DNA of 54,044 nt, taken from positions 1 through 54,044 of the forward strand of contig JAIRQN010000074.1 of NCBI GenBank assembly GCA_031256445.1, read 5' to 3'. Made by a program: the position numbers and the translations under genes. Below are positions 1 to 54,044 of this stretch, in pieces. The notes beneath the pieces were generated by a model, which saw only the letters and a list, made by a program, of their open reading frames with translations, was not told where the DNA came from and ran no database searches. Every line of letters begins with the position of its first letter. Position 1 is the first letter of the stretch. The stretch is from Treponema sp. Lineage in GTDB: Bacteria > Spirochaetota > Spirochaetia > Treponematales > Breznakiellaceae.

Positions 1-1
1 A

Positions 2-2743
2 GTGAACGGAGCGATCAGGATGGGTTTTTCGGTAAAGGAAGCGGGTAAATTAAAATCGGTAAAGTACCACAGGGCCGCTTTTTATACTGATACCGATGTT
101 CCGTCAGATTTTGCGCAGACTGCCGCTTCGCAGACGCCTACAACGCCAGTCACTGCTGCCGCTTCGCAGGCTGCCGCGAATACCGCAGACGCGAAAAATG
201 AAAGGGAAGTATCAGAGGAAATCGATAAAATCGTCTTTAACAGTTCCGAATGGGAAAATGACTATTCATTGATGTTCCTTGATGTGGAGATGCATTCAAC
301 CGAAAGGCCTCTTGATGAAAGAATGGTCTTTATTTTCGAAGATGAGGCGGGAAATATCAGCAGGCATACAGTCTGGCCATTTAAAATAAACAGGGAAAAA
401 GACATACCGGAAGTCCACATTATTCTTCCTCTGGATGATGAAGTTCTTACAAACGATTTTATCGTTTCCGGCGTTATGTTTGACGATGACGAAATAAAAC
501 AAATTTACTGGAAAATGGACGACGGTCAGGAAAAAATAATAGAAGCGAAAAACGGGTTTTCAATACCGGTTTCGCTTTCAGCATTAAGTGATAACCTGCA
601 TACTGTGTCAGTTGTCGCTGAAGATATTTACGGCGTAAAAAGCAAGCCTGTAACAAGAAACTTCAGGGTGTCATTATCTGAACCCGCGGCGTCTGTTACA
701 TACCCTCTTTACGATACGATACTGCGGGATGTAATTGAAATAACAGGAGTCGCGTCTGACAAAAACAACATAGAAGATGTAAAAATATCTCTTGATAACG
801 GAAATACGTATAACCTTGCGCGTAAAGTCACAGTCGTGTCAGGAGCGCCGGGAATAAAAGTAGAAGAGGTCAACAGCGGTTTTAGCGATATTACGGCGGA
901 CGCGCCCGAGCTTGAACTGGTAATGGAAAATGTCAGCGAAGAGTTCAAATGGGCGTATAAGTTCAACACAAAGATACTTAAAGACGGTCCTCATGTGGTA
1001 TTTATCCGCGTAACTGATAAATACGGAATTCCCGCTACATATTCGGGCATGATCAATATTGATAATACGCCTCCTGAAGTCGTTATCAACAGTCCGGGAG
1101 ACGGTTCGGTTTCGACAGGCAGCGTAAAGATAATGGGTCAGACAATGGATCCAAATCTGAAAAATATCGTTATTGAACTGCGCAGTCTCGAGGGAAAGGA
1201 AGTAAATGAGAACATAAAATCGCGCACTCTGGAACCGGCGGAAGTAATAAATGAAACGCTGGATTTTGGAGATCAAAGCGACGGCCTTTACAATATAGAG
1301 ATTGTCGCGTTGGATAACGCCGGAAACATTACGCACATTTCAAGGAATATCGCTCTCGCCCGCGAAAGCATGAAAAACTATATTGAAATTCTTTACCCGC
1401 TGGATAACGAGAATGTTCAGGGGAAATTCAATCTGTACGGTTACGCGGGCGGCACTGACAAAGCGAAAACCGTCACTTTAAGGGTCAATAATATTGACGT
1501 TAAGGTAAACGATGTTGACGATTCCGGGTACTTCTGCTTCTCGCTGGATTCTGATCTTGTTAAAAACGGAACCAACACCGTATCGGCTCACAGTAATTTC
1601 GGCGGGAATGAAACAACCCGCTCCCGTGAGCAAAAATTGGTTTACAGGGCGGACGGCCCCTGGGTGACAATTGACAGCTTCAACATCGGCGCGTTCGCTT
1701 TTGACAGACCTTACCTTTCCGGTCGCTCCGGCTATGAAATAACCGAAGAGGACAGGGAACTTCTTTCTTCCAGAGACGCAGACAGGGCGAAGAAAAGCGA
1801 AATAAAGGATAAAACGCCCGATTATACGGAAATCAGTTTTGATAACGGAAAAACCTTTGTCAGGGCTGGCGGCAGCGCGGCAAAAGATATTGACTACCGC
1901 TATCGGCTGGAGACAGGGGAAATGACGGAAGGGATGCACTACATTCTTGTAAGGACAAAAATGAAAAACGGCGAAATGGCCGTTACGCGAATGATTGTGC
2001 AGGTTGACAAAACAAGTCCGGAGATACGGCTTATTTCGCCGCAGCCGGGCGGCCGCTACAATGAAAAAATCGCGTATTCAGCCTCCGCGACTGACGATGT
2101 TGAGCTTGTCAATATTACATACCATCTGCGCAAGGGAGACAAATCCTCTTATGAAGTGCCGGGATTTTTGCAGGGCTTGTACATAGAGGGAGTAATCCCG
2201 CCTTTTATCAGGCAGATAACCAATGAAGCGCCTGTAATTCCGTTCGGCGGAGGCGTAACGTACTTTGACGTAGGCATGGGTTTGAGTTTCTTTGATGACA
2301 ATGTAAAGATACAGGCTCAATACGGGCTGATGAATCAGCATTTTTATGAATCCCTGGGCGGACACGGGCAGGTTCGCTACGGCGGGCATGTGCTTGGGTT
2401 AAAACTGCTCGCGAGCATTTATACTCTTCCTTTCGGCTCAGTTTTCGGGCCCGACTGGGAATGGCTTTCGGCCGCATTCGCCGTAGGCGCAAATTTCTCG
2501 CTGTTTGATCTTGCTCTGGAAGGCTATACGCAAAGCGGCAAAAGAACATGGATGAGCGCCATTTTGGCGCAGCTTGAATTCCCCAAGGTGACAATTCCAA
2601 AGAGAAAGTTTCTGCGTACATTCAGTATGTTCACAGAAGGGCAGATTTGGTTTGTGCCGACTGATGTTCCCTCGAATGAAAATGTGGATATTCCGACCTT
2701 TGTACCGCATGTCATTTTAGGGGTAAGGTTATATGTGTTCTGA
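2..2743 (+). CDS. Ig-like repeat protein with outer-membrane-like C terminus (5' partial)
   Basis: The reading frame is open to the left edge, so the true start lies upstream. The GTG at base 2 is only the first available codon. About 913 residues are visible. After a low-complexity Ala/Thr/Gln stretch (about 40-65) come several Ig-like beta-sandwich modules with the recurrent pattern 'hydrophobic-x-SP or YPL ... I-x-G-x-x-x-D ... DNG', for example IDNTPPEVVINSPGDGS. The last ~170 residues change character: alternating hydrophobic/aromatic strands and Gly turns, ending in ...LGVRLYVF. A terminal Phe is typical of outer-membrane beta-barrel proteins. A surface-exposed multi-domain protein anchored by a C-terminal barrel is inferred. 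The next gene starts 19 bp downstream behind a good RBS, so the three long genes here are probably one operon. No specific ligand can be named. Confidence 0.7.
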   Translation: MNGAIRMGFSVKEAGKLKSVKYHRAAFYTDTDVPSDFAQTAASQTPTTPVTAAASQAAANTADAKNEREVSEEIDKIVFNSSEWENDYSLMFLDVEMHSTERPLDERMVFIFEDEAGNISRHTVWPFKINREKDIPEVHIILPLDDEVLTNDFIVSGVMFDDDEIKQIYWKMDDGQEKIIEAKNGFSIPVSLSALSDNLHTVSVVAEDIYGVKSKPVTRNFRVSLSEPAASVTYPLYDTILRDVIEITGVASDKNNIEDVKISLDNGNTYNLARKVTVVSGAPGIKVEEVNSGFSDITADAPELELVMENVSEEFKWAYKFNTKILKDGPHVVFIRVTDKYGIPATYSGMINIDNTPPEVVINSPGDGSVSTGSVKIMGQTMDPNLKNIVIELRSLEGKEVNENIKSRTLEPAEVINETLDFGDQSDGLYNIEIVALDNAGNITHISRNIALARESMKNYIEILYPLDNENVQGKFNLYGYAGGTDKAKTVTLRVNNIDVKVNDVDDSGYFCFSLDSDLVKNGTNTVSAHSNFGGNETTRSREQKLVYRADGPWVTIDSFNIGAFAFDRPYLSGRSGYEITEEDRELLSSRDADRAKKSEIKDKTPDYTEISFDNGKTFVRAGGSAAKDIDYRYRLETGEMTEGMHYILVRTKMKNGEMAVTRMIVQVDKTSPEIRLISPQPGGRYNEKIAYSASATDDVELVNITYHLRKGDKSSYEVPGFLQGLYIEGVIPPFIRQITNEAPVIPFGGGVTYFDVGMGLSFFDDNVKIQAQYGLMNQHFYESLGGHGQVRYGGHVLGLKLLASIYTLPFGSVFGPDWEWLSAAFAVGANFSLFDLALEGYTQSGKRTWMSAILAQLEFPKVTIPKRKFLRTFSMFTEGQIWFVPTDVPSNENVDIPTFVPHVILGVRLYVF

Positions 2744-2762
2744 TTAATATCAGGAGAAAATT

Positions 2763-5700
2763 ATGACGTATTTTTTAAAAGGAAAGAAAACATTTTCGGC
2801 TGGAGTTATTCTTGTTTTATCGGCTCTTTTTTTCTTTACCGCGTGTAATACGCCGTTTGGTTTCGGAGAACAGGTTGATTTTGTTCCTCCTATACTGACT
2901 TTGGACCCGGTTACAAACCCGTATTATGTTCGGCTTGGCAGTACGCTTACAGGAACCGTTACTGATGTTGTAAATAATATAGAGGGAACCGGGGTTGACT
3001 ACGTTATTATGCGCGAAGCGGGAAATACGGAAGAAATTTTCCGCGCTGTAATAACCGGCGACAGATGGGAAATATTTCTTGATTTCACCGAAGAGCAGAA
3101 CGGAGAAAAAATTCCTGTTGAGATTTTAGCGTATGACAGAGCGGGGAACTCAGGAGATACATCCATCGCGGCTGTTTCTTTGATTATTGATATAAGACCG
3201 CCTTTTATCCAGGATATTTATATAGAGCGTACTTCAATGAGAACCGTTCTTCTTGAGCCTATAGGCGATCTTAGAATACTTGAAACGGAAGATCCAAGAC
3301 GCGAAAGAAGCGCTAACGCGGACAGGTATCAAAACGGGTGGTTTACAATCTGCGCAAGAGTAATGGAAGAAGAGACAAGAATTAATGAAATAAACCTGGC
3401 AATTTATGACACCCGCGAACCTAATACGGAACTTATGCTGCTGGACATGGAAGCGGGTTCATCGACATTTTCCCCCCGATGGCTTGTTAAAGAAGATGAT
3501 ATTCTCGCGGCAGGAGAAAGGCTGTGGCCCGGCTATACCGCCGGTTATTATGAAAGCAATGAACGCTATTACTACCGTGTTGATATAATAGCGAATGACA
3601 GAAGCGAGAATGAGCTTGTAGAAGACATGGGATATTTTTGTCTATGGCAGGAAAGCGATATTCCAAAAGGCATACTTGATCCAATTGTCGGCACAATTTT
3701 TACGCGCGGTTCAACTCTTCCTGTAGAATTTTTTGATGATGATTCTCTTGATTGGGCGTATGCGGACATGTTTACATTAGATCAATGGAACGCGACCAGT
3801 TCAGGGAATCCCAAAGACGCGTGGCTGAACGATAATGGTTTAATAATGCCTTTTACCTCTGGAGACTCTGATAATGATAAATTAATATGGCTTAAAGAAC
3901 AACTTGACAACGGAACGACAATTTATAACTGGAAATTTTCCAAAAGACATTCCATAGAAAATATCGCCGACAGTGACTTAAAAGTTAATATAGATGAACT
4001 TCTCGGCAATACAAATCCAAATGAAAAAGTATACTATGTTCCGACAGGCGACAGGGACAACGATTACGGAGAATTTGTGCTTTTCACGCTGGCCGGCGAT
4101 TCAAAATTGGAGCCTCATAGCGGGCAGGGACCTGAAGATACAAACAGGAACAGATGGAATAAAAGAGCATGGCGCATAGAAGTAATCGACGAAAACATTC
4201 CGCTTATAGTATTTGATACTGTAGATACCCGTCCGGGTTCAGGTTATGAGCCCGGTAAACATTCAGGCAGTTCTGTTAATGAACCAATTCCAAATGCCCG
4301 CACAGGCGACAGCCCCGAAGAAAATACTTTCCCGCGTCTTACAGACGGCCGTTATTTTACCATTAACGGTTATACCCTTCGTGAAAACAGGACGCAGACA
4401 AATGAAGTTGAAAAGTTCCGCATGGCATGGATACCGTACGGCATGGGAAACGGGCATCCTGACAGTTATATTACTGCAGTTCAAAATGCGCTTAGCAACT
4501 ACGGGAGTGTACCGTTTCCTGACGGCGTTAAAGATTGGGATTTATCGGATATGCTTGAAACAGGCGCAAGCGACAATAGTGTCGGGGGAATCCCATATAT
4601 AAAACAGGCGTTCAGAAAAGAATTTGATATTCTCGGCGGTACAAGAGCCGAATCAATTTATTTGGCGGATTACCGTGAAAACCCGCGAAATCCGCCATTG
4701 GAATTGGAAAATCCGGCGGCAAAACCAGGTATAACTGAACCTCATTTTATATATAACGATAAACTGGAGAATGAAACAAAACTCTTTATTTTCTACGCCA
4801 AAGATAATATGGGGCACGAAGTTTTCAGGCAGTTGCGTCTTTTAAGCAACAAGACTCCGCCGGATCTGGGCGTATACAACATGACAGGAAGAGTGCAGCC
4901 GAATGAAAACCAAATGCCGCCTAATATTTACAATGATGAATACATGGAAGGCAAAGATAATATTGACGACGAAGTACGCGCAAAATATAAGACTGATCTC
5001 TATGCAATGCAGGAAACAGGATACAACCTAATGCGGACTTACGCGCTTACAGGCAATCCGCCTGCATTAAACCCTGATCTTAACAGGGCGGAACCGCTGC
5101 AGGCATTTCCGCGCGATACAACTTTAATGTTTTGGGTTACAGCGGAGAGAAGCGGAGAGCTTGCGATTCAAAATATCAGAATGCAGGATGTAACATACGC
5201 CTCCAATGACGAGCCAAATATCGGGCATTATGACCGCAACGCAAGATCGCTTAGCTATTATGAAAGACTGCCGGAAATCGGACAGAGAATTTTTATTTTT
5301 ACCGCCGAGGATACGCTGGGCAATGAAGCGAGGATTCAGCGTACGGTAGCGGTTACAAACGCCGCTGTTTTAAGCGAGATAAGCACAACTCAGCAGGACG
5401 GCTCTTACGGCATAGGCGAGGAAATTATTTTAAGAGCGTATTTTTCAAATCTTGTTTATTGGAGAAATATAAACGGAAGTTCCAATAAACCGCAGTTAAA
5501 TATACGTTATCAAAAAAATGGCGCTTATGTAGTTGAATCGCTGGAAACAGAAACTGAAGCCGGACAGAACACATTGTTTCTTGAGTTTAAATTCCCTGTC
5601 AGGGAAGGTTATACGGGTGATTTGCAGACAATGTATAATGACAATTCTCTGAACGGTGATCCTGTAAACGGGACAAACCGTCCTATCAAACTTCCTGCCG

Positions 5701-8700
5701 GTATTGAAATAGTTGACTCGGATCGCAATGATAAAGCTTTAACGCCCGGGAATGATCCATGGGAATGGACGACAAAAGAGAATTCGCTGCAGGATAAAAA
5801 GACAATAACGCTTCAGGGAATACGACCAGTAATTAATGACGTTCTTGTAATAGACGGAAAGACGCAGCATTCAGACGGCGCGTATTATTTTAAATCAGGC
5901 GAAACAATTGATTTTACCCTTAAAGCAAGCGCGCCAATCTTTACGTATAACACAAGCGGCGCCGGAAACCCTAACCCAAGGATACGATTCAAAATACAGG
6001 GCAGCGACTATTACGCCGACTACCAGAGAAATATCAGCGCTGACACAATGTTATTCAGTCATACAGTTAGTACAATCGCAGATGGTGAAATTAACAGAAA
6101 TTCCATTGGAATTGATACACAACAAGGCGCGATAGGAGACAGTGTAGGAAATTATCTTGCTTCTACCGTAGATTCGGCAGACACCCTTTTACAGGATTCA
6201 AATTATCCGGCTGCTTATATTCCTGTTGATACAGTTCGTATAGATAAATTAAAACCAGCAGCGCCTGTTACATTATTGGGCGGTGAGCAGGTAGGATCGT
6301 CATCCAAAGCTTTTTTTAATGCAACTCCTGTATTAACAATTAATAATCCGCCTTCAGGCAGTGAACCGTGGTGTGATATCAGGCAGTATTCCCTGAACGG
6401 CGGCTTTACATGGGAAACATTTCCTGTCGTCCACAGCGGATGGACTGCATCCGCAGGGGCGAATGCTCTATATATATCAAACGGTCAGTGGAATCTTTGG
6501 ACGCGTTACATAGACAGAGCCGGAAATGAAGGTGCTGTAACCGCCAAATCAATAGAGGTTAACGCTGTTTTCCCGCGTCTTATCGGCATTACTGCAGTTC
6601 AGCCAAACGCTACCTACACAAGCGCTCAGCCCAGACTGGATTTTACCTTTGACTTTGACGACACGGTAACAATAGCTGCACAATCTGCTGTGACTATAAC
6701 ATTGGCGGATATTAACAGAACGGCAAATACACCGGGAACTGCACTTACAAGTCCTGAAGTATCATATCAAAGAACACTCACAGCAGCTTCGTCTTCGGGA
6801 AGTACTGTTACTTTTACATGGACTCCGCTTAATAGTAACACTTATGATATGCTTGACGGTTTAAAAATAACATCGGTTAATTTAAGCGGTTTGAATGATA
6901 AATTTGGCAATCATGGTCCTTCATCTGTTACGCTGACATGGTCAAATGCGGCAGGCGGTACCGTAGCTTATAACGGAAACGCCGCGATTAACTATAACAT
7001 ATCAGGAATTAAGGTAAGTACCATTTCTCCTCAAATAAGAAGCAGACAGCCGCAAAACGCGCAGGGCAGGACTGGTAATATTACATTATATACTGCAGAT
7101 CCTGACACCGTAACTGTAACAGATATAGCATCCGGTTCTATTTCAAAAGATAACAGAACAATAAGATTGACTTTTAGCAAACCTGTTCAAAAAGGAAACG
7201 GCACAATCACAATAAGACCGCACGGCAACTACGCGATCCCTGCTGTTTTTGAAAACGAAGGATATTATGTAGGCATTAAAGCGGACGGGCAAATAGCAGT
7301 TGACACAGAAAATTTTGAATATACCTATTCATCATCCGCCGCCGATCCATCGGATTCGGCAAGAGGCGTAGTCGCGAAAACATGGGTAGCCGGTTTCAGT
7401 GATATTTTTAACAATGTTAATGCAAATGACAAAAACACATTAATTGGAAGCGCTTCAATGAGCGATCCAGCGTTAGTCGCTACTACAGGTTTAAGCGCGG
7501 GACCGTATTTAAAAACAACGCACGGCCTAAAACGCGGCGCGGGATTTACAGGTAATTACAATAATTCAAATCCGGGTGTAAACGCGCCGGGTCCGGAAGG
7601 AACCGCTTATATGGTTCCCGATATATCTACAAAATGGGTGCTGCGTTACAGCATAGAGGACATTTTTGGAGCGAATAATACAACTGCTTCGGAGAACACT
7701 GTTGTAACGAATATCCGCACGGTATTGAATAACGCGAAATTCCGCTGGCAGGAAATTGCGGTTACTCAATCAGATATAATAGTGAGCGAAAATACGGTAA
7801 CGATAAAGCTTCCTGAGCCTCTGCTTCCCGGGTTGCAGTGGACGCTGCACTATGACGCGGGGACATTCGCGGATGAAGCGGGAACTCCGGCTGCAGCAGT
7901 TGCAAGAGGGACGTACTGGTTCTGGTCGGGCGGGGTGCAAAAACCTGTAATCCGTGTAGAAAGAAAGAGTTATGACGCGAGAACCGCGGTCAGTTCAGGC
8001 GCTCAAGCAAATCCGACATATAACGCTGACGGTTATGCCGGTACAATTGTTTCATTTGAGACCGTAGCTTACAGAATTGTATCCGAAACGCCTAATTCAA
8101 GAATTTTTTATAGTACGCTGTTGGGATCATCGTCTACCGGAAATAATTTTACAAGAGGAAGCGCTCTTGGTGCATGGACAGGAGATATAAATACAACAGC
8201 ATTGACAGGTATTACATCAGGAACAACCATTAAATGGGAAGGTCCCAAGGCAGACGCCGGAAATAATGTCGGTGCATGGGTACGTCCAAATCTGATATTC
8301 AGAAACAATACAGGTACTACAGCTGTAACTTATACAGTAATGGATGCAGGCGTTCAAACCACCAGAGCGGTAAACAATGGTTATTTTGGTTTAAGGTCAT
8401 ATAATAAAGACGCAACTGTTACCGACTTGGCTTTTTCTGATGCCAATTTAAGCAGTACAACTACGACAGGCAGAGTTACAGCTGATATTCCATTCGGTAC
8501 TGCTAATGCCTTACAGGCTAGTAAAAATTATATAGTGGCAAATACAAGAATAGATCATAGAACAGTAAACGCAAACGGAACACACGATTATAATAATACT
8601 AATCCAACATATACTTCGCAAAGAGGCTATGAAGGCGTTTACAGAACTGTTTTGATGATGAATCAATCAATTGTGACGGGAGCTACCAATCCTACAACGA

Positions 8701-9002
8701 ATTATCCCCCGAAGGTAAACGGAAGTACAAGGCAGAGCGGACTTCCTACAATAGCGGGCTTCCCCTTAAAGGATAACGCTACAGGAACAGATTCAAGGTA
8801 TATGAAGGTAATGTATCGTGTTGGAACCGGCAACACAGACAGGCAATGGTATTGGGTATCCACAGAGATAGTCAGCCAAATCTATATTCAAATACATGGC
8901 AGGGGAATTGGTACTGACACTTCATTCGGCACTCAGGGAGATTCCCGTGACTGGATGACGATGGGTTACGGAGACTTAACCTATTGTCTTGGCTGGCAGT
9001 AA
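2763..9002 (+). CDS. Giant Ig-like repeat lipoprotein (2079 aa)
   Basis: The N terminus has a Lys-rich head, a hydrophobic core and the lipobox-like FFFTAC, with Cys28 as the likely lipidated residue. The start is supported by CAGGAGAA just upstream. The body is a chain of Ig-like/Big-type modules (motifs such as DRAGN, DNMGHEVFRQL, TLTWSN) rich in Thr, Asn and Gly. From about residue 1450 it carries the pattern IRLTFSKPVQKGNGTITI ... STKWVLRYS, which recurs in the following gene (ISLRFNRAVSKGSGNVTI ... STKWILRYD). The two are therefore likely paralogues. An extracellular or periplasmic-face adhesive or structural lipoprotein is inferred; no enzyme motif is seen. It lies 19 bp after the preceding gene and 14 bp before the next, consistent with co-transcription. 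Confidence 0.75.
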   Translation: MTYFLKGKKTFSAGVILVLSALFFFTACNTPFGFGEQVDFVPPILTLDPVTNPYYVRLGSTLTGTVTDVVNNIEGTGVDYVIMREAGNTEEIFRAVITGDRWEIFLDFTEEQNGEKIPVEILAYDRAGNSGDTSIAAVSLIIDIRPPFIQDIYIERTSMRTVLLEPIGDLRILETEDPRRERSANADRYQNGWFTICARVMEEETRINEINLAIYDTREPNTELMLLDMEAGSSTFSPRWLVKEDDILAAGERLWPGYTAGYYESNERYYYRVDIIANDRSENELVEDMGYFCLWQESDIPKGILDPIVGTIFTRGSTLPVEFFDDDSLDWAYADMFTLDQWNATSSGNPKDAWLNDNGLIMPFTSGDSDNDKLIWLKEQLDNGTTIYNWKFSKRHSIENIADSDLKVNIDELLGNTNPNEKVYYVPTGDRDNDYGEFVLFTLAGDSKLEPHSGQGPEDTNRNRWNKRAWRIEVIDENIPLIVFDTVDTRPGSGYEPGKHSGSSVNEPIPNARTGDSPEENTFPRLTDGRYFTINGYTLRENRTQTNEVEKFRMAWIPYGMGNGHPDSYITAVQNALSNYGSVPFPDGVKDWDLSDMLETGASDNSVGGIPYIKQAFRKEFDILGGTRAESIYLADYRENPRNPPLELENPAAKPGITEPHFIYNDKLENETKLFIFYAKDNMGHEVFRQLRLLSNKTPPDLGVYNMTGRVQPNENQMPPNIYNDEYMEGKDNIDDEVRAKYKTDLYAMQETGYNLMRTYALTGNPPALNPDLNRAEPLQAFPRDTTLMFWVTAERSGELAIQNIRMQDVTYASNDEPNIGHYDRNARSLSYYERLPEIGQRIFIFTAEDTLGNEARIQRTVAVTNAAVLSEISTTQQDGSYGIGEEIILRAYFSNLVYWRNINGSSNKPQLNIRYQKNGAYVVESLETETEAGQNTLFLEFKFPVREGYTGDLQTMYNDNSLNGDPVNGTNRPIKLPAGIEIVDSDRNDKALTPGNDPWEWTTKENSLQDKKTITLQGIRPVINDVLVIDGKTQHSDGAYYFKSGETIDFTLKASAPIFTYNTSGAGNPNPRIRFKIQGSDYYADYQRNISADTMLFSHTVSTIADGEINRNSIGIDTQQGAIGDSVGNYLASTVDSADTLLQDSNYPAAYIPVDTVRIDKLKPAAPVTLLGGEQVGSSSKAFFNATPVLTINNPPSGSEPWCDIRQYSLNGGFTWETFPVVHSGWTASAGANALYISNGQWNLWTRYIDRAGNEGAVTAKSIEVNAVFPRLIGITAVQPNATYTSAQPRLDFTFDFDDTVTIAAQSAVTITLADINRTANTPGTALTSPEVSYQRTLTAASSSGSTVTFTWTPLNSNTYDMLDGLKITSVNLSGLNDKFGNHGPSSVTLTWSNAAGGTVAYNGNAAINYNISGIKVSTISPQIRSRQPQNAQGRTGNITLYTADPDTVTVTDIASGSISKDNRTIRLTFSKPVQKGNGTITIRPHGNYAIPAVFENEGYYVGIKADGQIAVDTENFEYTYSSSAADPSDSARGVVAKTWVAGFSDIFNNVNANDKNTLIGSASMSDPALVATTGLSAGPYLKTTHGLKRGAGFTGNYNNSNPGVNAPGPEGTAYMVPDISTKWVLRYSIEDIFGANNTTASENTVVTNIRTVLNNAKFRWQEIAVTQSDIIVSENTVTIKLPEPLLPGLQWTLHYDAGTFADEAGTPAAAVARGTYWFWSGGVQKPVIRVERKSYDARTAVSSGAQANPTYNADGYAGTIVSFETVAYRIVSETPNSRIFYSTLLGSSSTGNNFTRGSALGAWTGDINTTALTGITSGTTIKWEGPKADAGNNVGAWVRPNLIFRNNTGTTAVTYTVMDAGVQTTRAVNNGYFGLRSYNKDATVTDLAFSDANLSSTTTTGRVTADIPFGTANALQASKNYIVANTRIDHRTVNANGTHDYNNTNPTYTSQRGYEGVYRTVLMMNQSIVTGATNPTTNYPPKVNGSTRQSGLPTIAGFPLKDNATGTDSRYMKVMYRVGTGNTDRQWYWVSTEIVSQIYIQIHGRGIGTDTSFGTQGDSRDWMTMGYGDLTYCLGWQ

Positions 9003-9016
9003 GGAAGGAGGAAATT

Positions 9017-12000
9017 ATGAAAAATCTAAAATACATTTTATTATACGTAGTTTTGGCGGTTTCTTTTTTCTCCTGTAATAATCCAATCGGATTGGGTTCA
9101 ATGCTGGATATAGACGGACCTGAGATTGAATTTACATCTCCTTCTTCGCGTAAAGCCGTTCCTGTTGAATTTGAAATAACGGGGACTGTATTGGATGAAA
9201 GCCCTATTCAAAAAATTCTTCTTACAACATCAGCAAATAATACAGACTTCGCGAAGCAGTGGCGTTTTTTAAATAATATATGGGAAGTATCAGAAGACGG
9301 CGGCGGCAGCTGGTCCAGGATACAGAACGCGCAATGGAACGGAAATAACAGATCCGCGAACTGGATGATACCTGTTGATATGCGCGTAAATGGCGGTGAG
9401 CCGGCTGACGGCGAATATCTTTTTTTAATTCAGGCATGGGATAATGGCGGCAATTCAGATGCCAATTCAATTAAATCCCTGGTTCTTATAATAGACAGGG
9501 ATCCGCCGAGAGTTGAAATTACAAATCCCTATATTCACAGCAGATATTCATATTATGACAGCGAACAGGGAATATTTACAAATAATAATACACTGCAGGA
9601 GCTTCACGCGTATCCTGATAACAGCGATGCCAGATTTGAACCCGCGAATATAGGAAAATTCCTTACGCAGGGATTCCAGCTTCAATGGCAGATTGACGAT
9701 AACCATGACGTTTGGTCAATTGATATAAGGTTTTACAGATACGACGTAATTATTGACGGTTACCCTGAAACTCCGCTGCCAGATAATTATATTTACCGTT
9801 ATAACAGAAACCTGCCTCCCCCCCCTGTAATTCCGGTTCCGGCGGATAATCTTAGGCCTAGCGGAACTGTAAATGTTCCGGCTCTGACAAGCCCTGCGGG
9901 AATTTATGATGAAGGCGGGATATTGGAAAATCCCATTATTGATAATGAAGAAGGCGGAAAAACAACAATAAAAATAACCGCGAGCTGTTATGATGCGGCG
10001 GGTAATCCAAATCAGGAAAAAACACTCGGATATTTTATTTACTGGCCCAAAGCAGATAAAGCCTGGATTATTTATTCAAGCGGCATGGAAAAACCGGAAG
10101 AATACGCTGATATGTCTGAAAACGAACTGAAAGAAAATTCGTTTATGATTTATCCGGGCAGAAATATAAAAGCCACGGCTTTCCATGCGCAGGGAATAAG
10201 CAAGGTTATTTTTTCACTGCATAATTACAATGAAAAAGAACCGGATTTCCAGAACAGAATTTCAGATCCAATACCGCTTGGGTATATGGAAAATTTTGAA
10301 TCATCGGTGGAATTCACAAACGCCGGTAAAACACAGGTCGTTAGACGAAATGATCCGCGTTTTGGAAACATCCTGTCCACGATTTTTCCGTGGGAATTCA
10401 GACCTCCGAACAGAACGGGGTATTATGTAGTTAAAGCTGCCGCCTATGACAGCAATGAAAATCCCGGCGATGAATGGCAGAGCCTCTTTATGGTGCAGGA
10501 TATCACATATCCTGATTTTACAGTTCAGCCGAGTCCTGTAGCTACAGAACAACTGTTCATGCACATTGATAACAGTGATAAATCAATTACCATCAGCGGC
10601 AGTTTGAGCGACGCTACGGAAATTACTTCGCTGACAATGGTTTGGATTAACCCTGAATCAAGGAATTTTGCCGCGATGAGCCAGCTTCAGTATTTCCGCG
10701 ATCCGGATTACGCCGGATGGGAACAGGCGAAAAATCTTCAATCAGGATCTTCCGCCGGAGAAATCAAAAATGCCTCTCTATACGGAGAAAATTTTCCGTA
10801 TGACGAAGCTAAACCAAACAGATTGTGGAATCTTGCCTTAACGCATCTGGGCGAAGATGAAGATACAAACAGACAGGTTTATAATTATTCACAGAAAATA
10901 ATCCTGCCTGTTGAGTTAAATATTGACGTTGGCATGCAGCCTTTAAAGAGCCAGATATTCCTGCTTAGAGCGGAAAACCCGAACGATAAAACTACAATAA
11001 TTACTTACGCTCCGCAGGGTGATACGCTTCCGCCTGAAATTATAATCAACAATGTTACCATTAAGAGAGGCGCTTCCAATCTGGCTGAATGTATACCGGG
11101 AGAATATTCGTTAATTCCCAAATTCGTAGATAATGATCAAATAGTTATAACAGGCAGTTGGAAAGAAGATTCAACCCAATATTTAAATGTTCAGACATAT
11201 CTGTATCCGAGTATAAAAATAAGCGTTAACGGAAACCTGTTAAGTACCGGCACGGACGATATACTGCCTGCAGCAGGCAATCATACACAAGGTACATTTG
11301 AGATTACAGGCACATTTGGCGGCAGCGGGCCTCTTTTGACAACAGCCATAAAAGATACTCTTGTTGTTAACGCGGTAATAGAAGATATAGGAGGAAACCC
11401 CGCTGAATTCGGCGCTTCATGGCTTATTGAAAGCGACGCGCTCAGGTTCCTTCGCATTTCAAGCTCCGATCAGGATAAGGCTTATAAAGCAGGCGACATA
11501 ATTGAATTATTCCTTGAATTCAGCAAACCTGTTACGTTAAATAAAGGCACAGCGAAAGATCCTGTTTTATTATTGAATACAGGAGGAAGAGCTTATTATG
11601 GAAAAAAAGACGATACAAATCAGAACACGGAAAATTCCCGCCAGTACTTTATATATACTGTAGGACCAGACCATGATACTACGAATTTGCCTGATAAAAA
11701 ATTCCTTAATGTAACCGGGCTCTCTGTTGATGAAGGGGCATCAGACGGAGATACAGGCTGGAATACGGATAATTATCCTTTCAGATGGCAGTTCAAGCAG
11801 TTGATAGACGGCGTTGAAGTTACAGAGAGTATGAGAATTGTTTTGCAGAATACATACAACGGTTTAAATGACTCGGAGAAGACAGTTATTGCGCCTTTAC
11901 CGGTTGCGTCTGACAATATTAGTTCCCTGATCGCGGGAAAAGAAATTACAATAGATACAACTGCGCCTCTTGTATCAGGCGTAACCGCCAACCCTACAGG

Positions 12001-14950
12001 CTGGCACGGCGCTGGTAAAGAAATTTTTATTACAGTTAGTTTTAACAAGCCGGTAAAAATAGATTCTGCTTCTGCAAATCTTCCGTATTTAAACCTTAAT
12101 ACCGGCGGGAGAACAAGCGGCAATGCCGAAGATGTAAGGCTTAATAACAACACTATTACATTTAAATACACTGTGCAATCAGGCGATAATGTAGCGAATT
12201 TGAATATAACAGGTTACGGCGGTACTATAACGGATATTCCCGGAACAGCCCTTGCCGCGTTTACGCATCCTGTTTCAGGAGTATCTCTTGATACAACAAT
12301 ACCCGGATCGCCTTCGATTCAAATCTATAAGGGAACAGGCATTTCCGGCACATTAATAAATCCTGTACCTGTGAATTTATATGACAACGCGGTATATATC
12401 CAAATTAACGCGAATGGTAAAATAAACAGGGATTACGACAGAATTGAATATACAACAAACGGCGGTGTAAGCTGGGTTACTTCCAAAACGCAGCCTGAGG
12501 TAATGCAGCCTGATGAAGCACAGCCTGAGAGAATACAGCTTACAAACAGCGGTTCTTATACTGTAAGAGCAAGACAGATTGACAGTGCCGGAAATGTTTC
12601 AAATGCATCATCAAATATTATTTTTAACTGGGATCCCGGAAATCTTGTTACGAGAATTGATTCTACAACTCCAAACGGAACATACTCTGATATTACAGCT
12701 ACAAAAAATATTAATATTACAGTACATTTCAGGAAACCTCTTGTTTTTACTGCAAGCGATACAAAACAAATTACACTCAATGTTAACAGAGGGGGCACAA
12801 TCGGAATACCTATAAATAGTGCAGATACAAGTACTGTTGCAAGCCCGGCTGACAGAATGACATTTTCTTACTCTATAGCAAGCAATGATAATTGCGCAGA
12901 CCTTGATGTAACGGCTTTAAACATTACTGCAACGGATGTGCAGGGAGTACAGGTATCATCCTTGATTGTTCTTCCTGAAACTGCCAACAGATTAGGAACC
13001 ATAAAAGATATTGTTATTACAACGGGAGCTCTTGCTCTTGCAGGCGGAGTAACAGCTCCGACATGGGCTTCAACGCAGACATCGGCAAATTTAAGAGCGG
13101 CGGACGCATGGACAGGAACGATTTCGCTTAGATTTAACAGAGCTGTTTCCAAAGGAAGCGGAAATGTTACCATAACACAAAAGACTACTGCCGCTGACAA
13201 TACAACAAACGTTTACAGGCTGCCTGCTGTTTTAACGGACGCTCAAAGCGCGAAATATAAATCCGCAAGGAATTTTAATGCCTTCTACACAAGAGGGACA
13301 AACGGCTCCGCAAGCGGAACGGCGGATACATCCACAAAATGGATATTAAGGTATGATCAAACAACCGTTGTTACTCCAAATAATACAGGCACCGATATAC
13401 AACAGCTTGCCTTCGATTTCCACCAGGCGGAAACTGTTACAATACCTGTAAGTTCGGAAGAAATAACTGTAAGCGGAACAGGAAATGATACCCTTACGAT
13501 TCGTATTCAAGGATCAAACGCGCTTGCGGTATTGGGCGCGACGTATCAGATTACATATGACGCGAATATTGTACAGGACAGTTTAGGCTACAGGTGGCCT
13601 TCTTCAGCCCAGCAATATTCAAACGGCACAACGCCAAACAGCGGCGGAACAGTGGAGATTAACAGGCCTTTTATCAGGATTGACAAAAGAATCAATGAAG
13701 ACAGAATAACCGGAAACATCGATGGAAGCCTTTCAAAACCTCATCTTGGCGCAAATTATAGCAGGGTATTAACTACAACAGCGCGTCTTGACTGCCGCAC
13801 ACCTAATTCAGTTGTCCGTTACACTGGAGCAGGAACTGAATACACCGCGACAGGAGTTACCGGACTTGGCGGATGGACAATGAGCTCAGGAACGGCATCC
13901 AATTGGGTAAACAATACCAGTGCCAATGACGGTACAGATAATAATAATATTAGTGCAATGCCTGCCCAGCCGACTCTTGCCGCAGAAACCGGCGGTACTG
14001 TTTACGACAACTTTACCGGCACAGGAAATGCAACACTTATACCGATTGGCACCACAAATGAGCAAGGTTATATATGGCGCGTTTCCGCAAGAAGCCGTAA
14101 TGGTTCATCTGGTACTACTAACAGCGACCAGTATGAAGAAATGGCTTTCCGCACTGTTTTAACATACCAATTAGACGGTATGCCGTCACTGAACGGTACC
14201 TACGGTCAAAACCCGAAATCGGGCGACCAGCTCTGGATAAGGGGCGGAGACGCGATAAGTTCATCATCGGTTCCCGGTTTCCCGCTTACATGGGATGACG
14301 ATTTCGCCAGGCTCAGCGCGGAAACAAGGCGCGCGGGCGTAAGGCTTATGGAATGGAAAAGCCCGGCGCCTGCAACTACTACTTTTACTCAAACCGCAGC
14401 TCCTGCGGCAAATACTAACCAGTATACCGCTCCTACAGGCACAACCATTGGAGCCTCTGACAGTGTTTTAACTGCAAGAGTAGGAACAACTAATTATTTC
14501 TTAAGGGTTATATCAAATACGAACAGAACATTCAGACTGTATAATACTGATAATGAAGATGCTTTTGCAGCTACTGCCGTTAATGGAATTGGTTTAGGTT
14601 CCAATATTAGTGTTACGATATATTCAACGCCAATGTGTACTACTTCAGAATGGAAGTATGTAACATGGGAGATAAACGTAAGAACCTGGTTTGATGTTGT
14701 TCTTGGAAGAGGCGTAAATATGACTACAGCGCAGGATGCCGCAAACGCGTGGCAATACGGTCCAAGACAGACTGCGTATCAGCGCGGCGGCTGGTCTGCT
14801 GCAAAAGATAACTATACATTGTATCCCGGTAAACACAGGTGGGTAAGGATTACTAACGGTCAATATCAAAACGGTACTGTAAATTTCTCATACTTGTTTA
14901 ACCCACGGGATAATCCTGCATCGGTTACATTAAACCAGCCAAGTCCGTAA
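9017..14950 (+). CDS. Giant Ig-like repeat lipoprotein, paralogue of the preceding gene (1977 aa)
   Basis: The ATG at 9017 is preferred over an in-frame ATG at 8984. It has AAGGAGGAA immediately upstream and begins a clean signal peptide, MKNLKYILLYVVLAVSFFSC, with Cys20 as the likely lipidation site. The upstream Met would put eleven non-signal residues in front and overlap the previous gene. The body has repeated Ig-like modules with 'IDTTAPLVSGV' / 'ITVSFNKPVKI' type strands (at least three: near residues 830, 1010 and 1230). The C-terminal half is alignable by eye with the preceding lipoprotein (STKWILRYD; TPNSVVRY versus TPNSRIFY; FRTVL). No catalytic motif is seen. It is probably the last gene of the surface operon, because a palindrome and a terminator-like hairpin follow it. 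Confidence 0.75.
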   Translation: MKNLKYILLYVVLAVSFFSCNNPIGLGSMLDIDGPEIEFTSPSSRKAVPVEFEITGTVLDESPIQKILLTTSANNTDFAKQWRFLNNIWEVSEDGGGSWSRIQNAQWNGNNRSANWMIPVDMRVNGGEPADGEYLFLIQAWDNGGNSDANSIKSLVLIIDRDPPRVEITNPYIHSRYSYYDSEQGIFTNNNTLQELHAYPDNSDARFEPANIGKFLTQGFQLQWQIDDNHDVWSIDIRFYRYDVIIDGYPETPLPDNYIYRYNRNLPPPPVIPVPADNLRPSGTVNVPALTSPAGIYDEGGILENPIIDNEEGGKTTIKITASCYDAAGNPNQEKTLGYFIYWPKADKAWIIYSSGMEKPEEYADMSENELKENSFMIYPGRNIKATAFHAQGISKVIFSLHNYNEKEPDFQNRISDPIPLGYMENFESSVEFTNAGKTQVVRRNDPRFGNILSTIFPWEFRPPNRTGYYVVKAAAYDSNENPGDEWQSLFMVQDITYPDFTVQPSPVATEQLFMHIDNSDKSITISGSLSDATEITSLTMVWINPESRNFAAMSQLQYFRDPDYAGWEQAKNLQSGSSAGEIKNASLYGENFPYDEAKPNRLWNLALTHLGEDEDTNRQVYNYSQKIILPVELNIDVGMQPLKSQIFLLRAENPNDKTTIITYAPQGDTLPPEIIINNVTIKRGASNLAECIPGEYSLIPKFVDNDQIVITGSWKEDSTQYLNVQTYLYPSIKISVNGNLLSTGTDDILPAAGNHTQGTFEITGTFGGSGPLLTTAIKDTLVVNAVIEDIGGNPAEFGASWLIESDALRFLRISSSDQDKAYKAGDIIELFLEFSKPVTLNKGTAKDPVLLLNTGGRAYYGKKDDTNQNTENSRQYFIYTVGPDHDTTNLPDKKFLNVTGLSVDEGASDGDTGWNTDNYPFRWQFKQLIDGVEVTESMRIVLQNTYNGLNDSEKTVIAPLPVASDNISSLIAGKEITIDTTAPLVSGVTANPTGWHGAGKEIFITVSFNKPVKIDSASANLPYLNLNTGGRTSGNAEDVRLNNNTITFKYTVQSGDNVANLNITGYGGTITDIPGTALAAFTHPVSGVSLDTTIPGSPSIQIYKGTGISGTLINPVPVNLYDNAVYIQINANGKINRDYDRIEYTTNGGVSWVTSKTQPEVMQPDEAQPERIQLTNSGSYTVRARQIDSAGNVSNASSNIIFNWDPGNLVTRIDSTTPNGTYSDITATKNINITVHFRKPLVFTASDTKQITLNVNRGGTIGIPINSADTSTVASPADRMTFSYSIASNDNCADLDVTALNITATDVQGVQVSSLIVLPETANRLGTIKDIVITTGALALAGGVTAPTWASTQTSANLRAADAWTGTISLRFNRAVSKGSGNVTITQKTTAADNTTNVYRLPAVLTDAQSAKYKSARNFNAFYTRGTNGSASGTADTSTKWILRYDQTTVVTPNNTGTDIQQLAFDFHQAETVTIPVSSEEITVSGTGNDTLTIRIQGSNALAVLGATYQITYDANIVQDSLGYRWPSSAQQYSNGTTPNSGGTVEINRPFIRIDKRINEDRITGNIDGSLSKPHLGANYSRVLTTTARLDCRTPNSVVRYTGAGTEYTATGVTGLGGWTMSSGTASNWVNNTSANDGTDNNNISAMPAQPTLAAETGGTVYDNFTGTGNATLIPIGTTNEQGYIWRVSARSRNGSSGTTNSDQYEEMAFRTVLTYQLDGMPSLNGTYGQNPKSGDQLWIRGGDAISSSSVPGFPLTWDDDFARLSAETRRAGVRLMEWKSPAPATTTFTQTAAPAANTNQYTAPTGTTIGASDSVLTARVGTTNYFLRVISNTNRTFRLYNTDNEDAFAATAVNGIGLGSNISVTIYSTPMCTTSEWKYVTWEINVRTWFDVVLGRGVNMTTAQDAANAWQYGPRQTAYQRGGWSAAKDNYTLYPGKHRWVRITNGQYQNGTVNFSYLFNPRDNPASVTLNQPSP

Positions 14951-14971
14951 AAACAGTATGCTTCATTACAA

Positions 14972-14997
14972 GCCAATAGGGGAATTCCCCTATTGGC
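14972..14997. repeat. Perfect 26-bp intergenic palindrome
   Basis: Bases 14972-14997 are a perfect self-complementary palindrome, centred on GGGGAATTCCCC and bounded by GCCAATAG / CTATTGGC. It lies 21 bp after the stop of the giant lipoprotein gene. No T-run follows directly, so it is not a textbook rho-independent terminator. It could stabilise the 3' end of the mRNA or be a REP-like element. A degenerate relative (AATAGGGGAAT) follows the next gene at about 15763. Confidence 0.6.
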
Positions 14998-15017
14998 GGG
15001 TAAGCTGTAAAAAACTA

Positions 15018-15056
15018 TATTGGACTTGTTCGACAACTCGGTTAGTTGTCTCACAA
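15018..15056 (+). repeat. Dispersed hairpin repeat, left copy of an inverted pair
   Basis: The segment begins TATTGGACTTGTTCG and ends TAGTTGTCTCACAA. Internally it folds as GACAACT-CGGTT-AGTTGTC with outer TTGT/ACAA pairs. An inverted copy lies at 17397-17453. It shares the 15-base outer end almost perfectly and the inner GGTTAGTTGTCTCACAA, but carries an extra loop segment. The two copies face each other around the Uma2 gene, the 485-residue membrane protein gene and tRNA-Arg. Confidence 0.65.
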
Positions 15057-15060
15057 ATCC

Positions 15061-15100
15061 GGCATTTTCTCGTCTGAAGACTGCGAAAATGCCATTTTTA
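15061..15100 (+). terminator. Terminator-like hairpin with T-rich tail
   Basis: The arms GGCATTTTC (15061-15069) and GAAAATGCC (15085-15093) are perfectly complementary, with an inner TCT/AGA pairing, and are followed by ATTTTTAT. This fits a rho-independent terminator for the upstream surface-protein operon. It sits 110 bp after the stop, so it would give a rather long 3' tail. Confidence 0.5.
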
Positions 15101-15106
15101 TAAGGA

Positions 15107-15138
15107 AGTTGTTCAATAACTGTAGTTATCGAACAACT
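15107..15138 (+). repeat. Hairpin repeat of the AGTTGTTC-AATAACT family
   Basis: The 15-base arms AGTTGTTCAATAACT and AGTTATCGAACAACT flank a 2-nt loop, with one mismatched position. The left arm recurs with one change at 50653-50667 in the pyk leader (AGTTGTTCGATAACT). It is therefore a dispersed element and not a one-off stem. It lies in the leader of the Uma2 gene. Confidence 0.6.
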
Positions 15139-15162
15139 CTATTAGAGTTTTATGGAGACTAT

Positions 15163-15747
15163 ATGTCAGATGCATTAAAAACTGATGAAATTGATGAAAA
15201 CGGCCGCTATACCTATGCAGATTATCTGAAGTGGGAAGGCCCTCAAAGATACCAGTTAATTAACGGAGAAGCCTATCAAATGGCTTCTCCTTCTGTAGCG
15301 CATCAGGCGCTTCTTATGGGTTTATCATTAAATTTTGGCAATTGGCTTGCGGGAAAACCGTGCAAAGTTTTCGCCGCTCCTTTGGATGTACGTCTATTCC
15401 CCAAAAAAGACAAATCCGATAATACGGTAGTACAGCCGGATCTTCTTGTAGTATGCGACAATAGTAAACTTGACAAGGACTCCGTAAACGGCCCTCCCGA
15501 TCTTGTAATAGAAATCGTATCCCCAACCAATACCCACAGCGAATTATTTTTAAAATTTCAGTATTACCTTAAAGCGGGAGTGCGCGAGTACTGGGTTATT
15601 GATCCCGATAAAAAAATGGTTCAGGTTCATATTTATGAAAACGGACATTACATAAGCGCTCTTTACTCTGACAGTGAAGTAATTCCCGTTAATATTTTAT
15701 CCGGACTGGAAATTAAACTTGAAAATCTTTGGAACAGAATTGCATAA
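15163..15747 (+). CDS. Uma2-family (DUF820) PD-(D/E)xK nuclease-fold protein
   Basis: The 194-residue protein has the standard Uma2 layout. YTYADYLKWEGPQRYQLINGEAYQM at the N terminus is the family's opening, PD at residues 92-93 and IEI around Glu117 match the active-site strands, and LKAGVREYWVIDP is the characteristic C-terminal segment. The ATG at 15163 is chosen because GGAG lies just upstream and because family members begin here. The longer in-frame start at 15046 would translate two hairpin repeats. The biological role of this family is poorly known; many copies occur in cyanobacteria and some spirochaetes. It is a stand-alone gene with no toxin or restriction partner nearby. Confidence 0.8.
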   Translation: MSDALKTDEIDENGRYTYADYLKWEGPQRYQLINGEAYQMASPSVAHQALLMGLSLNFGNWLAGKPCKVFAAPLDVRLFPKKDKSDNTVVQPDLLVVCDNSKLDKDSVNGPPDLVIEIVSPTNTHSELFLKFQYYLKAGVREYWVIDPDKKMVQVHIYENGHYISALYSDSEVIPVNILSGLEIKLENLWNRIA

Positions 15748-15801
15748 AAACAGAGGCGCAAATAGGGGAATGCATACCTGTATTTCTGGTACGATAAAAT
15801 A

Positions 15802-17259
15802 ATGCCGAAAGCAAGCGAAGCGTACGAAAAAATTGTCCTTTCTCTTAAGAAGCGGAAAAGCGCGGTTACAACCGCGGATGTTTGCTCAGCCACCGCTTTA
15901 CCGCTTTCAACTGTCCGCGAACTGCTGCCAAAAGCCGCGGATGAGTATCAGGCGCATTTACAGGTAACTCAATCGGGAGAAATTCTATATACGTTTCCTT
16001 CGGGTTTTAAAAGCCGTTATCGTGGGTTTAAAGCGGTATTTGGCAGGGTATTTAAAAAAAGCGCTGCCGTTATCAGGAAAATACTGGTATTTCTTTTTAA
16101 AGTATGGACAATGGTAATGCTGATTGGATATTTCATCTTTTTTCTTCTTCTTGCGATTGCAAGCGTACTGTTATCTATCGCGGCAAGATCTTCAGACAAG
16201 GGCGGTAGCGGCAGTTCCGGCTCGTTTAGCTTCGGTTTATTCGATCTTCTGTTCCGCGTCTGGTTTTTTACAGAAATAACGCGTCCGAATAATTACGATT
16301 ACCGCTGCGTAAAAAGAGAAAAACGTGAAAAACGCCCAATGCACAAGGCTGTTTTTTCATTTATATTCGGAGAAGGAGATCCGAATAAAACATGGGAAGA
16401 GCAGAAGAACAAGGCATTAATCACCTACATTCAGGAGAACAGGGGTGTAATCTCTCTTGCCGAATATATGGCTTTCACCGGAGAGAACAGCCTGGAAGCC
16501 GAAGAAACTATTTTATCATTCTGCAGTAAATTCAGCGGGAGCCCGGAAGTCACGGAAGAAGGAACCATTGTTTACTGCTTCAGCGATTTACTGTTAAAAA
16601 GCGATTCCAAAAAATCAAATGAGCTTTTGCCGCCCATAAAACGTCTTAAAAGGTTTTCTGTTAACACGAAAAAAATGAACGTAGCGTTTATTTTAATTAA
16701 CGCTGTAAACCTGATTTTCGGCACTTATTTTTTATTTAACTCATATACGGCGGGACATCTGATAACTGAACTCCAGTATCAGGCGGCGTCATATCTGTAC
16801 GCTTTTACCCACGTTTTACTGGGAATTATAACGCCCGATCCCGTTTCAATTATCAGGGTAGTTTTAGGGGTAATTCCTGTATTATTCTCGGTTCTTTTCT
16901 GGTTAATACCGGCGGTTCGCGCCTGTACGGAAAAGAAAGAAAATGAAGAAACAAAACTTTCCAATTTAAAACAGTTTGGCTTCAGCAGAATATGGGCGTC
17001 GCCTCTTGCTGTTAAAATAAACAATCTCATCCCAAAAATTGAAGAATGCCGTCCCAAAAATCTGTCTGACGCAGGCGACAGGATAATCAAAGATATTGGC
17101 GCAATTTCCGGTCCGGAAATAGAAAAAACTGAAAACGAAGAGATTATTTATTCATTCAAAGAACTCTCCAAAGAAAAACAGGCGCTTGAAAAATACAGAA
17201 ACAGCCGTGATCTGTCAGGTTTACAATTGGGAACAACTGTTTTCGATACAGAAGAATAA
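15802..17259 (+). CDS. Integral membrane protein with three wHTH-like cytoplasmic repeats (unknown function)
   Basis: The 485-residue protein contains a long hydrophobic stretch (about 88-128) and two further membrane segments (about 288-312 and 350-375). Three soluble blocks end in a similar strand: EILYTF (about residue 60), TIVYCF (about 258) and EIIYSF (about 458). The first two are preceded by helix-turn-helix-like text (TTADVCSATALPLSTVRELL; ISLAEYMAFTGENSLEAEETIL). This suggests a triplicated winged-helix-like module alternating with membrane spans. A Gly/Ser-rich linker (SDKGGSGSSGS) follows the first span. Upstream there is only a weak RBS (GGTACGAT), so the start is less certain. 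I do not recognise a named family. It overlaps no other gene, and the tRNA-Arg gene is convergent two bases downstream. Confidence 0.65.
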   Translation: MPKASEAYEKIVLSLKKRKSAVTTADVCSATALPLSTVRELLPKAADEYQAHLQVTQSGEILYTFPSGFKSRYRGFKAVFGRVFKKSAAVIRKILVFLFKVWTMVMLIGYFIFFLLLAIASVLLSIAARSSDKGGSGSSGSFSFGLFDLLFRVWFFTEITRPNNYDYRCVKREKREKRPMHKAVFSFIFGEGDPNKTWEEQKNKALITYIQENRGVISLAEYMAFTGENSLEAEETILSFCSKFSGSPEVTEEGTIVYCFSDLLLKSDSKKSNELLPPIKRLKRFSVNTKKMNVAFILINAVNLIFGTYFLFNSYTAGHLITELQYQAASYLYAFTHVLLGIITPDPVSIIRVVLGVIPVLFSVLFWLIPAVRACTEKKENEETKLSNLKQFGFSRIWASPLAVKINNLIPKIEECRPKNLSDAGDRIIKDIGAISGPEIEKTENEEIIYSFKELSKEKQALEKYRNSRDLSGLQLGTTVFDTEE

Positions 17260-17260
17260 C

Positions 17261-17334
<74 letters not shown>

Positions 17335-17396
17335 TTTTAATAAATTTATCTTGTTTATTGGCGGAATGTCAATATAAACAAATCGCTTTTAATCAA

Positions 17397-17453
17397 GACT
17401 TGTGAGACAACTAACCCGAACCAAAGGTTCGCAGTTGCCGAACAAGTCCAATA
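17397..17453 (-). repeat. Dispersed hairpin repeat, right copy of an inverted pair
   Basis: Inverted relative to 15018-15056: it ends CGAACAAGTCCAATA and begins with GACTTGTGAGACAACTAACC. Compared with the left copy it has an extra loop segment containing a small hairpin, GAACC-AAA-GGTTC. It sits 26 bp upstream of the -35 box of the flavodiiron gene. Confidence 0.65.
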
Positions 17454-17478
17454 CGCTTTTCTTTTTATAACAAATACA

Positions 17479-17507
17479 TTGACAACTTTATTGTTCAAGG
17501 TTTAAAT
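17479..17507 (+). promoter_or_regulatory. Promoter of the flavodiiron gene
   Basis: A perfect -35 box TTGACA (17479-17484) is followed by a 17-bp spacer and TTAAAT (17502-17507). The start codon lies 21 bp downstream behind GCGGAGGATC. Confidence 0.6.
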
Positions 17508-17528
17508 TTAATTAAGCGGAGGATCATT

Positions 17529-19400
17529 ATGCATTGCATTAAAAAAATAAAAAACGACCTGTATTGGGTAGGGGCAAACGACAGACGTTTAGCCATGTTT
17601 GAAGGCGTTTATTCCGTTTCAGGCGGAGTGTCATATAACTCATTTCTTCTGACAGATGAAAAAACTGTTTTGTTTGATACGGCGGACAGGGCAGTACAGC
17701 AGCGTTTTATGGAAAATGTCGCATTCGCGCTTGACGGCAGAAAGCTTGATTATATTGTTGTGCAGCATATGGAGCCTGATCACTGCGCCGCGCTTGGAGA
17801 AATTATTGCAAAATATCCCGGCGTAAAAATAGTCTGCAATGAAAAAACACTGACATTCATAAAACAATTTTTTAATTTAAACTTTGATTATAATAATGAT
17901 ACCGTTATTGTAAAGGAAAATGACACGCTGAAAACTGGCAGACATACCCTCAATTTTATTATGGCGCCGATGGTTCATTGGCCTGAGGTTATGGTAACCT
18001 ATGATTCAAAAGATAAAATCCTGTTCTCCGCGGATGCCTTTGGAACTTTTGGAGCGTTAAATGGCGCGCTTTTCGCCGATGAGATTGATTTTGAAAAAGA
18101 TTATCTTGACGAATACCGGCGTTATTATACAAATATTGCCGGAAAGTACGGCGATCAGGTTCAATCACTGTTGGAGAAAGCGTCGCAGCTTGACATAGAA
18201 ATGATTTGCCCGCTTCACGGTTTTTTATGGAGAAAAAATTTTTCAGGTATTTTATCAAAATATACGCTTTGGAGCAGTTACCAGCCGGAAGAAAAGGGCG
18301 TGATGATAGCCTACGCCTCGGTGTACGGAAATACGGAAAACGCGTCTGAAATACTTGCCTGCCGTCTTCGGGAGATGAATATAAAAACCGCAATGTTTGA
18401 CGTTTCGGTTACGCCCGCGTCTGAAATTATTGCGGCCGCGTTCAGGTGGAGCCACCTTGTTTTTGCCTCAACAACATATAACGCCGGCATTTTTATTTCA
18501 ATGGATGACCTTATAAATGATCTTGTTGCGCATAACATTCAGAACAGGACTGTTGCCGTTATTGAAAACGGTTCATGGGCCGCCGCAAGCGGAGATTTAA
18601 TTCGTGAAAAACTGCGGGCATGCAATAAAATAAAAATCCTGAAGCAGACTTTAAGTTTAAAATCCAGCCTGAAAGAAGGGCAGCTGCCTGAAATAGAAGA
18701 GATAGCGAAGGCAATAGCCGCTGATTTTCCCTCTAAAGAAAATAACGCTTCCATTGAACCTGCGCCTGGCAAACAGAGCGCTGTTTCTCTTGTCGATCCA
18801 AACGCGATGTTTAAAATTTCCTATGGCTTGTTTGTTTTAACGGCTAAAGAAGGAGGCAAGGATAATGGCTGCATCATTAATACTGCTATTCAGATAACCG
18901 CCTCTCCGCTTCGTATATCTGTAACCGTTAACAAGGCTAACTTGACCTGCGATATGATTTTAAAAACAGGGGAATTTAATCTGTCAATTTTATCCGAAAG
19001 TGCGCCATTCAGCATATTTAAGCAGTTCGGTTTTTGCAGCGGAAGGGATACTGATAAATTTGCGCAGAACGGTCATATCGACCGCGCCGGTAACGGAATT
19101 GGTTATATTAAAGAGAACGCAAACTGCGTAATTTCGGCAAAAGTATCAGCTTCATATGATTACGGCACACATACCATTTTTACCGCAGATGTTACGCAGT
19201 CGGTTATTTTATCAGATGAACGCAGCATGACATATCAGTATTATTTTGACAACATTAAACCCAAAGCGCAGCCGTCAAAAGAAAGTAAAAAAGGTTTTGT
19301 TTGTAAAATATGCGGATATTTTCATGAGGGCGACAGCCTGCCTGATGACTTTATTTGCCCATTATGTAAACACGGAGCACAGGATTTTGAACCTGTTTAA
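17529..19400 (+). CDS. Flavodiiron protein fused to flavin reductase and rubredoxin
   Basis: The 623-residue protein has four domains. (1) A metallo-beta-lactamase-type diiron domain (1-250) with the full ligand set: His80-x-Glu82-x-Asp84-His85, His150, Asp169 and His230. (2) A flavodoxin domain from about 257 (MIAYASVYGNTENAS, FMN phosphate loop). (3) A flavin-reductase-like domain (about 430-570, starting MFKISYGLFVLTAKEGG). (4) A C-terminal rubredoxin with paired CxxC motifs (FVCKICGY ... FICPLCK). Such proteins reduce O2 to water, or NO to N2O, using NAD(P)H. The fused reductase and rubredoxin could make it nearly self-contained. A cytoplasmic oxygen/NO defence role in an anaerobe is inferred. 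It has its own TTGACA promoter. Confidence 0.9.
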   Translation: MHCIKKIKNDLYWVGANDRRLAMFEGVYSVSGGVSYNSFLLTDEKTVLFDTADRAVQQRFMENVAFALDGRKLDYIVVQHMEPDHCAALGEIIAKYPGVKIVCNEKTLTFIKQFFNLNFDYNNDTVIVKENDTLKTGRHTLNFIMAPMVHWPEVMVTYDSKDKILFSADAFGTFGALNGALFADEIDFEKDYLDEYRRYYTNIAGKYGDQVQSLLEKASQLDIEMICPLHGFLWRKNFSGILSKYTLWSSYQPEEKGVMIAYASVYGNTENASEILACRLREMNIKTAMFDVSVTPASEIIAAAFRWSHLVFASTTYNAGIFISMDDLINDLVAHNIQNRTVAVIENGSWAAASGDLIREKLRACNKIKILKQTLSLKSSLKEGQLPEIEEIAKAIAADFPSKENNASIEPAPGKQSAVSLVDPNAMFKISYGLFVLTAKEGGKDNGCIINTAIQITASPLRISVTVNKANLTCDMILKTGEFNLSILSESAPFSIFKQFGFCSGRDTDKFAQNGHIDRAGNGIGYIKENANCVISAKVSASYDYGTHTIFTADVTQSVILSDERSMTYQYYFDNIKPKAQPSKESKKGFVCKICGYFHEGDSLPDDFICPLCKHGAQDFEPV

Positions 19401-19473
19401 ACAGTGTTTATCGATAAAACAGCGTTATTTTCCCGATTTTTTCTGATTTTTGCCAAATTTTTTCATTTTTTTC

Positions 19474-19501
19474 TTGACATATGATAAAATTGGGGTTTAT
19501 T
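19474..19501 (+). promoter_or_regulatory. Possible promoter of the DUF4139 gene
   Basis: TTGACA (19474-19479), a 16-bp spacer and a weak TTTATT (19496-19501). It lies after a T-rich stretch (19435-19473) that may also help end the preceding transcript. Confidence 0.4.
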
Positions 19502-19553
19502 CTGATAAAAGTGTAACGGGCGGGGGCACGTATCTGTCAAAAGGAGATTTTTT

Positions 19554-21479
19554 ATGTCAGATTTACCTGTTTCCAGGCTTACGCTTTTTTCGTCAGGGGT
19601 AGGCTTTTTTGAACATAATGGCGCAATTGCAGGGACAGAGGAGATAATCCTTCCTTTTCATATCAGCGCGGTGAACGACGCGTTAAAATCCCTTGTAATG
19701 AACGATCCTGCCGGTATTCCCACAATTTGTTATCCTTCTGAAGATACTCAAAAAGGAAGTGTAACGCGGCTGTCCATCAATTTGGATGGTTCAAGCATTC
19801 AAAGCATGCTGCAGAGCCTTAAGGGAGAGGAGATAGAAGTATTTGTTCCCGATTCAATTAGAGGCAGAATAATTTTCACCGAAAGGCGCACAGAAAACTC
19901 AGGCAGCGCCGATATACATAAAGACTTTCTTTCTCTCAGCACAAATAACGGCATTAAAACAATATGTATTGATAATATCAGTCATTTTACTTTTATTAAT
20001 CCAAAAATAAAGGAAGACCTTGACCACGCCCTTGATCTGGCGTTAAATTCCCACGATGATAAAACAAGGTGCCTTACAATTAAACTTGCAGGTAACAAAA
20101 AAAGGAAAGTGTCATTCAGTTATGTTATTCCCGCCTCGGCATGGAAAGTGTCTTATCGTTTGAATATTTTCCAGGGTAAGTCTTTCCTGCTTGGCTGGGC
20201 AATAGTTGATAACAACAGCGATATTGACTGGGACAATATTATTCTTTCGCTTGCTGCCGGAAAACCGGTTTCCTTTACCGGTGATCTTTATAAAATTCAA
20301 AATTCCTGTGGTCCCAAAAATCCTCTTTTAATGAAAGGAATCGCGAACGCCAAAACCCCTGATTCCGCTGAGAGAAACACGAATATTAAAAACATATCAC
20401 TGGGTCAGGAAGAACTGGACAAGCTTTTAACCGGCGGAAAAAGCAAAGCCGAAGAAGCCGCGGAGGAGCCTGAAAGCATACCGATAGATACAGCGTGTAC
20501 GCATCCTGCGGGCGATCAATTTGAATTTACAATTAAAAAACCCGTCAGCCTTGCGCGCCGGCAAAGCGCCATGCTTCCGATGATAAAAGGTGAGGTAAAA
20601 GCGCAAAAATCGCTTATATTTTCAAAAGAGGGAAAATTGGCAGGCAACGTTTATAATCCCGCCATTTGCGTAGAGCTGACAAATGATACAGGTATGAAAC
20701 TTCCCGCTGGCCCGATAACCGTATATGACGGAAAAACCTACGCAGGTGACGCTCTTGTTAAATTTATACCGGAAAATGAGAAACACCGGATTTATTACGG
20801 CGAGGAACTTTCCGTAACAGGCACTTTTTTTATCAATATAACAAATAATGTGTCCATAGTTAAAATAGATAACGGCATACTGACGCAGAACAAGAAAATT
20901 ACCTACGAGACTGTTTATACCTTCCGTAACGCGGGCAAAGAACAGAAGAATTTAATTATTGAACATCCTGTTACCGCGAAGTCAACGCTTGTCAGTCCTG
21001 CGGATGCGGCGGAAAAAACCTTTAATCTTTACCGTTTTGCGGAAAATGTTCCGCCTACCGCGGAATTCATAAAATTTGCCGTAACAGAAGAAAAAAAAAT
21101 ACACGAAGAAATAGAAATAATCAGTTTCAGTTACGATAGACTGTCCAAATATTTATCCAGCAATGACATTAAGCAGGAAAATATCATTACTGTTATGCAA
21201 AACGCCTGCAGCTTAAATGAAAAAATTATAAAAGCGGAAACAGCGCTTGAAGACCTGAAAAAACAGCGTAAAAAATTGATAGAGAAACAGGAAAGGACGC
21301 GTAAAAATCTTGAAGCTGTCGGAAACCAGAGTCAGGAAGGGAAGGATTACCTTCAGCGGCTTGCAAAAGAAGACGCGGACATTGACGCTCTGGAAGAAGA
21401 AATCCACTGTAATACGCTTTCAATTGACGCGGCGAAAAAGGAATTTGAGGATTTTCTGTGCGCCATTAAGATTGAATAA
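19554..21479 (+). CDS. DUF4139-like protein with C-terminal coiled coil
   Basis: The 641-residue protein starts MSDLPVSRLTLFSSGVGFFEH, behind AAGGAG. The opening 'hydrophobic YSSGVGFFEH' strand and the later WKVSYRLN / LLGWAIVDNNSDIDWDNIILSLAAGKP segment resemble the DUF4139 (mucoidy inhibitor A-like) beta-sandwich fold. The C terminus (about 545-635) is strongly charged and heptad-like, predicting a coiled coil. No signal peptide and no catalytic motif are seen, so a cytoplasmic scaffold role is possible but unproven. It is a single gene, convergent with the TPR remnant and DUF1963 gene on the other strand. Confidence 0.65.
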   Translation: MSDLPVSRLTLFSSGVGFFEHNGAIAGTEEIILPFHISAVNDALKSLVMNDPAGIPTICYPSEDTQKGSVTRLSINLDGSSIQSMLQSLKGEEIEVFVPDSIRGRIIFTERRTENSGSADIHKDFLSLSTNNGIKTICIDNISHFTFINPKIKEDLDHALDLALNSHDDKTRCLTIKLAGNKKRKVSFSYVIPASAWKVSYRLNIFQGKSFLLGWAIVDNNSDIDWDNIILSLAAGKPVSFTGDLYKIQNSCGPKNPLLMKGIANAKTPDSAERNTNIKNISLGQEELDKLLTGGKSKAEEAAEEPESIPIDTACTHPAGDQFEFTIKKPVSLARRQSAMLPMIKGEVKAQKSLIFSKEGKLAGNVYNPAICVELTNDTGMKLPAGPITVYDGKTYAGDALVKFIPENEKHRIYYGEELSVTGTFFINITNNVSIVKIDNGILTQNKKITYETVYTFRNAGKEQKNLIIEHPVTAKSTLVSPADAAEKTFNLYRFAENVPPTAEFIKFAVTEEKKIHEEIEIISFSYDRLSKYLSSNDIKQENIITVMQNACSLNEKIIKAETALEDLKKQRKKLIEKQERTRKNLEAVGNQSQEGKDYLQRLAKEDADIDALEEEIHCNTLSIDAAKKEFEDFLCAIKIE

Positions 21480-21661
21480 CAGCCAGGCTCGTCATATTCA
21501 AATTCCCAAACCATTTTTTCTTCAGCTTCTATCAGCGAAGCGGAAGCTGTTTTGTAATCTCCGAGCGCGGCATTCGCCAGAGCAAGAACATCCCAGGCAT
21601 CCCGCGTTTCAGGGAACAGGGCAGTCCTCTTTTTTATTATCTTAGTACTAAATCTTCTGCG
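21480..21661 (-). pseudogene. Remnant of a TPR-type repeat gene
   Basis: Minus-strand translation, in the same frame as the DUF1963 gene and directly after its TAA, gives protein-like text including ALFPETRDAWDVLALANAAL and GDYKTASASLIEAEEKM, a classic TPR helix pair. It has no start codon of its own before the homology. The similarity stops at the 3' end of the convergent DUF4139 gene. It is read here as a truncated leftover of a TPR protein. A C-terminal part of DUF1963 cut off by a nonsense codon is the alternative. Confidence 0.5.
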
Positions 21662-22354
21662 TTAATCATAATTGATATCCAGTATCGAAAAGGTCTTTTT
21701 CGTTATATTGTTGTATGTTGCGTATATCATTGCGTCATCCCATCTTTTCCAGTTAAATGGGCCGCTATTGTCGCTTTCAAGGTATATCTGGAATAAAGGC
21801 GAGCTGTCTTTATCAGGCATATCAGGCGACCAGCTGTTTGACAAATTGCAAAAGAACCCGCCAAGGTATGATTCTTCGGTTGGCTCTTTAAAACCCAGGG
21901 TTTTGCATAACTGTTCAATTACCCGCTCTCCCTTGTGAGGGTGGATTGTATACGCAAGGACTGCGGTTTGCTCAGAGTATTTATTTATGTCATATGCAAA
22001 TTGAATCATATCCGCGGTTTCAAAAGACAGAGACATATATTCAAGATTATTTTCAGGATATTCATAATCATCTTCTTCACTATCGCTGTCTTCATCATCA
22101 GCATGGGGATAATCAATTAATACAGCGTTTTGTGTATTAAGTTCATTATAAAGTATTATTTTCCCTTCCTCTTTTTCCCAGTCAAAGAACAATTGCAAAA
22201 GTTTTACATCCTTCGGCAGCGCCAGTGAATTGGCGGAATCCTGAAAAACCTGAAAAACAAACTGCATCTGATCTCCGTTTTCATTGCAGGGCCAGTCGCC
22301 TCCTTTTTCAAAATACGGAACGCCCCCAATATGGGAACAGAGCATTTGCTTCAT
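21662..22354 (-). CDS. YwqG-like DUF1963 protein (5' end broken by a one-base frameshift)
   Basis: The product (230 residues from the internal Met) resembles DUF1963/YwqG proteins: IGGVPYFEKGGDWPCNENGDQMQF, followed by a Phe/Gln-rich beta protein and an acidic loop (HADDEDSDSEEDDYEYPE), with Trp-containing strands late. The domain clearly begins before this Met. In-frame codons 22355-22426 encode further plausible residues (SLSRKATFIKAEKCKTPLP) but contain no ATG, GTG or TTG. An ATG overlapping the upstream ankyrin gene's TGA (ATGA, 22427-22430) is one base out of frame. Removing one A from the A-runs at 22419-22427 would join it in frame and give a ~254-residue protein. Function unknown. Confidence 0.65.
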   Translation of the reverse strand: MKQMLCSHIGGVPYFEKGGDWPCNENGDQMQFVFQVFQDSANSLALPKDVKLLQLFFDWEKEEGKIILYNELNTQNAVLIDYPHADDEDSDSEEDDYEYPENNLEYMSLSFETADMIQFAYDINKYSEQTAVLAYTIHPHKGERVIEQLCKTLGFKEPTEESYLGGFFCNLSNSWSPDMPDKDSSPLFQIYLESDNSGPFNWKRWDDAMIYATYNNITKKTFSILDINYD

Positions 22355-22426
22355 GGGAAGAGGCGTTTTACATTTTTCCGCTTTAATAAAAGTAGCTTTG
22401 CGGGAAAGGGATAAAAGATTTTCTTT

Positions 22427-24247
22427 TCATTCTTCTTCAAGTTTTTCCCTTTTTTTTCCTTTAAGCGGCGGGTTATTTTTGGCAAACTCCCTTTCCGCGA
22501 TAATCCGCTCCTTTTCTTCTTTTTCACTTCGTTTTATTTGCTCAATGGTATCTGCGGCCGGTTTATATCCCAAATCCGCAGCTCTTTGAAAAAGCTTCAT
22601 TGCTTTATTTTTATTTCTGGGGTAACCGCCCATGCCGCATGAATAATTGTATGCTGCTTTGCAGAGAGTCTGCGGATGATCCGCCTTTACAAGAAGATCG
22701 GAAAGGGCTTTTCCCTCAGGCGATGTCATTACGGCGATTACAAAACGGTTGCGAAGCTCATATGCCGATTCAAGATGCCCAAGCAGAGCTGCCTGCAGCC
22801 ACATTTCCTGGCTGTACAGGCTGCGGGCCTTTACCGCCTTTTGATAGAGTTCTTCGGCTTTTATTTTGTCTTTTTCCTGAAGCGGTTTTAATCCGCGTTT
22901 TAAAAGCGCATTCGCGAACGCTTTGTGATATTCTTTATTGCCAAAATCTGTATTTGCCGCTTTGAAAAACAGGGTAACCGCTTTATCGTAATCTTTCATT
23001 TTTAACGCGCCGGACGCTTCGTTAAAATAATTCTTTGCCGTTTTTTCAGTTGAGTTTTCCTCCTGCTCATCCATCTGCTGCGGCGTTAACGCGCCGTTTT
23101 TGAGCAGCAGTTTCACAGCGGCGGACAAATTATTTTTTTGCGCTATCGACAACGGCGTGTTTCCGTTTGAATCTTTAAAATTAATATTCGCGCCTCTTTT
23201 TATCAGCAGTTCGATAAAATCATAAATGCCGCAGGCGATTTTTCCTCTTGAAGGCCCGTCTTGTGTGTGAAAGCCGAACCTTAAAGCCATTACAAGCGGC
23301 GGAAAATCTGAAAAATCAGGACTCGCCAAATTAGGATCGGCGCCGTATTCCAAAAGCAGCGACGCTTTTTTTATCGCTTCGTCATCAAAAGGGAGGTTCG
23401 CGTCTTCTTCTTCGTATTTCATCATCAGGCAGTGCGTAAGCGGCGTCCAGATGATGTCATTGTCAATGCTTGTTTTATCGGGATTAGCGCCTAATTCCAG
23501 AAGCGTGTCGAGAATTTCAGGCGAGCTGTCAAAAAAAGTTAGATTTAAAAGGGGCGTAGAGCCGTCTCCGGCTTTTTCATCAATATTTGCTCCTTTTTTT
23601 ACAAGATACTCAAGCATTTTTTTTGGGTCTTTCATTTTATTCCATGCTTTCTTTCCTGTAATAAAATAAAGTGGCGCAGGTTCCCAATACGCGAATTGCG
23701 GACGCACGTTATAATTTAAAATGTTAAAATTAAAAGTATTATTAATACTGCCTGCTCCTTCTTTTATATAACGTTTAAGCAATTCGTATTCTTCAAAGAA
23801 CGCCAAAGCCGCCGCAAGCTCAACATATTCCTCCCTTAATTCATATTTTGTAATTTGGTATACAGGCTGCATCTGTCTGCTTTTGATTTCTTTTATCAAT
23901 TCCGCGTAAGGAGCCATTCGTTCATCAATGGTTTGCGTTCTTTGCTTTTCTTCACAACCGCGGCGAAGCGCATTGCGGAAATAATTGCGCGTATCATCAT
24001 CAGGTTCATTCTCGGTCAGTGTAACTGCGGTTTGATAATCGTTAATCGCGTTATCCAGGTCTTCGATTGACATATATAAACTGCCGCGATCATGATAAAG
24101 AACAGCGGTTTCTGTTATTGAAAGATTCCCGCTCTTTTTTGCCTGCGCTATCTGAGCGGTTTTTTCTTCCAGCGCTTTTATATATTCTTCTTTTGTTAAT
24201 TTTGGGGAATTCTTTTCTTCATTTTCCTTTTTGAATGTTTCGCCCAT
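22427..24247 (-). CDS. TPR / ankyrin / Sel1-type repeat protein
   Basis: The 606-residue soluble protein is built from repeats. The N terminus (about 45-100) has a TPR pair (YHDRGSLYMSIEDLDNAINDYQTAV). The middle (about 215-385) has ankyrin repeats (GDGSTPLLNLTFFDSSPEILDTLLELGANPD; LLIKRGANINFKDSNGNTPL). The C-terminal third has TPR and Sel1-like repeats (AMKLFQRAADLGYKPAA). The end is a charged tail (EKEEKERIIAEREFAKN). There is no signal peptide or membrane span. A protein-interaction scaffold is inferred. A DUF1963 gene begins at the stop codon, so the two were probably translationally coupled before a frameshift. Confidence 0.75.
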   Translation of the reverse strand: MGETFKKENEEKNSPKLTKEEYIKALEEKTAQIAQAKKSGNLSITETAVLYHDRGSLYMSIEDLDNAINDYQTAVTLTENEPDDDTRNYFRNALRRGCEEKQRTQTIDERMAPYAELIKEIKSRQMQPVYQITKYELREEYVELAAALAFFEEYELLKRYIKEGAGSINNTFNFNILNYNVRPQFAYWEPAPLYFITGKKAWNKMKDPKKMLEYLVKKGANIDEKAGDGSTPLLNLTFFDSSPEILDTLLELGANPDKTSIDNDIIWTPLTHCLMMKYEEEDANLPFDDEAIKKASLLLEYGADPNLASPDFSDFPPLVMALRFGFHTQDGPSRGKIACGIYDFIELLIKRGANINFKDSNGNTPLSIAQKNNLSAAVKLLLKNGALTPQQMDEQEENSTEKTAKNYFNEASGALKMKDYDKAVTLFFKAANTDFGNKEYHKAFANALLKRGLKPLQEKDKIKAEELYQKAVKARSLYSQEMWLQAALLGHLESAYELRNRFVIAVMTSPEGKALSDLLVKADHPQTLCKAAYNYSCGMGGYPRNKNKAMKLFQRAADLGYKPAADTIEQIKRSEKEEKERIIAEREFAKNNPPLKGKKREKLEEE

Positions 24248-24499
24248 AAAAATCTGCCTTTTTCCGTAAAATTATTACCTGATATACATATAATATCATC
24301 TTTTTTAAATTTACAGGGATATATTTTATAACCTATACACCGAAACGCCAATTTTGTTTTATTATTTTATTATATAGCCGTTTATATAACCATCATATAA
24401 AGATTTTTTACAATTTCAATTTACGCGTGTAAAAAGCCGTGTTATCCTTAAATTTCAGGGCATATAGCAAATCTGCCCAATATTTCCAGGAGGTATTTT

Positions 24500-25663
24500 A
24501 TGAAGGGTAATACCGGTTCAAGCGTTTGTGCGGATTCGAAAGCAGCGGGGAAAGAAGCTGCCGGGAAAGCCAAAAACGGGCTTTCTGATGTTAAAGTAGC
24601 GTTTGCCTACGCCAGTGTCGCGTATAATTTAGGTGAAATGCTGAAAGGCGTGGCGGAAGAAATGCCGGGTGTTCCTGTTCTGGGGAATACATCATTTACC
24701 GGCGTAATTACCCCGGAAGGGTTTATAACAGGAGATAATGGTTTTGTCGGAATCATGACTCTTGGCGGCAACGATTTAACGGTCGGCGTGTCAGGCAAAC
24801 CCAAAAGCGGCGATGCCAGAACGACAGGAAAGATTGCCGCCAAAGAAGCCATGAAAAACGCCGGTAAGAACTGCGCTCCGGCATATTTTTATATGGCGGC
24901 TTCTCCCGGAGAAGAAGAATTTTACCTAAAGGGCATAAGCGATGTAATCGGCAGAGTTCCATATTTTGGCGGGAGCGCGGCTGATAATTCAATTGCCGGG
25001 GAGTGGAAACTCTTCGCCAATCAGGAGGTTTTCGCGGATGGGATAACGCTAGCGTTCTTTTACGCGGATAAACCTGTCACCAATCTTTTTACCGGCGCGT
25101 ACCGGGAAACCGGCGATGTCGGTATCATTACAAAAGTGGCAAATAACCGCACTCTGGTAGAGATAGACGGAGTTCCTGCGGTTAAGAAATACGCGCAGTG
25201 GGCAAAAGTCGATCCCGATTCACTGAAGGGAATGAATCTCCTTGTTCATACCATTCTTTCGCCTTTAGGAATTAAAGACAGGCTTGGCGATCTGACAGCG
25301 ATACGGCATCCCATGAACGGCAATGACGATTATTCAATGGCGGTCGGCGCGAATCTTACCGAAAAAACCGCTGTTATCCGCATGGAAGGTTCCGTGGACG
25401 AGCTTATTTCATCGGGCGCGAAAACTCTTGATGAACTGAAAGAAAAAATGAAGGCATTACCTGCGGCTTATCATCTGGTTCATTGCGGAGGACGCAGGGC
25501 CGGTATAGGAGAGAGAATCGGTGAACTTGTCCAGGGAGTTAAGAAAGCGGCGGGTGACATTCCTTTCATTATGGAATTCACATTCGGCGAATATGGTTAT
25601 GAGGATGACGGCAGCAATACAACAGGCGGCCTGATGTTATCCTACACGGGCTTTGCTCAATAA
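24500..25663 (+). CDS. FIST-domain sensory protein
   Basis: The 387-residue protein matches the FIST N and C arrangement. A Gly-rich N-terminal half (VPVLGNTSFTGVITPEGFITGDNGFVGIMTLGG; YFYMAASPGEEEFYLKGISDVIGRVPYFGGSAADN) is followed by a C-terminal half ending CGGRRAGIGERIGE ... FGEYGYEDDGSNTTGGLMLSYTG. FIST domains are thought to bind small ligands such as amino acids, and are often fused to signalling output domains. None is fused here. It starts behind CCAGGAGG. The aldehyde dehydrogenase gene follows after 11 bp, so the two are probably co-transcribed. Cytoplasmic. Confidence 0.85.
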   Translation: MKGNTGSSVCADSKAAGKEAAGKAKNGLSDVKVAFAYASVAYNLGEMLKGVAEEMPGVPVLGNTSFTGVITPEGFITGDNGFVGIMTLGGNDLTVGVSGKPKSGDARTTGKIAAKEAMKNAGKNCAPAYFYMAASPGEEEFYLKGISDVIGRVPYFGGSAADNSIAGEWKLFANQEVFADGITLAFFYADKPVTNLFTGAYRETGDVGIITKVANNRTLVEIDGVPAVKKYAQWAKVDPDSLKGMNLLVHTILSPLGIKDRLGDLTAIRHPMNGNDDYSMAVGANLTEKTAVIRMEGSVDELISSGAKTLDELKEKMKALPAAYHLVHCGGRRAGIGERIGELVQGVKKAAGDIPFIMEFTFGEYGYEDDGSNTTGGLMLSYTGFAQ

Positions 25664-25674
25664 AAGGACGTTAT

Positions 25675-27108
25675 ATGAAAATGATTATTGACGGAAGGGC
25701 GGTTGACGCTTCCAATCACGCCGTTATTGAAATTATCAATCCTGCCAACGGTAAAGTGATAGACACAGTTCCAGCGGCTACAGAAGATGATGTCGCTCTG
25801 GCGGTTGTTAAAGCAAAACAGGCGCAAAAAATCTGGGCCAAAGTTCCGCTTCATGAAAAAGGCGATATACTTTTAAAATTTGTCGCTTTTGTGGACGAGA
25901 ACAAGGAAATGCTTGCGCGTATGTTATCTGACGAAACAGGCAAACCCATCAGCGAAGCGCGCGGAGAGATCGCCAATATACCAATCGCTTTTAAAGGATT
26001 TATCGAAAAGGCAAAGCATCTTTACGGAGAGGTAATTCCCGGCGGGCAGGAGAAGAATCAGGAACGCAATGTTCTGCTGACAGTCAGAGAACCTGTAGGC
26101 GTAGTTGCATGCGTTATTCCGTTTAACTTCCCCTGCGATCTGTTTGACCAGAAAGTCGCGCCCGCGCTATTGGCCGGAAACGCCGCAATCGTGAAACCTT
26201 CTACAGACAATCCGCTGACGCTCTGCCTGCTTACTGAACTTTTGGTAAAAGCCGGAGTTACAGACGGAGCTATACAGATACTGACAGGCAGAGGTTCGCA
26301 GGTTGGAAATTGGCTCTGCCAAAACCCGGATGTTCACGCGATTACCTTCACCGGTTCTACAGAAGTGGGACTGGAGACTTATAAAAACGCGGCTAACCAC
26401 CTTGCGCATGTCGCGCTTGAACTTGGCGGCAATGACGCATTCATCGTGTGGAAAGACGGAGACGTAGACCTTGCCGTAGAAGAGACAATCTGGGGGAGGA
26501 TGTACAACACAGGCCAGGTATGCTGCGCGTCAAAACGTTTTTTGATCCATAACAGCCTGAAAGAAGCCTTCGCGCAAAAACTGGTAGAGCGGATAAAGAA
26601 GATTAAACTTGGCGATCCTTCGGATAATTCAACGCAGCTTGGATGCCTTATCAGCGAAAAGGCCGCCATAGAGGTACAGCGGCAGGTCGAGCTGACAGTA
26701 TCACAGGGGGGAAAGATCATTTACGGCGGCAAGAGGAACGGAGCGTTCTACGAGCCTACAGTGATTGCCGATGTTCCCAAAACCGCGGATGTCGCGACAG
26801 ACATGGAAATTTTCGGACCTGTGGTGCCTGTCATCGGATTTGAAACGCTGGAAGAAGCGGTGGAAATCGCCAATTCATCAAAGTTCGGTCTTTGCGGCTG
26901 TATTTTTACGGCTGACATTAAAACGGCCTGGCAGACAGCGTCTCAACTGGAGTGCGGCGGCGTTGTCATTAACGGAGCGAGTTTCTTCCGCAGTTTTGAA
27001 ATGCCCTTCGGCGGTTATAAATATTCAGGAATAGGAACAGAAGGCGTTATGTCAACATTCGACGAGGTGACGCTGACCAAGACTATTGTGCTGAAAAATA
27101 TTATTTAA
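25675..27108 (+). CDS. NAD(P)-dependent aldehyde dehydrogenase
   Basis: The 477-residue product has all hallmarks of the non-acylating aldehyde dehydrogenase superfamily: IPFNFP with Asn151, the cofactor-binding FTGSTEVG (225-232), the general base Glu249 in ELGGNDAFIV, and the nucleophile Cys283 in NTGQVCCASKR. The C-terminal EMPFGGYKYSGIGTEG is also canonical. It resembles the succinate-semialdehyde / glyceraldehyde-type subgroup, but the substrate cannot be fixed by eye. A short RBS-like AAAAGGACG precedes it. It forms a two-gene unit with the FIST gene and is followed by a large hairpin. Confidence 0.88.
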   Translation: MKMIIDGRAVDASNHAVIEIINPANGKVIDTVPAATEDDVALAVVKAKQAQKIWAKVPLHEKGDILLKFVAFVDENKEMLARMLSDETGKPISEARGEIANIPIAFKGFIEKAKHLYGEVIPGGQEKNQERNVLLTVREPVGVVACVIPFNFPCDLFDQKVAPALLAGNAAIVKPSTDNPLTLCLLTELLVKAGVTDGAIQILTGRGSQVGNWLCQNPDVHAITFTGSTEVGLETYKNAANHLAHVALELGGNDAFIVWKDGDVDLAVEETIWGRMYNTGQVCCASKRFLIHNSLKEAFAQKLVERIKKIKLGDPSDNSTQLGCLISEKAAIEVQRQVELTVSQGGKIIYGGKRNGAFYEPTVIADVPKTADVATDMEIFGPVVPVIGFETLEEAVEIANSSKFGLCGCIFTADIKTAWQTASQLECGGVVINGASFFRSFEMPFGGYKYSGIGTEGVMSTFDEVTLTKTIVLKNII

Positions 27109-27114
27109 ACAGGG

Positions 27115-27168
27115 AAATGTGCGCCTGATGAAAAGGTTATATGAAAATATACATCAAGGCGCACATTT
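27115..27168 (+). terminator. Hairpin after the aldehyde dehydrogenase gene
   Basis: Arms AAATGTGCGCCTGATG (27115-27130) and CATCAAGGCGCACATTT (27152-27168) pair almost perfectly around a 21-nt loop. It begins 6 bp after the stop codon. Only a short A/T-rich tract follows, with no clear T-run. This suggests a 3'-end stem or a weak terminator. Confidence 0.5.
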
Positions 27169-27190
27169 CAAAATATTAAAATACGAAGGC

Positions 27191-27225
27191 GGTGTCCGAA
27201 AAGTTGGAAAACTTCTTCGGACACC
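27191..27225. repeat. Intergenic hairpin GGTGTCCGAA...TTCGGACACC
   Basis: Ten-base perfect arms with inner AGTT/AACT pairing. It shares the TGTCCG / CGGACA ends and an inner AAGT with the hairpin at 27282-27312, so both may be copies of one repeat type. It lies between two convergent genes. Confidence 0.55.
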
Positions 27226-27261
27226 TTCATTAATTACTGTTTTTTCGTATTATTTCGCAGA

Positions 27262-27312
27262 AATAAGAGAAAAAACAAAGTCTGTCCGTGAAGTAACCAA
27301 TTTCTCGGACAG
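27262..27312 (-). terminator. Rho-independent terminator of the ankyrin lipoprotein gene
   Basis: On the minus strand a CTGTCCG...CGGACAG stem (27282-27312), with an inner GAA/TTC pairing, starts 4 bp after the stop codon. It is followed by ACTTTGTTTTTTCTC. The stem plus T-run fits a terminator for the leftward ankyrin gene. Confidence 0.6.
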
Positions 27313-27316
27313 CCCC

Positions 27317-30124
27317 TTACTTCAGCAGATCGGCGTTTTCTTTCCTGTCCCACCTGACAGCGATATCCCTGGGGGTTTCCGAAACGACATTTGTCAGCGT
27401 CCTGTTTGCGCCCAGTTCAAGAAGCGTTGTAATAACAGCGGGCGTTCCAAACCTTGCGGCAAGGTGCAGGATTGTATTCGCGGATGAATCTTTTGCGTTG
27501 ATTGCCCTTCCCGAAAACAGCGCTCTGATGCAGTCATTGCCCTTTACAAATGCAATATCAGCCGGTGATTTGTTATCTACCGCAGTCAGAAACGGATCAG
27601 ATCCCAAATCTGCGAGCAATTTTACGATATCATACTGTTCCATATCCACCGCGATTCTTAACGGCGTCTGCCCGTTGTTGTCAACAGCGTTAATCCTTGC
27701 GCCCTGGTTGATTATTGCCCTGATAACATCAATTGGCGCCCTTTCCTGCAGCGCAAGGTGAAGAGCGGTGTTTCCCATGTCGTCAGGCACATTGATTCTT
27801 TCCCTTGTTAAAAGGGAAGTAACCATACGGGGCGATATTCCGAATGAGAGTTTAAAAGGAGTCATGTTTCTTGTGTTACGCGCATGAATTGAAGCTCCCA
27901 TCCTGAGAAGAATGGCCACAAGATCGTATCTTTGCGCCGCGACGGCGGTATGAAGGGCAGTGTCGCCTGAATTGTTCCTTGTTGAAGGATCCGCTCCGTT
28001 AGCCGCAAGTCTTTCAATAGAAGGAATAAGCCCCGCCTTTACAGCTTCCATAAAAGGAGTATTGCCGTCAAAATCGCGGACTTCCAGGTTTGCTTTTTCC
28101 TTTATCAGCATAACCTCGATATCTGTCATTCCGAGAATAACCGAATCGTGAAGGGCAGTATTGCCGTTAAGCGAATGAGCGTTAATATCTATTCCTGAAG
28201 TTATAAGCATCTGCGCAGAATCTTTTGAGTTCCATCTTACAGCCGTGTGAAGAAGGGAATTTCCCTGTTTGTCGCGGATATTGAGATTTGCCCTGTTTTC
28301 CAGAAGCGTTCTTATTGTAGCAGGGCTGTCTGTTCTTACAGCCATGAAAAGCGGCGTTTCTCCTGTCGCGTTGGTTATGTCAACCTTTATGCCATGCCGG
28401 ATTATAACCGGAATTGCGTTAATCAAATTCCACTGAGCCGCGTAATGGAGCATGTTGTTTCCCAAACCGTCAGCCGCGATGATTGTTGTCGGGTTAATTA
28501 TCCATTCCCGGATTCCGGCTGTTGATGTCAAAGCCAGGTAAAGCGGGCTGATGCCTGCGGCATTGGCGGTAAATATGCTTGCTCCGCGCGAAATGAGAAA
28601 CTCGCCGATTTCCCTCTGGTTCATCCTGACCGCCAGATGCAGGGAAATATCGCCTTCCCTGTTCCTGGCGTCAACAAGCGCTTTGTTATCAAGGATAAGG
28701 CCGATTTGCTGCGCAGTCGCGCGGTTCCTTACCGCGACATGAAGCATTGTATTGCCGGCGCTGTCTCTCTGGTAGACAGTTTCCGGAGTAACAATAGTGC
28801 TGAAAACATTGGCTACCGATAAATTTGTATCTTTCAGCGATATATAAAAAGGCGTTACTCCGGAATTGTCAGCCGCGAAAATTTCTGAATTGTATGACAG
28901 TAAAAGAGGAATTACCTCCGTTCTTTTTTCTTCAACCGCAATGTAAAGAGGCGTTTTTCCGTTCATGTTTCTTATGTGAACGTCACTGCCGCCTCCGAGA
29001 AGCGTCTGTATGACATCCAATGGACGGTTCAGGATAATTACAATATGAAGCGGAGTATCTCCGTGTTCATCGCGCAGATTTGGATCGGCTCCTCTTTCCA
29101 GCATTAATGATAAAGCCTGCCTGTGAACGCCAGCGGGGATTCCGACATGAAGGGGAGTGTTGCCTTTCCCGTCCGCGGAGTTAACATTTGCGCCTTTATC
29201 AAGGAGCATTGTCATTATCTGAATATTGCCGGTTCTGGCGGCCTCGTGAAGCGCCGTGGAGCCTGACATACTTTTAATATTAACATCAATGTTTTTATTA
29301 AAAAGAAAAGTAATAAGCCCGATGTGGCTGTCGCTGACCGCATAATGAATGGGAGCCAGCCCTTCGCTGCGGCGGATATTGAAATTCGCGCTGCGCACCG
29401 CCGGCATCAGATAGGCGTAAACAGGATCGGCCGATATGCCTCCGTTCAGTATCAATAGTTCAGCGATTTCCATATGATTCACGGAATCAGGCCTTTTAAG
29501 CGCGTAATCAAGGGCTGTTGTTTTTTCGTTGTCCTGTTTGTTGACAATTACAGATGACGAAGCAAGGAGTTCCAGTATGTTTCTTACGCCTGTGACATTG
29601 CCTTCTATGCTTGCAAGGTGAAGAACCGTCTTTCCGTCATTGTCAGCGGATTCGACTGTAGCCGATGTCAGAATAGATTTAAAAATTGCGCTGTTCATTG
29701 ATAGCGCGTTCTTTGCGGCGGTTGAATCTTCCTTTATCTGCAAATGAATGCTTGCGTTTTCCTTGACAAGGAGCTCCGCCATTTTCGCGTCATTTTTGCC
29801 GACAGCAATCCCAAGAGGACTCTGTTTGCTGTTATCAAGAACATCAGGTTTCGCTCCCAGGCTGATGAAAAAAGCGGCGAGCTGAGTATCGCCTTTTTCC
29901 GCGGCGTAATGAAGGGGCGTTTTTCCGTTCTGATCGACAGCGCCTATTCCGACTTCACCCATGAAAAAATTTCTGGCCCGGCTGTCTCCGCTTGAAAGCA
30001 ATGTCCAAATATCCGGTTCTTCTTGCGGCTCAGCAGGCGGGGGAGGGGTGTTACAACTTGCCAAAAACAGGATAATTCCGAAAATAACGCCAGTCGGCGC
30101 GAAGATAAAATTTGCCTTTTTCAT
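27317..30124 (-). CDS. Large ankyrin-repeat lipoprotein (935 aa)
   Basis: A signal peptide ends in LFLASC, with Cys24 lipidated, followed by a Pro/Glu-rich linker (NTPPPPAEPQEEPD). From about residue 65 to the C terminus the protein is a continuous run of roughly 25 ankyrin repeats (pattern DxxGxTPLHxAAxxGxxxxxxxLLxxGA), for example NGKTPLHYAAEKGDTQLAAFF, ending in SETPRDIAVRWDRKENADLLK. No other domain is present. Exported lipidated ankyrin proteins are unusual outside spirochaetes and some host-associated bacteria. A binding scaffold in the periplasm or at the surface is inferred, partner unknown. The likely promoter is GGTAAA (30173-30178) / ATTGTA (30149-30154) read leftward, 18-bp spacer. 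The RBS is weak. Confidence 0.85.
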   Translation of the reverse strand: MKKANFIFAPTGVIFGIILFLASCNTPPPPAEPQEEPDIWTLLSSGDSRARNFFMGEVGIGAVDQNGKTPLHYAAEKGDTQLAAFFISLGAKPDVLDNSKQSPLGIAVGKNDAKMAELLVKENASIHLQIKEDSTAAKNALSMNSAIFKSILTSATVESADNDGKTVLHLASIEGNVTGVRNILELLASSSVIVNKQDNEKTTALDYALKRPDSVNHMEIAELLILNGGISADPVYAYLMPAVRSANFNIRRSEGLAPIHYAVSDSHIGLITFLFNKNIDVNIKSMSGSTALHEAARTGNIQIMTMLLDKGANVNSADGKGNTPLHVGIPAGVHRQALSLMLERGADPNLRDEHGDTPLHIVIILNRPLDVIQTLLGGGSDVHIRNMNGKTPLYIAVEEKRTEVIPLLLSYNSEIFAADNSGVTPFYISLKDTNLSVANVFSTIVTPETVYQRDSAGNTMLHVAVRNRATAQQIGLILDNKALVDARNREGDISLHLAVRMNQREIGEFLISRGASIFTANAAGISPLYLALTSTAGIREWIINPTTIIAADGLGNNMLHYAAQWNLINAIPVIIRHGIKVDITNATGETPLFMAVRTDSPATIRTLLENRANLNIRDKQGNSLLHTAVRWNSKDSAQMLITSGIDINAHSLNGNTALHDSVILGMTDIEVMLIKEKANLEVRDFDGNTPFMEAVKAGLIPSIERLAANGADPSTRNNSGDTALHTAVAAQRYDLVAILLRMGASIHARNTRNMTPFKLSFGISPRMVTSLLTRERINVPDDMGNTALHLALQERAPIDVIRAIINQGARINAVDNNGQTPLRIAVDMEQYDIVKLLADLGSDPFLTAVDNKSPADIAFVKGNDCIRALFSGRAINAKDSSANTILHLAARFGTPAVITTLLELGANRTLTNVVSETPRDIAVRWDRKENADLLK

Positions 30125-30233
30125 ATTTATATCATCGGCAAGAGTTTAATTGTATGTTAGGGATTAGAAATCGGTAAAATTGCATATATTTTGTTTAAAA
30201 AATGCGTTAAAACACCTTTATTTTGTTAAATTT

Positions 30234-30262
30234 TTGTTATAATTCATTTCCTGTGGTATAAT
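30234..30262 (+). promoter_or_regulatory. Tandem extended -10 promoters of the DUF1538-PII operon
   Basis: TTGTTA (30234-30239), a 17-bp spacer and TATAAT (30257-30262) preceded by TGG, an extended -10. The -35 box overlaps a second TATAAT (30238-30243), itself preceded by TGT. There may therefore be two start sites about 19 bp apart. Confidence 0.65.
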
Positions 30263-30300
30263 TTTGGAAAATCAGGCTTATTCCAAAACCCGGAGGGTTA

Positions 30301-31890
30301 ATGAAATTACTTCGCGTACTGAAGGAAACGTTTCTGGCGTCTCTTCCGCTTGCCGCGATAATTATAGTTGTTTGCTGTTTTATCGCGCCAATGAACAGTA
30401 TGTTCGATTATATAAAACTGATCATCGGTTACGCGGGCGTTGTTTTCGGGCAGTCCATTTTTTTGGTTGGCGTGGATATCAGTATCCTGCCGATTGGAAA
30501 AGCCGTAGGGGAATCGCTCGTTAAAATAAAAAAAGTTTCTTTTATCCTCTTCTTTGGTTTCCTGTTTGGCTTTCTTGCCACTGCCGCCGAGCCCGCTTTA
30601 ACGGTTTTTTCCAGGCAGGTAAATCTCGCGATGAATGAAATCAGCGAACGGGCGCTGCTTTTTATCATGTCCGCCGGAACAGGAATGTTCGTAGGGTACG
30701 GGCTTTACCGCATTTTGAAGGACATTAACATAAAGACAGTATTTGCCGTATTTTATATTTTAATTTTTATATTGGCGTTCTTTACGCCTGTTGAATTTGT
30801 GGGAATTGCCTTTGACGGCAGCGGCGCGACTACTGGCGATATTTCCGTCCCATTTATGCTTGCTCTTGGAATAGGCGTTTCCGTTACAATGTCAAAACGC
30901 AAATCGGACGATGACATTTTCGGCATAATCGGGCTTGCGTCAATTGGCCCTATACTTGCCGTGTTTCTATACGGAGTAATTTTTAAAATTTCGCACGGGG
31001 GAGACGTCCCTGTTCCCGGTTTTGATTATGATACCGGAGCGGTTGAAAGTTTTTCCCATGTAGCGCGGTTTAACCTGCGCGGAGTAACGCTTGCGCTTGT
31101 TCCAATCGTTCTTTTATTTTTACCGTTTCAGATATTCCTTGTTAAAATGCATAAAAAAGAATTTGTCAGGATTCTTTTCGGAAGCGTAACGGTTTTTGCC
31201 GGCCTTTTAATTTTTCTTACCTGCGTTGATTTCGGTTTTGCATACGCTGGCCAGCATATCGGCAGTTCATTTTTTGCCAGGCACAGACCCGAATGGTTCA
31301 AGTGGCTGCTTTTGGCAGTCAGCTTTATTCTTGGCGGCGCGATTACATTATCTGAACCGGCAGTTACAGTTCTTGGACACCAGCTTGAGGAAATAACAAA
31401 CGGGCACATTAAACAGATGACAATCCGCATGACATTGGCAATAGGCCTTGGTTTTGCCTCGATGATATCCATTATAAAAATTATTACGCAGATCAACCTG
31501 CTGTGGTTTCTCCTTCCGCTTTACGCGCTGGCATTGATCCTGATGAAATTTTCATCCAAAATGTTCGTAGGTCTTGCTTTTGATTCCGGCGGCGTCACTG
31601 CCGGGGGGTTGACATCGGCGTTTCTTACGCCTCTTACCCTTGGAATCGCGCAGGCAGTAAGAAATTCGGCGGAGGCAGCGGGCGGATCTCCGCAGTCTAT
31701 TCTGACAAACGGTTTCGGCATTATCGCTTTTATGTCTGTAATGCCGTTGATAGCCGTGCAGACGCTCGGCATTATTTATGAACTGCGGTTTAAACGAATG
31801 AGAGAGCAGAGTGACCGGCGCGAATTAATGGAACTTGATGAGCTGATGAATCAGAAAAATGAGATACCGGAGGAATCAAATGGCAAATGA
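30301..31890 (+). CDS. DUF1538 integral membrane protein (putative PII-regulated transporter)
   Basis: The 529-residue protein is almost entirely hydrophobic, with about 12 membrane segments. It shows the duplicated DUF1538 pattern: each half has an AEPAxTV motif (TAAEPALTVFSRQ; LSEPAVTVLGHQ) and a signature loop (VGIAFDGSGATTGDISVPFMLALGIGV; VGLAFDSGGVTAGGLTSAFLTPLTLGIAQA). The twofold pseudo-symmetry and conserved Asp/Ser/Gly/Thr loops look like a transporter or channel. The substrate is unknown. Two PII-family genes follow; the first overlaps it by 11 bp, which supports PII control of the membrane protein. RBS: CCGGAGGGTT. Confidence 0.85.
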   Translation: MKLLRVLKETFLASLPLAAIIIVVCCFIAPMNSMFDYIKLIIGYAGVVFGQSIFLVGVDISILPIGKAVGESLVKIKKVSFILFFGFLFGFLATAAEPALTVFSRQVNLAMNEISERALLFIMSAGTGMFVGYGLYRILKDINIKTVFAVFYILIFILAFFTPVEFVGIAFDGSGATTGDISVPFMLALGIGVSVTMSKRKSDDDIFGIIGLASIGPILAVFLYGVIFKISHGGDVPVPGFDYDTGAVESFSHVARFNLRGVTLALVPIVLLFLPFQIFLVKMHKKEFVRILFGSVTVFAGLLIFLTCVDFGFAYAGQHIGSSFFARHRPEWFKWLLLAVSFILGGAITLSEPAVTVLGHQLEEITNGHIKQMTIRMTLAIGLGFASMISIIKIITQINLLWFLLPLYALALILMKFSSKMFVGLAFDSGGVTAGGLTSAFLTPLTLGIAQAVRNSAEAAGGSPQSILTNGFGIIAFMSVMPLIAVQTLGIIYELRFKRMREQSDRRELMELDELMNQKNEIPEESNGK

Positions 31891-32197
31891 AAGTCCGAAT
31901 AAACTGGAGCACATGGCCGTTATAGCCGGACGCAATCTGAAAGATCAGCTTCTGACCGCGATGAACGAAAAGGGCTGCCATGTAATTAATGTTTTTTACG
32001 GCAAAGGCGCCGCAAAAGCCAGCTATATTTTGGACGCTTTTGGACTTGTCCCCGAGGAGAATAAAATTTTAATCACCTGCCTTATTTTAAACACCAAAGC
32101 GCAGGCGGTTTTTGACATGCTCATTTCGGAATTTAAATTCAATGAACCAAACACAGGTATAGCTTATCTGATTCCTGTAGATAATCTTTTGTATTAA
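31880..32197 (+). CDS. PII-family protein 1 (DUF1538-linked)
   Basis: The 105-residue protein starts at the ATG at 31880 (CCGGAGGAATCAA upstream), overlapping the DUF1538 stop by 11 bp. The longer start at 31859 would sit inside that gene without an RBS. A ferredoxin-like PII fold is suggested by HMAVIAGRNLKDQLLTAMNEKGCHVINVFYGKGAAKAS and the C-terminal strand TGIAYLIPVDNLLY, which match the PII-like beta-alpha-beta order. It lacks the uridylylated T-loop Tyr context of GlnB/GlnK. It is probably a nucleotide-sensing regulator of the neighbouring membrane protein, alone or as a mixed trimer with the next gene product. Confidence 0.7.
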   Translation: MANESPNKLEHMAVIAGRNLKDQLLTAMNEKGCHVINVFYGKGAAKASYILDAFGLVPEENKILITCLILNTKAQAVFDMLISEFKFNEPNTGIAYLIPVDNLLY

Positions 32198-32210
32198 GGA
32201 GAGTGTAAAA

Positions 32211-32558
32211 ATGGAAACCGTAGCAAATATGAAAGCCCTGCATATTGTAGTTAACGCCGGATTTACTGACGAAATAATGGAAATAATCCGGGAAGCCGGG
32301 GGAGCGGGCGGCACTATTATACACGCGCGGGGCGAAGGCTCAAAGCACCGTTCCTTTTTGGGAATTACGCTGGATTATGAACAGGAGATAATCATCAGTA
32401 TCGCCGAACAGAAAACAGCCGAGCAAATCATGGCTGATATTAAGGAAAAAGCAGGATGGAAGACCGATGTCCGCGGTTTATGCTATATGATGCCTGTAGA
32501 TAAAATAATCGGTATAAGGAATGTTGAATCTCAACAGGCCGGCAAGGAGACGGAATAA
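32211..32558 (+). CDS. PII-family protein 2 (DUF1538-linked)
   Basis: The 115-residue protein has a clear PII-family pattern: ALHIVVNAGFTDEIMEIIREAGGAGGTIIHARGEGSK at the N terminus (the GGT-x-x-HARG stretch precedes the T-loop), then FLGITLDYEQEIIISIAEQKTAEQIM and a C-terminal GLCYMMPVDKIIGI. The T-loop is short and no GlnB-type Tyr is apparent, so covalent uridylylation is unlikely. ATP/ADP or cyclic-nucleotide sensing is inferred from the family. RBS AAGGAGAG lies 13 bp after the previous stop. It is the third gene of the DUF1538-PII-PII unit. Confidence 0.82.
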   Translation: METVANMKALHIVVNAGFTDEIMEIIREAGGAGGTIIHARGEGSKHRSFLGITLDYEQEIIISIAEQKTAEQIMADIKEKAGWKTDVRGLCYMMPVDKIIGIRNVESQQAGKETE

Positions 32559-32568
32559 GTATTGACAA

Positions 32569-32609
32569 AAACCTGTTATTTTGATAAAAAATAACCACCA
32601 AACAGGTTT
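32569..32609. repeat. Nested inverted repeats upstream of tRNA-Leu
   Basis: Outer arms AAACCTGTT (32569-32577) and AACAGGTTT (32601-32609) are perfectly complementary, and enclose a second palindrome, GTTATTTT...AAAATAAC. TTGACA (32562-32567) immediately precedes them. The stem may end the PII transcript or act as an operator or processing stem for the tRNA. There is no T-run for a classical terminator. Confidence 0.5.
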
Positions 32610-32610
32610 A

Positions 32611-32692
32611 GCGGCCTTGGTGGAACTGGTAGACACGCCAGCTTGAGGTGCTGGTGCCGAGAGGTATGGAAGTTCAAGTCTTCTAGGCCGCA
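32611..32692 (+). tRNA. tRNA-Leu (anticodon GAG)
   Basis: The acceptor arms GCGGCCT and AGGCCGC pair over 7 bp, with discriminator A. The anticodon stem CCAGC/GCTGG encloses TTGAGGT, giving GAG (Leu, codons CUC/CUU). A long variable arm (TGCCGAGAGGTATGG region) and the T-loop GTTCAAGTC fit a class II tRNA. CCA is not encoded. Confidence 0.92.
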
Positions 32693-32828
32693 GATTCAGT
32701 CATAGATGTATTTTATTAAGATAAAAAAATTTGATGTATTTTCTGTGGTTTTTAAGCAGTCTTTTATAGACAGAAACCTATAAACATAATAAATTGATAA
32801 ATAAGCTTGGGTTAAAGACGGAGGAAAT

Positions 32829-34469
32829 ATGAAAAAACGGGCGCTTATCAGCGTGTTTAACAGAGACGGACTTTCCGAACTTGCATCATATTTGAACACG
32901 GCTGGCTGGGAAATAATCTCAACCGGAGGGACATCAAAATTTTTGCAGGAAAAAAATATTCCTGTTACCGACATTTCCTCGGTTACCGGTTTTCCTGAAT
33001 GTCTGGACGGGCGTGTAAAGACGCTTCACCCCGCGATACATGCGGGGATTCTCGCTCGACGCGATGTGCAAAGCCACACGGATACATTAAAAGAACTAAA
33101 TCTTGAAACTATAGATCTTGTATGCAATAACCTCTATCCGTTTTTTGAAAAAGTTCAGGCCGACCTTCCTTTTGAAGATACAATCGAATTTATTGATATT
33201 GGCGGACCTTCCATGCTCCGTTCCGCCGCGAAGAATTTCCGCGATGTAATAGTCCTTACAGACCCGCAGGATTATTCAGAGGTAATTGAAAGTCTTAAAA
33301 AGGAAAATGTCACCTTTGAATTAAAGAAACGTCTGGCAAGCAAGGTCTTCAGTCTTACAGCCGCTTACGACAGCGCAATCGCGCGTTTTCTTCTTGATGA
33401 GGAATTTCCGCAATACCTGCCGCTTTCCCTTAAAAGGGGAGGAACGCTGCGCTACGGAGAGAACAGCCATCAGCAGGCTGCCTTTTATCTGAATACGGAT
33501 AAACCCGGCGTCGCGGACTGTATAGAGCAGCTTCATGGAAAAGAGATGGGGTATAACAATTTCAGGGACCTTGATATAGCATGGAAAGCCGTGTGCGCTT
33601 TCGGTCTTCCCGGCGGTTCAGGAACAAAACTATTGGGCGCCAATAACGTCAGCCGTTTTGTGCCTTCAGTAAAAGAAAGCGAAAGAATCTGCTGTGTCGC
33701 GATTAAACACAATACGCCGTGCGGAATCGCCCTTGGCGATACTCTTTTTGATGCGTTCAATAAAACATTTGAATGCGATCCTGTTTCAATATTCGGAGGC
33801 ATTATCGCCTGTAATGCAAAAGTAAACGCTGTGACGGCTAAAAAACTGGGCGAGCTGTTTCTGGAAGTAATTATTGCTCCAGATTATGACGAAGACGCGC
33901 TTAAGATATTAATGATGAAAAAGAACCTTCGTATTGTAAAAATTAATAAAGCGCCGCAGGATAATTATGAGTATATTTCAGTTGACGGCGGGCTTTTGGT
34001 TCAGGTAAACGATCATATTCTTCTTGAAAACTGGGAAATAGTAACTGAAGCAAAACCGCAGAAGCAGGATATTCCTGACATGCTCTTTGGATTAAGAGCT
34101 GTAACATTTGTGAAATCAAACGCGGTTGTAGTTGTAAAAGAACAGTCAACGATAGGCATCGGCGGAGGGCAGGTTAACCGTATATGGCCTGCGAAACAAG
34201 CGCTGGAAAGAAGTGCCGCTGTCATGAAAGCGGCGGCTGAAAGTTCTGCCGACACAGGCGGCAGTCCCTGGAAAGACAACATTCCGGCAAGAGTGCTCGC
34301 GTCTGACGCATTTTTCCCGTTTGCCGATATAGTCGAAGCGGCAGCCGCGGCAGGCATTAAAGCCATAATCCAGCCCGGCGGTTCCGTCAATGACAAACTG
34401 TCAATTGAAGCATGCGATAATCACGGAATAGCGATGGTCTTTACAGGCACAAGGCATTTCAGGCATTAG
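32829..34469 (+). CDS. purH: Bifunctional AICAR transformylase / IMP cyclohydrolase
   Basis: The 546-residue protein catalyses the last two steps of IMP synthesis. The N-terminal methylglyoxal-synthase-like cyclohydrolase domain (1-140) has ISVFNRDGL, ISTGGTSKFL, VTGFPECLDGRVKTLHP and HAGILAR. The C-terminal transformylase domain has RYGENSHQQAA, AIKHNTPCGIAL, and near the end DAFFPFADIVEAAAAAGIKAIIQPGGSVND and GIAMVFTGTRHFRH. The folate-domain motif reads KHNTPCG where many family members have KHxNPCG. RBS GACGGAGGAA. Its 3' end overlaps convergent nadE by 11 bp. No other purine gene is adjacent. Confidence 0.95.
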   Translation: MKKRALISVFNRDGLSELASYLNTAGWEIISTGGTSKFLQEKNIPVTDISSVTGFPECLDGRVKTLHPAIHAGILARRDVQSHTDTLKELNLETIDLVCNNLYPFFEKVQADLPFEDTIEFIDIGGPSMLRSAAKNFRDVIVLTDPQDYSEVIESLKKENVTFELKKRLASKVFSLTAAYDSAIARFLLDEEFPQYLPLSLKRGGTLRYGENSHQQAAFYLNTDKPGVADCIEQLHGKEMGYNNFRDLDIAWKAVCAFGLPGGSGTKLLGANNVSRFVPSVKESERICCVAIKHNTPCGIALGDTLFDAFNKTFECDPVSIFGGIIACNAKVNAVTAKKLGELFLEVIIAPDYDEDALKILMMKKNLRIVKINKAPQDNYEYISVDGGLLVQVNDHILLENWEIVTEAKPQKQDIPDMLFGLRAVTFVKSNAVVVVKEQSTIGIGGGQVNRIWPAKQALERSAAVMKAAAESSADTGGSPWKDNIPARVLASDAFFPFADIVEAAAAAGIKAIIQPGGSVNDKLSIEACDNHGIAMVFTGTRHFRH

Positions 34470-35193
34470 GGTAAAAACACGGCATAAGTTTTAACTTATG
34501 CAGATTAATTTTATGCAGCCTGTCAATTTTTTCCTTTACCGCGGCGTCTTCGCAGACGCCTTCTCTTATGTATCTGTCCAGAACAGCGTAGGAAAAACCC
34601 AGGTTTTCTTCGTCGCTTAGACCGGAAAGCCCGTCTTCCGGTACTTTATTCAGCAGTTTGGAAGGCAAGCCCAATTCCGCTCCAATGGCTATTACTTCCG
34701 CGACCGTTAACTGGGACAGAGGGCTGAAATCGCCCGCGCCGTCTCCGTATTTTGTCGAATAACCAACCCAGTCTTCGCTTAAATTGCAGGTATTCACGAC
34801 GCGCCCGTTTTCAACCGCCGAAACTGCGTAAAGCGCCGTCATCCTGATTCTTGCGGGTATATTAATGACAGCCTGCCTGTTGGCTGTAAGGCCGCAGTTA
34901 TTTATTTCAGCCAAAAGCGCATCTACGCCGCTCTTGATATTGATAACTGCGCTTTTTATGCCCAAATGCTCGACCAGATCGCGCGAATAGCCGATGTCAT
35001 GCTGTTCGCCCTGGGGCATCAGCACCCCGAAAACGCGCCGCGCTCCAAGAGCCTGCGCGCATAAAGCGGCCGCGACAGAGCTGTCCTTGCCTCCGCTTAT
35101 GCCTATTACCGCGCTGCAGTCAGGACCGTTATTGGTAAAATAATCCTGTATCCATTTGATTAACCCGTCTTTGGTTTTTACCGCGTCAAACAT
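34459..35193 (-). CDS. nadE: NH3-dependent NAD+ synthetase
   Basis: The 244-residue enzyme adenylates and amidates nicotinic acid adenine dinucleotide. It has the PP-loop SGGKDSSV (33-40), followed by VLMPQGEQHDIGYSRDLVEHLG and the NaAD-site segment NTCNLSEDWVGYSTKYGDGAGDFSPLSQLT. The stretch NKVPEDGLSGLSDEENLGFSY is also diagnostic. No glutaminase domain is present, so ammonia is the nitrogen source. RBS AAGGAGAG overlaps the stop of the upstream esterase gene; the gap is 11 bp. nadE is therefore the third gene of a GH43-esterase-nadE unit, an unusual partner for hemicellulases. Confidence 0.93.
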   Translation of the reverse strand: MFDAVKTKDGLIKWIQDYFTNNGPDCSAVIGISGGKDSSVAAALCAQALGARRVFGVLMPQGEQHDIGYSRDLVEHLGIKSAVINIKSGVDALLAEINNCGLTANRQAVINIPARIRMTALYAVSAVENGRVVNTCNLSEDWVGYSTKYGDGAGDFSPLSQLTVAEVIAIGAELGLPSKLLNKVPEDGLSGLSDEENLGFSYAVLDRYIREGVCEDAAVKEKIDRLHKINLHKLKLMPCFYPNA

Positions 35194-35204
35194 TTCTTCT
35201 CTCC

Positions 35205-37136
35205 TTAAGTCAGTATAATTCTGAACGGAATTGCGGGCAAGCCGGCGCTGTTGAACAATTGCCTGTCTCTGGGGTTATCAGCCCACGCGTAAAGTATTTT
35301 TTTCGGATTTGATACCGCTGATAAATCCGCAGATATAACGTCTTTTCCAGTAATAGCAACCGGCGCGCGAATCTGCCCTTCATCGCATAAAACGCTGACA
35401 TATGCCGTGTCCTTTGCGTATAACCCATCAGCGCAGTTATCAAAGCTAATATGCAGCTTTCCATCCTTAACATTAAACCCTTTAACTGTAGGTCCCGGAG
35501 ATGAATTTTCCGCTCCATATAAAACCCTGTCGGCAGCCAGAAACAGGCGTATGCCTACTCCTTTTTTATTCAAAGGGTGCAGGTCGTTCCATTCGCCGAG
35601 TTCCAAAGCGGCGGCCATGCCTGTAGCCGGAAGAGACAGCGCCGCTTTTTGAGCTTCTCTTATCGCCGCCCATGAAGAATTTTCATCGTTATCCGAGATT
35701 TCTTTCCAGATCGGAAGCTGGACAAAGAAGAAGGGCAGTCCGCTGCAGCCGTTTTTCTCTCTCCAGTCCTGTATCATGGAGGTAAACATCTGCGCGTAGC
35801 TGCCGGAACTGGAATCGTTTGATTCGCCCTGATACCAGATAACGCCTTTAAGCGGGTATTTTAAAACCGGAGCTATCATCGCGTTGTAGTTTCCGAATGG
35901 CAGCCGCTGAAAGAAAAATTCCCCAGGACGCGTTTGGGCGGAGCAGCCAATCATACGCTTCCATGTTCCTGCAAGTTCAAGGCAAAAATTGCGCGGAGAA
36001 GCGGGTTGAGAGGAAATTTCCGCGCCGCGGGATTCCTGATTATCCGCGAACAGACTGAAATGTTTATCGCGCGTAAAGCCTCCTTCTCCGTTGTTGCAGA
36101 TAACTCTTATAGTAATGCGGTTTTTTCCGGGTTTAAGAATGCCTTTTTTTACAGGGTATTTCCGCGGCGGATACCGGTAGCCGGTATTGCCAACCTCGGT
36201 GCCGTTAACATAAACCGTGTCTGAATCAACTATTGTGCCAAGCCATATTTTCGCGTCTTTTTCCGCAAAATCCGCCGGTATTTCGATATCTTTGGCAAGC
36301 CAGATTATTCCGCAGAAAGATTTAATTCCTGAATCTGCAAAATCCCCGGGTAGGGTAATGTCTTCCCATTCGCGAATATCGGTTCCGGGATCTTTCCAGT
36401 TATTCTTAATGCCTGAATCTTCACGTAACAGTTTTTGCTCCCACTCTTGAATCGCGAAAGCCGCGTTTTTCACCGTTTCTTCGCGCACTGCCGCGTCCGC
36501 GTATTGCATGCCTTCGGCAGTTTTTTCCGGAAAATCCGCGAGAGCTTCTTTGCTCATCCATGATTCAATTGGAGTCCCGCCCCAGGCAGTCATAAGAAGG
36601 CCGACAGGGACGCGGTACTTTTTGTGCATTTCCTTCGCGAAAAACCACGCTGTCCCCGAAAATTCGTGAAGTGTATTCTCCGCCGCTTTTTGCCAGCAGC
36701 CGCCTGAAAAATCATCGCGGACAGCGGCAAAATCCCACTGTTGAGGGACTTTAAACTGCCTGATTAAGGAGAAATTAATATCACTTTTGTTAACTGCGAT
36801 ATTATTACGGTTAACATCATCCCATTCTTCGCTGAAATCATCGCGAAGACGCTGCATCATGAGCTCCATATTGCTCTGACCGGCGCAAAGCCACACATCG
36901 CCGCTGTAGATATCCCGTATGGTTACTTTTTCATCGTCAGATGAAATATCCATTGTGAAAGGGCCGCCGGCGCAGGCAGGATCAAGCATTATCAGGAATT
37001 TGCCGTTAACGCTTTTTGATTCATAGGTTTTGCCCAAAAAAACAACAGTTATTCTTTTCCGGCTCCATACAGGGAATGAAGCGTCCCGCTGTATAACCAA
37101 CCCGTCACTTAAAAATGGAGATAAAAAATCGTTCAT
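35205..37136 (-). CDS. SGNH-type (sialate O-acetylesterase family) carbohydrate esterase
   Basis: The start is the ATG at 37136, which overlaps the GH43 stop (ATGA) and gives 643 residues. The longer TTG-start version has no support. Family blocks are present: VWLCAGQSNMELM (Ser88 nucleophile), VIWYQGESNDSS, and NDLHPLNKKGVGIR with the catalytic Asp/His pair. An inserted beta-sandwich (VYVNGTEVGNTGYRYPP, GKNRITIRV) resembles the sugar-binding domain of GH2. No signal peptide is seen, so it acts in the cytoplasm. With GH43 upstream it probably removes acetyl groups from imported xylo-oligosaccharides. Sialic acid as substrate is possible but not favoured by context. Confidence 0.85.
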   Translation of the reverse strand: MNDFLSPFLSDGLVIQRDASFPVWSRKRITVVFLGKTYESKSVNGKFLIMLDPACAGGPFTMDISSDDEKVTIRDIYSGDVWLCAGQSNMELMMQRLRDDFSEEWDDVNRNNIAVNKSDINFSLIRQFKVPQQWDFAAVRDDFSGGCWQKAAENTLHEFSGTAWFFAKEMHKKYRVPVGLLMTAWGGTPIESWMSKEALADFPEKTAEGMQYADAAVREETVKNAAFAIQEWEQKLLREDSGIKNNWKDPGTDIREWEDITLPGDFADSGIKSFCGIIWLAKDIEIPADFAEKDAKIWLGTIVDSDTVYVNGTEVGNTGYRYPPRKYPVKKGILKPGKNRITIRVICNNGEGGFTRDKHFSLFADNQESRGAEISSQPASPRNFCLELAGTWKRMIGCSAQTRPGEFFFQRLPFGNYNAMIAPVLKYPLKGVIWYQGESNDSSSGSYAQMFTSMIQDWREKNGCSGLPFFFVQLPIWKEISDNDENSSWAAIREAQKAALSLPATGMAAALELGEWNDLHPLNKKGVGIRLFLAADRVLYGAENSSPGPTVKGFNVKDGKLHISFDNCADGLYAKDTAYVSVLCDEGQIRAPVAITGKDVISADLSAVSNPKKILYAWADNPRDRQLFNSAGLPAIPFRIILT

Positions 37137-38749
37137 TCCAAACCTCTGTATTCCGCCCAAAAAATATCGGCGTAATTATCCGTGTCTTTTCCGCCGCCGG
37201 CGGCGAAAACGCCGGCCAATGAGCCGACAAATCCGCCTGCGTATTCGGTGCTTAAAATTCGCGCGTCAATGCCGTCAATAAAGCAGGTTAGCGAGTACTG
37301 ATCATTTCCGTAAAAGAAGGAAATTTTCATTTCTTCGCAGCATGCCGCAAGGACGATTTTTGTTCCTGCCGCGATAAATTCACTTAAAGCGATTATTTCG
37401 TCTTCATTGCCGGCGGCTTTTATCAGACGAAGCGAAGTGTTGCCGGAAGAAGAAAAACACTGTTCAAAACGGTAGTGCCAGTCTTCGTTTTGCAGCAATA
37501 CTATTCCTGCGGTTTCCCCGGCTGTCTTTGGCGAGAATTCCAGTGAGACAGTGAATGTCCAGTTACTGTGCCGTAACCTTCTTCCGGCAAAAGCGGGATG
37601 CCCTTTACTGCGAATAGTCTGCGCTTTAGCGTACAAACGCAGCGTATCCCCGCGCTCTGTCAAACTGAAAGCGGCGTCTTTTTCATTTGCAGGATGCCGC
37701 AATGTCAGCCAATGAAGCGGAAGTTTTGAAATGTTAAAATGATCGCACCCGCTTTCATAAAGCCAGTCCCATGTTGGCTGTCCGGCTGTGAATACGCCGC
37801 TGTCAACTGTTATTTGTTTTTCTACAATTCCTGTCTCTGTCGCTATACACGGCCAGCCGTTTTCCCAAATGACAGGAACCATGAATGTTTCGCGCCCAAG
37901 AGGGCAAACACCGTCAAAAGGACGGGAGGCAAGAAGTACCATCCACCAGTTTCCGGCCAGGTCGTCTGTGATATCCGCGTGGCCAGCGTTTATAATACGC
38001 GCCCTTTTTCCAAGATGCCTGTGCGTTAAAATGGGGTTGCTTTTCTTTCCTTCCCATGGCCCTGTAATTTCCTTTGCCCGCGCTGCGCATATCGCGTGAT
38101 CAATACCCGTTCCGCCTTCGGCGTGCAAAAGGTAATAGTAACCGTTAATTTTATAAATGTGCGGGCCTTCCGGCCAGACAGTATCGCGTAACGCGCCGCG
38201 CCAGATACCGGCGGATGAGGCGGTTTTCCCTGTCAGAGGATTTTTGCCGGCCGCAAGCAAATCCATGTCCAGTTCATGAATGTATATTTCATAATTGCCC
38301 GGATACGCTTCGCCTTCAGGCGCCGGATGGGTTCCTGTGTACCAGGCTTTGCCTGTATCGTTATCAAAAAAAATTGAAGGATCTATTCCGTCAGCGCCTT
38401 TAAGCCAGACTGGATCAGACCACGGCCCTGCCGGGTCTTTTGCCGTTATTATAAAATTTCCGCCCGTGTCTATTAAAGTGCAGACGATATAAAAAATTCC
38501 CCTGTTATAACGGATTGTCGGCGCGAACAGCCCGCGGGAAATGCCGTGCCCGTCATAACATATCTGTCCGGGCCTGTCTATGGCGTTTGCTATTTGCTTC
38601 CAGTGTATCAGATCTTTGCTGTGAAAAACCGGAAGACCGGGAAAATAGGCGAAAGTGGAATTAACAATATAAAAATTACCGCCTTCACGGCAGATTGACG
38701 GATCAGGGTAAAAGCCGCTTAAAACAGGATTATTAAATATTCTTTTCAT
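37133..38749 (-). CDS. GH43 beta-xylosidase / alpha-L-arabinofuranosidase family protein
   Basis: The 538-residue enzyme has the five-bladed propeller residues of GH43: Asp16 in YPDPSI (general base), Asp123 in DGIDPSIF (pKa modulator) and Glu194 in VWPEGPHIYK (general acid). The C-terminal half (about 330-538) is a beta-sandwich with WDWLYESGCDHFNISKLPLHWLTLRHP, the usual accessory domain of the XynB-type subgroup. No signal peptide, so it should hydrolyse imported xylo- or arabinoxylo-oligosaccharides. It heads a leftward operon (esterase coupled by ATGA, then nadE), diverging from the cytoplasmic GH5 gene across only 60 bp. The RBS is weak (ATAAAAGA). Confidence 0.9.
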   Translation of the reverse strand: MKRIFNNPVLSGFYPDPSICREGGNFYIVNSTFAYFPGLPVFHSKDLIHWKQIANAIDRPGQICYDGHGISRGLFAPTIRYNRGIFYIVCTLIDTGGNFIITAKDPAGPWSDPVWLKGADGIDPSIFFDNDTGKAWYTGTHPAPEGEAYPGNYEIYIHELDMDLLAAGKNPLTGKTASSAGIWRGALRDTVWPEGPHIYKINGYYYLLHAEGGTGIDHAICAARAKEITGPWEGKKSNPILTHRHLGKRARIINAGHADITDDLAGNWWMVLLASRPFDGVCPLGRETFMVPVIWENGWPCIATETGIVEKQITVDSGVFTAGQPTWDWLYESGCDHFNISKLPLHWLTLRHPANEKDAAFSLTERGDTLRLYAKAQTIRSKGHPAFAGRRLRHSNWTFTVSLEFSPKTAGETAGIVLLQNEDWHYRFEQCFSSSGNTSLRLIKAAGNEDEIIALSEFIAAGTKIVLAACCEEMKISFFYGNDQYSLTCFIDGIDARILSTEYAGGFVGSLAGVFAAGGGKDTDNYADIFWAEYRGLE

Positions 38750-38809
38750 TCTTTTATCATATCATTTTTTAACGTTTTATTGTAAGATAAGGCATCAGGA
38801 GAATTATAT

Positions 38810-39832
38810 ATGGCAAAAACGCTTCCATTTTCCAAAGGGGTAAATTTTTCAAAATGGTTTGAATTTCGCAGTGTAAAGGAAATTCAGTTCGAAAGATATA
38901 CAGAGCAGGATTTTATAAATGTAAAAAGCCTCGGAGCCGATGTAATACGGGTTCCTGTAGCCGTGCATAATTTTACAACTAATAATAATCACACCCTTGA
39001 TCCCCTGTTATTAAAATACCTTGATACGGCTGTTGACTGGGCGGAAAAACGCCAAATGTTCATAATTCTGGATAACCATTCTTTTCATCCCATTGAGCCG
39101 ACAGACGTAAACATAGACAGAATACTTCTTCCTGTCTGGGATCAGATTGCGCGTCATTTTAGGGATCGAAGCGGTTATGTTATTTATGAGGTACTGAATG
39201 AGCCTCACGGAATTCCCGATGAAAGATGGGGTTGTATTCAGGAAGCGGCGGTTGAAACAATCCGCAGGATTGATCAGAAGCGCGCTGTCATAGTCGGCGG
39301 AACAAATTATAATTCAATCGAAAAATTATTTTCCATTCCTGAATATAAAGATGTAAATTTAATTTATACGTTTCACTATTACGATCCGCATCTTTTTACC
39401 CATCAGGGCGCGACATGGAACAAACCTTCTTTGGCGCCGTTATCCGGCCTTCCGTTCCCGGCCGATAAAAACCGCATTCCCAAACCTCATGACAGTTTTA
39501 CCGGAACATGGGTGGAAAAATGCCTTGAAAATTACATGAATGACGCAAATCCGGACAAACTCAGCGCCGCATTGGACAGGGCGGCTGCTTTTGCCAAAGA
39601 AAGGGATGTTCCGGTTTTTTGCGGAGAGTTCGGCGTATTTATTATTCAGAGCCCGCCGGAAGATCGCGTAACCTGGTACAAGTTTACATGTGACGCGCTT
39701 AACAGGCTTGATATTCCCTGGACTTGCTGGGATTATTACGGAGGTTTCGGCCTTTTTAAAACAGTTTCGGCAAGGGATTTTAATACAGAGCTGAATGTTG
39801 ATGTAGTACGCGCGATGGGGTTTAACAGGTAG
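38810..39832 (+). CDS. GH5 family glycoside hydrolase, cytoplasmic form
   Basis: The 340-residue protein is a single (beta/alpha)8 GH5 domain from its first residues (LPFSKGVNFSKWFEF). The acid/base is Glu131 in YEVLNEPHG and the nucleophile Glu273 in VFCGEFGVF; LDNHSF and YTFHYYDPHLFTHQG are also typical. It lacks a signal peptide and would act on imported beta-glucans or gluco-oligosaccharides, as an endoglucanase-like or beta-glucosidic enzyme. RBS AGGAGA. The next gene is a lipoprotein paralogue 45 bp downstream, so this is a tandem duplication with different locations. Confidence 0.87.
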   Translation: MAKTLPFSKGVNFSKWFEFRSVKEIQFERYTEQDFINVKSLGADVIRVPVAVHNFTTNNNHTLDPLLLKYLDTAVDWAEKRQMFIILDNHSFHPIEPTDVNIDRILLPVWDQIARHFRDRSGYVIYEVLNEPHGIPDERWGCIQEAAVETIRRIDQKRAVIVGGTNYNSIEKLFSIPEYKDVNLIYTFHYYDPHLFTHQGATWNKPSLAPLSGLPFPADKNRIPKPHDSFTGTWVEKCLENYMNDANPDKLSAALDRAAAFAKERDVPVFCGEFGVFIIQSPPEDRVTWYKFTCDALNRLDIPWTCWDYYGGFGLFKTVSARDFNTELNVDVVRAMGFNR

Positions 39833-39877
39833 TGTGCAGTGTTAAGTGAAATATATTTTTATTGGGGGAAATATTTA

Positions 39878-41602
39878 ATGAAGGTTTTATTTCTAATGGC
39901 GGCTGTTATACTTGCAGCCTGCAGTTCTACGGAGCAGGGCGCTTCGGGCGCCCCGCAAAGGGCAGCAGAGCCAATAGTTGTTCCAAAAGAAACAGGGCCT
40001 GTGGACGCTGTTATGCGATCTACGCCGTTTTCCAGAGGCGTGAATTTTTCCGGATGGTTTGAATCTTTCAGCGCGCAGTCGATACCGTTTACCAAATACA
40101 GCGAACAGGACTTCGCGAATGTAAAAAGCCTTGGCGCTGATGTAGTACGCCTTCCTGTAAGAATGCACAGTATGACAGACGGATCTCCGAATTACAGGCT
40201 GGACCCGCTCTTGTTGAAATTCCTCGATTTTGCGGTTGATTGGGCGGAAAAGCACGAAATTTACCTGATTATTGACAATCATTCTTTTGATCCTGTCGCA
40301 AAAACGAAAGATGACACAGACACGATTCTTGTTCCTGTCTGGGAACAGATTGCGCGGCGTTACAAGGACAGAAGCGATTTAATCGTATACGAAATACTAA
40401 ACGAGCCGCACGGTATTTCTGACAAAAGGTGGGGTGAAATTCAGGGGCTTGCGATAGACGCGATCCGCAGACATGACAAGAAACACGCGATAATTGTAGG
40501 AGGCACTGAATACAATTCAATCGGAAAATTAAACGCGATTCCGCGCTATTCCGATGATAATTTAATTTATACATTTCACTTTTACGATCCGTACCTGTTT
40601 ACGCATCAGGGAGCAAGCTGGGGCAGCCCTCCGGTGCTTACAACTCTTGCCGCCGTTCCGTTTCCAGCGGATCGCAGACGCATGCCGAAAATTCCGGACA
40701 ATTTAAAAGGAACATGGATCGAAAACTCATTGAATAACAGTTACTGGCATGACGCTTCTCCGGCCGCGCTGTACGTTACTCTGAACAAAACCGTGGCTTT
40801 TTCCAGAGAGCGGAATGTACCCGTTTTCTGCGGGGAGTTCGGCGTATATTTAATTAACTGCCTGCCTGAAGACCGCGTAAGGTGGTATGATTTTGTCACT
40901 GACGCAATGGAAAGGCGGAACATTTCGCGTACAAGCTGGGATTATTACGGGGGTTTTGGAATATTCAATTCCGAAGGCCGCGGAGATTTTAACAGCGATC
41001 TTAATGTTGACATTGTACGGGCTTTGGGTTTTACTCCCCCGGCGCAGATGCCGCGCATTGGCGGGCCTTTAGAATCGGGCTTTTATCTTTACGATGATTA
41101 CCCTAACCGTGTTCTTTCTGCCGGAAGCTGGGGAAACAATACTGATTTCAGTTTATATGATACAAAATCCGCAAGCGGGGATTTCGCCATAAGGTGGGCA
41201 AACGCGGATCAGTACAATGTTTTCTGGTTCGGTTTTGACAAATTAGAGGATTTCAGCAACCTGCTTGAAGCAGGCTTTAAACTGGAATTTACGGCAAGAA
41301 CGGAAAAACCTGTTCAGTTTGACATACGGTTTGTCAATCCCGAAAGCCATGAGAGCATACCCTGGCGGATGCGTTACACGATAGACGATAAAATACTTCC
41401 GCCTGACGGAAAGTGGCACACTGTAAGCATTCCTCTTTCGCAGATGAAGGAACACGGGGCATGGGTAAACGCAAAACAGGAATGGATAGGTCCGAAAGGG
41501 GAATTTTCATGGAAAAAAATAAAGCAGCTTGAATTTGTCGCCGAGTACGGAAACATGAAAGACCTTTGCGTGTGGTTTGATTCAATAGAGATCAAATATT
41601 AG
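39878..41602 (+). CDS. GH5 lipoprotein with C-terminal beta-sandwich domain
   Basis: The ATG at 39878 (GGGGGAA upstream) begins the lipoprotein signal MKVLFLMAAVILAAC, with Cys15 lipidated. A longer in-frame start at 39839 would put 13 residues ahead of it. A linker (about 16-48) leads to a GH5 domain closely similar to the preceding gene, with Glu176 (YEILNEPHG) and Glu320 (VFCGEFGVY). From about residue 395 follows a beta-rich domain (SGFYLYDDYPNRVLSAGSW ... CVWFDSIEIKY), the layout of carbohydrate-binding modules. The lipid anchor and extra domain suggest cleavage of insoluble or polymeric beta-glucan at the surface. Its 3' end overlaps the convergent regulator by 11 bp. 574 residues. Confidence 0.88.
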   Translation: MKVLFLMAAVILAACSSTEQGASGAPQRAAEPIVVPKETGPVDAVMRSTPFSRGVNFSGWFESFSAQSIPFTKYSEQDFANVKSLGADVVRLPVRMHSMTDGSPNYRLDPLLLKFLDFAVDWAEKHEIYLIIDNHSFDPVAKTKDDTDTILVPVWEQIARRYKDRSDLIVYEILNEPHGISDKRWGEIQGLAIDAIRRHDKKHAIIVGGTEYNSIGKLNAIPRYSDDNLIYTFHFYDPYLFTHQGASWGSPPVLTTLAAVPFPADRRRMPKIPDNLKGTWIENSLNNSYWHDASPAALYVTLNKTVAFSRERNVPVFCGEFGVYLINCLPEDRVRWYDFVTDAMERRNISRTSWDYYGGFGIFNSEGRGDFNSDLNVDIVRALGFTPPAQMPRIGGPLESGFYLYDDYPNRVLSAGSWGNNTDFSLYDTKSASGDFAIRWANADQYNVFWFGFDKLEDFSNLLEAGFKLEFTARTEKPVQFDIRFVNPESHESIPWRMRYTIDDKILPPDGKWHTVSIPLSQMKEHGAWVNAKQEWIGPKGEFSWKKIKQLEFVAEYGNMKDLCVWFDSIEIKY

Positions 41603-42269
41603 CGACTGAATGGTTTGTCCACTCAATCGCCAGCTGCCGCAGTTCCTGGGACGTGTTGCAGTGCAGCTTCAGTTTTATATGCTCTTTATGGGTATCAATT
41701 GTCTTTGTGCTTAAATTGAATTTAGACGCTATCTCAATGGTTCCGTATCCCTTGCCGATCATGGAAAACACCTGAAATTCCCTGTCAGAAAGCCTCCGCA
41801 AAGACGCGGTAAAATCTTTTAAACCGCCTGAGCTTTCTCCTGTCATGGCCTGAAAAATGCGTTCCCTTTCATTTTCGCTTAAGTATACTTTTCCTGAAAT
41901 GACAGTCCTGATGGCGTCCATTACAATGTCATGCGAGGCGGATTTCATGACAAACCCGCGCGCTCCAAGACGCAGAATTCTCTCTGAATAATAACGTTCA
42001 TCGTGCATTGAAAGAATTAAAATGACAATTTCCGGATTTAAGGATTTCAGTTCAGAAATCAAATCCATGCCGTTTTCTTCGCCAAGATGAATTTCCATTA
42101 CAACAAGCCTGGGTTTTTCCTTTTCGGCGATTCTGATCGCGCTTTCCGTGTTTGACGCTTCGCCTGCTACGGCAAATCCCGGAGTGTCTTCAATCAGGGA
42201 AGACAGTCCTTTTCTGAAAAGAGGATGATCGTCAACGATTAATATTTTAATATTTCCGGTTCTTGGCAT
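41592..42269 (-). CDS. NarL/FixJ-type response regulator with Glu in place of the phospho-acceptor Asp
   Basis: The 225-residue protein has a receiver domain (8-125) and a LuxR-type HTH (about 160-220: LSDREFQVFSMIGKGYGTIEIASKFNLSTKTIDTH). The acidic pair Asp13-Asp14 (IVDDHP), Ser87 and Lys109 are in place, but the phosphorylation site reads VVMEIHL, with Glu59 (codon GAA) instead of Asp. The substitution often mimics the phosphorylated state, so the protein may be constitutively active or use another cue. There is no histidine kinase in the window. It sits between GH5 and CE4 genes and diverges from the latter, which suggests it may control the hydrolase cluster. Confidence 0.9.
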   Translation of the reverse strand: MPRTGNIKILIVDDHPLFRKGLSSLIEDTPGFAVAGEASNTESAIRIAEKEKPRLVVMEIHLGEENGMDLISELKSLNPEIVILILSMHDERYYSERILRLGARGFVMKSASHDIVMDAIRTVISGKVYLSENERERIFQAMTGESSGGLKDFTASLRRLSDREFQVFSMIGKGYGTIEIASKFNLSTKTIDTHKEHIKLKLHCNTSQELRQLAIEWTNHSVANI

Positions 42270-42302
42270 ACAAATTTACTATCCTTTTTTCCTTATGTTA
42301 AT

Positions 42303-42326
42303 TATAGTACAATTTACCTATAGTAC
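42303..42326. promoter_or_regulatory. Direct repeats TATAGTAC between divergent regulator and deacetylase genes
   Basis: TATAGTAC occurs at 42303-42310 and 42319-42326, 16 bp apart. The intergenic region separates the response regulator from the CE4 gene. The repeats are on one helical face within about 1.5 turns, so they are a candidate operator, possibly for the adjacent LuxR-type protein. Confidence 0.3.
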
Positions 42327-42380
42327 TCTATCGTCATTTTTTTTACAATACATTTTCAAAAAGAATATTGGGAGAAAATT

Positions 42381-43187
42381 ATGAAGAAAATACGCGCATT
42401 GGTTTTATTATCGTTAATTACGGTATTTTTCGGCTGCGCCGGCGCCGCGGGCACAAGGGAAAACAAAGGAGATATAATGGTTTACGCCTATACAAAAGCG
42501 CAGATTGAACAGGAAATTGATAATAATTGGCGGGCTATGGGTTACAGTTCAAGACCGGATAAATTTATCGCGATAAGTTTTGATGACGGACCGTGCGGCC
42601 CTTCGGCAAGCGGAGGCACACAGGCAATGCTTGATAAACTGGACGAATTGAAAATAAAAGCCACTTTCTTTTTAATCGGGCAGAATATCCGCGCAAACAA
42701 AGCCGAAGCGCGCTCAATTTTTAACGCAGGCCATGAACTGGGCAATCATTCAAACAGCTATTCTTCGCTCGGCAAAGCAGATAAAGAGGATATTGAGGAA
42801 AGCCTTGATTCCGCTTCTTTGTTAATCAAGGAAATAACAGGAAAAAATCCGCCGCTTTTCCGCGCGCCGAACCTGAACCACGGCATTGAATTAACGCAGG
42901 TTTGCATGGAAAGAGGCATGTCGTTAATTGACGGCAGCGTTCACGGCGACTGGGACGGAACAGGACATACGCCGCAATCAATTACGGAGAGCGTACTGTC
43001 AAATCCGCGGGACGGGCAGATAATTATTCTTCACGAGAACAATACGTCAAAAGGCAATACAATGGAAGCACTCGCCGGTATAACAGCCGGGCTGCGTGAA
43101 AAAGGTTTCTGGATACTGAGCGTAGGCCAGCTTGCCGCGGTAAAAGGAGAGACGCTGGAAGCCGGAACACGCTACAGTTCAATATAA
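42381..43187 (+). CDS. CE4 polysaccharide deacetylase lipoprotein
   Basis: Signal peptide with lipobox VFFGC, Cys19 lipidated; 268 residues. The NodB domain has ISFDDGP (Asp68/Asp69), ATFFLIGQN, GHELGNHSNSYSSL, RAPNLNHG and IIILHEN near the C terminus (catalytic His). In the second metal motif the first His (His123) is kept, but the usual second His is Tyr127, so the zinc site may be altered. In a xylanase cluster it is most likely an acetylxylan or chito-oligosaccharide deacetylase at the cell envelope. RBS GGGAGAAA. It is divergent from the response regulator. Confidence 0.83.
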   Translation: MKKIRALVLLSLITVFFGCAGAAGTRENKGDIMVYAYTKAQIEQEIDNNWRAMGYSSRPDKFIAISFDDGPCGPSASGGTQAMLDKLDELKIKATFFLIGQNIRANKAEARSIFNAGHELGNHSNSYSSLGKADKEDIEESLDSASLLIKEITGKNPPLFRAPNLNHGIELTQVCMERGMSLIDGSVHGDWDGTGHTPQSITESVLSNPRDGQIIILHENNTSKGNTMEALAGITAGLREKGFWILSVGQLAAVKGETLEAGTRYSSI

Positions 43188-43232
43188 ACTGTATCAGCGG
43201 GCTAAAATTACGCGCTTTATGTTATGTGCAAA

Positions 43233-44789
43233 TTATCTGACATTCCCGTAAAAAGTGCTTACGGATTTTGAAGGCAGAATAACATCTGCGGTATTCGCGG
43301 ACACTTTTTGCTTTCCAAGCGGTTTCAAATCTTCCTTATCGGATGTACGCCATGATTCAAGTTCCTTAAATTCCGCGTCATGCAAAACCAGATGAATTGA
43401 AACTGCCGCGGGTCTGTCGTTGATTATTACTACCGCGATTTCACCGGAGCCGGGATTTTTGTAGGCGCTTGAGTATACCCCCGGAAGCGGGGCAGTGTCA
43501 CAGTCTATTCTCAGCCATCCCGGACGGATAAAACGCGAATACTGCCCAACCGTGTAAAGCCGTTTTGAGGTATTTACAATATCATAATCAACCTGAACAA
43601 GGCTTCCGGGAAAATTTTTTTCACTGTCATTCCGCCAAAGCCACCAATACAGAAAAGCGTTTATCTGGGCATAGGTAAAATCGAAGTGAATCATTCTCGC
43701 GTAATAGAGGGCGTTCTCAATTCCCTCTCCAGGCGGAAGATTTGGGCCTGAGCCGCTTACTTCAGTCTGCCAGTAACGTTTGCCCGAAGAGATAATTCCA
43801 GCGTGTTCAAGAGCTCCGGCTCTTGCCGAGCTGTCGTAAGCGCCGTTGTACTGATGAAGGGCGATATGTGTCAGCACTTTTTCCGACTGCTCGTTTGAAA
43901 GAGACGGTTTTATCAGTTCATTGAAATTGACATTGAAATTCTCGAATTCAGGAGCCATTATGGAAAGCCCTCCCGCTCCGGGAATAACGCCCTTTTGCGG
44001 GAAACGCCGGCCAATTATTATCAGAAAATCGCGGATATCTTCTCCGTTCCAGTAGGCGGATTCATAATTTACCCTGTAATTAGGTTCGTTCTGTATGGAA
44101 AGAATCTCCAGAGGGGCGCCCATCATGGAGGCGAAATTTTTCGCGTAGTCGGCAAGAAGATCCGCGTAATCTTCGAATTTATCTCTTTTGAGCCTTCCCC
44201 AAACATCCGGCGTATTCCAGTTAATATTTCCGTCATATCTGGCGCCGGCGCCTGTGACATCTTCTTTCCACTGCGTTACGCGATTATTGGGCGTAGTCCA
44301 GGGAGTGCTCATTACAGTCAGCTTTTCCGGTCCGTCGCTTCCCAAATCATTTATTCTTTTAATTAAATTTCTTGTGCCGGACAAATCCCAGCTTTGCCAG
44401 TTTAAATTAAAAGTTTTAACGCCATTATCATCTGTTGCATAATCGTATGATCCGTCGCTTTTCCTGACCAAAAATCCGTCGTTATGGGAAGGAGTGTCGT
44501 CATTTTCCAGCCTTTCGCGGAACGGGATCCGGTTTCGCAGGATGGTTAAGCCGATTCCCTGCGTTCTGGAATAGAGAAGTTTTACCAATTCATCCGCGGC
44601 ATCCCCGTCTCTTGGGACGCCTGTCCATGCGTTTGATCCGCCGAAACCGTCAATCTGCTGGCGGGAGGCGCTGTAATTGATATTTACTGTCCCTTCTTTT
44701 GTTGTTTTGACGGCGGAAGAAGTTGCGCAGGATAAAACGGCGGAAAATATTCCTGTTAAAATAAAAAATTGTAAAAGTATTCTTTTCAT
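43233..44789 (-). CDS. GH30 family xylanase-like lipoprotein
   Basis: The 518-residue lipoprotein (AVLSC, Cys21) has a (beta/alpha)8 domain with acid/base Glu235 in LSIQNEPNY and nucleophile Glu343 in YWQTEVSGSG. IDGFGGSNAW near the N terminus and the C-terminal side beta-sandwich (PGWLRIDCDTAPLPGVYSSAYKNPGSGEIAVVIIND) match GH30, most like the glucurono(arabino)xylan endo-xylanase subfamily. That subfamily cuts xylan next to methylglucuronic acid branches, which fits the GH67 alpha-glucuronidase nearby. The start codon abuts the GH10 stop without a gap, so the two xylanases are translated from one message. Confidence 0.85.
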   Translation of the reverse strand: MKRILLQFFILTGIFSAVLSCATSSAVKTTKEGTVNINYSASRQQIDGFGGSNAWTGVPRDGDAADELVKLLYSRTQGIGLTILRNRIPFRERLENDDTPSHNDGFLVRKSDGSYDYATDDNGVKTFNLNWQSWDLSGTRNLIKRINDLGSDGPEKLTVMSTPWTTPNNRVTQWKEDVTGAGARYDGNINWNTPDVWGRLKRDKFEDYADLLADYAKNFASMMGAPLEILSIQNEPNYRVNYESAYWNGEDIRDFLIIIGRRFPQKGVIPGAGGLSIMAPEFENFNVNFNELIKPSLSNEQSEKVLTHIALHQYNGAYDSSARAGALEHAGIISSGKRYWQTEVSGSGPNLPPGEGIENALYYARMIHFDFTYAQINAFLYWWLWRNDSEKNFPGSLVQVDYDIVNTSKRLYTVGQYSRFIRPGWLRIDCDTAPLPGVYSSAYKNPGSGEIAVVIINDRPAAVSIHLVLHDAEFKELESWRTSDKEDLKPLGKQKVSANTADVILPSKSVSTFYGNVR

Positions 44790-45923
44790 TTATTGCCGGT
44801 TAATGAAAGACTGCGGATTGGACACAGCGTAAAAAGCCTTTTTAGGCTGCAGGTTTTCGTTAAAAAGGCAGGGAAACTGCCCGCGTCTCCAGCTTGTATT
44901 GTCGTCAATTCCCCACATGGTTACGCGCTTTATCCGGTTATCATACTGTTCATTAAGCCTGACATAAAGATCAAAAAGCTGCGCATATACCAGAGCCTGA
45001 GCGTCCAGCATCGAAGAAGTGTTATTGGGAATTGTTATATCCATTTCCGTTATGGAAACTTCAATTCCAAGCCTGAGAAAATTCTCAATATTATTTTTAA
45101 CATTATTGAAATTTCCGGCGTTCCACCAGCTTAAACCGTAATGGGTCTGCAATCCGACGCCTTCGACAAGAAACCTGTCATAATCAGGATCTGTTTCCCT
45201 CTGTTCAGCTAACCATCTGGTGTTGATATCATTTACCATATTTCTGACAGCTTTCGCTTTTGAAGGATTATTAAGATCAAAATCATTGTAGTAAAGAATC
45301 GCGCCCGGATCAGCCGTTCTTGCGGTACGGAACGCCAGCTCTATATAAGTCATTTCATCGGTGCTTGCCTTGTTCCAGTTGATCTGTTCCGCTGTGCGCA
45401 AACCCGATTTCCACTCAGTGTCATTTGTTATCGGTACGTTAAAAGGATACAAAAACGCTTCATTTACGACATCCCATGCGTGAATTCTTCCCCTGAAATG
45501 CCCCGCGACATCTGTAATATATTTAACAAGGTTCGCCCTGACCTGTTCATTTGTGCCGGATGTTAACCAGGCCGGCGATTGAGAATGCCAGACAAGAGTA
45601 TGGCCGATAACTGTCATGCCGTTGGCAATCATATTATTGACCATATTGTCCGCGGCTGAAAAGGTGTACGAATTTCTGGCAGGCGCAAGATAATTCGGCT
45701 TCATGTCGTTCTCGCATGTTACGGCATTGTAATGTGTTTTAAGCAGTTGAAAATGCATGCCGGATAAATATGTTGAGTTAACGATGTTTCCGATTAAAAA
45801 ATCGTTTTCGTAAATCTTCCAGAGTTTTTCTTCTTCCGGAACAAAATACGGCTCAGACTCGGAACAGCTTGCGGCCAATAAAACGAAAGAAACAGCAAAC
45901 GCGGCGAATATTTTTTTAAACAT
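44790..45923 (-). CDS. GH10 endo-1,4-beta-xylanase lipoprotein
   Basis: The 377-residue lipoprotein (LLAASC, Cys20) shows the complete GH10 signature: VTCENDMKPNYLAP, IGHTLVWHSQSPAWL, WDVVNEAF with acid/base Glu155, and VSITEMDI with nucleophile Glu293. LYYNDFDLNN is a further family block. It is anchored at the envelope and would cleave xylan backbones to xylo-oligosaccharides. It is the first gene of a leftward pair with GH30. The start has the RBS AGAGGTG; 162 bp separate it from the divergent GH2 gene. Confidence 0.93.
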   Translation of the reverse strand: MFKKIFAAFAVSFVLLAASCSESEPYFVPEEEKLWKIYENDFLIGNIVNSTYLSGMHFQLLKTHYNAVTCENDMKPNYLAPARNSYTFSAADNMVNNMIANGMTVIGHTLVWHSQSPAWLTSGTNEQVRANLVKYITDVAGHFRGRIHAWDVVNEAFLYPFNVPITNDTEWKSGLRTAEQINWNKASTDEMTYIELAFRTARTADPGAILYYNDFDLNNPSKAKAVRNMVNDINTRWLAEQRETDPDYDRFLVEGVGLQTHYGLSWWNAGNFNNVKNNIENFLRLGIEVSITEMDITIPNNTSSMLDAQALVYAQLFDLYVRLNEQYDNRIKRVTMWGIDDNTSWRRGQFPCLFNENLQPKKAFYAVSNPQSFINRQ

Positions 45924-46053
45924 AAATTAACACCTCTGTTTTCAGTATTTTATTTAACAATGCCATGAAATTCCGTTTTTTTCAATAGAGCGGTTGTCTG
46001 TTTATAAACCGCGGCGAATGAATTTTTCGCGGTTTTCGGAACAGATAAATATA

Positions 46054-46062
46054 TGTTATAAT
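46054..46062 (+). promoter_or_regulatory. Extended -10 promoter of GH2-GH67
   Basis: TGTTATAAT: a perfect TATAAT at 46057-46062 with TG one base before. The -35 region (TTTCGG at 46034) is weak, as is common with extended -10 promoters. The GH2 start codon is 24 bp downstream. Confidence 0.5.
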
Positions 46063-46085
46063 AAACATCCAATACAGGAGGGAAA

Positions 46086-48476
46086 ATGAAAGACGCACAG
46101 GCGGCGCTGTTTAATAAAAACTGGAAGTTTCTTTTGGGGGACGCCAAAAACGCGCATATCGAAAATTTTAACGATCGTACATGGAAAAGCGTTGATCTTC
46201 CCCATGACTGGGTAATTGAACAGCCTTTTGACAGGGGTGAACATAATGGCTATACAGCCCAGAATATGCAGGGATTTTTCGCGTGGAGAGGCGTTTGCTG
46301 GTATCGAAATGAATTTATTGTACCTGATATTGCCGGAAACGCGGCATATCTTTACTTTGGCGGGGCTTACCGCAATATTACGGTTTATGTTAACGGTAAA
46401 GAAGCGGGGAAGCGCGCATACGGCTATTCAAGTTTTGAGCTTGATATTACTGATTACATAAAAGAAGGGATGAACCTTATCGCGGTACGGCTGGATAACG
46501 GCTGCGAGGAGCCGGATCGCTGGTATTCGGGAAGCGGATTGTTCAGAAATGTTTATTTGAAGATTGCCCCTTTTACGCATATCAAAACATGGGGCATCCA
46601 TGTAAAAACAAAACTGGCCGCAGGCAGGAAACACGCGGATGTTACGGTAACAGCCTCTATTGTTAACAGAAAAGCCGTTAAAAACGGCAATAAGGAGAAC
46701 GCGGCGAACATAAAATTATTCTCTGTGGACGGCAGTATCGCGGCGGAAGCTGATATTCCATATAACATTGACGGAAAGGAAGAAATAACCGTAACGCATA
46801 AATTCCGCATTGATAATCCGGTTCTTTGGTCCGCGGATGCTCCTTATTTATACCGCGCCGCCGTTCATCTTAAATCCGTAGAAAACTCGAAAATCTTCGG
46901 ATTCACCCTGCACGGGTCGCTTCTTAAGGGCGATGGAGAGAAAAATTCAGCAGAGGTCAGCTTTGGCATCCGTACCGTGGAAATTGCGTATAACAAAGGA
47001 ATGACCGTAAACGGAGAGAAAGTGAAACTGAAGGGAGTCTGCCTGCACCATGACAGCGGCATTACAGGCAGCGCTTACCATGACGCTGTATGGCGGAGAA
47101 GACTTTTAATCCTTAAAAGCATCGGCTGCAACGCGGTAAGGACAAGCCACAATCCTCCCGCCGAAGAATTTCTTGATCTTTGCGACGAACTTGGTTTTTA
47201 CGCGGTGGATGAATGTTTTGATAAATGGAAAAGCGGCTATTACGGCTCTCACTTCGACGCGGACAGCGAACGCGATTTAACGGAATTTATTATACGTGAC
47301 AGAAACCATCCCTGCGTAATTTTATGGAGCGTAGGCAACGAAGTGGAGAATCAGGGAGCGGACAGCATGCTTGAAATACAAAAAAAACTTGTAAATATCG
47401 TACGCGGCCTTGACGACCGTCCTGTTACATGCGCTCTTTCTCCCCACGCGAATCCAAGGAGCCTTGTGTGGGCTCCCGCGAAGGAACTTGTCCAATTAAC
47501 CAAAAAACTTGGCAAAGACGTGGACGTTCTCGGTCTTAACTACCATGAGCCGCTGTATCAGGCGTACACCGAGGGAATTGAAAAACCTATTCTTGGAACC
47601 GAGTGTTATGAGTATTACTGCGGAACCGCTTTGAATTTTGAGGATGTTACAAATAAAAACCCCTGGCGTTATGTGCTTGAAAACAACAATGTGATAGGCC
47701 AGTTTATATGGGCGGGAATCGACTATCTTGGAGAGAGCTGCTGGCCGGCAAAAGGCTGGGCAGGCTCCATTCTGGATATCTGCTGTTTTTTAAAGCCAAA
47801 CGCCTATTACAGGAGAAGCATCTGGACAGACAAACCCATGATCTACATGGCGTTTAATGATCAAAATAAAAAAAATGATTACACGCGCGGCCGCTGGTCA
47901 TTTCCTCCTTTAACGTCCCATCTTAACCACGATCATTTTAACCGGCGCACTGTGACAGCCGTTGTTTTTACCAACTGCGAAGAAGCGCAGCTTTGGATAA
48001 ACGGCAAGAAAAGGGGAAATAAAAAAGGCGCTGATTTTGAGAACGGCATTATTGAATGGGTTTTTGAATACGCATCCGGAAATATCGAAGTAAAAGGATT
48101 AAACGGCGGCGCGGAAGTCTGCTCTTATGTATTGGAAACGGCGCAGCAGGCGCAGAAGATAAAATTAACCGCGGACAAGAAAGAGCTAAAATATGATGAT
48201 ATCGCTCATATAGAGGTAAATGTTACGGATAAAAACGGTATACTCTGTCAAACTGAAGATCATTTAATTGAATTTACCCTGACAGGAGACGGAAAAATAC
48301 TGGGAGCGTGTTCCCCCGATTTAAACCAGAGTCTTGGATTCACGCTTCCAAAGGCTGTAACGTCAGAAGGGAAAGCGCTTGTGATGATCAAGGCGGGCGG
48401 CTTGTCCGGGAATCTTGAGTTATTCGCGTATTCGGAAAAACTGGAAAAAACTTCGCTGCGCTTTAAAGTCAGGTGA
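46086..48476 (+). CDS. GH2 family glycoside hydrolase (beta-galactosidase-like)
   Basis: The 796-residue enzyme has a sugar-binding jelly roll (1-160: DWVIEQPFD, YSGSGLFRNVYL), an Ig-like domain, and a TIM barrel from about 300 (LKGVCLHHDSG, NAVRTSHNPP). The acid/base is Glu419 in WSVGNEVEN and the nucleophile Glu506 in LGTECYEYY. A C-terminal Ig-like domain (IKLTADKKELKYDDIAHIEVNVTDKNG) follows, the layout of Bacteroides/Thermotoga-type GH2. No signal peptide, so cytoplasmic. Beta-galactosidase is the safest label, but GH2 also contains beta-glucuronidases and mannosidases. RBS AGGAGGG. GH67 follows after 15 bp. Confidence 0.87.
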   Translation: MKDAQAALFNKNWKFLLGDAKNAHIENFNDRTWKSVDLPHDWVIEQPFDRGEHNGYTAQNMQGFFAWRGVCWYRNEFIVPDIAGNAAYLYFGGAYRNITVYVNGKEAGKRAYGYSSFELDITDYIKEGMNLIAVRLDNGCEEPDRWYSGSGLFRNVYLKIAPFTHIKTWGIHVKTKLAAGRKHADVTVTASIVNRKAVKNGNKENAANIKLFSVDGSIAAEADIPYNIDGKEEITVTHKFRIDNPVLWSADAPYLYRAAVHLKSVENSKIFGFTLHGSLLKGDGEKNSAEVSFGIRTVEIAYNKGMTVNGEKVKLKGVCLHHDSGITGSAYHDAVWRRRLLILKSIGCNAVRTSHNPPAEEFLDLCDELGFYAVDECFDKWKSGYYGSHFDADSERDLTEFIIRDRNHPCVILWSVGNEVENQGADSMLEIQKKLVNIVRGLDDRPVTCALSPHANPRSLVWAPAKELVQLTKKLGKDVDVLGLNYHEPLYQAYTEGIEKPILGTECYEYYCGTALNFEDVTNKNPWRYVLENNNVIGQFIWAGIDYLGESCWPAKGWAGSILDICCFLKPNAYYRRSIWTDKPMIYMAFNDQNKKNDYTRGRWSFPPLTSHLNHDHFNRRTVTAVVFTNCEEAQLWINGKKRGNKKGADFENGIIEWVFEYASGNIEVKGLNGGAEVCSYVLETAQQAQKIKLTADKKELKYDDIAHIEVNVTDKNGILCQTEDHLIEFTLTGDGKILGACSPDLNQSLGFTLPKAVTSEGKALVMIKAGGLSGNLELFAYSEKLEKTSLRFKVR

Positions 48477-48491
48477 CGATCCGGAAAAATT

Positions 48492-50504
48492 ATGTTAAAT
48501 GAATACGATTGCTGGTTTCAGAAAAGACAAATAACGGTGCCTGTAAAATTGCCTGATGTGATATACTCCTGCGCAAGCGGTGAAATCGCAGCGCAGGCGG
48601 CCAGGGAACTTCAAAACGGAATAAAACGGCTTACCGGATTTTCTCCCGTGATGCATGTTAATCCTGATTTAAACAGGAACGCTTTTTTTATCGGCGTTAT
48701 CTCATGCATGGAAAATTATTTCCATCTTCCTGCGGACAGACTCGCGGCCGGCGGTTTTTTAATCAATGTAAAGGAAGACAGGATATATATAGCGGGGCAG
48801 GATGAACCTGGTCTGTTGTACGGCGTGTTCCGCTTCCTCTCTCTCCTTTCACTTGGGCAAATTAAAGACGGCTTTGAAACATCCGATTCTCCTGTATCTC
48901 CGTTAAGAATGATCAACCACTGGGACAATTTTGACGGCACTGTCGAAAGAGGCTATGCGGGCGGCTCGCTCTTTTTCAAAGACGGCGTATTTGACTACGA
49001 CAGCGGCCGTGTTGCAGATTACGCGCGCCTTCTTGCATCCGCCGGGATTAACAGAATTTCAATTAACAATGTAAATGTCCGCGCGAAAGCGAAACTTTTA
49101 ATTACAGAAGAATACCTTCGCGAAGCGGGAAAATTGGCTGCAATTTTCCGCCCGTTCGGGATAAAACTCATTCTGAGCGTCAACTTCAGCTCACCCTGGT
49201 CTTTGGGAAAACTCCCGACAGCCGACCCTTTGGATCCGTCTGTCGCGCTGTGGTGGAAAGAGAGAGCCGCTCTGGTTTACAAATACATTCCCGATCTGGC
49301 GGGCTTTATTGTAAAGGCCGATTCGGAAGGGGAGCCGGGGCCGTTCCAGTACAACCGCACCCATGCAGACGGCGCGAATATGCTCGCAAGGGCGCTTGAG
49401 CCTTTCGGCGGGGAAGTAATCTGGAGATGTTTTGTTTACAATTGCCAACAGGACTGGAGAGACCGCAGTTTTGACCGCGCGTGCGCCGCGTACAATCACT
49501 TTAAACCCCTGGACGGAGCATTTGACAAAAATGTCATCCTGCAGATAAAATTCGGCCCTTACGATTTCCAGGTGCGCGAGCCTGTTTCCCCGCTTTTCGG
49601 CTCCCTTTTAAAAACGCGCCATGTCATGGAATTGCAGATAACGCAGGAATACACGGGGCATCAGATCGATCTTTGCTTCCTGCCGCAGGTATGGGAAGAT
49701 ATTTTGAATTTTAACGCCGGAAGGCAAGGGCGGCGGATTAAGGATATGGTCAGCCCATTCAGTGAAGGAGAGGCCAATATTGAAGGGTTCGCGGCAGTTG
49801 TCAACACAGGGAAGGATAATAACTGGACAGGCCATACATTGGCGCAGGCGAACCTTTACGGTTACGCACGCATGACGTGGAATCCCGCGTTTACGGCTAA
49901 AGAGATTGCAGACGAGTGGAGCGTCCTTTCATTCGGAGAAGGAGAAACCGCGCGAAGAATTTCAAAGCTTCTTTTAAAATCCTACCCTGCCTATGAAAAA
50001 TACAACGCTCCTTTCGGCGTATGCTTTATGGTAACGCCCGGACTTCACTACGGTCCAAATATCGAAGGCTACGAGTACAGCAGATGGGGAACCTATCACC
50101 GCGCCGACAACAGCGCAATCGGCATTGACCGTACCGCCTCGGGAACCGGCTACACGGAACAGTATTCAAAGGAAAACACGGCGATTTTTTCTGATCCAAA
50201 GACCTGTCCGGAAAACATGATACTGTTTTTCCACCGGCTGCGTTATGATTACGTTATGCGAAACGGAAAGACGCTTCTTCAGAACATCTACGACACGCAT
50301 TTCGAAGGCTATGAAGAAGCCGCCGCGATGCTTGAAGAATGGAAGAACCTCAAAGAATATCTTGAAAAGGAAGTGTACGAATCTGCGCTTTCCCGTTTTG
50401 AAAGACAGCTTGAGAACGCGCGGGAATGGAGGGATCAGATTAACACATATTTTTTCCGTAAAACGGGCATCGCGGACGAAAAAAGCAGAAAGATATATTC
50501 CTAA
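48492..50504 (+). CDS. aguA: GH67 alpha-glucuronidase
   Basis: The 670-residue enzyme removes (4-O-methyl)glucuronic acid from the non-reducing end of xylo-oligosaccharides. GH67 hallmarks are MINHWDNFDGTVERGYAGGSLF, KADSEGEPGPFQYNRTHADGANMLA (Glu279 the likely acid), IKFGPYDFQVREPVSPLFG (Asp358) and ELQITQEYTGH (Glu386), plus the C-terminal helical domain (LLFFHRLRYDYVMRNGKTLLQNIYD). There is no signal peptide, so it acts on imported aldouronic acids. It is co-transcribed with GH2 and complements the extracellular GH10/GH30 pair. The RBS is poor (CCGGAAAAATT), so it may rely on coupling to GH2. Confidence 0.95.
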   Translation: MLNEYDCWFQKRQITVPVKLPDVIYSCASGEIAAQAARELQNGIKRLTGFSPVMHVNPDLNRNAFFIGVISCMENYFHLPADRLAAGGFLINVKEDRIYIAGQDEPGLLYGVFRFLSLLSLGQIKDGFETSDSPVSPLRMINHWDNFDGTVERGYAGGSLFFKDGVFDYDSGRVADYARLLASAGINRISINNVNVRAKAKLLITEEYLREAGKLAAIFRPFGIKLILSVNFSSPWSLGKLPTADPLDPSVALWWKERAALVYKYIPDLAGFIVKADSEGEPGPFQYNRTHADGANMLARALEPFGGEVIWRCFVYNCQQDWRDRSFDRACAAYNHFKPLDGAFDKNVILQIKFGPYDFQVREPVSPLFGSLLKTRHVMELQITQEYTGHQIDLCFLPQVWEDILNFNAGRQGRRIKDMVSPFSEGEANIEGFAAVVNTGKDNNWTGHTLAQANLYGYARMTWNPAFTAKEIADEWSVLSFGEGETARRISKLLLKSYPAYEKYNAPFGVCFMVTPGLHYGPNIEGYEYSRWGTYHRADNSAIGIDRTASGTGYTEQYSKENTAIFSDPKTCPENMILFFHRLRYDYVMRNGKTLLQNIYDTHFEGYEEAAAMLEEWKNLKEYLEKEVYESALSRFERQLENAREWRDQINTYFFRKTGIADEKSRKIYS

Positions 50505-50619
50505 ATGCGCCGCCGTTTTATCCTGCACGGCAAAGATGGCACAACTGTCCCGGTTGAACAGGGCCAAATGTTTTAATTATCGCTGTTTTTACGGTTTCTG
50601 CGTTCTTTAAACAACCTTC

Positions 50620-50648
50620 TTGCAATGCGTTAAAATTCATGGTATAAA
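50620..50648 (+). promoter_or_regulatory. Promoter of pyruvate kinase gene
   Basis: TTGCAA (50620-50625), a 17-bp spacer and TATAAA (50643-50648) with an extended TGG before it. The leader then contains a half copy of the AGTTGTTC hairpin repeat (50653-50667) and the start codon at 50722, behind AAGAGGGA. Confidence 0.6.
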
Positions 50649-50652
50649 GCAG

Positions 50653-50667
50653 AGTTGTTCGATAACT
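50653..50667 (+). repeat. Half copy of the AGTTGTTC-ATAACT hairpin repeat
   Basis: AGTTGTTCGATAACT differs by one base from the left arm of the hairpin at 15107. The matching right arm is decayed here (TCAGTGTAACC), so it no longer forms the full stem. Confidence 0.5.
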
Positions 50668-50721
50668 TCAGTGTAACCTCATGAAAAAAATTTGACAATT
50701 TTTAAGAGGGATTGATTATAA

Positions 50722-52185
50722 ATGATAAAAAGAAAAACCAAAATTGTATGTTCTTTGGGACCTGCCTCATCCAGTGACGATATTGTTCGCGGTCTTATTA
50801 TTTCAGGGATGAATGTTGCCCGCCTGAACTTTTCTCATGGAAACCAGGAGGAACATCAGGCTACCATAGAACGGGTCAGGCGTGTTTCCGGCGAACTTGG
50901 GGTTCCAATTGCGGTATTGCTGGATACCAAAGGTCCTGAAATACGGACAGGAATGGCAGAAAACGACGGAAAGGTAACAATAAATAAAAATGATTATGTC
51001 GATATAACAACAGACAACTGCCTGACCGCTGCGGCGCATGACGGTGTTCCCGCAAGACTTTCGCTTTCATGGAAAGACGCTGCAGCCAAACTGCAAAGCG
51101 GGCATCATGTACTTGTCGCCGACGGGCTTCTCGATCTTGAAGTTCTTGGCGTTACAGGCGGCGTTGTCAATTGTAAAGCAAAGAACACGGCCTCAATCGG
51201 TAGCAGAAAAAATGTTAATCTTACAGGCGTTCACGCAGGGCTTCCAATCATGAGTGAGCAGGACAGGGCCGATATCGCGTTCGGCGTAAAAATGGAAGTG
51301 GATTTTATCGCCGCAAGTTTCCTTAGTTTTGCGTATGAAGTAACGGAAATAAGAGAATACCTTGAGAGCCTGAACGCCTCGTCAATAAAAATAATTGCAA
51401 AAATTGAATGCGGAGACGGCGTTGAGAATATCAGGGAAATTGTTCAGGCTGCCGACGGGGTGATGGTGGCGCGCGGCGATCTTGGCGTACAGCTTCCTCC
51501 AGAACAGATACCGCTTATTCAGAAAAAAATAATCAGCGTGTGCCGAAGGGCAGGAAAGCCTGTTATTACAGCAACACAAATGCTTGAGTCGATGATTGTT
51601 AATCCGCGCCCGACACGCGCGGAGGCAACCGATGTCGCAAACGCGATTTTTGACGGAACAGGCGCTGTCATGCTCTCCGGGGAAACCGCAAACGGCGCAT
51701 ATCCTGTTGAAGCCGTGCAGATGATGGATAAAATCGCGCGTACTGTCGAACAGTCATACGAGTTCCGCGAGCACATGGAAAGCATCCGCGGCGAATGTCT
51801 GATTGATGATCACAATCCGCGTGACAACCTGGGTATAACCATGTCGCGCGCAGGCGTGGGAATTTCAAGCTCGGTGAACGCAAAAGCGATTGTAACGCCG
51901 ACGCTCAGAGGGCGAACCGCGCGGTTCTTAAGCGCGTTCAGGCCGGATCAGCCCATTCTTGCCGTTACGCCAGGCGAAAAAGTAAGGCGCATAATGCAAT
52001 TATACTGGGGAGTTACTCCCTGTTACGCTCCAATTGCGGATGAAACAGAAAGCATGATAAAAAACTCAATGAAGGTTGCAATGGATACAGGAACCGCGGA
52101 AGAATCAGATAAAATTGTTCTTGTCGCAGGGCTGCCTCTTCAAAGTCAGAACCCGGTTAATACGGTCAGGGTTATTATTTTGTAA
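50722..52185 (+). CDS. pyk: Pyruvate kinase
   Basis: The 487-residue glycolytic enzyme converts phosphoenolpyruvate and ADP to pyruvate and ATP. The N terminus has KIVCSLGPASSS and MNVARLNFSHGN; LLDTKGPEIRTG, IIAKIECGDGVENI, DGVMVARGDLGVQLPPE and the signature ITATQMLESMIVNPRPTRAEATDVANAIFDGTGAVMLSGETA follow. The C-terminal domain (about 350-487) ends in NPVNTVRVIIL. It is monocistronic, with its own extended -10 promoter, and lies just after the hemicellulase cluster. Confidence 0.96.
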   Translation: MIKRKTKIVCSLGPASSSDDIVRGLIISGMNVARLNFSHGNQEEHQATIERVRRVSGELGVPIAVLLDTKGPEIRTGMAENDGKVTINKNDYVDITTDNCLTAAAHDGVPARLSLSWKDAAAKLQSGHHVLVADGLLDLEVLGVTGGVVNCKAKNTASIGSRKNVNLTGVHAGLPIMSEQDRADIAFGVKMEVDFIAASFLSFAYEVTEIREYLESLNASSIKIIAKIECGDGVENIREIVQAADGVMVARGDLGVQLPPEQIPLIQKKIISVCRRAGKPVITATQMLESMIVNPRPTRAEATDVANAIFDGTGAVMLSGETANGAYPVEAVQMMDKIARTVEQSYEFREHMESIRGECLIDDHNPRDNLGITMSRAGVGISSSVNAKAIVTPTLRGRTARFLSAFRPDQPILAVTPGEKVRRIMQLYWGVTPCYAPIADETESMIKNSMKVAMDTGTAEESDKIVLVAGLPLQSQNPVNTVRVIIL

Positions 52186-52202
52186 AAAGCGGCTGGTTTC
52201 GG

Positions 52203-52706
52203 CTATTTTTCGCCGTCATCATCAGCGGGAACCTGGCCAAACGCTCCTTTATACGCATTATTGTCGTCTGTTATGTATATCTCTCCGTTATATTCAAGCT
52301 CGGAAAACCTGTTGAGGGTTTCTCCCCCCTGCCATATTGTTAACCCAAAAATCGTGTTAATATTTCCGGTATAGGGTGTTTTTTCAATGGTAACTTCAGA
52401 CGTATCTTCATCAAATTTGACAGTTATTTTCCATATCGGCAATGTTACTGTGCCATTTTTGATTACTTTACCGGTATACAGATGCTCGCCCATAGATTCA
52501 AAAACATTAATCGCCGCCACAATTTTGGTTTCTTCGACTGCTCCTTCCGCGTAAACATAAAAATCATTATAATCTTCAAGCCCGGTAATGGTTAGAGTTC
52601 TCGCACCCGCGCTTGTGCCGGATCCGGTAGTCGCGCAGACAGTCATTGAAATGCCAATTATCAATACCAATACGATTATTCCCGCAAATTTCATATAGTT
52701 TTTCAT
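52203..52706 (-). CDS. Small exported protein, possible lipoprotein (unknown function)
   Basis: The 167-residue product begins with MKNYMKFAGIIVLVLIIGISMTVC, a secretion signal. Cys24 could be lipidated, although TVC lacks the usual small residue at -1. The mature part is short and beta-rich (LTITGLEDYNDFYVYAEGA; WKITVKFDEDTSEVTIEKTPYTG), and resembles small spirochaete surface proteins in tone only. It has a good promoter and AAGGAG RBS. It is convergent with pyk, 17 bp apart. Confidence 0.6.
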   Translation of the reverse strand: MKNYMKFAGIIVLVLIIGISMTVCATTGSGTSAGARTLTITGLEDYNDFYVYAEGAVEETKIVAAINVFESMGEHLYTGKVIKNGTVTLPIWKITVKFDEDTSEVTIEKTPYTGNINTIFGLTIWQGGETLNRFSELEYNGEIYITDDNNAYKGAFGQVPADDDGEK

Positions 52707-52754
52707 AAAAACTCCTTATAAATGTTTTTTGAACACAGCTTATTACATTCATAT

Positions 52755-52783
52755 ATTTTATGTTATTTTTTTAATATTGTCTA
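52755..52783 (-). promoter_or_regulatory. Promoter of the small exported protein gene
   Basis: Reading leftward: TAGACA (52778-52783), a 17-bp spacer and TAAAAT (52755-52760), about 48 bp before the ATG. Each box has one mismatch to consensus. Confidence 0.6.
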
Positions 52784-52793
52784 CTGATGGCCG

Positions 52794-52955
52794 CTATTCC
52801 ATGATTTTCCAATAGCCAGTTTTCTTTGAACCGTTTCGGGTGATAAGGTTCTGTTCCCGCATTAATGTCATAATTGCTTTTACAGTCCGCTTGGACTTGT
52901 TTATGAGGCCTGCAAGTTCTTCTTGCGTGATGTTTGGGCGGCCTGCAATTATTTT
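52794..52955 (-). pseudogene. Remnant of a wHTH C-terminal domain (AlbA_2/RecG-like type)
   Basis: Minus-strand translation from just after an in-frame TAA to TAG at 52794 reads IIAGRPNITQEELAGLINKS, then KRTVKAIMTLMREQNLITRN and GSKKTGYWKIME. This is the typical final winged helix of Schlafen AlbA_2-domain or Fic-type regulators ('NITQEELAxxIGKSxRTVxRxIxxLxExGLIxRxGSKKTGYW'). No upstream catalytic domain is present, and the preceding codon is a stop. It is a truncated gene fragment. Confidence 0.6.
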
Positions 52956-52998
52956 TTAAATAGCAGGTTGCCGAGAAAAGGCAATAAGCAGATAAGCT

Positions 52999-53343
52999 TT
53001 AACAATAAATTTTACCGATTACGCCGTCAAGTTCTTTTATTAATTTTTGTTTTATGTCTGTCAATTCCTGAATTACCATTGTATTTTTTAAATCGCCGCT
53101 GAATGAAGAATCATTGGAAAATGAAGCTGAACACTCCTCCAGAAAAAGCTGATAAGGCAGTATTTCCAGCGAGCTGATTATTGCCTGAATTACTTCGGGG
53201 GACGGGAAATTTTTACCGTTTTCTACGGCATTCAGGTAATTTGGCGATACGGATATTTTTTCGGAAAAAGCCTGCTGGCTTATTCCTTTTTTTTTTCGGT
53301 AAAACCGTAGATTTCTTATAAATAACTCTTGAAAATGAGTCAT
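52999..53343 (-). CDS. XRE-family HTH regulator with C-terminal helix
   Basis: The 114-residue protein starts at the ATG at 53343; an earlier TTG at 53349 adds only two residues. The HTH (about 8-62) reads NLRFYRKKKGISQQAFSEKISVSPNYLNAVENGKNFPSPEVIQAI. The C terminus is a charged helix (IQELTDIKQKLIKELDGVIGKIY), probably for dimerisation. A TATAAT (minus strand, 53353-53358) lies only 9 bp before the ATG and no SD is visible, so the message may be leaderless. It is divergent from the CsgG/LpoB-like gene, and may regulate that gene and itself. Confidence 0.8.
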   Translation of the reverse strand: MTHFQELFIRNLRFYRKKKGISQQAFSEKISVSPNYLNAVENGKNFPSPEVIQAIISSLEILPYQLFLEECSASFSNDSSFSGDLKNTMVIQELTDIKQKLIKELDGVIGKIYC

Positions 53344-53413
53344 AAACAATTAATTATAATTCTTTTCTTTTATTAAAAAACAATCAATAACAATTAAAAT
53401 AACTGTAATACAG

Positions 53414-53442
53414 TTGACAATTTTATCAAAAAATTATAAAAT
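53414..53442 (+). promoter_or_regulatory. Promoter of the CsgG/LpoB-like gene
   Basis: Perfect TTGACA (53414-53419), a 17-bp spacer and TAAAAT (53437-53442). The start codon is 40 bp further, behind AAGGAG. The A/T-rich region upstream holds direct repeats AACAATTAA at 53345-53353 and 53389-53397. Confidence 0.7.
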
Positions 53443-53482
53443 ACCCATAAGTTTATAAATTATTATAAGGAGAATAAGAAAA

Positions 53483-54044
53483 ATGCTAAATCGTTTACTA
53501 AAAGCGGGATTTTTAATTTTTTTAATGATTTCTGGAGTTGCCGGAGCGTTTACTCAAACAATTACCCTTGATAACGCGCTAAGAGGGGCAACTGATGAAG
53601 TAGCTAATAACCTCAGAAGAGGCAATAGGGTTGCGATACTATCAATGCGCTGCAGTTCTTACCGCATGTCCAATTATCTGATGGAAGAATTGACAAATGC
53701 GCTGGTGAATCAGCGTTTATTTACTGTAGTTGACCGGGCCCAGATGGAATTAATTCAGGAAGAAATGCAGTTCCAGATGTCAGGCGAGGTCAGCGACGCT
53801 TCGGCGCAGGCAATTGGTCAGAAACTTGGAGCTCAGGCGATTATTACCGGTACTTTTGACTCAATCGGCGATTTTTACCGTTTCAGGGTACGGGTAATTG
53901 AGATTGAAACAGCGGCTATTCGGGTTACATTTTCCGCGAATGTATTCGGCGATTCTATTGTTCAGTCGTTAATGGGTATAAACAGCACTCCTACCGCCGC
54001 CGCCGCGCCGGGCGCGGGCGCAGGCGCGGGACAATCTCCAGCAA
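53483..54044 (+). CDS. CsgG/LpoB-like secreted protein (3' partial)
   Basis: The frame runs off the right edge. The visible 187 residues begin MLNRLLKAGFLIFLMISGVAGAFTQ, a type I signal peptide (cleavage likely after VAGA). The mature part reads LRRGNRVAILSMRCSSYRMSNYLMEELTNALVNQRLFTVVDRAQMELIQEEMQFQMSGEVSD and LGAQAIITGTFDSIGDFYRFRVRVIEIET, the CsgG / penicillin-binding-protein-activator LpoB-like fold seen in several spirochaete surface proteins. It is followed by an Ala/Gly-rich linker (GAGAGAG). The C terminus, which would show further domains, is missing. A periplasmic or outer-membrane role is inferred. Confidence 0.8.
   Translation, partial: MLNRLLKAGFLIFLMISGVAGAFTQTITLDNALRGATDEVANNLRRGNRVAILSMRCSSYRMSNYLMEELTNALVNQRLFTVVDRAQMELIQEEMQFQMSGEVSDASAQAIGQKLGAQAIITGTFDSIGDFYRFRVRVIEIETAAIRVTFSANVFGDSIVQSLMGINSTPTAAAAPGAGAGAGQSPA

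Follow-up and report, generated by a model that had tools for sequence, protein, structure and literature searches.

A DUF1538 membrane protein and two PII-family proteins form a recurrent gene unit and a candidate PII-gated antiporter in Treponema

What might a membrane protein of the DUF1538 family be doing directly ahead of two genes for PII-family proteins? The question arises from a 54,044-nucleotide stretch of Treponema sp. DNA (GenBank assembly GCA_031256445.1, contig JAIRQN010000074.1), called the window here, in which an earlier note had proposed a new PII-controlled transporter. The locus comprises the following features.

30234..30262, + strand: sigma-70-like promoter, TTGTTA-N17-TATAAT with TG before the -10 element (pattern scan; consensus only)
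30301..31890, + strand: two-domain DUF1538 membrane protein, 529 amino acids (PF07556, NCBIfam, AlphaFold2)
31771..31887, + strand: charged C-terminal tail of the DUF1538 protein, codons 491-529, following the last conserved Gly
31880..32197, + strand: PII-a, 105 amino acids (sub-threshold Pfam P-II match, same-slot homologues, fold model)
32211..32558, + strand: PII-b, 115 amino acids (Pfam P-II match above cutoff)

The DUF1538 stop and the PII-a start overlap by 11 bp (31880-31890), and a 13-bp gap (32198-32210) separates PII-a from PII-b, in agreement with the spacing given in the note. Shine-Dalgarno-like motifs lie ahead of the DUF1538 gene (GGAGG, 30292-30296), PII-a (GGAGG, 31869-31873), and PII-b (AAGGAG, 32196-32201). 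The claim that the operon has its own strong promoter is borne out to the extent that a pattern scan, which considers consensus only, scores the promoter-like site at 10 of 12 matches, tied for the best in the region. A divergent ankyrin-repeat gene lies upstream of the trio, which is followed by a tRNA and an AICARFT/IMPCHase gene. A phage origin was rejected, as there was no PHROG match. DUF1538 matches were also seen in unannotated phage-labeled records (H10-H15), where they may represent bacterial DNA.

The DUF1538 protein matches two copies of PF07556 with 389 bits (curated cutoff, 22.6), and its first half is UmpA-like and its second half UmpB-like (177 and 140 NCBIfam bits, respectively). 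UmpA and UmpB of Halomonas zhaodongensis are characterized DUF1538 members, and the heterodimer that they form is a Na+(Li+,K+)/H+ antiporter (PMC5484666); the earlier description of a new transporter with an unknown substrate is therefore unsupported. Family homology suggests that the window protein exchanges a monovalent cation for H+; nevertheless, the equivalog cutoffs are missed widely (NF041627 and NF041628; 177.4 versus 490 and 139.8 versus 500), and so the ion is not safely transferable from UmpAB. DUF1538 is also among the features associated with pH adaptation in a machine-learning study (PMC13255231). The AlphaFold2 model (pLDDT 93.6) resembles approximately seven spans per half, with broken helices, in line with the seven transmembrane segments published for each of UmpA and UmpB (PMC5484666), which makes the previously proposed 12 spans doubtful. 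A sequence search for a relative with a solved structure found none, and the model has no clear fold match in the PDB (Foldseek best E of 0.023; VIA best Z of 4.6), although a missing match is not proof of a new fold.

The two small proteins differ in how readily they are recognized as members of the PII family. PII-b is a clear homologue, passing the P-II model (PF00543) with 39.2 bits against a gathering cutoff of 25, and its profile similarity to SbtB is weak. PII-a is a weak homologue, reaching only 15.9 bits against the same cutoff. An iterated HMM search groups it with PII-b, and its homologues occupy the same slot in 26 other loci of the window type. The AlphaFold2 model of PII-a (pLDDT 85) has a beta-alpha-beta-beta-alpha-beta order, a ferredoxin-like fold that is common to PII and other proteins; it matches the PII-like structure 2cz4 with a Z of 11.2 and CPII and SbtB with a Z of 10.9, scores with which many unrelated ferredoxin-like domains tie.

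Residues were compared with those of Escherichia coli GlnB, the sequence of which was verified against 1pil. The T-loop Tyr51 column holds I, V, or L in the PII-b type and G in PII-a, confirming the reported absence of this Tyr from both proteins, and the GlnD uridylyltransferase domain, said to be missing from the neighborhood, was not found anywhere in the 98%-complete genome. On these two grounds, uridylylation of PII-a and PII-b is unlikely. The same alignment fails to uphold the alternative that the note had drawn, control by nucleotides: the Lys90 equivalent is mainly I or V, and the equivalents of Arg101 and Arg103 are unconserved or absent in both PII classes. In the Lys58 column, a Lys or Arg is conserved. 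Any ligand is probably held other than through the canonical ATP phosphate residues.

Neighborhoods were surveyed using loci from 29 of 60 relatives searched, a phylum sample of 295 genomes (DUF1538 present in 116), 80 named genome contigs, and plasmid records. We counted two-domain DUF1538 genes followed by 250 bp or more of sequence (n = 177; three more loci stop at a contig edge), in a sample biased toward Spirochaetota and Bacillota (109 of the 177 are spirochaetal) and with the Gammaproteobacteria that carry true UmpAB left out. A PII gene is immediately downstream of or fused to DUF1538 at 170 of these loci, comprising 110 with tandem PII-PII proteins, 29 with long PII proteins, most of which have two or three detected domains, 27 with two separate PIIs (the window type), 3 with DUF1538-PII fusions, and 1 with a single PII before the contig end. 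PII is absent at the other seven. Clustering at 90% identity leaves 158 of 165 clusters with PII and 7 without, and the median spacing between DUF1538 and PII is -4 bp. The C-terminal domain of the tandem proteins is PII-b-like in 111 of 111 cases, and, in the reverse direction, 25 of the 26 strong PII-b matches in the 60 relatives adjoin DUF1538. Split UmpA and UmpB genes followed by PII occur on two alphaproteobacterial plasmids (Methylocystis and Chelativorans). Chance adjacency is rejected by these counts, as is a lone quirk of the window by the spread of the pairing across Spirochaetota, Bacillota, and other phyla. The note's own refuting condition, namely, that DUF1538 genes elsewhere would mostly be without PII neighbors, clearly failed at these counts. 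What is supported in the proposal of a PII-controlled transporter is a dedicated PII-DUF1538 unit; the unknown substrate, the nucleotide control, and the 12 spans are not supported. Although RefSeq annotates both neighbors, the link between them does not appear in the portions of the DUF1538 literature available to us, and PII gating of ion transport by DUF1538 proteins is apparently undescribed so far. As a separate observation, a protein of approximately 373 amino acids with three PII-like domains follows a long DUF1538 protein (630 to 730 amino acids) at L066, L183, L184, L188, L193, and other loci, and it could possibly be a single-chain PII trimer.

Fusions and the C-terminal tail bear on how the partners might meet. 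At the Lutispora (L074) and Scatolibacter (L083) loci, the DUF1538 C terminus continues into PII-a, with PII-b separate; in the spirochaete locus L160, a tandem PII precedes a DUF1538-PII fusion. L074 and L083 branch as sisters in the tree and probably represent one event, giving at least two fusion events in total. The tail is 31 to >100 amino acids long in all PII-linked members of the window clade and only 10 to 14 amino acids long in three PII-less members. These three form one clade, and thus the loss of tail and PII may have been a single event. We regard the tail as a candidate docking segment for PII.

The origin of the window copy was judged from our tree, a quick reconstruction with some long branches. 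The window protein groups with that of G006, and it shares with L065 a 34-row clade (SH-aLRT 99) in which 32 rows are nonspirochaetal, nearly all of them Bacillota. Most relatives in the genus carry a different DUF1538 type, with tandem PII. Horizontal acquisition is the simplest reading, and the trio was probably acquired from gut Bacillota.

Among Spirochaetota, two separate DUF1538-PII clades adjoin genes of the S-adenosylmethionine (SAM) cycle, namely, metK in the family of the window and pfs-luxS in Treponemataceae. Such loci include L036-L051, L107, L124, L142, L205, and L206, together with L060, L061, L109, L128, L144, L145, L171, L210, and L213-L215; birA also lies nearby in the pfs/luxS clade. 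An Rfam scan upstream of DUF1538 at 32 loci found no SAM riboswitch, nor a riboswitch of any kind. Genus g17 has an intact tandem PII, still flanked by the same genes, where no DUF1538 was found, in the order pfs-luxS-PII-PII-birA in one species (G058) and pfs-PII-PII-birA in another (G276), at the following coordinates.

L216 4453-5064, - strand: tandem PII-PII, no DUF1538 found in the genome
L217 ~3804-4448, + strand: tandem PII-PII, no DUF1538 found in the genome

The retention of the tandem protein in these two species of one genus indicates that the association of this PII type with DUF1538 is not strict.

Known PII-transporter systems offer partial likenesses. A review names ammonium, nitrate, urea, and bicarbonate systems as transporters under PII control, and GlnK-AmtB and SbtB-SbtA are precedents for dedicated pairs (PMC10710835). 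As in GlnK-AmtB, a dedicated PII adjoins the transporter; however, AmtB is an ammonium channel, and neither the uridylylated Tyr nor the ATP phosphate residues are present in the window PIIs. SbtB likewise is a noncanonical PII-like partner of a transporter, that of bicarbonate, but SbtA belongs to another family, and SbtB forms one homotrimer rather than two PIIs or a tandem or triple chain. PII-NG is a PII homologue linked genomically to the proton/cation antiporter CzcABC (PMC7726332), an RND metal pump with a single PII. UmpAB itself shares the Pfam family, and the window halves match UmpA and then UmpB, whereas in the window both halves are fused in one chain that scores below the equivalog cutoffs and has two PII genes beside it; the term PII is absent from the main text of the UmpAB paper (PMC5484666).

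We favor, with moderate confidence, the reading that the trio is a PII-gated UmpAB-like antiporter that was acquired horizontally. The membrane protein would be a secondary transporter of the UmpA-UmpB type, fused in one chain, with monovalent cation/H+ antiport as its most likely activity. PII-a and PII-b would probably assemble into a mixed oligomer that binds to its cytoplasmic face, at or near the C-terminal tail, and the docked PIIs would open or close the antiporter according to a small-molecule signal. This reading is based on homology, cross-phylum gene order, fusions, and one clade in which tail and PII have been lost together; from these, we infer the transported ion, the physical binding, the direction of control, the stoichiometry, and the ligand.

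Among other explanations, we give most weight, while still considering it unlikely, to a transporter with a substrate other than Na+, K+, or H+ and a PII pair that reports not on nitrogen or ATP but on the SAM cycle (SAM, SAH, or MTA). Two separate spirochaete clades beside different SAM-cycle genes would fit, as would the tandem PII of g17 that stays beside pfs, and unconserved phosphate-binding residues would be in keeping with an adenosyl ligand that has no triphosphate. However, neighbors are inherited together within a clade, Bacillota loci and the window showed no SAM-cycle cluster nearby, no SAM riboswitch was found at the 32 scanned loci, and cation/H+ antiport is the activity published for the family. 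A wider proposal, in which a bacteria-wide ion antiporter with a predicted fold lacking a clear solved match is controlled by paired, tandem, or triple PII-like domains that sense an adenosyl metabolite of the SAM cycle instead of ATP or 2-oxoglutarate, is a long shot. Sensing of c-di-AMP or a cyclic nucleotide by PII-a and PII-b, with regulation of K+/Na+ balance, ranks next after the first of these and is also improbable. c-di-AMP regulates other K+ transporters, the PII-like proteins SbtB and PstA sense nucleotides, and the genome encodes a single diadenylate cyclase domain along with seven class III cyclase domains; yet such cyclases are common and hence weak evidence, and nothing points directly to a c-di-AMP site.

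It is a little less probable again that the PIIs are merely cotranscribed with a constitutive antiporter and act on other targets. The tandem PII of G058 and G276 and the seven DUF1538 loci without PII agree with separate targets, but the fusions, the near-universal adjacency across phyla, the joint loss of tail and PII, and the fact that 25 of the 26 strong PII-b matches adjoin DUF1538 all argue otherwise. Classical nitrogen-related PII control of an ammonium-like transporter is very improbable, despite the homology of PII-b to PF00543. The canonical T-loop Tyr, Lys90, Arg101, and Arg103 are absent, as is any detected GlnD domain. The note was correct that no ammonium transporter is nearby, in that the trio has none, but the genome does hold one Amt match elsewhere, with its own PII domain: at 34532-36121 on contig C62 of the genome (G000; seen at L003, L006, and L072), an ammonium transporter and a canonical PII domain share one 575-amino-acid open frame, apparently, by coordinates only, a natural Amt-PII fusion. 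Classical nitrogen PII is thus separate from the trio.

If, as our preferred reading holds, a monovalent cation/H+ antiporter is gated by PII in Spirochaetota, Bacillota, and others, then PII signaling would reach the homeostasis of pH and of Na+ and K+. Tandem and triple PII chains pose the question of how PII oligomers match the transporter, and the C-terminal tail and the natural fusions of DUF1538 with PII offer short constructs that are directly testable.

Several other features were observed in the same genome. A 90-amino-acid PII-like open reading frame on contig C30 (L071 5162-5434, - strand) adjoins one of AcrB size (1,068 amino acids) and recalls the PII-NG/CzcABC arrangement. Within the window, two very long open reading frames (2763-9002 and 8984-14950; 2,079 and 1,988 amino acids) have no Pfam match at an E value of 1e-5. 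Positions 35208-50501 hold a predicted xylan/glycan degradation cluster with GH43, two GH5, GH30, GH10, GH2, and GH67 enzymes, an esterase, and a deacetylase, as well as a LuxR-type response regulator.
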